Source: a virus. From it: 41,408 nt of DNA. The position numbers and the translations under genes were made by a program. Position 1 is the first letter of the stretch; each line of letters starts with the position of its first letter. Under the pieces are notes generated by a model, which ran no database searches, was not told where the DNA came from, and worked only from the letters and a program-made list of their open reading frames with translations. Shown piece after piece: positions 1 through 41,408 of the stretch. The stretch lies in IMG/VR virus record IMGVR_UViG_3300030117_003323, positions 418 to 41,825 of that record; one strand, given 5' to 3'.

Positions 1-126
1 AAAATCAAGGAACTGTTCAATAGCCTCTGACTTATTTCCACTAGCAATGGTTTCCCATTTATGATCCTGACTAGGACTACTACAATATCTATCTGTTCGG
101 GATACTCTCCCCATTTGAATTTGCAT
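1..126 (-). CDS. Partial leftward gene (N-terminal 42 residues), unknown function
   Basis: An ATG at 126 opens a reading frame that stays open for 42 codons to the left edge. It begins MQIQMGRVSRTDRY and contains WETIASGNKSEAIEQF. I do not recognise it. It follows a promoter (226-254) and a leader stem-loop (154-190), so it is very probably a real gene and the first one of a leftward operon. The 3' part lies outside the window. If the genome is circular it could continue into the frame that enters at the right edge, but a direct end-to-end join is out of frame. Confidence 0.6.
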   Translation of the reverse strand, partial: MQIQMGRVSRTDRYCSSPSQDHKWETIASGNKSEAIEQFLDF

Positions 127-153
127 ATTTATATTTTGTTTAGAGTTAATGCC

Positions 154-190
154 CCCTCAGATAGAAGCCGTATAAGAAACTATCTGAGGG
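154..190 (-). promoter_or_regulatory. Leader stem-loop upstream of the leftward gene at 126
   Basis: A perfect 11 bp inverted repeat (CCCTCAGATAG at 154-164, CTATCTGAGGG at 180-190, 15 nt loop) lies between the promoter and the ATG, 27 nt upstream of the ATG. No T-tract follows in the leftward direction, so it is a leader structure and not a terminator. It is one of a series of such elements before leftward genes. Confidence 0.7.
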
Positions 191-225
191 AGCTGTGTTT
201 ATTACTGTTCGAGTAACGGAAATTC

Positions 226-254
226 ATTATAGCATCGAGTGAATATTGAGTCAA
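226..254 (-). promoter_or_regulatory. Strong sigma70-type leftward promoter
   Basis: Reading leftward, TTGACT (254-249) and TATAAT (231-226) are separated by exactly 17 bp, close to the consensus for host sigma70 holoenzyme. The predicted start is near 219, giving a leader of about 93 nt that contains the stem-loop at 154-190 before the ATG at 126. Three tandem repeats lie 100-230 bp upstream of the -35 box. Confidence 0.8.
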
Positions 255-357
255 GATATTTTCTTCAATTATTTTCAATTAGTACATACCTTTTTTTCAT
301 GCCTCATGCCCGCTAAAAACTATCTCCCTATTCATAAGTCAGGGTGCAGGGCGCAAG

Positions 358-485
358 TCTCAGATGCCTGTTTGCCCCGCTAAATTCAAATCATCATTGA
401 ATCTTTAAATCTCAGATGCCTGTTTGCCCCCCATATAAATTCAAATCTCTATTTAAACTTTAAATCTCAGATGCCTGTTTGCCCC
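358..485. repeat. Three tandem repeats, 52-55 bp period
   Basis: A 21 bp core containing CAGATGCCTGTTTGCCCC occurs identically at 358-378, 410-430 and 465-485. Between cores the AT-rich spacer is partly conserved (AAATTCAAATC, CTTTAA). No gene overlaps. The spacing is near five helical turns and the array sits upstream of the leftward promoter at 226-254 and beyond the terminator at 537-571. It could be a regulator-binding array or replication-origin iterons. The rest of 127-588 shows nothing else that I can support. Confidence 0.75.
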
Positions 486-536
486 CCTCCAAAACCAATG
501 CGAGCGATAGCGAGCGTAGATTTTGTGCATTAGTAT

Positions 537-571
537 AAAAAAACCTACTAAGAAATTAATCTTAGTAGGTT
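537..571 (-). terminator. Intrinsic terminator of the 5395-to-589 leftward operon
   Basis: A perfect 11 bp stem (AACCTACTAAG at 542-552, CTTAGTAGGTT at 561-571, 8 nt loop) is followed in the leftward direction by a run of seven T (537-543 on this strand is A). It lies 18 bp beyond the stop of the gene at 589, as expected for a Rho-independent terminator closing the left operon. Confidence 0.88.
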
Positions 572-588
572 CTGTAATATTGTATTGG

Positions 589-1284
589 TTATATGTTGAC
601 TGTGAATCCTGATTCATCTTTGATAGCGTCTCCTTTTGCTTTTAGTGCTACTATTCTGTTTGGTTTATCTAGGAATCTTAGGTCATGTTGATCACCGTTG
701 ATTGTTAGCATGTCTTCCCATCCTCCTCCTCCGTTTTCTTGTAGGTCTTTGTTGAATACGACTGCTACATTTACACCTAAGTTTACCATACTTTGTATGA
801 AACTTATTTTGTGATCTTCGGATCTTGAGAATGTTAAGTGGTAGTTGTCAGGTAGTTCTTTGTTAGCGAATTTCATTGCTCTCACATGGTTTTTTGTGTA
901 GTCATAGAACTGTATATCTGGATTGTTTTCTATGATTCCATATCTTTCCCATGAGATGTCGCTTGTTAGGTTTAGTCTGAAACATGGTTGAAGACCTTCT
1001 TTATCAGCCATGCGTTTAGCTGAGTATATATCTTTTTGTAAGAACTGTAGGAAGTTTGCTTTACCTTCTTTGAACATGATAGTCTTTTTGATTCGTGCAT
1101 CTTGTACCATATTCATACGTCCTCTTCCTGAAGTATTTAGACAGGCTTTTATACATCCTTTACTTGCGAATCCACATACATTGTAGCCTGATAATTTGTG
1201 TGGTGCTAAGTGTAATCCGAATGTCATCCATCCGAATTGTTTGCTTTTGTCTATTTTTGCGTTGTTGATTGTGAGTAATCTCAT
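589..1284 (-). CDS. Gp88-like Cys-containing phage protein
   Basis: A 231-residue protein when started at the ATG at 1284. A frame extension to a GTG at 1305 would put the start inside the stem-loop at 1293-1309 and is less likely. Near the N-terminus is a Cys cluster, NVCGFASKGCIKACLNTSGRG, with C-x5-C-x3-C spacing, followed by a Gly/Arg turn. This matches my memory of the phage 'gene product 88' family (DUF7227-type), small early proteins of unknown biochemistry. The cysteines suggest a metal site, which is inference. It is the last gene of the left operon, followed by a terminator. It also contains one copy of the 10-mer CCTGATTCAT (608-617) that recurs elsewhere in the window. Confidence 0.7.
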   Translation of the reverse strand: MRLLTINNAKIDKSKQFGWMTFGLHLAPHKLSGYNVCGFASKGCIKACLNTSGRGRMNMVQDARIKKTIMFKEGKANFLQFLQKDIYSAKRMADKEGLQPCFRLNLTSDISWERYGIIENNPDIQFYDYTKNHVRAMKFANKELPDNYHLTFSRSEDHKISFIQSMVNLGVNVAVVFNKDLQENGGGGWEDMLTINGDQHDLRFLDKPNRIVALKAKGDAIKDESGFTVNI

Positions 1285-1292
1285 TTTGAAAT

Positions 1293-1309
1293 GGGGGACT
1301 TTCACCCCC
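1293..1309 (-). promoter_or_regulatory. Short G/C stem-loop before the ATG at 1284
   Basis: GGGGG (1293-1297) and CCCCC (1305-1309) form a 5 bp stem with a 7 nt loop. It lies between the stop of the upstream gene (1316) and the ATG at 1284, with 8 nt between stem and start. There is no T-tract. It occupies the same position as the other leader stem-loops of this operon. Confidence 0.5.
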
Positions 1310-1315
1310 TAAGTA

Positions 1316-1630
1316 TTAGTAGTTTTCTATTATGTATTCTAGTCTGTATCCTAGTTCATCTGTTTCTTCTTCGCCTAGTTCTTTTAGAACTTTCATTGCG
1401 TATCCTTCATCTACTCTTTCTTCCCAACTATCTGGATATTCGTTCATGAGTTCTGTGAGAGTTGGGTAGTATGTTCGATATACGAGTATATCATGTAGGT
1501 TTAGTGAATGGGTTGACTTTGTTGCTTCTTGCTCGAATACGTGCATGATTGCGTACATCGGCCATCCTCTTGCTACATCCCAATCTTTTACGAGCTTGTA
1601 TGCTTCGTATGGTGTTATATTTACTAACAT
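1316..1630 (-). CDS. Hypothetical early protein, 104 aa
   Basis: A complete frame beginning MLVNITPYEAYKLVKDWDV and ending in a Glu/Tyr-rich tail. It has no signal peptide, membrane segment or recognised motif. Acidic and mostly helical by eye, it looks like a small soluble phage early protein. It is third from the end of the left operon and is separated from the 25-residue gene upstream by a very stable stem-loop (1646-1665), with 15 nt between the stem and the ATG. I do not recognise a family. Confidence 0.75.
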   Translation of the reverse strand: MLVNITPYEAYKLVKDWDVARGWPMYAIMHVFEQEATKSTHSLNLHDILVYRTYYPTLTELMNEYPDSWEERVDEGYAMKVLKELGEEETDELGYRLEYIIENY

Positions 1631-1645
1631 AGTTTTTTAAGTTGT

Positions 1646-1665
1646 GGGGGGAGTTGCCTCCCCCC
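1646..1665 (-). promoter_or_regulatory. Very stable 8 bp stem with GNRA-type loop
   Basis: GGGGGGAG (1646-1653), loop TTGC, CTCCCCCC (1658-1665). As leftward RNA the loop reads GCAA, a GNRA tetraloop, which suggests that the leftward transcript is the functional strand. The 3' flank on that strand is ACAACTTAAA, shared with the stem-loop at 4985-5012. The ATG of the next gene is 15 nt downstream. No U-run follows, so this is not an ordinary terminator. Confidence 0.7.
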
Positions 1666-1672
1666 TTGGTTG

Positions 1673-1750
1673 TTATTCTGATTCAATTACTATGAATGCA
1701 ATACATACTATTACTAGCCACATGAGTGACCATACTATGACTGCACCCAT
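1673..1750 (-). CDS. Tiny single-pass membrane peptide, 25 aa
   Basis: The ATG at 1750 lies inside the last codons of the DUF932 gene (overlap 16 nt) and opens a 25-residue frame reading MGAVIVWSLMWLVIVCIAFI followed by VIESE and a stop. Almost the whole peptide is hydrophobic, a clear single transmembrane helix with a short acidic tail. Overlap with the upstream stop suggests translational coupling. Small membrane peptides of this type occur in phage early regions as host-takeover or superinfection-exclusion factors; a role here is inference. The purely hydrophobic composition argues for a real gene, but its length keeps confidence moderate. Confidence 0.5.
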   Translation of the reverse strand: MGAVIVWSLMWLVIVCIAFIVIESE

Positions 1751-2922
1751 TGTACTTTGCTTTTGTTCATTTTAGGGTTGAAGTATGTTGCAGGAAGTGT
1801 TTCATGCTTAGTTGATAATAGGTTGTGTCCTATCTGTGCATGATAGTCTAGTTCTCTGTCATCAACTACTTGTGATAGCCACTTTGCGAATCCTGCTTTT
1901 GCATCTGCACCAGCTCCGAATTCACTTGATGTGTATTTCTTCCATGCTTTTGATTCTGAACCATCATCATGTCCTGTTCCATCTCCACTTGTGTAGTATT
2001 GAGTAACTGCATTGAAGAGATCGTATAGGGTTTCTCCTTTGTTACCGATACCATTTTCGTGTAGATATGCTACGTCTACAATTTGATTGAAGGCTCTAGT
2101 AGACATGATTGTGTCAGCACTTACTTTGATACCTTTGTATGCTGATATAAGTGCTTCAGCTTTTGCAGTATTACATTCTACTTCAGCGAACTTATTCATC
2201 ATATGGACGAATTGATCTCTACCTTTGTAGATGTTAGCAATGGTACGTCCTGCTTCATCAAGTCTAAGATCTGCATTAGCAGTTTTCTTTATCTTGATTG
2301 ACAAGTCACCTTGATCTGATAGTGCATACTTGAATGTATTTGCACATACAACTCTTGTGTTTGAATCAAACATTGTCATTGCATATGAACCATCGTGTGA
2401 CTGTAGTAGGTTTAGATAGAACTGGAAGATATCTCCATTGATCAATCGGTCTGCATCATCTGCAATTTCTATTGATGAGAAGAATAACTTTGCGTTCTTT
2501 AGTGTACCTAATGTTTGTATACTGTAATCGATACCTTCATCATCTAGTGAGTTGCATACTGCTTGCACTAGTTTCTGGTTAGGTATTGATTTGTATCGTG
2601 TTGATGGTACTCCAAGTCCGTATCGGATGCCTTCAAATTCTCTGGTGAGTATCTTGTTTTCAGGACACTCTGCCCATGTATTGATAAGCTCGATGATGGA
2701 GGAGTGTGGGAGTCCACCTTGTCTTGCTGAGATGTCTAAGATTTCTTTTCTTAGATCTGGGTTTACATCTGCATAAGCAGTTCCTTCATGTATATCGTGA
2801 TATACATTGCGGTGATCACTATCAATGATTTCTTTTGATAGTACTTCTTTTACTTTTTCACGTCCGTGCCATTCTTTTTTGGTGGACATGACTGTATCTG
2901 TATGTTCGATTTGATGTGACAT
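1735..2922 (-). CDS. DUF932-family phage/plasmid-like protein
   Basis: A 395-residue protein. The central part (LGVPSTRYKSIPNQ, then FFSSIEIADDAD, then SHDGSYAMTMFDSNTRVVCA with NTFKYAL) is the characteristic pattern of the DUF932 / 'phage-plasmid-like' family, usually 300-400 residues. Its molecular role is not established; members are found in early regions of phages and on plasmids. It is the largest gene of the left operon. The start follows an AT-rich 40 nt leader downstream of the stem-loop at 2963-2987, without a Shine-Dalgarno. The C-terminus overlaps a 25-residue membrane peptide gene. Confidence 0.8.
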   Translation of the reverse strand: MSHQIEHTDTVMSTKKEWHGREKVKEVLSKEIIDSDHRNVYHDIHEGTAYADVNPDLRKEILDISARQGGLPHSSIIELINTWAECPENKILTREFEGIRYGLGVPSTRYKSIPNQKLVQAVCNSLDDEGIDYSIQTLGTLKNAKLFFSSIEIADDADRLINGDIFQFYLNLLQSHDGSYAMTMFDSNTRVVCANTFKYALSDQGDLSIKIKKTANADLRLDEAGRTIANIYKGRDQFVHMMNKFAEVECNTAKAEALISAYKGIKVSADTIMSTRAFNQIVDVAYLHENGIGNKGETLYDLFNAVTQYYTSGDGTGHDDGSESKAWKKYTSSEFGAGADAKAGFAKWLSQVVDDRELDYHAQIGHNLLSTKHETLPATYFNPKMNKSKVQWVQS

Positions 2923-2962
2923 AGTATTTATTTCTTTCTATTTTGTATTTATATGTTGTTGA

Positions 2963-2987
2963 TTATGATGAAGTTGTATCATCATAA
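2963..2987 (-). promoter_or_regulatory. Leader stem-loop upstream of the DUF932 gene
   Basis: A perfect 9 bp inverted repeat (TTATGATGA at 2963-2971, TCATCATAA at 2979-2987) with a 7 nt loop, just after the stop of the upstream gene at 2995. The ATG at 2922 is 40 nt downstream through an A/T-rich stretch. AT-rich stem without a U-run. Confidence 0.55.
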
Positions 2988-2994
2988 AATTGTA

Positions 2995-3666
2995 TTAGTA
3001 TTCTCTTGCAAGTTCTTGTAGTAGATCAGCGACTCTGCTTGATGTTTTCTTTAGCTTTTCAGTAGATAGTTTTACTTCTTCATACATGAGATCTTTTAGT
3101 TCTTGTATGTTTGAATCAAGTCTGTTGAGTTCTTCTTGCATTGATTCTTGATCCATGTCTTCCATTCGCTCATGTATTAGATCAGCTATGTCAGATGTAT
3201 CAAAGTGTTCTGCAATTTCACTTGGTGAGAATTGATCAGCTACTTGATATGATACATCGTTAAGGTCTATTTTGTTTGCGAGACTTTCATGATCAACTTC
3301 GTATGCAAGTTGATCGTAGTTGATACCATCTGCAATGGTTTCAAGTGCTGAGTCATTGTCTAGTATATTGTCTGCAACTATTTGAACAGTTGTTTCACAG
3401 AAGTCTTTGTCTTCTGATATTTCATCTGTGACATCTTTTATGATGTCTTGTTTCATAATAAGTTCTTTTGTAATATTTTTTACAGTGATGTTTGCTCTGT
3501 TGATGATTGCATCAAGGAGTTTGTTTTTGATTGCTCTGAATGGAGCTAGTAGTTTATATTTCATAGTTTGTTTTTGGAAGTTGAGTTTGTTTTTGCAGAT
3601 CATACGTCCGTGGTATGCTGTTACTGGTGTTTTTTTAGTTGTTTTTGATTTTTTGAAAAGTGACAT
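2995..3666 (-). CDS. Basic N-terminus plus acidic repeat/coiled-coil protein, 223 aa
   Basis: The first ~45 residues are Lys-rich (MSLFKKSKTTKKTPV). Residues ~90-165 form imperfect short repeats of the type YDQLAYEVDHESLANKID, NDVSYQVADQFSPSEIAEHF, TSDIADLIHERM, each a short amphipathic helix with a conserved Asp and Ala. The C-terminal ~55 residues look like a coiled coil. Comparable 'LAxxIDxxxVA' repeat proteins are common, uncharacterised phage early proteins. It starts 1 nt after the stop of the preceding gene, so translation is probably coupled. No function can be given. Confidence 0.7.
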   Translation of the reverse strand: MSLFKKSKTTKKTPVTAYHGRMICKNKLNFQKQTMKYKLLAPFRAIKNKLLDAIINRANITVKNITKELIMKQDIIKDVTDEISEDKDFCETTVQIVADNILDNDSALETIADGINYDQLAYEVDHESLANKIDLNDVSYQVADQFSPSEIAEHFDTSDIADLIHERMEDMDQESMQEELNRLDSNIQELKDLMYEEVKLSTEKLKKTSSRVADLLQELAREY

Positions 3667-3667
3667 G

Positions 3668-3997
3668 TTAATCTTGGTTAAGTGGATCGAGTTTGAATTT
3701 TTTAGCGTATTTCTTTTTAAGAAGTGGGCTGAAGAACTGTGAACCTTCGTTACCGAATCGTATACCGACGTATATATAGTTAGTATCTATATAGTTAGGT
3801 TCTGCGTTTTTTGATGCGTAGAATCTGTAGGCATCTACGTTTACACTATCTTGAGTGTAATAATCTATTCTATCTTTGATACCTTCTTTGGTAAGTTCTT
3901 CACCTTCATTGAATTGTAACTCTAGTGCTTTGACTAGTTCATAAAATTCAACAGGTACTGCATTTGGATAGTGCTCTGTTGTCCAGTATGTTTTCAT
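3668..3997 (-). CDS. Hypothetical early protein, 109 aa
   Basis: Begins MKTYWTTEHYPNAVPVEFYE and is rich in Tyr, Asn and Lys with a basic C-terminus (KKKYAKKFKLDP). No signal peptide or membrane segment. It overlaps the upstream gene by 4 nt (ATGA type), so the four genes from 4957 to 2995 form a tightly coupled block. I do not recognise a family. Confidence 0.7.
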   Translation of the reverse strand: MKTYWTTEHYPNAVPVEFYELVKALELQFNEGEELTKEGIKDRIDYYTQDSVNVDAYRFYASKNAEPNYIDTNYIYVGIRFGNEGSQFFSPLLKKKYAKKFKLDPLNQD

Positions 3998-4311
3998 AGT
4001 GTTCTGATAAGGTTTGGATCGTTTTTTATAATGTGTTTGATGTGTTCTGCTATGTATACACCGAAGTTATCGATGTTATTGAGATGTATATTTCTTTGAT
4101 TGTGTGCCATTGCGAATGCATTGGTATCCATTAGAGCATCTTTGATGGGGTCTTCATCTTGTGGATAGTAGTCCCTACCATGAAATGTAGATGCTTTGAT
4201 TTTTTCTTTTAGTTCTTGGATAGCTACTGCTATCTCGTAGTATTCTTCTAGGAGTACTTGATCTGAAGTACCGTTGGGATGGATTGTTGGTAGTATTATT
4301 TCGTCTTTCAT
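3994..4311 (-). CDS. Conserved phage hypothetical ('PTIHxNGTS' family)
   Basis: Started at the ATG at 4311, 1 nt after the upstream stop, the protein has 105 residues. It contains PTIHPNGTSDQVLLEEYYE near the N-terminus and GRDYYPQ in the middle. The combination of an N-terminal TIHxNGTS with a later GRDYY is the hallmark of a small protein family spread over many phages of Proteobacteria, in which a long helix precedes the GRDYY element. I know no assigned function. It sits in the coupled early block. Confidence 0.75.
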   Translation of the reverse strand: MKDEIILPTIHPNGTSDQVLLEEYYEIAVAIQELKEKIKASTFHGRDYYPQDEDPIKDALMDTNAFAMAHNQRNIHLNNIDNFGVYIAEHIKHIIKNDPNLIRTL

Positions 4312-4312
4312 T

Positions 4313-4957
4313 TTAGTTATAAGCAACTTTGTTTAGTAGTTTTTGTATTCCTTCTTTGGATATTTCTACAGTTCTTGTATCGATATCATATCTGTTTTTT
4401 AGTTCTTCAATGTTTATTGGGTATGGGAGATCGTTGTATGCATATGATCCTACTTTTAATGATAGTTCTTCAGCTATGATTTCTGTTTGTTTGTACCAGT
4501 TAACTCTTTCATCCATTGCTTTTTTGGATACATCGTCCTGTTCTTTTTCTGATTTATCTAAACTTTCTTTCCATTCATTGCCCTGTCTATCGTACATATG
4601 TTTGTTGCTGTGATCTAAGCCGAGTTTGTTTAGTTTTTCTCTAACTTGATATGCAATCTCATTATGCTTGTTGATTGTTTCAAGCATGTCTTCTTCTGTT
4701 AGATACCATTGGTAGTACTCATCGTTACAATCTTGATTTAGATATTGTAATTTTACACTGTGGAATTCGTGATCTTGATTTTTTGTCTCAGATGCTAATT
4801 GATTGTACACTTTCCCGTAGTGCTTCCTGAGTTTTGTGTACTTTGATTTTTCTTTTTTATATTTGAGGCGATTTGTAATCGCCTCAGTAATTGCAATTGC
4901 AGTGATAATTAGGATTAGTAATGTGACTATGTCGTGTGTGTCTAGGTGGATGTTCAT
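4313..4957 (-). CDS. Membrane-anchored coiled-coil protein, 214 aa
   Basis: Residues ~9-28 (DIVTLLILIITAIAITEAI) form a single N-terminal transmembrane helix, followed by a Lys-rich stretch and a long charged, helical domain with many Glu, Lys and Gln. This topology would put the bulk in the cytoplasm or the periplasm, anchored to the inner membrane. The upstream side carries the stem-loop at 4985-5012 and a 27 nt AT-rich leader. No family recognised. Confidence 0.7.
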   Translation of the reverse strand: MNIHLDTHDIVTLLILIITAIAITEAITNRLKYKKEKSKYTKLRKHYGKVYNQLASETKNQDHEFHSVKLQYLNQDCNDEYYQWYLTEEDMLETINKHNEIAYQVREKLNKLGLDHSNKHMYDRQGNEWKESLDKSEKEQDDVSKKAMDERVNWYKQTEIIAEELSLKVGSYAYNDLPYPINIEELKNRYDIDTRTVEISKEGIQKLLNKVAYN

Positions 4958-4984
4958 AATTTATTGATTTTGAATTTAAGTTGT

Positions 4985-5012
4985 GGGAGCCACTGGATTG
5001 CCAGTGACTCCC
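4985..5012 (-). promoter_or_regulatory. Leader stem-loop upstream of the gene at 4957
   Basis: GGGAG-C-CACTGG, loop ATTG, CCAGTG-A-CTCCC: 11 paired bases with one mismatch and a 4 nt loop. In the leftward direction it is followed by ACAACTTAAA, the same flank as at 1646-1665, and then by the ATG 27 nt downstream. No T-tract. Confidence 0.65.
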
Positions 5013-5020
5013 GATTGATA

Positions 5021-5395
5021 TTAGCTGTTGATTCCAATGTATTGGGAGATGTCTGTCCCTTCAGGTAGCTTTTCTGAAGTATTGGTTTCCTTGAGTTCTG
5101 TGAGGTTGCCACAGAATGGAAGCAGGTTGTTGTCTTTTCTTCTTTGATCCGCTTCTGCCTTTGTGATGTTGGGCAGGAGGCTGTGTGTTGATGACCTTCT
5201 AACTTGTTGATCATTACAGGGTGTGAATATCATTTTTAGCTTTACGGCTACTCGCTCCTGCCCCTGCTTGTCGGTGAATTTCTCAATTACGACTTTGTCG
5301 GCTGGGTATTTCGTGATGTCAACTTCAACGTAGCCTTTTGTTGGACTGTAGTTGAATTTTGAGTTATCAGTGTCGAATGGTGGTGTATCTTGCAT
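5021..5395 (-). CDS. Hypothetical first gene of the left operon, 124 aa
   Basis: Begins MQDTPPFDTDNSKFNYSP. The middle segment GYVEVDITKYPADKVVIEKF with KQGQERVAVKLKMIF looks like beta-strands of a small beta-barrel, so a nucleic-acid-binding fold is possible but not shown. It is the first gene after the leader that carries two stem-loops (5433-5455, 5472-5505). The ATG follows an A-rich stretch with no Shine-Dalgarno. Family not recognised. Confidence 0.7.
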   Translation of the reverse strand: MQDTPPFDTDNSKFNYSPTKGYVEVDITKYPADKVVIEKFTDKQGQERVAVKLKMIFTPCNDQQVRRSSTHSLLPNITKAEADQRRKDNNLLPFCGNLTELKETNTSEKLPEGTDISQYIGINS

Positions 5396-5432
5396 ATTAT
5401 TTTTTAGTTAAGTTTTTATGAATACCAAATCC

Positions 5433-5505
5433 AAGGATAAGATATACTTATCCTTCTGCTGGCGATCTGGATTGTCAAGGCCGAGCCCGCCGAGTGCCTT
5501 GACAA
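5433..5505 (-). promoter_or_regulatory. Two leader stem-loops upstream of the left operon
   Basis: The first is a perfect 9 bp inverted repeat (AAGGATAAG 5433-5441, CTTATCCTT 5447-5455; 5 nt loop), 37 nt before the ATG at 5395. The second is a perfect 10 bp repeat (TTGTCAAGGC 5472-5481, GCCTTGACAA 5496-5505) with a GC-rich 14 nt loop. Both would lie in the leader of a leftward transcript starting near 5537. Confidence 0.65.
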
Positions 5506-5531
5506 ACTAAGCTTGGTGGATGAAGCTCGCC

Positions 5532-5954
5532 TGAATCCACTTCAATATAAAAGGAGCGTAGTGTTCTGTTAGAATCGGTGTATAAAACAGTGAAGACTGC
5601 GAGCGAAAATCAAATTGGGCAGGGCTTTATAAGCGGACCCAGACCAATTTGATTTTTGTGAGTCAAACTAGCTTAACGGGTCGCTTTTATGCAACTATTC
5701 TAACAGAACACGCAGCGACCAAGATTTGAGCCAGTACCTTGTCCGAGCGTGGAATAAGAAAAGCCCATAGGCGTAGGGAGCACCGCCTGTACAAATTACA
5801 AGTGATGTTTAAAATAGTTAGGACAGCAGAGTTAGAGTGATGTAACCAACACCATTAAATACAGGGCAGGTGGTGCGTGTAGTTCTTCGAGCACTAGAGT
5901 GATGTGTAAGTTATTGCACGTTGTAGTGCTCGAAAGTTCTAGCGTGTGGATTCA
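5532..5954. ncRNA. Candidate large structured RNA in a gene-free region
   Basis: The 860 bp between 5396 and 6255 has no credible gene and looks richer in G+C than its neighbours. Inside it are a closing pair TGAATCCAC (5532-5540) with GTGGATTCA (5946-5954); a 15 bp stem 5561-5575 with 5697-5711; nested in that a 13 bp stem 5606-5618 with 5644-5656; a possible pseudoknot of the inner loop (AAGCGGACCC, 5631-5640) with 5678-5687; and an 11 bp hairpin 5886-5896 with 5924-5934. Concentric stems, branches and a loop-loop helix are what large ornate phage RNAs (GOLLD, ROOL type) show. The coding strand is not decided. A DNA role, for example in replication, is the main alternative. Confidence 0.45.
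5544..5572 (-). promoter_or_regulatory. Weak candidate leftward promoter for the left operon
   Basis: Reading leftward, CTAACA (5572-5567) and TATATT (5549-5544) are 17 bp apart. The -35 match is poor (4 of 6). The position fits, because a transcript starting near 5537 would carry both stem-loops and then the gene at 5395. The -35 box lies within the 15 bp inverted repeat. Confidence 0.3.
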
Positions 5955-5973
5955 TGCATTATGTATAAGGAGT

Positions 5974-6011
5974 CCTGATTCATTAGTTATTAATCATGGT
6001 ACAGGAATCAG
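5974..6011. repeat. Dyad element, copy 1 (CCTGATTCAT-N14-GGTACAGGAATCAG)
   Basis: CCTGATTCAT (5974-5983) and GGTACAGGAATCAG (5998-6011) are separated by 14 bp. CCTGATTC and GAATCAGG form an 8 bp inverted repeat. The same pair with the same spacing occurs at 7202-7239. A further inverted copy of the first half (ATGAATCAGG) lies at 6048-6057. Confidence 0.7.
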
Positions 6012-6255
6012 GGTGTAATGCAATGCGGGCAACATGAATCATTGATCATGAATCAGGATTCCGTAGCCGTGCAAAAGGGGCGTATGGTTCATGGATCACG
6101 TGCCGTGTATCGCTTGCGTTGTGTTGTATTGGTTATGCCTAGAATGTATCGGATACGCTACGGGTGGGTGGTGCGTTTTTTGTGGGTCTTATACTTTATA
6201 TATGAGGGCTTTGAGAAAAAATTTGACTTATTTTTGCCCGCTCATATTAGTAAAT

Positions 6256-6504
6256 ATGGCAGACCTTAAAAAACAAGAATATTACAAAAACAACAAGAAA
6301 AAAAGGCTAGAGTACCAACGTAAGTACTACGAGATGAACAAAACTAGTATCGCTGAAAAACGAGAAAGGGAGAAGGCTGAAGACCCAAAGTGGAGAGAAA
6401 AACAGAGAGCTTATAATCGGGCTTACTACCTACAGAACAAAGAGCGTATAATGGAGCAAAGAAGGCTCAAGAAACAGGGTACAGAAAACCGCTCACAAGA
6501 ATAA
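6256..6504 (+). CDS. Small highly charged 'YYxxNKxK' protein, 82 aa
   Basis: Started at the ATG at 6256 (an upstream in-frame extension has unrelated, implausible composition). The protein is almost entirely Lys, Glu, Arg, Tyr and Asn, in imperfect repeats such as YYKNNKKKRLEYQRKYYEMN and YNRAYYLQNKERIMEQRR. This pattern, long charged helices with paired tyrosines, is common in small phage and large-virus proteins and often flanks HNH-type genes; nucleic-acid binding is a reasonable guess. It is the first rightward gene after the hairpin-rich region. Confidence 0.65.
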   Translation: MADLKKQEYYKNNKKKRLEYQRKYYEMNKTSIAEKREREKAEDPKWREKQRAYNRAYYLQNKERIMEQRRLKKQGTENRSQE

Positions 6505-6604
6505 GCGGGTATTTGCCAAAACAGCGGGACCAAAGAATTGACCATATGGATTTTAAGCGTCTATATTATTTCCCAAAACTTTTTCTAATAAATGTAAAAA
6601 TGCT

Positions 6605-6657
6605 TGGTACAGTTTCTATTAAATGTAATTACATTGTAAATAATAGAAACTGTACCA
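6605..6657. repeat. Long cruciform with inner palindrome
   Basis: A perfect 16 bp inverted repeat (TGGTACAGTTTCTATT at 6605-6620, its complement at 6642-6657). The 21 nt loop contains the perfect palindrome AATGTAATTACATT (6622-6635). It lies in the 230 bp gap between two small rightward genes, next to a very AT-rich stretch with another palindrome (TATATTAATATA, 6676-6687). No U-run follows rightward; leftward the flank is AGCATTTTTAC, a poor terminator. It could be a replication origin, a transcript-processing site or a weak terminator. Confidence 0.65.
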
Positions 6658-6734
6658 GAAGAAAATAACATTATCTATATTAATATATGTAATATGTATT
6701 GATTCAATTTCTTTTCTGTGTTACCTCTTTTGTT

Positions 6735-7199
6735 ATGGAAAACCTACTAGAAAAAACTGAAAGGAGACCTATCCCCAAAACAAAATACGAAATAGACCAA
6801 CATGGATTTATTTATAACAAAGGGAGGAGGTTGCGTTCGCAGTATAAAAATGGTCGGTGGTACTGCAATATTTACAAAAAAGGAGGTAGGCAGTTTTCTG
6901 TAGACACCGAAAGACTAGCTGAGTTGATTTTCAGCGACGAGAATCCTCCAGAATTGACGAGAGCCATGATTGAGGATCAGATTAAGGCCCGACAGGTTCC
7001 AGAGTATCCTCGCTACTCTGTGACCGAATATGGAGCTATCTACTGTATGGTCCCTCCCAAGAGGGGTCCAAACTCAGGGAAGATGTATCTCGTTAGCGAG
7101 AGGACTAATGAATCAGGTAAGCAATATGTTGTTTTGTATGATTACGAAGGCTGCCGTCGGCATGTACAAGTTCAATATATCGTGGACTCTGTATGGTGA
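6735..7199 (+). CDS. Tandem NUMOD4-like protein without a visible HNH domain
   Basis: Start chosen at the ATG at 6735 (154 residues). Two similar units are visible: YEIDQHGFIYNKGRRLRSQ with YKNGRWYCNIYKKGGRQFSV and TERLAELIF, and later YSVTEYGAIYCMVPPKRG with GKQYVVLYDYEGCRRHV. This is the 'yevsn-GrVrs ... GY-vvL-k-g-k-vHrLva-aF' pattern of NUMOD4-type DNA-contacting modules of homing endonucleases, but the His before Arg-Leu is Thr here and no HNH catalytic core follows. A DNA-binding remnant or regulator is the best guess. The gene contains ATGAATCAGG (7108-7117), and its stop codon lies inside the dyad element that follows. Confidence 0.6.
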   Translation: MENLLEKTERRPIPKTKYEIDQHGFIYNKGRRLRSQYKNGRWYCNIYKKGGRQFSVDTERLAELIFSDENPPELTRAMIEDQIKARQVPEYPRYSVTEYGAIYCMVPPKRGPNSGKMYLVSERTNESGKQYVVLYDYEGCRRHVQVQYIVDSVW

Positions 7200-7239
7200 T
7201 CCCTGATTCATGATTCCTGACTCAAGGTACAGGGATCAG
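7197..7239. repeat. Dyad element, copy 2, between 7199 and the portal gene
   Basis: CCTGATTCAT (7202-7211) and GGTACAGGGATCAG (7226-7239) with the same 14 bp spacing as copy 1. Here TGATCCCTG (7197-7205) and CAGGGATCA (7230-7238) also form a perfect 9 bp inverted repeat, so the symmetry is kept although individual bases changed, which suggests a functional dyad. Confidence 0.7.
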
Positions 7240-7247
7240 ATTCACCC

Positions 7248-7275
7248 TTGTAGAAAGCTAAATTGGCCTTAAATT
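7248..7275 (+). promoter_or_regulatory. Weak candidate promoter for the portal gene
   Basis: TTGTAG (7248-7253), 16 bp, TAAATT (7270-7275), ending 9 nt before the ATG at 7285. The boxes are only fair. The distance to the ATG is the same as for the promoters at 33205 and 33727, which is the main reason to list it. Confidence 0.3.
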
Positions 7276-7284
7276 TATTGACTA

Positions 7285-9501
7285 ATGTATAATGACCCAA
7301 AAGCCCTTCAGGAGTTGGATGGTTTAGCTGCTTTTGACAAAGACGGCAAACCGATGCAGAGCCGTATTAAAGATGTAAAAAGTGCGTTAAAGATATTTGA
7401 AGGGCTTCGCAAAGCGGATGAGCAATCGTCTGTAAACAGAGCCAGAGTAGATGCGATGTTTGATGGGGCTAATCCCTACAATCAAGCGCAACTAAATGCG
7501 AGCGGTCAGGGTCTTAAAACTAATTTGAATTTCGGAGAGGCTCAACGTCTTTTGGATATATCGCTATCTGCCTACGTAGACCTTTACTCTTCACTAGAAA
7601 AACTAGTGGAGGTAAAGGGTACGCAGGGAGAGCCTAGCGAGATTACGCAGCAGGAGGATATTGTTTCTGAGGAGATAACTCATTTGTTGCGTAGTTGGCC
7701 TGATTTCCATTCCCACTACCTTCGTCTTTGTACGACGTTCATAAAACATGGTACAGGGATCACTTACTTTGATACGCCTGATGACTGGAAGTTTAGGGTG
7801 GGTAGTTTTGCTGATATTTTGATACCGAGGCAAACACCTGCATCTGAGTCGGCTATTGATGTAGCGATTGGTCGTAGGCAGTATCACATACATGAGTTAT
7901 TTAATTTCATCAAAAACCCAAAAGCTGCTAGTAAGGTAGGTTGGAATGTTGAAGAGGTTAAGCGGGTTCTTTTGAAGAACGTGACTACACGGGGTCGTAG
8001 GAATCATAAGAATATTTATGATGATTGGGAGTCGTTACAGTCTGAGTTAAAAAACAACGACATACATGAAGGGTATCAAAACCCTACAGTATCTGTGTTA
8101 CATTTTTGGGTACGTGAGTTAGATGGGAGTATATCTCATTACATATCTACGGAAAGCGATTGCAAAGATTTTTTATACAAGAAGATTTCCCGTTATGAAA
8201 AGCCAGAACATGCGTATGTTATGTTTACGTATGGAGTAGGCTCGAATGGAACATATCATTCGATACGGGGGTTGGGGCATCGTATCTTTAACCACATTCA
8301 GACGAGCAACCGATTGCGTTGCCAGATGATTGACGGTGCGATGTTAGGATCGGCAGTTATGATTCAACCCGAAAACCAGAGGGCGTTAGATGAATTAGGG
8401 TTTACGTATTATGGAGCATATGCCGTCCTATCCCCCAACGTTAATATTATTGAGAAGGCAGCACCTAACTTGAGTACTGGTGTGCAGCCAGCACTGAACG
8501 ACATATCGAATCAGTTAGCTTTGAATACTGATACTATCAGTACATATGGGCCTAATCAGAGTTCACCGTACAAGAATCAGATGCAGGTTGTTGCTGACAT
8601 GGATGTTAGTACTCGATTATCTGGTGCTTCCTTAAACCTGTTTTATGCTTCATGGAACAGGCTTCTTAAAGAGATTGTTAGGAGGATAGTAAATGGGAAG
8701 CAAGACAGAGAGCTTAACGAGTTTTATAGTAGGTGTGCAGACCGAGGGGTACAGGAATCATTTATCAAGACATTGGATTTGGCTAGGACAAAAGCCGTCC
8801 GATCTATTGGCAATGGCTCGTATGCGAATAGATTGGTTGCCCTTCGGGAGTTACAAGCTATATCAGGTTCGTTTGATGAGGTTGGTCGTAAGAACCTTAC
8901 TCGTGATATAGTTTCTACTCGTGTCGGGCATGATTTAGCTGACAGGTATGCTCCTGTGGTAGAGGGTGCTCGCCCAACTGTTGATAGTAAGATAGCTTAT
9001 CTTGAGAACCAACAGTTATCAGAAGGCATTTCTGTTCCTGTGGTTTCGACTGAATTACACGCAGCTCATTTGGCGGAGCATATTCCAGCTTTGACAGGGT
9101 TAATTGAGCGTTTGAATACAGGTCAGGCAGATCCGTTGCAGGTTTTACCTGCCTTACAAGCATTTTATGAGCATATTGCAATGACTGCGGAGCAGTTAGC
9201 AGGAGATCCTATGCAGCAAGGTTTGGTTGGTCAGGCTAAACAAGTCCTTCAATTTGCAGAGGAGATGATAAATAACACCTCAAAACAAGTACAAAAGATG
9301 CAGCGTGAGGCTGCTGAAGCGGGTGGTACTCCTGAAGGCGGTGAAGATCCTGCAATGACTGCTAAAATGCAAGAGCATCAGATGAAAATGCAGATGGCAC
9401 AACAAAAAGCTGAACTTGACATGCAGTTAAAACAAGCCAAGTTTGAGCAAGAGCAAGCATTGCGTGATGCAAAGACCGCAATGGACTTGCAAAAACAATA
9501 A
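7285..9501 (+). CDS. Portal (head-tail connector) protein
   Basis: 738 residues, first large gene of the rightward structural block. The N-terminal part (ANPYNQAQLNASGQGLKTNL) is typical of podovirus-type portal proteins of marine phages, where 'NPY' and 'TNLNFGEA' elements precede the wing domain. The C-terminal ~70 residues are a Gln/Met/Lys-rich coiled coil (MQEHQMKMQMAQQKAELDM), as in portal barrel helices. Position directly before the scaffold-like gene and upstream of the capsid gene agrees. Twelve copies would form the ring at the packaging vertex. The ATG is preceded by AT-rich sequence without a Shine-Dalgarno. Two GGTACAGGRATCA motif copies lie within the gene. The expected terminase gene is not adjacent. 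Confidence 0.8.
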   Translation: MYNDPKALQELDGLAAFDKDGKPMQSRIKDVKSALKIFEGLRKADEQSSVNRARVDAMFDGANPYNQAQLNASGQGLKTNLNFGEAQRLLDISLSAYVDLYSSLEKLVEVKGTQGEPSEITQQEDIVSEEITHLLRSWPDFHSHYLRLCTTFIKHGTGITYFDTPDDWKFRVGSFADILIPRQTPASESAIDVAIGRRQYHIHELFNFIKNPKAASKVGWNVEEVKRVLLKNVTTRGRRNHKNIYDDWESLQSELKNNDIHEGYQNPTVSVLHFWVRELDGSISHYISTESDCKDFLYKKISRYEKPEHAYVMFTYGVGSNGTYHSIRGLGHRIFNHIQTSNRLRCQMIDGAMLGSAVMIQPENQRALDELGFTYYGAYAVLSPNVNIIEKAAPNLSTGVQPALNDISNQLALNTDTISTYGPNQSSPYKNQMQVVADMDVSTRLSGASLNLFYASWNRLLKEIVRRIVNGKQDRELNEFYSRCADRGVQESFIKTLDLARTKAVRSIGNGSYANRLVALRELQAISGSFDEVGRKNLTRDIVSTRVGHDLADRYAPVVEGARPTVDSKIAYLENQQLSEGISVPVVSTELHAAHLAEHIPALTGLIERLNTGQADPLQVLPALQAFYEHIAMTAEQLAGDPMQQGLVGQAKQVLQFAEEMINNTSKQVQKMQREAAEAGGTPEGGEDPAMTAKMQEHQMKMQMAQQKAELDMQLKQAKFEQEQALRDAKTAMDLQKQ

Positions 9502-9509
9502 TTTTATAG

Positions 9510-9818
9510 ATGCCAAAAAAAGTTGCCTTACCTATTCCAATAGATAGGTGGTTCAAAGATGTTAAACGAATTGAAGAATTACGAGCGGTCTTGGATTCTG
9601 AGGCTTTCCAAACGGCAGTCGCAATTCTCAAAGACACAGCAGGACCAACTTTCGGATCAGTTGCTGGAGACGAGAAGGTTAACAGCAACCGTCACGCATG
9701 GTACGCAGGATATCGTGATGCTTTCAGTGATTTACATAAACTAACTAAATTAAAAGGGGACAACCAAACAAACGTAACACCTGAAGAATGGAATCACATA
9801 CAGACACCGCAACAGTAG
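9510..9818 (+). CDS. Small protein between portal and scaffold, 102 aa
   Basis: Begins MPKKVALPIPIDRWFKDVKR and contains FQTAVAILKDTAGPTFGSV followed by HAWYAGYRDAFSDLHKLTK. Small proteins with an 'AVxILKD ... GYxDxxxDLxKLT' layout often lie just after the portal gene in marine podovirus-like genomes; their role is unknown. It overlaps the next gene by 31 nt in another frame, and both frames look real, so coupled expression is likely. Confidence 0.65.
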   Translation: MPKKVALPIPIDRWFKDVKRIEELRAVLDSEAFQTAVAILKDTAGPTFGSVAGDEKVNSNRHAWYAGYRDAFSDLHKLTKLKGDNQTNVTPEEWNHIQTPQQ

Positions 9819-10984
9819 AAGCACCAGTAGCCGAATCAACAGAGGCTGTTGAAAGTTTACCACAAGAAACTACTCAAGATAGTTTCCTTGATGCTTTGGA
9901 TTCTGCTTTGAGTAACATTACTGAGTCACCTTTAGAAAATGTTGAAATAGAAGAACCAAAAGAAGAACCAAAAGAAGAAGCAAGTCCAGAACCAGAAGCC
10001 ACTGAAGAATCTGCTGATAAAAAAGAGAGTACAGAAAAACCAAACACTGACGAGCCGTTAGAAGCTTTATCTGAAGATATTGGAGATGAGTGGACACCTA
10101 AAGCAGCTAACAGGTTTAAACAATTAAAAGACGAACTTAAAACTAACCGATCAGAACTTGATACTCTTAGACAAACTGTAAAAGAACAAGCGTCTAAAAT
10201 GGAAGAGCTTAACGCTATGGCAGAAAGCCGTGACGTTGATGCATTGAAAGAAACTTTACAGCAGTACGAGCTTGAAAAGTCTTTTAGTGATTTAGAAAAT
10301 ACAACTCAATATCAAGAAGCTGTTAGTGAACCTTTAAATAGGTTAATGGATAAAGCTTCTGTTATAGCAGATAAGTATGACGTTGATTACGATAGTTTAG
10401 TTGATATTATTGCTTTAGATGATTCTGAAGAACAAGACTTTAAACTAGGTGAGTTATTGCCTGACGCTTCTGATAGGGATAAGTCATCAATTTACAGGAT
10501 TATTGAAGATATAGACCCTATCATGGATAGGCGTAATCAGTTGTTTGAAAATGCCGATGCTGCGTTACAAGAAGCTCAGTATTTAGAAGAGCAGAAGAAA
10601 CAAGCTGAATTAGCTGAAAAAGTTGAAATACGTAAAGCAATTACTCGTAATGTAGTGAAAAGAGTCGGTGAAAAACTACCTTTCCTTTCTGGAGTAGAAG
10701 GTTTAGACATGGCTTCTATAGAAGCAAAAGCTTCAGATCTTGATCCATCAGTAGTACATCCTGTAGATTTTGCTTATAATTCTGTAGCATCTCAAATTTT
10801 ACCTACAATAGTTCGTGAATACCTATCCTCTCGTGCTGAAGCTGAAGTCCTTATGAATAAATTAGCTGAGTACGAAGACGCAGAGCCTACGGTATCAGGA
10901 TCTCCAAAAGCGGATAGTTCCTCTAGTAGACCCTCAGATTTATCATTTGAAGAGGCTATTAGTGCAGCCTTGAGTGGAGCTTAA
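9788..10984 (+). CDS. Scaffold-like acidic protein
   Basis: 398 residues. The first ~90 are strongly acidic (runs of Glu/Pro such as VEIEEPKEEPKEEASPEPEA). Residues ~100-165 form a helical coiled coil (FKQLKDELKTNRSELDTLRQ), and the C-terminus is Ser-rich and disordered (GSPKADSSSSRPSD). Low-complexity acidic N-terminus, coiled coil and placement between portal and major capsid are the normal signature of an assembly scaffold. No protease gene was found nearby. The start overlaps the preceding gene. Its 3' end carries the promoter at 10970-10998. Confidence 0.7.
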   Translation: MESHTDTATVEAPVAESTEAVESLPQETTQDSFLDALDSALSNITESPLENVEIEEPKEEPKEEASPEPEATEESADKKESTEKPNTDEPLEALSEDIGDEWTPKAANRFKQLKDELKTNRSELDTLRQTVKEQASKMEELNAMAESRDVDALKETLQQYELEKSFSDLENTTQYQEAVSEPLNRLMDKASVIADKYDVDYDSLVDIIALDDSEEQDFKLGELLPDASDRDKSSIYRIIEDIDPIMDRRNQLFENADAALQEAQYLEEQKKQAELAEKVEIRKAITRNVVKRVGEKLPFLSGVEGLDMASIEAKASDLDPSVVHPVDFAYNSVASQILPTIVREYLSSRAEAEVLMNKLAEYEDAEPTVSGSPKADSSSSRPSDLSFEEAISAALSGA

Positions 10985-10998
10985 AAGTAGTTTATACT
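10970..10998 (+). promoter_or_regulatory. Promoter directly in front of the gene at 11004
   Basis: TTGAGT (10970-10975), 17 bp, TATACT (10993-10998). Only 5 nt separate the -10 box from the ATG at 11004, so transcription should start at or within 1-3 nt of the ATG (leaderless mRNA). The boxes overlap the end of the scaffold-like gene. Confidence 0.65.
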
Positions 10999-11003
10999 AG
11001 CCT

Positions 11004-11297
11004 ATGGCTAGGGCAAAATTCAAACGATTACCTTCAGGAAAAATCCTATGGAGAGGTGAGAAGTTTGCTGGTTTCAATAAACCGAAGAAAGCTCCTGCGG
11101 GGAGTAAGAAGAAGTTTATTGTGCTTGGCAAACAGGGAGACAAGATTAAAAAAGTAGGGTTTGGTCATAGAGACTATCAAGATTTTAGGCAACATAAAGA
11201 TCCCAAGAGACGTAAAAACTTTAGGGCAAGGCATAATTGTCAGACAGCAAAAGATAAAACAACCGCTCGTTATTGGGCATGTAGAAAACTTTGGTAA
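11004..11297 (+). CDS. Conserved small basic phage protein ('RRKNFRARHNC' family)
   Basis: 97 residues, very basic. The C-terminal half carries KDPKRRKNFRARHNC followed by KTTARYWACRKLW. The 'RRxxFRARHNC ... KxxARYWxCxxW' signature is common in phages, often near prohead core genes, and I recall it in large DNA viruses too. Function unknown; the conserved Cys, His and Trp residues could bind metal or nucleic acid. It is the first of four small, tightly spaced, Lys-rich genes and probably starts a leaderless transcript. Confidence 0.8.
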   Translation: MARAKFKRLPSGKILWRGEKFAGFNKPKKAPAGSKKKFIVLGKQGDKIKKVGFGHRDYQDFRQHKDPKRRKNFRARHNCQTAKDKTTARYWACRKLW

Positions 11298-11476
11298 TGG
11301 CTAAGAAAAAATCAACAGTTAACAAAGCAGGTAATTATACAAAGCCTACGATGCGTAAGCGGTTGTTTCGTCAGATTATGGCAGGTACTAAAGGAGGCAA
11401 AGCAGGTCAATGGTCTGCACGTAAAGCTCAGTTACTTGCTATGATGTACAAAAAAAGAGGTGGGGGTTATAAGTAA
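11297..11476 (+). CDS. Conserved small basic phage protein ('GQWSARKAQ' family)
   Basis: 59 residues when started at the ATG overlapping the previous stop (TAATG). It contains AGNYTKPTMRKRLFRQIMAG and KGGKAGQWSARKAQLLAMMY, a pattern found almost unchanged in many marine phages. Function unknown, strongly basic. It overlaps both neighbours by 1 nt, so the block is translated as a coupled unit. Confidence 0.8.
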   Translation: MAKKKSTVNKAGNYTKPTMRKRLFRQIMAGTKGGKAGQWSARKAQLLAMMYKKRGGGYK

Positions 11477-11754
11477 TGGCTTTGAAAAAGTCACAGAAGT
11501 CCTTAAAAGATTGGACTAAACAAAAGTGGCGTACTAAATCTGGTAAGAAGTCCTCTGAAACAGGTGAGCGTTATTTACCTGAGAGGGCTATTAAGATGTT
11601 ATCCTCTGCAAAATACGCAGCAGGAACACGTAGGAAAAGAAAAGCTACAGCAGAAGGAAAACAAAACGCTAAGTATACAGAAGCGGAGAGGAAAGCATTT
11701 ATCAGAGCAACTGGTAGGAAATACAAACCTAAAAAAACTAAAAAGAAAAAATGA
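11476..11754 (+). CDS. Conserved small basic phage protein ('SLKDWTKQKWRTKSGK' family)
   Basis: 92 residues. The N-terminus SLKDWTKQKWRTKSGKKS and the following TGERYLPERAIKMLSSAKYA are the hallmark of a widespread family of phages and giant viruses (I believe it is catalogued as DUF5872; not verified). The C-terminus is a Lys tail. DNA binding is likely from charge alone. It overlaps the next gene by 4 nt (ATGA). Confidence 0.78.
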   Translation: MALKKSQKSLKDWTKQKWRTKSGKKSSETGERYLPERAIKMLSSAKYAAGTRRKRKATAEGKQNAKYTEAERKAFIRATGRKYKPKKTKKKK

Positions 11755-11996
11755 AAGGTGAACCACATTACTTAAAAGATGGGACTATTTATAAAGGAGA
11801 GTCACATAAAATGCCTAATGGCGAAGTCCATACAGGGAAAGAACACAATGAAGATAGTGAAAAACTATTTCATTTTGACGACCTTAGTGACGAAGCAAAG
11901 GAGAAAGCAAAGAAATCTAAAAAAGAAGACAAAAAAGGGACCGCAGTTGTTATATCTTTTATGGATGCTGTGGAAAAAGGTATAAAGGAAAAATAA
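11751..11996 (+). CDS. Conserved small phage protein ('HKMPNGEVHTGKxH' family)
   Basis: 81 residues: HYLKDGTIYKGESHKMPNG with EVHTGKEH, then KLFHFDDLSDEAKEKAKKS. Short proteins with 'HyxkdGtxyxGxxHkMPdGxxHTGkxH ... LfHfxdLs' are frequent in marine phages, usually in the same cluster as the three genes before it. Function unknown. The repeated His/Gly pattern resembles a metal-binding strand pair, which is inference. Confidence 0.75.
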   Translation: MKGEPHYLKDGTIYKGESHKMPNGEVHTGKEHNEDSEKLFHFDDLSDEAKEKAKKSKKEDKKGTAVVISFMDAVEKGIKEK

Positions 11997-11999
11997 ATC

Positions 12000-12293
12000 A
12001 TGGATACTAAAACGATACTATCTTTAGGGATAGGTCTTATAGTACAAGCTGCTGGTATAGTGTGGTGGGCTTCTAAACTACAATCCGAAGTGCAACACAA
12101 CGATTTTCAAATACAGATGATTGCTAAAGATGTAGGCGAGAACTCAGAGTTTGTTAAACTTTGGCCCGCAGGTAAGTGGGGTTCTGGGTCTTTACCCTCA
12201 GACGTTAGGCAAGATTTGAAGATAGGGATGCTAGAGATGGATATGGATAAAGTAATGTCAAAATTGTACAACGGAGTACCAAAAGAGCCTTAA
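12000..12293 (+). CDS. Small single-TM protein, 97 aa
   Basis: Residues ~5-26 (TILSLGIGLIVQAAGIVWWA) are a transmembrane helix with a short N-terminus. The rest is soluble, with SEFVKLWPAGKWGSGSLPSD. Marine phages often have such a one-helix protein in the head or lysis region; some are labelled holin without proof. The proper holin candidates here lie at 33764-34098, so another envelope role is possible. Confidence 0.65.
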   Translation: MDTKTILSLGIGLIVQAAGIVWWASKLQSEVQHNDFQIQMIAKDVGENSEFVKLWPAGKWGSGSLPSDVRQDLKIGMLEMDMDKVMSKLYNGVPKEP

Positions 12294-12294
12294 T

Positions 12295-12663
12295 GTGAAA
12301 TGGCTGTTAACAGCCCTGCTATTTTGCCTTCCCACAACAATTAGAGCAGATGATCATTGGGGAACTATACCACCAGTACCTGAAATAACTATAGAACATG
12401 ACATCTATAGTGGGTGGATAACCCTTGGTTGGGTATCAGACTCTACTTTTGACCGTCCTATTTGGTATATTGTAGAAGTAAAACAGGTAGATGAAGATGG
12501 TGTTATAGACCCAGAGTTTCTTTGGCACAGACCATTTGTACCAATACGCAGTAATTTTAACGAGTATATCTCGTTTAGATTACAATACAAAGATCTTAAT
12601 GGTAAGATCTATGATTGGTTTCGGTCAGAAATGTTTAGGGTCAGGGTAATGTGGGGAGCTTAA
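12295..12663 (+). CDS. Secreted beta-rich protein, GTG start, 122 aa
   Basis: The GTG at 12295 follows the previous stop by 1 nt. The N-terminus (MKWLLTALLFCLPTTIRADD) is a signal peptide with a probable cleavage after Ala18. The mature part is rich in Trp, Tyr and Ile with alternating hydrophobic residues (DRPIWYIVEVKQVDED), like a fibronectin-type or Ig-like beta-sandwich. It would act in the periplasm or at the cell surface. Its stop overlaps the stop of the convergent lipoprotein gene. Family not recognised. Confidence 0.65.
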   Translation: MKWLLTALLFCLPTTIRADDHWGTIPPVPEITIEHDIYSGWITLGWVSDSTFDRPIWYIVEVKQVDEDGVIDPEFLWHRPFVPIRSNFNEYISFRLQYKDLNGKIYDWFRSEMFRVRVMWGA

Positions 12664-12848
12664 TCCTCAACAACATCAAGACCAACACAAATTTTAGGTG
12701 GTAGTGGTGTAACCTGTGTTTCAAGATTAACCCTTACTGCTGGGTTTGTGAATGGAATTGGTAACCCTACTTTAGCGTTTGTTGTATCACAAGCGACGTT
12801 GGCGAGCGCTACAAAAGCTAGACCGAGTAGTACAATTATTTTCTTCAT
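12660..12848 (-). CDS. Small lipoprotein encoded against the late genes
   Basis: 62 residues. The N-terminus MKKIIVLLGLAFVALANVAC is a signal peptide with Cys at position 20. The lipobox (N-V-A-C) is atypical at -3, but charge, hydrophobic core and Cys position fit lipidation. The mature part is Pro-rich (LPIPFTNPAVRVNLETQ, then PPKICVGLD). It is one of only two leftward genes inside the structural block and ends convergently on the previous gene, overlapping it by 4 nt. Independent expression and surface location recall phage superinfection-exclusion lipoproteins; this is inference. An outer-membrane spanin is an alternative. Confidence 0.65.
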   Translation of the reverse strand: MKKIIVLLGLAFVALANVACDTTNAKVGLPIPFTNPAVRVNLETQVTPLPPKICVGLDVVED

Positions 12849-12916
12849 ATGTTAATCTAAGCATGGAGTATAAAAATTTCCACTGTAAAAAAATTAAATG
12901 GAGTATATATTTTAGA

Positions 12917-13189
12917 ATGCCCAATAAAAAAATGACTAGGAAAAAACTTTTACAGTCTTTTAAGGGTAAGGGTATGGGGGGTAGTTCTCCGAAACCAGCA
13001 CCTAGGGCTTTACCTGTAGAAACAAAGAAAAAAGCACCTAAAGCTGAGAAGGTAGGTGGTCAAACTCTTTCTGATGAAGAAATAGAAAAGTATCACAAAA
13101 ACCGAGATGAGACTGAGCGAAGGTGGTTTGAGGAGGATCAAAAAAAGAAAAAAGAAGCCTTAAAGTTCTATAAAAGTTTACAAATATAA
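12917..13189 (+). CDS. Lys-rich hypothetical protein, 90 aa
   Basis: Start set at the ATG at 12917 (MPNKKMTRKKLLQSFKGKG). In-frame sequence upstream has the composition of noncoding DNA, although an ATG at 12863 is possible. Disordered Pro/Lys N-terminal half and a charged C-terminal helix (ETERRWFEEDQKKKKEALKF). A TATATT box ends 5 nt before this ATG, the same distance as at 11004 and 16237, but no -35 box is seen. Function unknown; basic like the cluster at 11004-11996. Confidence 0.6.
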   Translation: MPNKKMTRKKLLQSFKGKGMGGSSPKPAPRALPVETKKKAPKAEKVGGQTLSDEEIEKYHKNRDETERRWFEEDQKKKKEALKFYKSLQI

Positions 13190-13192
13190 TTT

Positions 13193-13294
13193 ATGAAAAA
13201 ACACGGTGAAAAAAAAGGTTATAAAGAGAAAACAGAAAAACAAAAAATTTTACAGCCTTATAAAAATAAAAAGCCAAGACCTAAATACAGTTGA
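13193..13294 (+). CDS. Tiny basic peptide, 33 aa
   Basis: The ATG 3 nt after the previous stop opens a 33-residue frame starting MKKHGEKKGYKEKTEKQK and ending KPRPKYS. About 40 percent of residues are Lys or Arg. Spacing and composition match the preceding Lys-rich gene, so it is probably translated, but nothing else supports it. Its stop overlaps the candidate promoter of the capsid leader. Confidence 0.4.
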   Translation: MKKHGEKKGYKEKTEKQKILQPYKNKKPRPKYS

Positions 13295-13320
13295 GGCTAG
13301 CTTTAGTACTAGGGTAGTGC
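13291..13320 (+). promoter_or_regulatory. Candidate promoter of the major capsid transcript
   Basis: TTGAGG (13291-13296), a 17 bp spacer, then GTAGTG (13314-13319) or TAGTGC one base later. The stretch GGCTAGCT..AGT.CTAGG..GTGCT closely resembles well-known strong sigma70 promoter spacers. A 6 bp dyad (AGGGTA 13311-13316, TACCCT 13328-13333) overlaps the expected start. The capsid leader would be about 250 nt. Confidence 0.45.
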
Positions 13321-13382
13321 TTTAAAATACCCTGTTGCATATATTAAAAATAAGATTATTTTATATATGTTAACAACTCATA

Positions 13383-13485
13383 TGGTTGCTCTAGCCATAA
13401 ATAGTTCTAGTGAGAAGTTATCAATGGGCTGTGTTCCGTTCCATAATCAATCTACTTGGTTGCTCTAGCCATAAATAGTTCTAGT
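13383..13485. repeat. Two identical 29 bp direct repeats in the capsid leader
   Basis: A 29 bp sequence starting TGGTTGCTCTAGCC and ending ATAGTTCTAGT occurs without mismatch at 13383-13411 and 13457-13485, 74 bp apart. Each contains two CTAG sites. They lie in the 284 bp gene-free leader before the major capsid gene. They may be RNA elements, protein-binding sites, or tandem promoter-like elements; no clear -10 box is seen in them. Confidence 0.75.
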
Positions 13486-13578
13486 TCAGTAGATTCCAAT
13501 AACTTTACTTAGATCGTCTCCAGAACGAAACAGGAGAGGTCTGTACTACTATAACTTAACAATTAGAAAACAAATAAA

Positions 13579-14952
13579 ATGGCCTTTGGACCTCCAAGCA
13601 GTCTGTCAGCCCCCGCATCGGGATCGGCTGCGGATCAAACTATTAACACAATATTGACCCAAGAAGCGGGTAGAATTGGTGCTGATATACATAAAGCAAC
13701 TCTTCACACCAGCCCTTGGATTGACCTTATTAAACAAGCTACATTCCCAGAGGGAATGGGTTATACACTCAACACTTTGATTTATGACCGTGCTCTCCCC
13801 GTGTCTCCTCTTGACGCAGATCTTGATGAATCTGCTGCTCTTGTAGGTACTAACTGGAGTGCTCTAGGAACTACACAAGGATCAGCTTCTGCTGGTTTCA
13901 TCGCTAACTCAACTGAGTCTACAACAGGAGCACCTACAGGTGGAGACAATGTTAACCACATTGACTTCTCTAAAGTTCTCAAAACATACAGCCTTAGTAG
14001 AGCAGTTATTGAATCTCCACGTATCAACGTAGAGGAACTTCGTTATGCAGCCCACCGCACAGAGCAACTCCGTGCGATTATGGATTTGCTTAAAGAGTCC
14101 ACTCGTTCTTCTTGGGAGAATCGTTACCGTCAACAGTATGACAAGCAGTGTAACAATGTTGTTTACGCTAAAACTGCTTCTTCTATCTTTGCTACTGGTG
14201 CTGAAGGTAAAGCAACACACTCTACTGACTCATCTGAGCTTTTAGATGTAGATGCTGCTACTACTGCTGGTGGTGATGGTGGAACAAGTGATAACGTTGT
14301 AGATGCAACTGCAAACATCTCTAACGCTCTTTTGGATAAGATTTACTTCCAACTTGTGCGTAAAGGTGCTGGAAACAATGCACATGGAGTTGAGAATGGT
14401 AGACCAGTATTTACATTGGTTTGCTCATCAGAAGCATCTTATCAGTTGATGACTGAGTCTGGATTCCGTGATGATGTACGTTACAACAATTCTAGAGTGA
14501 GTGATCTTATTGCTCCTTTAGGTGTTGAGAAGTCTTTCAGAGGTTTCTATCACTTGATTGACGACATGCTTCCACGTTTTAACGCATCTCTAACTGGCGG
14601 AAACGACAACCTTGTTGAAGTACCTGTCTACGACGTAGACCACTCAAACAAGAAAGTTGTAATGAACGCAGCTTACGATAGTGCTGCTATCGAAGTAGCT
14701 TACATCTTACACCAAGATGTAATGGAGTCCTTGATTCCTGCGCCTGTCACTAATGTAAGTGGTCTTTCATTTGATCCAGTCAGCTATAAAGGTGACTTCA
14801 AGTGGACTAACATTCCTGATATCGTGCGTAACCCAGATGGAAACATTGGTTTCTTCAGGGGTATCATGGCTTCAGCTTCCAAGCCTATTAAGACAGACTT
14901 TGGTTATGTGATTCTCTTCAAGAGAGATTCCGCTACACCTGCTGCTGTTTAA
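13579..14952 (+). CDS. Major capsid protein
   Basis: 457 residues, starting MAFGPPSSLSAPASGSAADQ. Elements such as QEAGRIGADIHKATLHTSPW with LNTLIYDRALP near the N-terminus, and a C-terminus with GNIGFFRGIMASASKPIKTD and FGYVILFKRD, fit HK97-fold major capsid proteins of marine tailed phages. The context is decisive: portal, then scaffold-like protein, then this gene alone between a long leader with direct repeats and a strong terminator, the arrangement expected for the most abundant virion protein. Codons look more polished (more C-ending) than in neighbours, consistent with high expression. The start lacks a Shine-Dalgarno; the upstream stretch is A-rich. Confidence 0.82.
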   Translation: MAFGPPSSLSAPASGSAADQTINTILTQEAGRIGADIHKATLHTSPWIDLIKQATFPEGMGYTLNTLIYDRALPVSPLDADLDESAALVGTNWSALGTTQGSASAGFIANSTESTTGAPTGGDNVNHIDFSKVLKTYSLSRAVIESPRINVEELRYAAHRTEQLRAIMDLLKESTRSSWENRYRQQYDKQCNNVVYAKTASSIFATGAEGKATHSTDSSELLDVDAATTAGGDGGTSDNVVDATANISNALLDKIYFQLVRKGAGNNAHGVENGRPVFTLVCSSEASYQLMTESGFRDDVRYNNSRVSDLIAPLGVEKSFRGFYHLIDDMLPRFNASLTGGNDNLVEVPVYDVDHSNKKVVMNAAYDSAAIEVAYILHQDVMESLIPAPVTNVSGLSFDPVSYKGDFKWTNIPDIVRNPDGNIGFFRGIMASASKPIKTDFGYVILFKRDSATPAAV

Positions 14953-14996
14953 CTTAATGTGGGGTTCTTAAAAGGAACCTTACATGAATACTTCAC

Positions 14997-15042
14997 AATA
15001 ACCTCGATCCTCTTGCAAAAATGGGGATCGGGGTTATTTTTT
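14997..15042 (+). terminator. Strong intrinsic terminator after the capsid gene
   Basis: AATAACCTCGATCCTC (14997-15012) pairs with GGGGATCGGGGTTATT (15023-15038) over about 16 bp with two G-U pairs, a 10 nt loop and a T-tract to 15042. A smaller hairpin (GGTTCTT / AGGAACC, 14963-14979) lies in front. Isolates the capsid mRNA from the next gene. Confidence 0.9.
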
Positions 15043-15050
15043 AATACATT

Positions 15051-15425
15051 ATGGCCGAAGTAGCAGAACAACCAATGGAATCAACTGAAGAGACTAGCAC
15101 AGATGCTATGCTCGATGAGCTTGTAAGTGTACTACCTGAAGAAGGAGATGATCTTTCTGTAGAAAAAATGACTGAGGATAGTGCGAAGGAAGAAGTGGAT
15201 TCTGAGTCGCCAGAAGTTGCAGCTCCTAGTGATGAAGCTTTTGTAGATTTATACGAAACAATATATGGAGAATCTTTAGATGAATCTGAACAGTCTGAAG
15301 AACAAATGCAGGACTTGCAGGAGTTAGTTATGATGATGCCTGAGTTAGCTAATGCACTAGCCTCTGGAGACATCGGAGCAACTGAAGCTGCCTTGATGAT
15401 ATTTAGAGAAGCTTCCTCTATGTAA
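15051..15425 (+). CDS. Acidic hypothetical protein, 124 aa
   Basis: Rich in Glu, Asp and Ser (MESTEETSTDAMLDELVSVL; EKMTEDSAKEEVDSESPEVA) with a more ordered C-terminus of helices (LQELVMMMPELANALASGDI, then GATEAALMIFREAS). Located just after the capsid terminator and ending 3 nt before the convergent glycosyltransferase-like gene. Could be a virion or assembly protein; nothing specific is recognised. Confidence 0.65.
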   Translation: MAEVAEQPMESTEETSTDAMLDELVSVLPEEGDDLSVEKMTEDSAKEEVDSESPEVAAPSDEAFVDLYETIYGESLDESEQSEEQMQDLQELVMMMPELANALASGDIGATEAALMIFREASSM

Positions 15426-15428
15426 GGG

Positions 15429-16136
15429 TTATTCTTTCCCTACCAAAGTTTCAATTAAAGCCCCACTGAATAATCTTGAACCACAATGAGTAAGCTTTGC
15501 GTGGGCATCACAATATATTTTACCACCTATTTTTGTCCATAGGTTACAGAAGGCTAAGTCTTCACCTACACCTGAGTGTCCATTTTCTGAAGTACTACAA
15601 TCAAAGTATGTGTAGTAGTTTGGTTCTTCTGTCACTACCCCTTCAATAAGGTGGCGTATAAAAACTTTTTTCTCAGGATAGGCTTCGTGTAGTTTTTCAA
15701 AAACTTTTCTATCTATCATCATAAAACCTGCTGGCCCTGCTTCTATCTCTATAAAACCTTGTTCATCGACGGCTATGTTGTTTGGATCTTTATAGTGAAC
15801 AACAAAATTATTATTTTCTTCACCTGAATAAGTTTTAACTACATAAGGAGCTAGAACTACATCTTCATTTTTTCTTAAAAGCCTCCAAATGTTTTCGGGT
15901 TCAAATCCTATATCGGAGTCTATAAATAGAAGTTTTGTACAATCAGTCTTTAAAAATTCAAGAACACAATTATTTCTAGCGTGTGTGACTAGGGAAGATC
16001 CAGAGTGTAAGTGTAAAGATGTTTCATATTCTAGATCTTCTGGGGATGCACTAGCAACAAAGTTAATCAAACCGTGCATATAATCTATAAAGGCTTGATA
16101 TCCGTATGTTGGGGTGGCAATAAATATTTTTTCCAT
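15429..16136 (-). CDS. GT-A-type glycosyltransferase-like protein
   Basis: 235 residues from the ATG at 16136. The N-terminus MEKIFIATPTYG is a nucleotide-sugar binding start. LLFIDSDIGFEPE (DSD at 73-75) is the DxD metal motif. AGPAGFMMIDRKVFEKL and GVGEDLAFCNLWTKIGG (191-205) plus a late THCG (His217) complete the pattern known from phage 'FIDxDIGF' glycosyltransferase-like proteins. It would transfer a sugar from a nucleotide donor, target unknown (virion protein, host surface or DNA). It is encoded leftward within the structural block, which suggests separate acquisition and its own control. Confidence 0.75.
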   Translation of the reverse strand: MEKIFIATPTYGYQAFIDYMHGLINFVASASPEDLEYETSLHLHSGSSLVTHARNNCVLEFLKTDCTKLLFIDSDIGFEPENIWRLLRKNEDVVLAPYVVKTYSGEENNNFVVHYKDPNNIAVDEQGFIEIEAGPAGFMMIDRKVFEKLHEAYPEKKVFIRHLIEGVVTEEPNYYTYFDCSTSENGHSGVGEDLAFCNLWTKIGGKIYCDAHAKLTHCGSRLFSGALIETLVGKE

Positions 16137-16202
16137 ATCTGATATTCGGTTTATATAGTGATAAGTCAATTAATTTTCACAAGTACTGTGGGGGTGGGGA
16201 GC

Positions 16203-16231
16203 TTGCTATTTGCTTGCTTTAGACCTATAAT
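16203..16231 (+). promoter_or_regulatory. Consensus-like promoter directly in front of the gene at 16237
   Basis: TTGCTA (16203-16208), exactly 17 bp, TATAAT (16226-16231). Five nucleotides separate the -10 box from the ATG at 16237, so the mRNA should be leaderless or start within the first codon. It drives the tail/fibre genes that follow. Confidence 0.78.
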
Positions 16232-16236
16232 TAAGG

Positions 16237-16866
16237 ATGCCAACTTCAATCTCAGGAAATGTTAGGCTGGTATATGGTAATCATGTACATAGTGAGACAT
16301 ATAGCACAACAGCATCTCCATATAGTAATGCAAATGAATTTAATGAGTATTCAGCAGGAGGAGCGAGAGCTTTAGTTGCTGGTAGTGCTATAGATGTAGG
16401 TACTCTCGTTGTTTCAGGATCTGATCCCCAGCATGAGGGGTTATTAATTATTAAGAACACAAATACTGTTGGTAGTCTTTCTGTCAGTGTTGATGGGGGG
16501 ACTGCTTATGATATCAGTATACCAGCAGGTTTAGTGAATTTAATCTCTGTTGGTCCTGATCATCCAGTCCATGTTAAATGCCCGACGGCTACTAACAATG
16601 GTTTGGGTGTTGCTTCTGTAACAAGCGCAGGAGTTATTACTTTTGATGGGAGTGCTGGTGCTGTTGGAACTGCTATAATGACTGGTGTGTCTAATGTAAA
16701 TAGTAACACTAATGATTATTTAGTTCAAATTTCTACACAGGGGACTGGAACGGTGTACGAACTGGATGGGGTTACTAAAAAGGATTTAACAAGTGATTAT
16801 GGAGCTTCGTCCACAGTTAATTTAGTATATTTTACTGGGTATCGTTATACACTAACTGAAGCGTAA
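16237..16866 (+). CDS. Structural protein, Gly/Ser/Thr-rich, 209 aa
   Basis: No membrane segment. The sequence is rich in Ser, Thr, Val and Gly with beta-strand alternation (GTLVVSGSDPQHEGLLIIKN; GSLSVSVDGGTAYDISIPAG), as in virion decoration or tail-spike associated proteins. First gene of the second rightward block, directly behind a consensus-like promoter. I do not recognise a family. Confidence 0.65.
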   Translation: MPTSISGNVRLVYGNHVHSETYSTTASPYSNANEFNEYSAGGARALVAGSAIDVGTLVVSGSDPQHEGLLIIKNTNTVGSLSVSVDGGTAYDISIPAGLVNLISVGPDHPVHVKCPTATNNGLGVASVTSAGVITFDGSAGAVGTAIMTGVSNVNSNTNDYLVQISTQGTGTVYELDGVTKKDLTSDYGASSTVNLVYFTGYRYTLTEA

Positions 16867-16874
16867 TAAGACAA

Positions 16875-18179
16875 GTGCCTGTAAGTAGAAATCAACCAAG
16901 CCCTCAAAGGCAGTCAGTATTAACATTTGTATCCCCAAATGTTCAAGATTTATTATTTTATGAGACTGTAGATAAACAACGGGTTGGTAAAACACCCCCT
17001 GTTTATGGGTCAGCACACCCAAACACTACTAAATTCCCTAACCACAAACTAGTTTATGTTAAACAGTTTGATGCCGAGGGTCAGTTATACCAATACTTCT
17101 ATGCTGCTTCTAGGTCTAGCCAAGATGAATATAACTTTGAATATTCTCAAGCTAGTTTAGGAAGTTCTAAGTTTAATACTGTAGTCAGGACGTATGTCAT
17201 ACCGAGAGCTGATTTTAAAGAAGATGATGCATCTCTGGAGGCTGGTGATGCTATGCCCACTGAACCTTCTTCAGCTAACTTTACTGGTAAAGGATATATC
17301 CTAATGTCCCGCCAACAAAAAAGATTAAGAGATCCAGAATTAGACGGATATTTTATTGTTGAGCAAAGGGTTTATTTTATTAGAGAAGACATTGAAACCT
17401 TGAGGTGGGATGAGTTATCAGGTTCTAATTTAAAAACAACAGTTAGTTATTTTGCGTTGGGAGAGACTCCTACTGGAGCTTCTTCAAATATACAGACTTT
17501 AATTTCTGATGCTGATAATTCTTATTGGGGTACTGCCATAGAATATAGAGATAGTGGGAGTAATCCTAAGAAAGCAGTCGCTTTTTATAAAGAAGGGAGG
17601 CAGGTATCTTTAGATTGGTTTGAAGTTGTAAAAACAGAAACGATTGCAGGGACAACTACTGACGGAACAATCAACTCAAATACCACTTTACTTATTGAAG
17701 AACTAGACACTTCTATCAATTTTACATTCCCACCTGTATTAGAGAGTATTTCTTCTGTGGCTTGGGAAAAACATGATGGTCAAGTTCAGCATAATCCAGA
17801 GTACCATATGAATCCAGAAGGGTATAGTGGGCCTTGTAAAGCGGTAGTTAAAAAAGAATATAAAGTTATAGAGTTTGAAGGGGCTGGTGTTGCGCCTTCA
17901 GCTAAAGCTATGCAGCCTCAATCTTTTGCATTTTCTACTCCTTATATAAATTTAAGAATACCAGCTTGTTTAATGAATGGAGGTTCAGTTGGGTTTACTA
18001 CAGGAACTACTGACCCTGTTTATAAATATACAGCTTATGTTAAAAACTTACCTGTCACGGACCCACCCAATCTTCTTCAGTTAGCTGTTGATGGTCTTGA
18101 AGCTAGGGTAACCCAACAAAAAGCTAGGGGTGGTTATATAAAAGAAACTACTACTGTATTCCCTCCGTCTTTTAATTAA
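16875..18179 (+). CDS. Structural/tail protein, GTG start, 434 aa
   Basis: Begins with GTG at 16875 (8 nt after the previous stop) as MPVSRNQPSPQRQSVLTF. Contains YVKQFDAEGQLYQYFYAASR, FNTVVRTYVIPRADF and GYILMSRQQKRLRDPELDGY with FIVEQRVY, all beta-rich. Size, position before the giant fibre gene, and 1 nt overlap (TAATG) with it indicate a virion tail component, perhaps an adaptor. Known only, as far as I recall, from uncultured marine phages; function not assigned. Confidence 0.65.
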   Translation: MPVSRNQPSPQRQSVLTFVSPNVQDLLFYETVDKQRVGKTPPVYGSAHPNTTKFPNHKLVYVKQFDAEGQLYQYFYAASRSSQDEYNFEYSQASLGSSKFNTVVRTYVIPRADFKEDDASLEAGDAMPTEPSSANFTGKGYILMSRQQKRLRDPELDGYFIVEQRVYFIREDIETLRWDELSGSNLKTTVSYFALGETPTGASSNIQTLISDADNSYWGTAIEYRDSGSNPKKAVAFYKEGRQVSLDWFEVVKTETIAGTTTDGTINSNTTLLIEELDTSINFTFPPVLESISSVAWEKHDGQVQHNPEYHMNPEGYSGPCKAVVKKEYKVIEFEGAGVAPSAKAMQPQSFAFSTPYINLRIPACLMNGGSVGFTTGTTDPVYKYTAYVKNLPVTDPPNLLQLAVDGLEARVTQQKARGGYIKETTTVFPPSFN

Positions 18180-21100
18180 TGCCTGAACAATTTACAGATG
18201 GTAATATTGGAGCTTTTGGATCTCCTATATCTCCTGCTGACAGGGAAGTAACTGAGGCTTCACTAAACAAAATCCCTGATGTGGGATTACAAGGGTATAC
18301 CGACAGTGGGGCTTATAGTAGTAATTATCCTTCGGGAATGGTTGGGTCTACTCCACAAGACGAGATTCGTTATCGTCAGGAGCATGAGCCTTATAATTAT
18401 CAACCAGACGATGATCAATTTGTTTATATAACAAAAGCTTATTTATATGAGATACATCCCTTACTAAATGCAGAGGAATCAAAACTAATAAAAAAGCACG
18501 AGCTAAGTCCTTTAAAAATAAAGTTAGATACAAAGAAAGGTTGTGTATATACACAATTCATGGTGGATCAACAAGGGAAGGTTATAGGTGAATATAATCT
18601 TTTAAAGACAGAAGAGGATGAACCTCCCGATTCAACACCATTTCAGTTATTGAATGCAGATGGTGACGATGAGCCTGATAAGTACGGTATATATAATGTT
18701 CTTATATTTAAATTCGCAGATGGAGTTATTTTAAGAAATAATTATGATTCTGATAAAGATGATCCAAGATCTGTAAGAGGTCATGGTGGTATAGAAGGGC
18801 ATAGGGGGCCACTTATATGGTCCCGTGGTTACAATACTATAAACAATTTAGGTATTGGGGGTGGGATTATATATGAAGGATATAATCTTACTGAGGATAA
18901 AATAAATTTACGAACCCTACAAGGGCAAGGACAAATCAATGTATCAACGGCTGGTGATCAAATAAATATCCGAGGAAACAGTAATGATAAAACTTGGAAA
19001 GCTATTGCTGCTTCTGGGGTAACTGACTACAACAATCCTGCTGCATCAGGGACAACCGCAAATGAAAAAACATTAGCTACGTTTGCAGATGGGTTATTGA
19101 CTGGAACCCCAAGCAATTTAGAAGTCGTAGAAGTTGCACAATCAACAGGTTCGGGAACTACAGTTAACACTGTAACTTCAAGCCCTAGTATAACAAGTAC
19201 ACCTGAAGCCTTATCAGTATCTTCAATAACTCCTCCAAGTGGTTCTGGTTTACTTTTAGATACTAAGGAATATACTCCTACAACAGTAACTACCGAAGCT
19301 TTATCACAAGTTTCTGGTAGTGTTTCTGGGGGTACAGACATTGATCTTCAATCTGTTTCCGTAACTTCTTCATCAATAACTCCTCCAACTGGTTCGGGGT
19401 TATCACTAGATACTAAGGAATACACTCCTACAGTAGTAAGTACTGAAACGCTTTCACAAGAAACTAATTCTGTTTCTGGAGGTACTGATATTTCTTTTCA
19501 GGCTGTATCTTTAGATACTCAACAGATAACTCCTCCGAGTGGCTCTAGTTTAGATTTAGAGACTAATCAATATTCTTCCGTAACATTAGGAACTGAAACA
19601 GTAGGTATAGATGCAACTGCGCTGAAGGGGGGCGATAATTTAACAACAACACCTACCCCTTTAAGTTCAACAAGTGTGCCAGTTCAAGCTACGGGGACTA
19701 AGTCATATACTTCTAGAAAATTAACTCCGCATACTCTAACGGCTACGACAGGATTAGCATCAGGAACAGATGTTAATTTACAGTCAGTTCCTTTAACACC
19801 AACTTCGATAAAAGTTCCGAGCAACTCTGGCATAACTTTAACTCGTAAAGAGTATACCCCTACAACAGTTGCGACTGAGACAACAAGTGTAACTTCTTCT
19901 TTCACAGGAGGTAATAATTTAGTTACAACCCCCACGCCCTTAGCTACAACACCATCGACTGTATTAGAATTTGATACTAAAAAGTATACTTCTAGAGAGT
20001 TAGCGCAGGAACAATTAGAAAGGCAGTCAGACACTTTAAAAAAAGGAACAGCTACTACAGAAGTTTCTTTAGAGACAGTTCCTTTAAGTACTACTTCAAT
20101 AACCCCTCCAAGTGGATCTGGTATAAGTTTAGATACCAAGACATACACTTCTAGAGCATTAGGGCAAGAAACATTAACTAAAGAAGCGACTGCTTTAAAA
20201 GGAGGTACTGATTTAAATACAACTGCTATTGATTTACATACAACAGAATCTCCAATAGTTTCAGCTACAACCAAAACCTATACGGCTAGGCAGTTAGATA
20301 AAACAAGTTTAGCTCCTCAGTCGAATGCTTTACACGGAGGTAATCAATTTACTTGTAACCCTACCCCATTAAACACGGAGGAGATTTCTGCTCCAAGTTT
20401 AGCCGTCAAAACTTTTACTACTAATGAGTTAGGAACTGTTTCTTTATCAAAGCAAGCTGATGCTTTAAGGGGTGGTGCTGACTATACATGCACTCCTACG
20501 ACTATGACGACTAAAGCGTTTAGTCGTGTTGAAGAATCTTTTAATGAAAATTTACAACAACAATCGGGTGCTTTAAAAGGTGGTACTGATTATACCTGTA
20601 CTCCTACGGCTATGACGACTAAAGCGTTTAGTCGTGTTGAAGAATCTCTTAATGAACATTTACAACAACAATCGGGTACTTTAAAAGGTGGTGCTGATTA
20701 CACATGTAATCATACAGATTTTAAAGTTAAGACGTTTAGTCGTGTTGAAGAATCTCTTAATGAAAATTTAAAGCAACAATCAGGTGCTTTAGAAGGTGGT
20801 GCTGATTACACATGCACCCCTACGTCTATGACGACTAAGTCGTTCACGACTCAAGCTGATACGTGGTATGGCGGGGAAACATTAACACTAGAATGGAAAC
20901 AAGTAACCGCTTACACAGATAACTCAACTATTTGGGTACTAACTCCTACAAACACTCCTTCTGATACTTCATCATCTTTAAGTGCTATTGTTGGCGCACA
21001 ACAATATACAGCAATAAAGAGGGCATCTGGCAACACTGCTGATACTTTCCATTTATACCAATCTGGGACTAGTGGAGTTACTGGTAATAATAAAGTATTA

Positions 21101-24100
21101 ACTGTAGATAGTGTTGATACAGATGATGTAACACTTAGGAAAGACATTGGTACATATGTAGGAGTCAAAAATCTTTCCGATGCTTCTGTTTATTTATATA
21201 GTACAACAGGGGCTTCGGACACTAGAGTATATCTAAGCCCCCCTACAACTAGTCCTGTTGAGAACAATCATTATTTATATTATGCTGCTAGTGCGGTTTC
21301 TGATACTAAAGTACTAACTACAGATTCTAGTGATACTACAGTAACACTTAAAAAAGACATTTCGGATTATGTAGGAGTCAAAAATCTTTCCGCTCCTGAT
21401 GTTTATTTCTATAGTACAACAGGAGCTACAGACACTAGAGTATACCTAAGTCCACCCGACAGTAATACCACTCAAAATTTATACTTTGCTAGTAGTCCAG
21501 TTACTGGTAATAATAAAGTATTAACTACAGATAGTTCTAGTACGGCTGCTGTAACACTTAGGAAAGACATTAGTACATATGTAGGAGTCAAAAATCTTTC
21601 CGATGCTTCTGTTTATTTATATAGTACAACAGGGGCTTCGGACACTAGAGTATATCTAAGTCCACCTGCTAGTGAGACTGATAGTTCTTACAATTTATAC
21701 TTTGCTGCTAGTGCGGTTTCTGATTCAAAAGTACTTACTACAACTAACTCTAGTACAGATCCTGTAACACTTAGAGATGGAGCTTCCGTGTACAATGGAA
21801 TTACAGGTATATCTGGTAACTCAGGAGTACTATTTTATACTGCTGCAAGTACAGGAAAACAATTTTTAGAGGCTGATAGTGGTGACAGTAATGGTGATAC
21901 AACCAAGGTATATTATACTGATTCTAACGAATCTAGAAATTTTTTAAGTAACACTACTAATCCTAGTAAAACAGCATACGACGTATATACATCTGATACA
22001 GCTACTACTTCTAAATACTTAAAGACAACATCGTCTAATTTAGAAGAAACTTTGAGGACTGATATAGCACCTTATACTGGAATTACAGGGATATCTTCTG
22101 GTGTTTCATTATATGAAGCTCCTGTTCCATCAGATAATTCATCAGATACTTTCTTAGAAACTGCGGAGTCTGATGGGTCTACAAATTATGTATATTCTTC
22201 AACTGAGTCTACAACAAGAAAACTTTTAAGCTCTGAAACTGAACAAGATAATCTTTATTTATATTCATCTGCTGTTGCGGATAGCACTACAAAATTTTTA
22301 AAAGTAGGTGCGAGTGAGTCAGGAACAAAAACACTAAGAGTTGGTGCTGTTGTGCATGATGGTATTACAGGACTTTCAGGATCTTCAGTTGCTCTATATA
22401 AAGCTGATGGTACATCCCACAAATTTTTAGAAACTACAGAGACGAATGGTCAGCAGAGGCATATTTATTTTTCAGATGCTACTGACACCAGAACTTTTAT
22501 AACTAGTTCTGGGTCTGCTATAAAAGTAGTAACCTCAGACAGTGATTTCTCTAGTACTAATTACGTAAAAACAAATGATAATTGGTCAGGTGAAAAAGAG
22601 TTCATGCATTCAATCGACAGCTATATCGGTGTTAAAGGACTTTCGGCTAACACGGTTTCTGTTTACAAAGTAAATTCAGATTCTTCTCATAAATTTTTAG
22701 AAACGGAAAGTAGTGAGCCAGCCGAAACTGATTATCACATTTATGCTACTACGTCGGCAGCTACTGATACTAGATTTTTAACTACATCATTATCAGATTC
22801 TTCACTTAATTTATATTTTTCTGATGCGCCTACACAATCAAAATATTTAAAGACTAGTTCTAATAACACGTCAGAAACTTTAAGGTCAGGTATGACTCCC
22901 TTCGACGCAGTTTCAGGTATTGCAGACGGCTCTATGCTATATAAAGCACCTAGCAGTGGGGACACTAAATTTTTAAAGACAGATGACTCAGATTCAACAC
23001 ATAATGTGTATGTTTCAGATGGCACATCAAATATGACATTCTTAACCAGTTTAGGAAATGACATAAATATTCTAACCTCTGATACTATATCAGGAGTATC
23101 AGCAGTTAATTATGTTAAATCTAATGACAGTTCATTAGCATCAGCTAAACAATTTAAACACACATTTCAAAATTACACAGGGCTTTCTTCTAATGATGAT
23201 GAAAATGTTTCTGTGTATGAAGTACCTTCTACAACCACAAACAAATTTTTAGAAACAGCAGAAACCGCAGGGAGTAGTCATCGTGTTTATTCTACAGACA
23301 CCTCAACAACTAGCACTCGATTTTTAAGTCCTTCAGGAACTGATACATCACTCCATTTATATTCTACAGATACTGCTGATAGTACTACAAAGTTTTTGAA
23401 AGTAGCTAATAGCGTACAAGGAGACAAAACTTTAAAATCTGGAATGTCTGTATTTAACGCTGTAACGGGTCTTACCTCTGGAGCAAAATTATATGCAGCA
23501 GGGAGTGCTACTACACATAACTTCTTAAAGTCTCCTACATCTTTAGGAGATCATCATGTTTATTTTTCTGACACGGCTAGTACTTCTAGTGACCCTATGT
23601 CATTTGTAACAAGTTCAGGAAGCTCTATCCATGTTGTAAAATCTGGAAGTAGTTTAGGAAGTACAAAATTTGTAAAAACAACTGGTACTGGTATTGATTC
23701 AGCTAAAACTTTTAAACATTCGTTTGGGTCTTACACTGGTGTTACAGGTCTTTCAGGATCAGATATACATCTATATTCTACAGCAACGGCTGATAATTCA
23801 AAGTTTGTAAAAACTACTGATACTGGAGCTAGTCATGTATATGTTTCTGACGCTAATAACCCTAGAACCTTCATAACTAGTGTAGGCAGTGCTATAAATG
23901 TTTTGACCGCTTCTAGTTTAAGTGATGGTTCTAGTGCTAAATTTGTAAAAACGACTGGTACTAACGCAAATGGTATAGATTCAGCCAAGACTTTTAAGCA
24001 TACATTAGGATCTTATACTGGTATTACAGGACTTTCGGCTGCAAGTGGTGTGCGTTTGTATTCTACTGACAGTGCTGATAATGATAAATTTGTAAAAACT

Positions 24101-24328
24101 ACTGATACTGGAGCTAGTCATGTATATGTTTCTACTGCGGATAACCAAAGAACTTTCATAACTAGTACAGGATCTTCTATCAATGTACTTACGAAAAGCG
24201 GAACTGGTGGTATTAATGTGTTTACAGCAGGAAATACAACTAGCCAAACGCTAGTTACTGCTGTAAATACTACACCTTCAACATTCCAGACGGTTTCTGA
24301 CTCCGTAAAAGTATTGAAAGCCCCTTAA
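18179..24328 (+). CDS. Giant repetitive virion protein, 2049 aa
   Basis: Domain plan from the sequence: residues 1-280 non-repetitive, with TKKGCVYTQFMVDQQGKVIG and a Gly-rich INNLGIGGGIIYEGYN; ~330-900 repeats of the type ITPPSGSGLxLDTKxYT / ALKGGTDxxxTPT, ending in near-identical 36-residue units; ~930-1250 repeats VGVKNLSDASVYLYSTTGAS with DTRVYLSPP; ~1250-2000 repeats KFLKTTxS / GITGLSGSS / LYSTxTADxxKF. Composition is dominated by Ser, Thr, Asp and Gly, so a long beta-structured fibre or tail needle is likely. Overlaps its upstream gene by 1 nt. Internal DNA duplications show that it evolves by recombination. No catalytic motif seen. Confidence 0.75.
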   Translation: MPEQFTDGNIGAFGSPISPADREVTEASLNKIPDVGLQGYTDSGAYSSNYPSGMVGSTPQDEIRYRQEHEPYNYQPDDDQFVYITKAYLYEIHPLLNAEESKLIKKHELSPLKIKLDTKKGCVYTQFMVDQQGKVIGEYNLLKTEEDEPPDSTPFQLLNADGDDEPDKYGIYNVLIFKFADGVILRNNYDSDKDDPRSVRGHGGIEGHRGPLIWSRGYNTINNLGIGGGIIYEGYNLTEDKINLRTLQGQGQINVSTAGDQINIRGNSNDKTWKAIAASGVTDYNNPAASGTTANEKTLATFADGLLTGTPSNLEVVEVAQSTGSGTTVNTVTSSPSITSTPEALSVSSITPPSGSGLLLDTKEYTPTTVTTEALSQVSGSVSGGTDIDLQSVSVTSSSITPPTGSGLSLDTKEYTPTVVSTETLSQETNSVSGGTDISFQAVSLDTQQITPPSGSSLDLETNQYSSVTLGTETVGIDATALKGGDNLTTTPTPLSSTSVPVQATGTKSYTSRKLTPHTLTATTGLASGTDVNLQSVPLTPTSIKVPSNSGITLTRKEYTPTTVATETTSVTSSFTGGNNLVTTPTPLATTPSTVLEFDTKKYTSRELAQEQLERQSDTLKKGTATTEVSLETVPLSTTSITPPSGSGISLDTKTYTSRALGQETLTKEATALKGGTDLNTTAIDLHTTESPIVSATTKTYTARQLDKTSLAPQSNALHGGNQFTCNPTPLNTEEISAPSLAVKTFTTNELGTVSLSKQADALRGGADYTCTPTTMTTKAFSRVEESFNENLQQQSGALKGGTDYTCTPTAMTTKAFSRVEESLNEHLQQQSGTLKGGADYTCNHTDFKVKTFSRVEESLNENLKQQSGALEGGADYTCTPTSMTTKSFTTQADTWYGGETLTLEWKQVTAYTDNSTIWVLTPTNTPSDTSSSLSAIVGAQQYTAIKRASGNTADTFHLYQSGTSGVTGNNKVLTVDSVDTDDVTLRKDIGTYVGVKNLSDASVYLYSTTGASDTRVYLSPPTTSPVENNHYLYYAASAVSDTKVLTTDSSDTTVTLKKDISDYVGVKNLSAPDVYFYSTTGATDTRVYLSPPDSNTTQNLYFASSPVTGNNKVLTTDSSSTAAVTLRKDISTYVGVKNLSDASVYLYSTTGASDTRVYLSPPASETDSSYNLYFAASAVSDSKVLTTTNSSTDPVTLRDGASVYNGITGISGNSGVLFYTAASTGKQFLEADSGDSNGDTTKVYYTDSNESRNFLSNTTNPSKTAYDVYTSDTATTSKYLKTTSSNLEETLRTDIAPYTGITGISSGVSLYEAPVPSDNSSDTFLETAESDGSTNYVYSSTESTTRKLLSSETEQDNLYLYSSAVADSTTKFLKVGASESGTKTLRVGAVVHDGITGLSGSSVALYKADGTSHKFLETTETNGQQRHIYFSDATDTRTFITSSGSAIKVVTSDSDFSSTNYVKTNDNWSGEKEFMHSIDSYIGVKGLSANTVSVYKVNSDSSHKFLETESSEPAETDYHIYATTSAATDTRFLTTSLSDSSLNLYFSDAPTQSKYLKTSSNNTSETLRSGMTPFDAVSGIADGSMLYKAPSSGDTKFLKTDDSDSTHNVYVSDGTSNMTFLTSLGNDINILTSDTISGVSAVNYVKSNDSSLASAKQFKHTFQNYTGLSSNDDENVSVYEVPSTTTNKFLETAETAGSSHRVYSTDTSTTSTRFLSPSGTDTSLHLYSTDTADSTTKFLKVANSVQGDKTLKSGMSVFNAVTGLTSGAKLYAAGSATTHNFLKSPTSLGDHHVYFSDTASTSSDPMSFVTSSGSSIHVVKSGSSLGSTKFVKTTGTGIDSAKTFKHSFGSYTGVTGLSGSDIHLYSTATADNSKFVKTTDTGASHVYVSDANNPRTFITSVGSAINVLTASSLSDGSSAKFVKTTGTNANGIDSAKTFKHTLGSYTGITGLSAASGVRLYSTDSADNDKFVKTTDTGASHVYVSTADNQRTFITSTGSSINVLTKSGTGGINVFTAGNTTSQTLVTAVNTTPSTFQTVSDSVKVLKAP
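20504..20830 (+). repeat. 108 bp tandem repeats (36 residues) inside the giant gene
   Basis: ATGACGACTAAAGCG followed by TTTAGTCGTGTTGAAGAATC starts at 20504 and again at 20612; a third, more diverged unit starts near 20720. The period is exactly 108 bp, so reading frame is kept. Near-identity at DNA level points to recent unequal exchange. Confidence 0.85.
21128..21660 (+). repeat. 110 bp near-exact duplication inside the giant gene
   Basis: 21128-21237 and 21551-21660 are identical except for one base (GACATTGGTAC versus GACATTAGTAC). The distance is 423 bp = 141 codons. A diverged relative lies between them (about 21341-21448). Neutral sites are also conserved, so the copies were made or homogenised recently. 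Confidence 0.85.
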
Positions 24329-24339
24329 CAGTTCATGGG

Positions 24340-25335
24340 TTGAATTGCGGTGTAAACGCCTTATATTTAGGTATCGTGCCAGCTAAAACTACAGAACAAT
24401 TATTTGCTACTCATTCTCAATATTTAGACGTTGAGTTTGCTCATCAAGAGGATTTTCGTAATGCTTTGAATGAAGTAATGCCTCGTATTTATAAAATGGG
24501 GTATTGGAGGGATTTATTAACAGAACATACGCAAGATGCATCTAAAGGGTATATTTCTTTACCTCAAGATACAGACTCTATATTACATGGGGTATTAGAT
24601 AATAATCCAATTTCAACACGTTCTTTATGGCATGATTACAAGACTTTTGGTACTAATGAGCAAGATGATACTATATTGGATTCTTTTATAGATGACGGAT
24701 ATGCTTCTTCATATAGGGATATAGAAACTCCATACGCATACCAGCTTGAGCTTCAAGCTGTTAAGAATTATAACGATAGTTTACCTACTGATCCTTTCAC
24801 GGTTGACGTTTTATATAGTGGATCTAATACAGGAGATGGTTTTATGGACTATCGTTTAGATCAAACAAACACAGCGGATACTAGTTCTGGTATTAACATT
24901 TCTAATATAGAACAAATAATTTATAATAACATACCAGATGGATTTACTATAAGGGTCATAGCTGATCCTTTTGACGACAGTTTTGACGCTGTTACTTTAG
25001 CTGATTTACCAAGTGGATCTGGTACTGTACGTTATCGAAGGTATAGAGTAGGTAATACTAATAGTAATTCATCGGCTCATTTATTATTAAAAAGGCGATG
25101 GGTAGACGTAGATAGTGGGTCTGATATAGTACACTTACCATCTAACTCTATCTTGAAACATGCTTTATTGGGTAAGTTTGGAGAGGACAATGCAGACTTA
25201 CAAAGAGCACAGTATCATTGGGCTACAGTGGCTCAACTTTTAGAAACAGACACTGACTCGTACAGAGGTGCTGCTAAACCAACTTTACGTATCTCTCCTG
25301 ATGGTGTGGGAGCTGGTATGTCAGGAATGTATTAA
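24340..25335 (+). CDS. Tail-region structural protein, TTG start, 331 aa
   Basis: The frame begins with TTG at 24340, 11 nt after the previous stop; the ATG at 24334 is in another frame and stops at once. Sequence includes EDFRNALNEVMPRIYKMGYW with RDLLTEH, then SRSLWHDYKTFG-like loops, and KRRWVDVDSGSDIVHLPSNS, ending in RISPDGVGAGMSGMY. 'RIYKMGYWRDL' followed by a helical C-terminal half (HALLGKFGEDNADLQRAQYH) recalls tail tube/adaptor-like proteins of marine podoviruses; that is a weak inference. Confidence 0.6.
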   Translation: MNCGVNALYLGIVPAKTTEQLFATHSQYLDVEFAHQEDFRNALNEVMPRIYKMGYWRDLLTEHTQDASKGYISLPQDTDSILHGVLDNNPISTRSLWHDYKTFGTNEQDDTILDSFIDDGYASSYRDIETPYAYQLELQAVKNYNDSLPTDPFTVDVLYSGSNTGDGFMDYRLDQTNTADTSSGINISNIEQIIYNNIPDGFTIRVIADPFDDSFDAVTLADLPSGSGTVRYRRYRVGNTNSNSSAHLLLKRRWVDVDSGSDIVHLPSNSILKHALLGKFGEDNADLQRAQYHWATVAQLLETDTDSYRGAAKPTLRISPDGVGAGMSGMY

Positions 25336-25359
25336 CAATTTAACAAACAAAATTATATT

Positions 25360-25647
25360 ATGGCTGAAAATAGAACATTAAAAGGAATATACGGAGAAGC
25401 AGGTGCGGTCTTCATAAGCGACACTGCTGCTGTGGCAGGAGATTTTTGCAGGATTGATACTTTAGCAAACACTGTATTTCACGCAGACATGGCTAGTTAT
25501 TGGCCTGAGTTTACTGATGATTCAGACCCTCAACTTTTTGGAAACACTAACACATTTACAGTACCTGCTGGCACTTCTATTTATGGTCAGTTCTCAGGTG
25601 TACGTTTAGATAGTGGTAAAGTGTTAGCTTATAAAACAGCTAAGTAA
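25360..25647 (+). CDS. Small structural protein, 95 aa
   Basis: MAENRTLKGIYGEAGAVFIS followed by Asp/Thr-rich beta segments and GTSIYGQFSGVRLDSGKVLA near the end. Such ~90-residue beta proteins ('GxFsGvrLdSGkvlAYk') precede fibre genes in marine phages. It could be a fibre-attachment or decoration protein. Start preceded by AACAAACAAAATTATATT, with no Shine-Dalgarno. Confidence 0.65.
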   Translation: MAENRTLKGIYGEAGAVFISDTAAVAGDFCRIDTLANTVFHADMASYWPEFTDDSDPQLFGNTNTFTVPAGTSIYGQFSGVRLDSGKVLAYKTAK

Positions 25648-25649
25648 TA

Positions 25650-26045
25650 ATGGCCGATCCAGTACCTATAGAAATAAAACGAGGGAGGGCGACTACGTTT
25701 TTATTAACGTATATGCCAGCAGTAAATAGTGGTTCTCAAACTTCTAAAGATTTTACTTCTGGTTTTACTGCTTCTTTAGTTATCCGAAGGAAAATAGGCA
25801 ACTCGTATAATGGTCCTGAAGTAGATACATTAACTACGGCTAACAATAGAATAACTTTTCCTAACCCTGTTGTAGATGGTGCTCAAACTGGACCTAACAT
25901 AAAATTAATTTGGAGTTCTAATGATTCTGCTGCTTTACCTAATGAAGCTAATAGGGTTTTTGGGGACTTAAAAATATCTACAACAGGAGGTTCTGTAGAA
26001 CACTCATTTAGATTAACAATAGACATAATACCTGAAATAAAATAA
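25650..26045 (+). CDS. Ig-like/baseplate-associated protein, 131 aa
   Basis: Starts 2 nt after the previous stop and overlaps the giant fibre gene by 1 nt (TAATG). A short beta-sandwich pattern: VPIEIKRGRATTFLLTYMPA, DFTSGFTASLVIRRKIG, LTTANNRITFP, IKLIWSSNDSAALP, and a final SFRLTIDIIPEIK. This resembles N-terminal domains of baseplate-upper (BppU-like) proteins that anchor receptor-binding fibres. Position directly before the fibre gene agrees. Confidence 0.6.
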   Translation: MADPVPIEIKRGRATTFLLTYMPAVNSGSQTSKDFTSGFTASLVIRRKIGNSYNGPEVDTLTTANNRITFPNPVVDGAQTGPNIKLIWSSNDSAALPNEANRVFGDLKISTTGGSVEHSFRLTIDIIPEIK

Positions 26046-29000
26046 TGTCAGATGCTACACTTACTGTAACACAGTCCTTAGACACTTTATCAATAACCAC
26101 CATTGCTGGATCTTCTTTAGCTGGGGGAGGTACTATAACTGGCCCGCTCAACATAGGGGTTGATGATGCAGGGCATGACGTAAAGTTTTTCGGGGATACT
26201 GCTTCTCGCTACTTGTTATGGGATGCTAGTGATGACTCACTTAAACTTAGTGATAGTGCAAAACTAAAATTAGGTAACTCTGATGATCTTCAGATTTATC
26301 ACGACGGCACTAATAGTTACATAGATAACAGCTCTACTTATCTCATATTAGAAAGTGGAGCTATAATATTAAGGAATAATGCAGGTAATGAAGATTACGC
26401 AAAGTTCATAGGAGATGGAGCGGTAGAACTTTATTTTAATAATGTAAAGAAAATTGAAACAACAAACGATGGGGCAACTGTATCAGGAAGTTTGACCGTT
26501 AATGGTGGTTTGAATGTCGATGGGACAGTTACTTCCTTTGATAGTACAACCGTCACCATTGATGACCCTGTATTCACTATAGGTGGTGACACGGCTCCTT
26601 CATCTGATGACAATAAAGATAGGGGTATTGAGTTCCATTACCATGATGGTTCTACCCCTAGAGTCGGATTCTTTGGTTATGATGATTCTGAAAGTGCCTT
26701 TACGTTTTTAACTTCGGCTACAAACAGCTCAGAAGTTTTCAGTGGTACGTTAGGTAATTTAAAAGTTAACACTGTTTACCATGCTGATGGAACTGCTGCA
26801 TCTCCAAGTGTTAGATTTAATTTAGATAGCGACACAGGAATATTCCGCCCCACCGCTAACAATATAGCCATCACCGCAGGTGGCACTGAAGTTATACGGT
26901 TTGACGGAAATCTAAAAACCACAACGAAAGGTTCAGTTCGTGTAAATGGCACAACAACTGATGGCATTACCGTAGCGTCAAGCCCAACAGCTTCTTATGG
27001 TTTAAAATTATTTAATAATTCTTCGACTGATGCAGCTTCAATAATTAATCATTACAATGGTAGTTTAATATTAGGGACATCTAACACCGAAAGATTAAGA
27101 ATACATGGCGACGGCAACATAACGATTGGCGGAACAGCGGGGCAAGCAATGCTCCAGCTTGAAGGTGGAGATGTTCGTGTAGACAACACAAGATCCTTCT
27201 TAACAGAAACAGCAGGTGGTGGGGTTATAGCTGCTGTCTCAATGAACTCTTCTGATAACCTTACATTTGGCGATGGCAACTTTGTCATTGATGTAACAGG
27301 TACAGCGGAAAGAATGAGGCTAGACAGTAATGGTCGTTTAATTATAACAAACTCTGCGCCAGTCGTTCAACTTATCGAAAGTGATGCAACAAGCACTTTC
27401 AACAATACGGAGATTTCCTTATCGGGGGGAGCGTTAAATCTGAACACAAGACAATCAGATGGAACATTTGTATCAACAGATTATCAAATTTCCAAAAACG
27501 CAAGCGGTGCAACTATGCATAAGTTTCTTATTGCAGGAACTGAAAAAATGCGTCTTGACTCAACAGGACTCATTACAGTTGCTGGCACAGGCGGTGGTGC
27601 ATTAACAATAGGCTCACATATAGATTTAGGTGATAACCAACAAGTAAGGCTTGGTGCAAGTGATGATTTACAACTTTATCATGATGGGACTCATTCTTAT
27701 ATTTCTAATACTCAAAACTCTGGAAACCTAATAATTGAAAATGGGGGCAATGACCATGACATAGTTTTCCGCTGCGATGATGGCTCTGGTGGCGTAACCG
27801 AGTATTTCCGTTTAGATGGTGGTGCGACTGCGTCTGGATTTCCGCAGACAATAGTTCCAGACAACGCATCTATTCGTTTTGGTGATGGTGGTGACCTGAT
27901 TATATATCACTCAGGATCTGAATCTGAAATTAGAAACCTCAATGGAGATTTACGAATTGTTAACAGAGCAGATGATAAAGATATTATTTTCCAAAGTGAT
28001 GACGGAAGTGGAGGGACAAAAACTTATTTCCGTTTAGATGGTGGTGCAACTGCATCTGGATTTACACAGACAATATTTCCTGACAATTCTCTTTTGTGTT
28101 TGGGTGATGGCAGTGACCTACTTTTGTACCATAACGGTACATATTCTGAATTAAGAAATTCCACTGGAGATTTTAATATTGTCAATAGAGCAATTGACAA
28201 AGATGTTATTTTCCAATGTGACGATGGGTCGGGTGGAGAAGAAACCTACTTTTATTTAGATGGATCAGCTTCAAGTGGTAATCCAATTACTGTTTTTCCC
28301 GACAACTCTTTTTTAGCTTTTGGAACAAGTTTTGATTTTAGCATTTACCATGATTCGGCTAATACATATATCGCTAATTCAACTAATGATTTATACATCC
28401 AGAACAATGCTGATAATAAGGATATAATTTTCCGATGTGATGACGGTTCTGGTGGTGTAGCAGAATACTTCCGTTTAGATGGGGCACTCGCACATTCAGT
28501 TGTCTCTAAGCACATTAGATTTGAAGATAATGTCATCGCACGTTTTGGAAGTGGTAATGACGCATCACTATACCATACTGGCACTGATACTATATTTGAG
28601 AATACTAATGGTGATTTATACATTAAAAATCATGCAGACGATAAAGATATTATTTTCCAGAGTGATTATGGTGATGGCACTGTTGCAACTTATTTTAGAT
28701 TAGATGGAAGTTTTGGAGGAGCAGGTTACCCAACAACATTATTCCCTAACAACTCATCATTAAGGTTCGGTAACAGTGGCAATTTACAGATAATCAACAA
28801 CGGCACTGATTCCTATATCCAAGAAAACAATGGTGACCTTTATATAAGGCAAAGCACAGACGATAAAGATATTCATTTACAATGCGATGATGGTTCTGGT
28901 GGTGTAACTGACTATTTAAAAATCTCTGGGGCTAACAACGATATCCGTGCATATAAAAACATAAAATTATCTGACAACTCAAAAGGTATTTTTGGAGACG

Positions 29001-32000
29001 GAAGTGATCTACAGATCTACCACGACGGGAGTAATTCATACATTCGAGACGAAAGCGGAACAGGTGATTTAATAATCAGCACAAATGCGTTCAGATTAAA
29101 ATCGGCAAATAATGGCGAGACTATGATGACTGCCTTTGAGGATGGGGCTACTAATTTGTACCATAATAATGTACAAAAGTTTGAGACAACTGCTGATGGT
29201 GTTCAAGTCACTGGTGACATTTTAGCGTACACAGACAGCGGTCAATATTTTCAATTAGATCATTCTGACAATTCAGTAAAACTTTCTGACAATGTTAAGC
29301 TGAAGATTGGTACAGGGATGGATTTCCAAATCTTCCATACAGGAACCAACACAACCATGCTTGACCAAGGCACAGGTGCTTTGGTCATTGCTTCAAATAA
29401 CCTAAGAGTTTTATCCGCAAACCAGTCTGAAACTTTATTTGAAGCTACTGAAGATGGAGCCGTTGAGTTATACCACAACAACGTAAAGAAATTTGAGACA
29501 ACTTCTGCTGGTGTAACGATAACTGGCGACCTAACAGTTTCAGGCAGTACGAACCAAACATTCAACGACCTTACAGTTAACGGCAACCTAACAGTAAGTG
29601 GCACAACCACAACCATAGACACGGCAAATCTGACAGTTGAGGACAAGAACATTATAATTGGAAATGTATCTAGCCCATCTGACACAACTGCTGATGGTGG
29701 TGGATTTACTTTAAAAGGTGCTAGTGATTATACGATTCAATGGACTGATGCAACTAACAGATGGCAATTCAATCAAGGTATTCAAGTAGATGACAGCAGC
29801 CGTTTTGTAGTCGGTTCTTCTGGTGATGCTTCTTTTTATCACAATGGCACACTAACTTATTTAGAAAATGCCACTGGCGATTTAACTATTAGGAATTTAT
29901 CAGATGGTGACGACATAATTATTCAAACTCATGACGGATCTGGCGGTGTAGAAAATTATTTGCAGTTCGATGGCGGTGGTCGTTTGATGCAAGCATATAG
30001 AACATTTAGGGCGCTTGATGATGTAAAAATACAAGCTGGATCTGCTGGAGATTTTGATATTAAACACACTTCAGATAATTCTTACATTGAAAACCATAAA
30101 GGTCATTTATATGTAACTAACACAGCCGATGATTCTGATATAAGGTTTCGATCAGATAATGGATCTGGTGGGATAGCAGAATACTTCCGTTTAGATGGTG
30201 GTTTAGCTGATGGTACAAACTTGTACACAGTTTTCTCTGACAACTCTAGAATAAGATTTGGAAATGACCTTGATCTAGATATTCACCATGATGGATCTAA
30301 CAGTTACATAAGTCAAACTGGTACTGGTAACTTAAACATTCAGCAGACTGTCGATGATGCCGATATTATATTTAAATGTGATAATGGCTCTGGAGGCACG
30401 ACTCAATACTTCCGTTTAGACGGTGGTTTAGGGTACAGCGTTGCTTCTAAAGAAATTCGGTTTAATGATAATGTTCCTGTTTATTTTGGAGACGGTAATG
30501 ACTTAGTTATTTTACATAGTGGAACAGAATCAACAATAACTAATTATATAGGCAACTTAACTTTTAAACAACAACAAGCTGACGGAGATATAATATTTCA
30601 GTCTGATGACGGTTCTGGTGGAGTAGAAACCTACTTTGCTTGTGAAGGAGACTTTTCATCAGGAAATCCATTTACAGTATTCCCAGATAACTCAAGATTG
30701 TCTTTGGGTAATGGTGCTGATACTTCGATGTATCACACAGGAAGTGTTACTTACTTTGAAAATAATACAGGTGATTGGTACTTCCTACAGGGAGCAGACG
30801 ATAAAGACATTATCTTCCAATGTGATGATGGCTCTGGTGGATTAGCTCAATACATTGTTATAGATGGTTCGGCAGGATTAACTCAATTTGATAAGGATGT
30901 TAAATTTACAGATACTATAAAAGCTACTTTTGGTAATAGTAGTGATCTTTCAATTCAACACGATGGCAATAATAGTTACATTTCAGAGAATGGAACTGGA
31001 GATTTATTCATAGAATCAAATAATGCTAGTATATTTTTAAGAGATTCAAACAGCGGAAACACAATGCTCGCTGCCAAAGGTGGTAGCAGTGAAAAAGTTG
31101 AGCTGTACCATAGTGGTTCCAAAAAGTTCGAGACATCTTCAACAGGAGCTACGATAACTGGAAACCTCGTCATGGGAACAGGTTATACTATGTTTGCTGA
31201 TGGAGGACGTGCAAGGTTTGGAGATAGTAACGATTTAGATATTTATCACGATGGTTCAAATAGTCGCATACAACAAACAGGCACAGGTGCTTTGATTATA
31301 AGCCACAATGTTGACGATGCTGATGTCAGGTTACAAGCCTCTGGTGGATCTGGTTCTGCTTCTGATTATATAATTTTAGATAGCAGTCAAACGTCTATAA
31401 GAATGAAGCGAAAAGTAAAGTGGGATGACAATCTCTACGCTACTTTTGGAGATGGGGAGGATTTCACTATACACCATAATGGTACAAATACTTTAGTCGC
31501 TAATAACACAGGAAATTTAAAGTTTACAAATTATGCAGATGACGCAGATATAAAGTTTGAATGTGATGACGGTTCTGGAGGAGTTACAGAATATTTCCGT
31601 TTAGATGGTGGGTTAGGCTATTCAGTAGCTTCTAAACAAATCACCTTTTTAGATAGTATATCCGCAGCTTTCGGGTCAGATAACGACTTAGGAATTGACC
31701 ACAACGGAACTGACGGTAGGATTTTTAATTACACAGGTGATCTTTATATAAGCAATTTTGCTAACGATAAAGATATTATCTTCCAATCTGATGATGGTAG
31801 TGGAGGATCAGCACCCTATATAACAATAGACGGAAGTGCTTTATATACTAAGATTCACAAAAACTTATTACACTTAGATAGCATTTCAAGTTATTACGGA
31901 CACGATGCTGATGCGTATGTTCGCCACACTGGCACAAACTTTGAACTTTATAATACAACAGGCGACACAATAATAAGAAATTCGGCTGATGATAAAGATA

Positions 32001-33181
32001 TTATTTTTCAGTCTGATGACGGGTCAGGCGGAGTTACTACGTACTTCTACTTAGATGGAAGTTACGGAGGAACAGTCTTTAATAGAACAGCAACATGGAC
32101 AGATAACGACCGTGTTGAATTAGGTACTGGAAGTGATTTACGTTTATATCACAATGGATCACAAAGTTATATTGAAAACACCACAGGTGATCTTTATATT
32201 CAAAATAGTGCTGATGATAAACGTATAAGATTTGTTTGTGATGATGGAGCAGGAGGTACTACTGCATATTTCGATATGCAGGGATCGTTGGCGACTCACG
32301 ATGGGAGTGCGTATACTAATTTAATAACTCTTTGGTATGACAATTCTAGAATTGGTTTTGGTAATGGCGTTGATATGCAGATTCACCACAATGGAACAAA
32401 CTCTTTCATCTACAACCAAGGAGGAGATCTTTATATCCAGCAAGCTACTAATGACAAAGACCTCATTTTCCAATGTGACGACGGTAGTGGTGGTTTAGAA
32501 ACCTACTTCTTTTTAGACGGATCGTTATCAGGTGGAGATCCTTACACAGTATTTCCAGATGATTCATATTTAGCCTTCGGCCCTGACGCAGACATGACTC
32601 TGCACCACGATGGAACGGACTCAAAGATTCGTAACCAGACTGGCGATCTTTATATTACGCAGAATGCTAATGCCAAAGACATAATATTCCAGTCAGATGA
32701 CGGGGCAGGTGGTGTAGCGACCTATTTCTATCTCGATGGATCGTATACTGCAACGGGAATAGAGGCTCAAGATAATACCCCAAGCACAGTATTCCCAGAC
32801 CATGCATTGCTGGCTCTAGGAACTCACCGTGACCTGAAGCTATGGCATAACAATGTTCGAGGACGTATTGCGTACACAGGGCCAAATGAGCTTCAGATTT
32901 CTGCGGGAAGTACTTTAGCATTAGGATTCAATGATTCTGACGGTGTATATGGGGAAACTTCGATTGTCTGCTATAAAGATGGTAAGGTTCAAATTAGGCA
33001 CAACAACTCGACAAAATTCGAGACATTAACGGATGGTATCAAATCAACAGGAGTGGTGGCTATGGCTGAAACTACTACACCAACTGCAACGGCTGACGTT
33101 GGTAAAATTTACACTAAGTCGGACAACAAGCTGTACTTCCAAGATGGTGCGGGAACGGAACACGAGATTGCCTTCGTTTAA
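26045..33181 (+). CDS. Giant tail fibre with ~18 tandem 'DGSGG' repeats, 2378 aa
   Basis: The N-terminal ~100 residues include GGGTITGPLNIGVDDAGHDV and the first DLQIYHDGTNSYI block. About 18 repeats of 75-90 residues follow: [L/I]xFGxGxDLxIYHDGT, GDLYIxNxADDKDIIFQ, [S/C]DDGSGGVxTYFxLDG. Residues ~240-520 are a different insert with RLRIHGDGNITIGG and AERMRLDSNGRLIIT elements. 'LYHNNVKKFETTSAGVTITG' appears several times as a boundary element. The end (GKIYTKSDNKLYFQDGAGTE) is typical of marine phage fibres. Repeats predict a long beta-helical shaft with the receptor tip at one end. Low-complexity repeats favour slippage and module exchange. No enzymatic motif. Confidence 0.85.
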   Translation: MSDATLTVTQSLDTLSITTIAGSSLAGGGTITGPLNIGVDDAGHDVKFFGDTASRYLLWDASDDSLKLSDSAKLKLGNSDDLQIYHDGTNSYIDNSSTYLILESGAIILRNNAGNEDYAKFIGDGAVELYFNNVKKIETTNDGATVSGSLTVNGGLNVDGTVTSFDSTTVTIDDPVFTIGGDTAPSSDDNKDRGIEFHYHDGSTPRVGFFGYDDSESAFTFLTSATNSSEVFSGTLGNLKVNTVYHADGTAASPSVRFNLDSDTGIFRPTANNIAITAGGTEVIRFDGNLKTTTKGSVRVNGTTTDGITVASSPTASYGLKLFNNSSTDAASIINHYNGSLILGTSNTERLRIHGDGNITIGGTAGQAMLQLEGGDVRVDNTRSFLTETAGGGVIAAVSMNSSDNLTFGDGNFVIDVTGTAERMRLDSNGRLIITNSAPVVQLIESDATSTFNNTEISLSGGALNLNTRQSDGTFVSTDYQISKNASGATMHKFLIAGTEKMRLDSTGLITVAGTGGGALTIGSHIDLGDNQQVRLGASDDLQLYHDGTHSYISNTQNSGNLIIENGGNDHDIVFRCDDGSGGVTEYFRLDGGATASGFPQTIVPDNASIRFGDGGDLIIYHSGSESEIRNLNGDLRIVNRADDKDIIFQSDDGSGGTKTYFRLDGGATASGFTQTIFPDNSLLCLGDGSDLLLYHNGTYSELRNSTGDFNIVNRAIDKDVIFQCDDGSGGEETYFYLDGSASSGNPITVFPDNSFLAFGTSFDFSIYHDSANTYIANSTNDLYIQNNADNKDIIFRCDDGSGGVAEYFRLDGALAHSVVSKHIRFEDNVIARFGSGNDASLYHTGTDTIFENTNGDLYIKNHADDKDIIFQSDYGDGTVATYFRLDGSFGGAGYPTTLFPNNSSLRFGNSGNLQIINNGTDSYIQENNGDLYIRQSTDDKDIHLQCDDGSGGVTDYLKISGANNDIRAYKNIKLSDNSKGIFGDGSDLQIYHDGSNSYIRDESGTGDLIISTNAFRLKSANNGETMMTAFEDGATNLYHNNVQKFETTADGVQVTGDILAYTDSGQYFQLDHSDNSVKLSDNVKLKIGTGMDFQIFHTGTNTTMLDQGTGALVIASNNLRVLSANQSETLFEATEDGAVELYHNNVKKFETTSAGVTITGDLTVSGSTNQTFNDLTVNGNLTVSGTTTTIDTANLTVEDKNIIIGNVSSPSDTTADGGGFTLKGASDYTIQWTDATNRWQFNQGIQVDDSSRFVVGSSGDASFYHNGTLTYLENATGDLTIRNLSDGDDIIIQTHDGSGGVENYLQFDGGGRLMQAYRTFRALDDVKIQAGSAGDFDIKHTSDNSYIENHKGHLYVTNTADDSDIRFRSDNGSGGIAEYFRLDGGLADGTNLYTVFSDNSRIRFGNDLDLDIHHDGSNSYISQTGTGNLNIQQTVDDADIIFKCDNGSGGTTQYFRLDGGLGYSVASKEIRFNDNVPVYFGDGNDLVILHSGTESTITNYIGNLTFKQQQADGDIIFQSDDGSGGVETYFACEGDFSSGNPFTVFPDNSRLSLGNGADTSMYHTGSVTYFENNTGDWYFLQGADDKDIIFQCDDGSGGLAQYIVIDGSAGLTQFDKDVKFTDTIKATFGNSSDLSIQHDGNNSYISENGTGDLFIESNNASIFLRDSNSGNTMLAAKGGSSEKVELYHSGSKKFETSSTGATITGNLVMGTGYTMFADGGRARFGDSNDLDIYHDGSNSRIQQTGTGALIISHNVDDADVRLQASGGSGSASDYIILDSSQTSIRMKRKVKWDDNLYATFGDGEDFTIHHNGTNTLVANNTGNLKFTNYADDADIKFECDDGSGGVTEYFRLDGGLGYSVASKQITFLDSISAAFGSDNDLGIDHNGTDGRIFNYTGDLYISNFANDKDIIFQSDDGSGGSAPYITIDGSALYTKIHKNLLHLDSISSYYGHDADAYVRHTGTNFELYNTTGDTIIRNSADDKDIIFQSDDGSGGVTTYFYLDGSYGGTVFNRTATWTDNDRVELGTGSDLRLYHNGSQSYIENTTGDLYIQNSADDKRIRFVCDDGAGGTTAYFDMQGSLATHDGSAYTNLITLWYDNSRIGFGNGVDMQIHHNGTNSFIYNQGGDLYIQQATNDKDLIFQCDDGSGGLETYFFLDGSLSGGDPYTVFPDDSYLAFGPDADMTLHHDGTDSKIRNQTGDLYITQNANAKDIIFQSDDGAGGVATYFYLDGSYTATGIEAQDNTPSTVFPDHALLALGTHRDLKLWHNNVRGRIAYTGPNELQISAGSTLALGFNDSDGVYGETSIVCYKDGKVQIRHNNSTKFETLTDGIKSTGVVAMAETTTPTATADVGKIYTKSDNKLYFQDGAGTEHEIAFV

Positions 33182-33204
33182 ATATTTTTATTTAAATAAA
33201 ATAC

Positions 33205-33232
33205 TTGAACAGTCCTTAAATATGCCTATTCT
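33205..33232 (+). promoter_or_regulatory. Promoter for the post-fibre/lysis genes
   Basis: TTGAAC (33205-33210), 16 bp, TATTCT (33227-33232). The -10 box ends 9 nt before the ATG at 33242, so the transcript would have a leader of only a few nucleotides. The sequence 33181-33204 in front is extremely AT-rich. Confidence 0.55.
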
Positions 33233-33241
33233 AAACGTATT

Positions 33242-33436
33242 ATGGAAGAAAAAGTTACATTAGAAATTCCCAAAGGATTTATTCAAATAATCTACCAAGC
33301 ACTCGATATTACGACTAAACAAGTCGGGTTGAATGGTGCAGAAGCTCTTGTTGTTGTAGCTAAAGAAATTGCTAAACAAACTGGAGAAGAACCTCCAAAG
33401 CCTGAAGAGGCTAAAGAAGAAGAAAAGTCAGAGTAA
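33242..33436 (+). CDS. Hypothetical protein, 64 aa
   Basis: MEEKVTLEIPKGFIQIIYQA followed by a helix (TTKQVGLNGAEALVVVAKEI) and a Pro/Glu/Lys tail. Not a membrane protein. First gene after the giant fibre, behind a near-leaderless promoter, and overlapping the next gene by 1 nt. Family not recognised. Confidence 0.65.
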   Translation: MEEKVTLEIPKGFIQIIYQALDITTKQVGLNGAEALVVVAKEIAKQTGEEPPKPEEAKEEEKSE

Positions 33437-33717
33437 TGCCTGACTTAGATCTATCCGAAGAGGACTTCAAGTCGCACTGGATGTATAATCCAGTGCCTCA
33501 ACAAAGTACCGATGCTGATGGGAATGCTACTGAGCATACTGACAAAAGAGTTTGCCATGACTATGGGGACTACTTAAAGCTTCGGGAAAAAGGCTGGTGG
33601 ACGATTAGTGACGTGAATGACAGTCACACTGTACCCACCGAAAAAGAGGGACTCACTAAGTTTCAAGAGACTATGAAGGTAGAAGATTCTACCGAGGATA
33701 TAGTTTTGCCCGATTAA
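33436..33717 (+). CDS. Hypothetical protein, 93 aa
   Basis: MPDLDLSEEDFKSHWMYNPV, then a segment CHDYGDYLKLREKGWWTISD with conserved-looking aromatic residues, then an acidic tail ending DIVLPD. Similar 'YLxLxxxGWwxxxd' short proteins occur near phage fibre genes, but I cannot name a family. Translationally coupled to the previous gene (TAATG). Confidence 0.65.
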   Translation: MPDLDLSEEDFKSHWMYNPVPQQSTDADGNATEHTDKRVCHDYGDYLKLREKGWWTISDVNDSHTVPTEKEGLTKFQETMKVEDSTEDIVLPD

Positions 33718-33726
33718 TAGGGTTTG

Positions 33727-33754
33727 TTGATTGAGTTTGTATTTGTGGTATATT
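33727..33754 (+). promoter_or_regulatory. Promoter of the lysis cassette
   Basis: TTGATT (33727-33732), 16 bp, TATATT (33749-33754); the ATG at 33764 is 9 nt further. Geometry is the same as at 33205-33232. It would give the lysis genes their own transcript with a leader of about 3 nt. Confidence 0.6.
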
Positions 33755-33763
33755 GCTCACTTT

Positions 33764-33937
33764 ATGAGCAATAGCGAAATAGTAGCTAAAGGGGTTACAG
33801 GAGTGACTGGCTCTTTAATAGCAGTCACGATTCCGTATGCGGAAGTCATTCAATGGGGCATCCAAGTTGTTGGAGGTCTCTTAGGTATTACTGTAGCTAT
33901 AATCACTTTATACAATTTAATTAAGAAAAAGAAATGA
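33764..33937 (+). CDS. Holin-like membrane protein, 57 aa
   Basis: Start at the ATG at 33764. MSNSEIVAKGVTGVTGSLIA, then a second hydrophobic stretch VIQWGIQVVGGLLGITVAI with ITLYNLI, ending KKKK. One or two transmembrane helices, small size, a positively charged C-terminus and position at the head of the lysis genes are what is expected of a holin. Overlaps the next holin-like gene by 4 nt (ATGA). Two holin-like genes in a row may form a holin/antiholin pair. Confidence 0.65.
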   Translation: MSNSEIVAKGVTGVTGSLIAVTIPYAEVIQWGIQVVGGLLGITVAIITLYNLIKKKK

Positions 33938-34098
33938 ACAAACAAGCAATATTAGGTATTATCCGTCATATCCTTACTTTCGGTGGGGGGTTTATGACTC
34001 AAAATGGTTTAGCTTCTGGTGAGGAAGTAACCACTGGTGTATCAGCAGCAGTTACTCTTGTAGGTGTTATTTGGTCTATACTGTCTAAAAAGAAGTGA
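33934..34098 (+). CDS. Pam3-gp28-like holin, 54 aa
   Basis: A 54-residue frame, ATG overlapping the previous stop (ATGA). It reads MNKQAILGIIRHILTFGGGF, MTQNGLASGEEVTTGVSAAV, TLVGVIWSILSKKK. The 'RHxLTFGGGFxxxxGL' start followed by a second helix with 'GVxWSxxxKK' is the signature of the Pam3-gp28-type holin family. Two membrane helices and a Lys tail. It would permeabilise the inner membrane and release the amidase. Its stop overlaps the GTG of the next gene. Confidence 0.75.
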   Translation: MNKQAILGIIRHILTFGGGFMTQNGLASGEEVTTGVSAAVTLVGVIWSILSKKK

Positions 34099-34289
34099 GG
34101 CATTTTTTCCGCATAATTGTATTAGCGTTAGAAGCTTATGTGAACTACACTAAAGGCAAACAACGCAGATACCTTTATGACTTGGAAGATAAAATTGATA
34201 AGCTTGCTGCTGATGGTAGCCCTGCTGCCAAGCTGCAACTTGAGCGACTTAGCGGGCGACTCCAGATTGAACGAAAGCGCAATATATGA
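34095..34289 (+). CDS. Candidate inner-membrane spanin (Rz-like), 64 aa
   Basis: The GTG at 34095 overlaps the holin stop (GTGA). Residues 1-18 (MRHFFRIIVLALEAYVNY) are a short hydrophobic anchor. The rest is a charged coiled-coil-like helix: QRRYLYDLEDKIDKLAADGS then AKLQLERLSGRLQIER. N-terminal anchor plus periplasmic helix, with a lipoprotein gene nested out of frame in its 3' half, is the classical Rz/Rz1 layout. The anchor is weak and the protein short, so a cytoplasmic helix is an alternative. Confidence 0.55.
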   Translation: MRHFFRIIVLALEAYVNYTKGKQRRYLYDLEDKIDKLAADGSPAAKLQLERLSGRLQIERKRNI

Positions 34290-34446
34290 TCCGCCTACAA
34301 TCAGCCTTATAAAAGGCTACGATTATCCCTTTGTAGAGGGTAATCTCATGGGCAGGGGTCAAAAGTTCCACAGTGATTTTTCGTACAGACGTGCTATAAT
34401 AATAGGTAATGATAGCAATCTGCGTGGGACACAGCCGACCAAATGA
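34177..34446 (+). CDS. Candidate outer-membrane spanin lipoprotein (Rz1-like), 89 aa
   Basis: The ATG at 34177 lies inside the previous gene in another frame. MTWKIKLISLLLMVALLPSC is a lipoprotein signal with lipobox L-P-S-C (Cys20). The mature part (~70 residues) has PPTISLIKGYDYPFVEGNLM and a Tyr/Arg-rich end. It overlaps the i-spanin candidate by 113 nt and the amidase by 38 nt, so three frames are used within 350 bp. Spanins link the two membranes and fuse them in the last step of lysis in Gram-negative hosts. It lacks the usual high Pro content, hence moderate confidence. Confidence 0.6.
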   Translation: MTWKIKLISLLLMVALLPSCNLSDLAGDSRLNESAIYDPPTISLIKGYDYPFVEGNLMGRGQKFHSDFSYRRAIIIGNDSNLRGTQPTK

Positions 34447-34963
34447 CTCAGGTGCAGCATCTGTAACTGGAGTCACTGAATGGGATTACAATTCGGAGCT
34501 TGCCGAGATGATTGGCAAGGAATTAAAACAACCGTATAAGATTTATCACACCTATAAAGGTGGAAGTTATGTCACTGCTATGCGGTGGTTAGCTAGGAAG
34601 CTAGATGAAGACCGTGTAGATACAGCCGTTGAATTACACTTCAATGCAGCAACACCCAAAGCAACAGGACATGAATGGTTACACTGGCATACCTCTGAAA
34701 AAGGCAGATTACTTGCCCGTACATTAAGGGATTCTTTTGAAGATTCTTTCCCGTTGTTTAGGAGCAGGGGAATTAAACCACGTAAAAAAGGAAGTAGAGG
34801 AGCTTACTTTCTACGGGCTACCTCAATGCCCGCCTGTATCGCAGAACCATTTTTTGGGACTAATAAAGAAGATTGGGATTTAGCTGTAAATAGTAAACAA
34901 GGAATGGCCTCGGCTATAGCAGGGGGGATCACACTATATTCGGAGCTTGTGGAAAGGTGGTAA
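34409..34963 (+). CDS. N-acetylmuramoyl-L-alanine amidase (Amidase_3), endolysin
   Basis: 184 residues. IAICVGHSRPNDSGAA contains the first zinc His (H8); Glu24 (VTEWDYNSE), His77 (VELHFNA) and the catalytic Glu146 (CIAEPFFG) complete the Amidase_3 site His-Glu-His-Glu. YHTYKGGSYVTAMRWLARKL fills the conserved helix. It cleaves the bond between N-acetylmuramic acid and L-alanine in peptidoglycan. There is no signal peptide or extra cell-wall domain, so it needs a holin. Length is usual for phage amidases. It overlaps the lipoprotein gene and is followed 1 nt later by the next start. Confidence 0.9.
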   Translation: MIAICVGHSRPNDSGAASVTGVTEWDYNSELAEMIGKELKQPYKIYHTYKGGSYVTAMRWLARKLDEDRVDTAVELHFNAATPKATGHEWLHWHTSEKGRLLARTLRDSFEDSFPLFRSRGIKPRKKGSRGAYFLRATSMPACIAEPFFGTNKEDWDLAVNSKQGMASAIAGGITLYSELVERW

Positions 34964-34964
34964 T

Positions 34965-35267
34965 GTGGAACTTCCAAAGACAGTTTCTATTGCTGGCAGA
35001 CGAGTAAAGCTTGCTTTAGTTCCCTTTAATGGTGATAGCCCTGATTACGGATTATATCTACACGACAAGAAAACTATTGAGATAAATAATACTCTCAAAG
35101 GCAAAGCCCTCATACACACCATAAGGCATGAGATGATGGAGGCTAGTTTATTACTAAGTGGTGTAGGGTGGTTAGAGAACTATGATCAAGAGGCGATTGT
35201 CCGTTGCATGGAGGAGATATTCTTCCCTGCATGGGAAGCATTCCTCAAACGAATAAACCAAGATTGA
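34965..35267 (+). CDS. Small HExxE protein (possible metallopeptidase remnant), 100 aa
   Basis: GTG start at 34965, 1 nt after the amidase stop. The sequence MELPKTVSIAGRRVKLALVP and LYLHDKKTIEINNTLKGKAL leads into IHTIRHEMMEASLLLSG. The HEMME motif (HExxE) and the later EAIVRCMEEIFFPAWEAF fit a family of short phage proteins related in layout to SprT/IrrE-type zinc peptidases, where HExxH is usual. The second His is Glu here, so activity is doubtful. Located between lysin and nuclease genes. Confidence 0.6.
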   Translation: MELPKTVSIAGRRVKLALVPFNGDSPDYGLYLHDKKTIEINNTLKGKALIHTIRHEMMEASLLLSGVGWLENYDQEAIVRCMEEIFFPAWEAFLKRINQD

Positions 35268-35268
35268 T

Positions 35269-35799
35269 TTGGCTAGAAATAAAAAACGATTTAAGGTCGA
35301 GGACAACTTTGTTGTTTACCGACCCACGAGCGAGGACTTAGTTATTGCTCACAAACGCTCTTGTAAATTAGGAGTGCTACCTAACTCATTTACTCAGGGT
35401 TTAGGGCGTATGGCAGGATACTTAGGAGAGATAGCAGTACAAAACTATTTGAAGAGGAGTAAGTATGTAGGTGACTCCGTGTACACACATGATATTGAGT
35501 ACAAAAAAAGGAAGATAGAAGTTAAATCAAAGTCTTGTGCTACCCCTCCAAAACCTCATTACTCTGCGTCTGTTAATTGCAAGAAGCAGTTCATGCCAGA
35601 CAACGACGTTTATTTTTTCACCAGAGTACGTAAGGATTTCATGGTTGTTTGGATTGTAGGTTGGTTACCTACTACAAAACTATTGAAGGAAGCTGAGTAT
35701 AAACAAAGAGGAGATAAAGATACTGATGGCTTCGTGTATAAAACCTCTGGTCTACATATTGATATAGGTGATCTAAACTCACCTACGTTATTTCAATAA
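35269..35799 (+). CDS. PD-(D/E)XK-like nuclease, TTG start, 176 aa
   Basis: The TTG at 35269 is the only start near the previous stop (1 nt away); the next ATG would remove 41 residues of conserved-looking sequence. GYLGEIAVQNYLKRSKYVGD supplies the early Glu, then THDIEYKKRKIEVKSKS gives D-x(n)-E-V-K, the catalytic core of PD-(D/E)XK nucleases, followed by DNDVYFFTRVRKDFMVVWIV strands. It may resolve replication intermediates, degrade host DNA or act in packaging; context does not decide. Its 3' end overlaps the convergent gene by 7 nt. Confidence 0.65.
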   Translation: MARNKKRFKVEDNFVVYRPTSEDLVIAHKRSCKLGVLPNSFTQGLGRMAGYLGEIAVQNYLKRSKYVGDSVYTHDIEYKKRKIEVKSKSCATPPKPHYSASVNCKKQFMPDNDVYFFTRVRKDFMVVWIVGWLPTTKLLKEAEYKQRGDKDTDGFVYKTSGLHIDIGDLNSPTLFQ

Positions 35800-36059
35800 G
35801 TTTCTTCAGGTGTAGATATAAAGATAGGATACCCTTCACCTCTTGCTCCTGCTACATTAACCCAAAAATATTCTTCGGCTTCATCTGGTTTCATTTCTTC
35901 AGATAATATTTGTATACATCTTTCTATAGAATATACAGCTCTTGTAGGATCTTCATCTAAAGCGACTCCAATAAAAGCACCGTCAAACCCATCTGGGACT
36001 ATAACCTCTTCACTTGGGACTACTGTTTCACAGAATTCGTTTATCTCATCTCTAGTCAT
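35793..36059 (-). CDS. Conserved small phage protein ('GFDGAFIG ... GAxxGEGYPIFI'), 88 aa
   Basis: Start at the ATG at 36059, overlapping the helicase stop by 8 nt. PDGFDGAFIGVALDEDPTRA, YSIERCIQILSEEMKPDEAE and YFWVNVAGARGEGYPIFIST match a very common family of small phage (and some bacterial) proteins whose consensus has 'D-x-CIxiLmxdgMxxeEAxEyfxxNvxGAyvGextPiFi'. The family has no assigned function and is often near replication genes, as here. Confidence 0.8.
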   Translation of the reverse strand: MTRDEINEFCETVVPSEEVIVPDGFDGAFIGVALDEDPTRAVYSIERCIQILSEEMKPDEAEEYFWVNVAGARGEGYPIFISTPEETY

Positions 36060-38241
36060 CAAGATCACTTATATCCCATTTTGTATCTAAATCAATGGAA
36101 TAAATTTTGTTGTGTTTCTTGTACTGAGAAGTGACTGGTCTGATAGTAGAATCAGCTTTGCAAGCTTCTTCTAGCGACTGCATACTGCGACGCATAAACT
36201 CTGTATTCACAGTTAAGTTATTTAATGGTTTACCACCATTCAATTCTGTTACAAGGGACATGAAGTCTGTAGCAGATCCTCTCCATACAGTTCTTGTAGA
36301 ATCGTATTCTCTAAATTTACGCACAAAAAATTCTACTGTTTCTATTAAAATAGATCTTGTTGAATTAGCAAAAGCAACTTCTTCTATCTCAGGATCAATG
36401 AAAGATTTAATACCAAATCTTGAGTCACCCTTTATGTGTTTAGGGACTTTAAATTCGTGTAGTAACCATTGAGCAAAGTATGGAAGCTCTTCAGCTATCT
36501 TTGATTCTATGATAGTATTACTGGCTTCTTCGACTCCTAATAGTTTAGCAAAGTTACTTTCTGCCTTATCGGAAATACGTAAGGCTAGTATTTTATCTCT
36601 GTTACTAGAGTCCAAAGCAGGTATAACTGATAAACTGGTAGGGTCCATGTTTAAAGACATGATTACCCGACCTGCCCAACTAATAGTTATAGTGTCTTCA
36701 AACTTTGCTTGGTACTCAATTCTTGGGTTAGCAGTTGCTTTTTTAATTAGCTCAGTGGCTCTACGTTGTTCTGCAAAAGAAGCAGCCGAAGTTGTATCAT
36801 CAATAACCCAAGCAGCTACCCTACCTAATTCTTTGTTAAACTTACTATCACCACTAAGGTAATCTGAAGCATCAGCAAACCCACCAAGTAAGCCACCAAT
36901 CAATTTGTTAGATAACAGAGACTTACCTTTGTTTGTTGGTCCTACCAATATAAGTGCGTGTCCTTGTTTAGACTCTTTTTCGTAGACAGCGGAATAGATT
37001 CTTTGTAACCACCCATAAAAATAATCGAGAGATTCTTTGTCTTTAAAGAATTGAGTTAGCCATGTATCTATAAACTTCCATTTATTTTTGTCAGCGTCCC
37101 CCGCAGGTTGTACTGCTTTAAGTGTACTGGTATTTAAAATCTTATTTGGCCCTGACTCTACTATCCTTCTTTCATCAAATATGATGGGGGCTACTTCATC
37201 TATTCTACTATTTTGTTGAATTATTAAGATAGCGTTTTCTACTTCGGTTAGTGGTTGCCCGTTCCTTGTTGTCCTAAAACCTGCTTGCCTCAGTTCTAGT
37301 TTAAGTTGATCTTTATCTAAGGTACATGCTTTTCCGTTGATGAAAGTGTAGAAAGCTTTACCTGTAAACCAATATTTATCTACTAGATGGTCTAGTTTTG
37401 CATTCTCATATTCATCTACAAAGGTCTGCCCAAATATTTCTTTCCAAGTTAAGAAACCTTTACCTGCCCTATCTGAGTAACAGACCATCCCATCTAGAGT
37501 CACCTGACAACCATCTCTTTCTATACCATCATCTATCCAGAACAATGGTCCTCTATCCCCTACATTAAAGCCTGAAGTCCATCTACCTTTGTATTTCTCG
37601 TTCTCACGTACTTCTTTTTCAATAACCTCTAGTGGGATACTTAAAGCAGTCGGAGCTTGTGGTGGGTGTTTGATACTAGTTTTTATTAATAGCTTTTTAT
37701 AAAAGTCTTTCTTTAGTCTTTTTCCAGTAACGTGAATAATCTCACCTAGAAACCAATACTTAGCTGCATCCAAACAAGACTCATCGAAACCTGCAAACAT
37801 ACGCCTTACTCTTAACTTGTCTGCTAGTGCTTTGACAAAAGCGTTAAACATTCTGTAGTCTATCAGCAGCTTTCCTTCAAACTCCCATATAAGTCTGATA
37901 CCACCAGAAGGAGTTCTAGTTATAACAGTTGGTGGGAAGGGTCCACATTTAGAAAGTACTTCTTCTACTACCTTATCCCAATCAGGGTCAATGTTATCAT
38001 ACTCAACAACGAAGCCATACATTGCTTCTACTTTGTTACCACCCCTTTTAGATATTCTTGTAGAGGCTATTGTTCCTTCATTCAGAGAATAAAATACGTA
38101 ATCTGTATCTGGATGGTTCATCCATGCCCTACGCTTTTCTTTATCTGTAAACTTCTTCGGAGTTTTATTAAATGTTGTAAGTGTTTCGCAAGTGTTAGTG
38201 TGGTGGTCTGATAGGTTTTTTAAGTATCTATAATGGTGCAT
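36052..38241 (-). CDS. Primase-helicase (AEP-like N-terminus, SF3/D5-like ATPase)
   Basis: Start taken at the ATG 1 nt after the polymerase stop (TAACATG), giving 729 residues; a longer form from 38280 would overlap the polymerase by 38 nt. N-terminus: YGFVVEYDNI (EYD at 80-82) and TRTPSGGIRLIWEFEG look like motifs of archaeo-eukaryotic primase/PrimPol domains, although the usual SxH is S-G-G-I-R. C-terminal ATPase: Walker A GPTNKGKS (434-441), Walker B WVIDD (478-482) and an Asn-containing motif RVIMSLNMDP, as in D5/SF3 helicases. It would unwind DNA and prime synthesis at the phage fork. Lies in one leftward operon with PolA. Confidence 0.85.
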   Translation of the reverse strand: MHHYRYLKNLSDHHTNTCETLTTFNKTPKKFTDKEKRRAWMNHPDTDYVFYSLNEGTIASTRISKRGGNKVEAMYGFVVEYDNIDPDWDKVVEEVLSKCGPFPPTVITRTPSGGIRLIWEFEGKLLIDYRMFNAFVKALADKLRVRRMFAGFDESCLDAAKYWFLGEIIHVTGKRLKKDFYKKLLIKTSIKHPPQAPTALSIPLEVIEKEVRENEKYKGRWTSGFNVGDRGPLFWIDDGIERDGCQVTLDGMVCYSDRAGKGFLTWKEIFGQTFVDEYENAKLDHLVDKYWFTGKAFYTFINGKACTLDKDQLKLELRQAGFRTTRNGQPLTEVENAILIIQQNSRIDEVAPIIFDERRIVESGPNKILNTSTLKAVQPAGDADKNKWKFIDTWLTQFFKDKESLDYFYGWLQRIYSAVYEKESKQGHALILVGPTNKGKSLLSNKLIGGLLGGFADASDYLSGDSKFNKELGRVAAWVIDDTTSAASFAEQRRATELIKKATANPRIEYQAKFEDTITISWAGRVIMSLNMDPTSLSVIPALDSSNRDKILALRISDKAESNFAKLLGVEEASNTIIESKIAEELPYFAQWLLHEFKVPKHIKGDSRFGIKSFIDPEIEEVAFANSTRSILIETVEFFVRKFREYDSTRTVWRGSATDFMSLVTELNGGKPLNNLTVNTEFMRRSMQSLEEACKADSTIRPVTSQYKKHNKIYSIDLDTKWDISDLDD

Positions 38242-38242
38242 G

Positions 38243-40006
38243 TTATTTTTCGTATTTATCCAGAACTTTACCTTCGGCATCTAGGGGGATATCGGGTAAC
38301 CACTCTGGTGGGGTTCTCATTTCTTCTATGACAAGATCCAAAGTTTCCTCTGCATCTTTCTCATCCACTTCTATGACAACTTCGTCATGTACGTGGAAAA
38401 TAATTTCCATCCCTCTATTTTCGAGGCGGGTGAGTATATCAGAAAATATGTCCCTTGCAAGTGCTTGAGATGCATTTTCTGTTAAAAGTCCTCCGTATAG
38501 TTTTACAGGAATCTTTTTAGCTCCTTTAGCAATCAAAGCTATGTAGTTCCTCCTACCAAATTGCATGGCAGTTTGTATCTTACCGTAGTCCAAACTACGT
38601 CCAGATGGTAGTTCAATGCTAAAATCATCTCCTAATGAATATGCTACATGCAACTTTCTTTGTAGTTTGTTCCAAAGAGCCACAACTCGTTTCATTTTTG
38701 TTCTATATAGCTTTACAGCCTTGACAGCTTCGTCTTCATCCATACCCGATATCAAAGCAAACTTACCTGCTGATACAGAGTAACCACAACCAAGGACCAT
38801 AGTTTTAACTAGGTGTCTTAGTGAAGGGTCTTCATCTTTTAACACCCCTTTTGATTTGTCCCATTTATCAAACCTGATAGCAAAGGCTTCGTAGATATCG
38901 TCACTTGCTTTTATTTCATCTAAGGAGTCTTGATCTTCCGCTAACCAACATAAAGTTCTAACTTCAATTTGTGATAAGTCTACGACGACTAACTTCCTAC
39001 CCTTCTTTGGAGATATCAAACTACGTAAGTTGACCCCAAACATTTCTCCTCTAGGTAGGTTCTGTAAATTTAAGTTACCACCACTACCACTAAATCTACC
39101 TGTATGCGCTCCATGATATAAGATACCTCCGTAGTATCGTTTATCACCCATCGTGGCGTATTCAAAAGCTTCTAACTTTCTTTTAAGTGAGTTGATCCTT
39201 CTGTAATCACGTACCGCAGAAATCCATTTATACTTGCCCTCATTTTCTTTTATCCACTTATTAGCATCTTCATCTGTAAGAGCTAAACTTGCAGGAGGTT
39301 CTAGACCTTCTTTTTTACACTCATCGTTAAATGCTTGCCTAGATAGTATGGGTCTATCATCAATCCAAGGAATAGAGTTCTCTGCTTCAAAAAGTCTTTC
39401 ATTGATCGTTACTAAAGATTTTTTAAGTAGGTTAGTATTAATTGGAATACCTCTTTGCACACACCTTCTATTCATCAAACTAATATCCCGCTCCATTTGA
39501 GGCCAATCACTTTCTAAGTCTTGCCATAGCTTTAAACAAAGTTCTGAGTCCTTGAGAGCGTACTCATCAACTTCATCTTGGAACTCTTTAGTCATGTCCT
39601 CCCATCGTTTACCTGACATGTTATCCCTTGTAGATTTATCGACTTCTAAATTGTACAGGGTGGTGGTAGCCCCCTTCAAAGATCTAGGTAACCCAGAATA
39701 TGCTGCTAAGTCTGCGGTACACACCCATTCAGCATACTCATATTTTTTCCACCACCCTTTATCAACTCCATACAAATAAAGTGTTTCATCAAATTGTGCG
39801 TTGTGTGATAGGACTCTGTTATTTTCTATAACACTCCAATCAAATTCTTCTTTGGGACAACCAACGAAATTTGTCCCTTCATCCCCTACAGCACTAACTC
39901 TGTAGGCATCGAAGTCGGTATGGCTGAAGTAGCCTAGTAGTCCAAGGAATTTTACCGAACAATCTTTGTCGTAGTAACTTTCAAAATCAATAGCGATTGT
40001 ATTCAT
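38243..40006 (-). CDS. polA: Family A DNA polymerase with 3'-5' exonuclease (PolA)
   Basis: 587 residues from the ATG at 40006. Exonuclease: DFE (Asp7, Glu9), HNAQFD (Asp73), YALKD (Tyr149, Asp153). Polymerase: HTGRFSGSGGNLNLQNLP at ~301-318, motif A VVDLSQIEVR (Asp343), motif B R397-x3-K401-x3-L405-x3-Y409, motif C HVHDE (Asp541). No 5'-3' exonuclease domain, as is normal for phage PolA. The position equal to Phe762 of E. coli Pol I is Leu405, the variant linked in virioplankton studies with slower, possibly less lytic replication. A stable stem-loop (40024-40056) precedes the ATG; no Shine-Dalgarno. Confidence 0.92.
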   Translation of the reverse strand: MNTIAIDFESYYDKDCSVKFLGLLGYFSHTDFDAYRVSAVGDEGTNFVGCPKEEFDWSVIENNRVLSHNAQFDETLYLYGVDKGWWKKYEYAEWVCTADLAAYSGLPRSLKGATTTLYNLEVDKSTRDNMSGKRWEDMTKEFQDEVDEYALKDSELCLKLWQDLESDWPQMERDISLMNRRCVQRGIPINTNLLKKSLVTINERLFEAENSIPWIDDRPILSRQAFNDECKKEGLEPPASLALTDEDANKWIKENEGKYKWISAVRDYRRINSLKRKLEAFEYATMGDKRYYGGILYHGAHTGRFSGSGGNLNLQNLPRGEMFGVNLRSLISPKKGRKLVVVDLSQIEVRTLCWLAEDQDSLDEIKASDDIYEAFAIRFDKWDKSKGVLKDEDPSLRHLVKTMVLGCGYSVSAGKFALISGMDEDEAVKAVKLYRTKMKRVVALWNKLQRKLHVAYSLGDDFSIELPSGRSLDYGKIQTAMQFGRRNYIALIAKGAKKIPVKLYGGLLTENASQALARDIFSDILTRLENRGMEIIFHVHDEVVIEVDEKDAEETLDLVIEEMRTPPEWLPDIPLDAEGKVLDKYEK

Positions 40007-40023
40007 AATTTGCGATGAGTTGC

Positions 40024-40056
40024 CCACCTACGTGAAAACCTATGACACGTAGGTGG
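40024..40056 (-). promoter_or_regulatory. Leader stem-loop before the PolA gene
   Basis: Perfect 11 bp inverted repeat CCACCTACGTG (40024-40034) / CACGTAGGTGG (40046-40056) with an 11 nt loop. The ATG of polA is 17 nt downstream in the leftward direction, after GCAACTCATCGCAAATT. There is no U-run. A smaller GCGG/CCGC hairpin lies at 40075-40090 on the other side. Confidence 0.75.
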
Positions 40057-40099
40057 ACTCCCCCATTTCGTGTTGCGGAACTCCTACCGCTTACGAGAT

Positions 40100-40300
40100 T
40101 TATATTAGTTCAGGCTGAGATGCCTTTAGCTCCTTTAAGGTTTTGATCTGAGCTTCAAAAGCCTCGGATGTTGCCAACATCTTTGCATCAGATAATTCAA
40201 GTTCTTCTATTTTAGAAAAAATTTCTTTTCTGATTTTGCTTATTTGTTCAAGCTCACCTTCAAGGTGACTTAGTTTTTCGTCTATAGTAATATCTCCCAT
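40100..40300 (-). CDS. Small coiled-coil protein, 66 aa
   Basis: Almost entirely one heptad-like helix: DEKLSHLEGELEQISKIRKE, FSKIEELELSDAKMLATSEA, KTLKELKAS. No membrane segment. Starts 2 nt after the stop of the upstream gene, so translation is coupled, and lies between a possible DNA-binding protein and polA. It may oligomerise or bridge replication proteins; family not recognised. Confidence 0.65.
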   Translation of the reverse strand: MGDITIDEKLSHLEGELEQISKIRKEIFSKIEELELSDAKMLATSEAFEAQIKTLKELKASQPELI

Positions 40301-40302
40301 AA

Positions 40303-40959
40303 TTATGCAGGTATAATTCTAGATACGAAATCAACAACTTGTGGATCGGTATCAACCTTAGTTACAGTCATTTGTGGTATATACCAACTGACTCTGTTAG
40401 CTGTAGCTTGATCAGCCTGAAACTTCCAGTGTTTTGCACACAGTGGAGCATCTGGATTCATCGCTTGAAATAGTCCAAGTCTCTTGAACGTATTTCGGTA
40501 TGCTGCTTTACGTACATGGATTTTACCCATCGCATAAGAGGTTTCTCCTATGGGGAAAGGGAATGCGTCGGCAGCGTCCTCTCCGATATCCTCTGGTTCA
40601 GGGATAAGAAGTGTAACATCAGCAAACTCAATCGTACCGAAGTCCGAATCCTCTGCTATTGCTTGTTTCTCATCTGCGGTGTAAGCAACTCTCGCTACTT
40701 CGTTTGAACCAAAAGGTACGTTTTCTGCCCACCCTTTTATTGCTGTGATTGGGATAACTGAAAGCGATCCTCCTGTTGGCATAATAGTGTGGGTTCTATT
40801 GATAACGAGCGCACCCTCGTCACCATCGATTTCCGAAGATCCTTGTATAACATTGAGTCTTGGAATCTCGATATCTTCTGCTGATATCGCAAGCCTTGGA
40901 GCAGCTACTGGAGCTGCGAGTTCTTCTTTTTTAGCTTCTACTAATTTAGTCTTGGGCAT
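40303..40959 (-). CDS. Possible single-stranded DNA-binding protein, 218 aa
   Basis: N-terminal Ala/Pro/Glu-rich linker (~30 residues), then IPRLNVIQGSSEIDGDEGAL, AYTADEKQAIAEDSDFGTIE, an acidic patch (EPEDIGEDAADAFPFPIG), YAMGKIHVRKAAYRNTFKRL and NRVSWYIPQMTVTKVD. Beta strands with aromatic and basic residues, an acidic region and the neighbourhood (helicase, polA) suggest a phage SSB or annealing protein, but no motif proves it. The ATG is directly preceded by two 12 bp direct repeats. Confidence 0.5.
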   Translation of the reverse strand: MPKTKLVEAKKEELAAPVAAPRLAISAEDIEIPRLNVIQGSSEIDGDEGALVINRTHTIMPTGGSLSVIPITAIKGWAENVPFGSNEVARVAYTADEKQAIAEDSDFGTIEFADVTLLIPEPEDIGEDAADAFPFPIGETSYAMGKIHVRKAAYRNTFKRLGLFQAMNPDAPLCAKHWKFQADQATANRVSWYIPQMTVTKVDTDPQVVDFVSRIIPA

Positions 40960-40989
40960 GGTCTTAGTTTTGGTTTTGGTCTTAGTTTT
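40960..40989 (-). repeat. Two 12 bp direct repeats before the 218 aa gene
   Basis: GGTCTTAGTTTT occurs at 40960-40971 and 40978-40989 (as leftward RNA, AAAACTAAGACC twice), ending exactly at the ATG at 40959. The 39 nt between genes is otherwise A-rich on the coding strand. It may be a translational enhancer or regulator-binding site. Confidence 0.6.
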
Positions 40990-40998
40990 ATTTTAGTT

Positions 40999-41408
40999 TT
41001 AAGAAAGGGTAAACCTTTCCTCTGACGTTTCTATAATGCCATTGTTTTCAACAGCGTCAAGAAAAGATCTTGATTTTTCTCCTTTTTCTCCTTTAGGAGC
41101 ATTATCCCCTACAGCATTAGCTACTTTTTTAAGGGGAATACTAATCAAATTAAGTAAATCTTCTTGCTCTAAATCGTACTCTTTTGCTATTTCGACGAGC
41201 TTTATGTTGTCAGTACACTTACGAGTTGCTCCCATAGATCTAAGTTTCAAGTTCTGAAACTCCATTCCATCTTTAGCTAGTGCAACAGCTTTTTCTTTTA
41301 CCCTCTTTGCCCAATTCTCTACAACTTTAGCTACGATATAAAGATGCTCTACTGTGTTAGGGTCTGTAGGATCTTCTATATTTTCTTTAGGTAAATTATC
41401 TCCTGATA
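40999..41408 (-). CDS. Partial gene entering from the right edge (C-terminal ~136 aa), DUF2800-like end
   Basis: The frame is open from the right edge (first complete codon at 41406), so the internal ATG at 41265 is not the true start. Visible: EHLYIVAKVVENWAKRVKEK, MEFQNLKLRSMGATRKCTDN, PKGEKGEKSRSFLDAVENNG. A 'W-x-K-x-V-x-x-x-A ... G-x-x-x-x-x-x-K-L-x-x-x-x-x-x-R-K-x-T-D' pattern resembles the C-terminal end of DUF2800 phage proteins (PD-(D/E)XK exonuclease-like), usually found next to a DNA-binding protein; the catalytic core would be outside. Weak assignment. Confidence 0.55.
   Translation of the reverse strand, partial: SGDNLPKENIEDPTDPNTVEHLYIVAKVVENWAKRVKEKAVALAKDGMEFQNLKLRSMGATRKCTDNIKLVEIAKEYDLEQEDLLNLISIPLKKVANAVGDNAPKGEKGEKSRSFLDAVENNGIIETSEERFTLS

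Follow-up and report, generated by a model that had tools for sequence, protein, structure and literature searches.

A conserved phage control region with a direct-repeat array upstream of a near-consensus promoter

The locus and its phage

The window analysed here, the whole stretch of 41,408 nt, corresponds to positions 418-41825 of the 41825-base IMG/VR virus record IMGVR_UViG_3300030117_003323. Profile searches identify a family A DNA polymerase, a DUF5906 helicase-primase, an endolysin, a gp88 protein and a DUF932 protein, and relatives additionally encode a large terminase and a small-terminase-like HTH protein, so we regard the source as a tailed phage. A plus-strand gene at 26045-33181 encodes a protein of 2378 aa in which matches to tail-fibre and structural families recur many times. 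No DNA match to named phages was found for window positions 1-8000, and every match of the polymerase in a phage collection fell below 60% identity (the best among the matches listed was about 27%), which indicates that this phage has no annotated or cultured close relative. A search for a cellular relative of the polymerase found none, a homology search of the helicase-primase against solved structures gave no meaningful match, and Rfam and tRNA searches returned no matches.

Near the left end of the window, a promoter lies between a gene of the Gene product 88 family (PF17338; 589-1305, minus strand) and a leftward operon of small genes. The gp88 gene points in the same direction as the promoter, and its intrinsic terminator (540-573, minus strand) separates its operon from the array and promoter described below. 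The promoter is of the sigma-70 type, TTGACT-N17-TATAAT, on the minus strand with its hexamers spanning 254 down to 226. These agree with the consensus at 11 of 12 positions, and the element has the make-up of an extended -10 promoter: TTGACA-like and TATAAT hexamers, a gap within the range of 16-18 bp, and a TG (in TGC) one base before the -10. Transcription is predicted to start near 219. An initial sequence-only reading of this DNA had called this the best promoter in the window. It is the best intergenic one, but it is tied at 11/12 by a second site (29630, plus strand) that lies inside a long coding gene and has no extended -10.

Upstream of the promoter are three copies of a 21-bp sequence with the core CAGGCATCTGAG, all on the minus strand: a promoter-distal copy at 465-485, a second at 410-430 and a promoter-proximal copy at 358-378, whose core starts 114 bp from the start of the -35. 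The copies match without mismatch at start-to-start distances of 52 and 55 bp, exactly as the sequence-only reading had described them. When up to three mismatches are allowed, the window holds only these three copies, against a shuffle expectation of 0.00. The two distal copies form part of a longer repeat of 52 nt with 90% identity. Between array and promoter, positions 255-355 (minus strand) form a stretch that is conserved in an alignment of eight genomes, with a CCTGNNCCYTGA motif beside the last copy and an A/T-rich, UP-element-like stretch beside the -35.

Downstream of the promoter, the predicted transcript begins with a small 6-bp stem-loop (201-217, minus strand), followed by a leader hairpin with a 14-bp stem (151-193, minus strand) that folds far better than shuffled sequences (z -5.5). 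No T run follows the stem, and this hairpin is thus not an intrinsic terminator. Its loop differs in the relative L010, and in G021 both sides of the stem are altered at three pairs with pairing kept, an in-register structure seen among three distinct sequences only.

The operon opens with ORF J (1-126, minus strand; MQIQMGRVSRTDRYCSS...), which starts at 124-126 and runs past the window edge, as had been noted; its product has 69 aa where the gene is complete (G009). Just left of the window, inside this gene, the record carries a 10-N gap (record 408-417) with a duplicated AAAATCAA on both sides. Because the same eight bases flank the gap and the gene is continuous in the relative, an assembly join is the probable cause of the gap. 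Further downstream the operon consists of leftward, co-oriented small ORFs in a fixed order, of which the promoter-proximal J, K, P and D are present or absent between relatives and several are linked by an identical GGAGGTATCA ribosome-binding linker. These cassettes occupy record 1-543 left of the window, L006 5800-8000, L008 6000-8300 and the equivalent loci elsewhere, and their small ORFs are probably accessory early genes exchanged between relatives.

Conservation of the array with the promoter

Relatives were sought with gp88, the promoter, the hairpin, the polymerase and the motif as queries. Eight genomes carry the locus, namely the window (G000), L006/G001, L007/G002, L008/G003, L009/G004, L010/G005, L105/G009 and G021; a near copy of G021 (L144), L134, lies beyond the eight. 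When a wider collection was scanned for pairs of the motif, only L105, L144 (G021) and L134 were added to the group. The many other matches were rejected as promoter arrays, being spaced at multiples of 15 bp, as coding repeats are, or coding-looking; the other loci of the second such scan were assessed by spacing only.

The sequence-only reading had proposed a search for the same array in related genomes, and had named its absence from close relatives that keep the promoter as evidence against the idea. Such an absence was seen in none of the eight genomes. All of them carry two or three same-orientation copies of a core at the same place, so that several motif copies in one direction beside the promoter are conserved together with it. 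However, the 21-bp unit itself, exact within the window, is found elsewhere only in the nearest relative, L006, which has it twice. All members of the group share a core of about 10-13 bp, with the consensus cAGRCWTCHGAGa and seven invariant positions among 19 sites. It takes the form GGCATCTGAG in the window, L006 and G021 (where the first copy reads GCCATCTGAG), GACTTCAGAG or GACATCAGAG in L007-L010, and GRCATCYGAG in L105.

Flanks, copy number and spacing vary among the eight genomes while the core stays. Spacing between copies is 52-55 bp in the window and L006, 22-23 bp in L007-L010, 19-21 bp in L105 and 56/28 bp in G021. From the start of the last copy to the -35 the distance is 93-130 bp in five genomes, 274-278 bp in two and about 88 bp (counted by eye) in L105, which places the array 88-278 bp upstream of the -35 throughout. 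The motif is also nearly unique to this place: exact CAGRCWTCWGAG occurs in G000-G005 only in the array, and with a weight matrix the array sites of the scanned genomes score 18.0-27.4 and the best other site 17.0.

The promoter is retained to differing degrees. Five relatives have the same hexamers and a spacer that is the same or differs at one base, and L105 retains the hexamers with a diverged 16-bp spacer. The -10 element of G021, TACCCT, is poor, and promoter strength is therefore not uniform among the relatives.

Part of this conservation is simple recent ancestry, since relatives mostly share 87-98% identity in the promoter block and the cassettes, and the eight genomes are not eight independent cases because G000-G005 share the block by recent descent or exchange. 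This identity, together with the variable copy number, would fit functionless repeats that arose by recent duplication and travelled with a promoter block shared through recent exchange. Such a history is nevertheless unlikely given the diverged classes (window/L006; L007; L008-L010; L105; and G021, with a partly shared flank), whose flanks differ and in each of which the core persists at least twice per genome.

The array belongs with the promoter rather than with the neighbouring gene. In L105/G009, where gp88 was not found and the DUF932 gene is inverted and 41% identical, promoter, hairpin and first gene are again accompanied by the array. Of the proteins encoded in the neighbouring operon, only DUF932 is present in all eight genomes, which makes it a weak lead as a candidate partner of the array.

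The gp88 operon itself (window 589-5395, minus strand) has an extreme composition at fourfold-degenerate sites, with coding-strand A of 0.48-0.70 and G of 0.00-0.12; in its larger genes nearest the array A is 0.59-0.71 and G at most 0.05. This composition is unlike that of every other phage gene measured and is alike in relatives, and the bias is almost absent from the inverted DUF932 copy of G009.

Replication and packaging as alternatives

Iteron-type origins, such as the lambda O sites and the iterons of P1, F and RK2, are built from direct repeats that are about 20 bp long and all point the same way. The array resembles them in repeat length and orientation, and its spacing is near 22 bp in several relatives. 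The copies might therefore be origin iterons beside a promoter, bound by a phage initiator or by the helicase-primase, a reading that the sequence-only analysis had also offered and that we consider less likely but still a serious alternative. Consistent with it, spacing is iteron-like (19-28 bp) in six of the eight genomes, the phage encodes its own family A polymerase and DUF5906 helicase-primase, and in G009 divergent operons are separated by a gap in which the array is accompanied by an extra 4 x 29-bp tandem repeat and an A/T-rich stretch. The G009 tandem repeats (L105 1866-2002) are origin-like in appearance and absent from the other relatives.

However, the array differs from iteron origins in having only two or three copies, spaced up to 56 bp apart, and no DnaA-like box was found near it. 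Cumulative GC skew, which had been suggested as a check for an origin and which we extended to neutral codon sites, lends the idea no support, and no strand-composition switch was found at the site. In relatives the skew extremes lie away from the array, and whole-sequence skew mostly follows gene direction. Neutral-site skew beside the array is limited to the gp88 operon and stops at its ends with no mirror across the array, so it is a property of that operon rather than an origin signature. Moreover, the polymerase and helicase-primase are 96-99% identical in genomes whose array spacing and sequence differ.

Packaging or DNA-processing sites bound by the small terminase subunit are likewise typically direct-repeat arrays, and a small-terminase-like HTH protein is encoded beside the large terminase. 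It is nevertheless very improbable that the array is such a site. In G001 the terminase genes (11.1-13.6 kb) lie some 20 kb from the array (31.9 kb), and contig ends do not fall consistently at the array. The small-terminase-like protein is also 98-100% identical across genomes with different arrays. More generally, replication and packaging proteins stay 96-100% identical while the array changes, and are less likely partners for that reason.

A putative upstream operator

We consider it about an even bet (probability near 0.5) that the array is a set of upstream binding sites for a DNA-binding protein that modulates the promoter. What is directly observed is the promoter sequence, the array with its conservation, near-uniqueness and linkage to the promoter, and the leader hairpin. 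The region is a real, conserved control region of a familiar kind, with a motif that was previously undescribed. Positions 126-588 would control a leftward operon whose genes are small and variable: a strong host-type promoter starts the transcript, and a stable 5′ hairpin probably protects the mRNA or paces it. The same-direction copies of cAGRCWTCHGAGa, two or three in number and about 125-310 bp upstream of the start, would serve as sites for a sequence-specific protein, most likely phage-encoded. Such a protein might bind cooperatively to two or more copies and modulate the promoter from a distance, either by activation or by timed shut-off.

The sequence-only reading had likened the region to phage early promoters with operator arrays or origin iterons. 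Its view of a promoter with protein-binding-like direct repeats holds up in all eight genomes. The word early, by comparison, comes from gene content only, namely many small ORFs behind a host-type promoter, and the origin it mentioned lacks support from GC skew.

A point against an operator is the distance of the sites, 88-278 bp before the -35, as bacterial activators and repressors rarely act so far upstream without DNA looping. Profile searches covering part of the early genes found no phage regulator paired with the motif, and the only HTH protein found, the one resembling a small terminase subunit, does not vary with the motif classes. This result, and a promoter of the host sigma-70 type, would also suit binding of the copies by a host regulator or nucleoid protein instead of a phage protein. 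We regard this as quite unlikely, since the motif occurs at this single place in the phage genomes. A scan with a single pattern over cellular genomes at large, a slight test of this idea, gave no array, returning two bacterial contigs with one core copy each.

Among known systems, literature searches for a like arrangement gave as analogues only the late-activator sites of the Alt/Ltr type, as in TP901-1, and phi29. In TP901-1, asymmetric, imperfect direct repeats in one orientation precede the promoter of late genes, occupying -76 to -32 relative to the start, and are taken as sites for a phage-encoded activator (PMC13123087). The layout of one-orientation direct repeats upstream of a phage promoter is shared with these Alt/Ltr late-activator sites; the present repeats differ in lying further upstream, in preceding a small-ORF operon and in having another motif. 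No Alt/Ltr homologue was found. In phi29, the promoter region A2c/A2b/A3 is controlled by p4 and p6 (PMC3100819). The likeness is that of a promoter region with phage proteins on nearby DNA, the protein being putative in our case; the repeat arrangement is different, and no named homologue came up in searches that were not aimed at p4 or p6.

The region provides an uncultivated phage group with a defined control element, consisting of core motif, promoter and leader hairpin, that can be tested directly in a heterologous reporter. The region also marks the start of a variable small-gene operon, and operons of this kind often hold anti-host functions of phages. A more speculative scheme, to which we give little credence, is that array, promoter block and shared ribosome-binding linkers together form a gene-exchange hot spot. 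The block would then be a constant, strongly expressed entry point for swapped small host-takeover genes, and the array a fixed boundary recognised by a phage protein for transcription and for replication or recombination.

Other repeated words occur in the same interval. In G021 (L133 1268-1353) a 29-nt repeat containing GTGCAC (AGTGCACCCCCTATTCACAAG) is present in two copies between array and promoter, and words resembling GTGCAC or GTATGTAC are found near the -35 in several relatives. Words of the GTGCAC type are a possible second operator.
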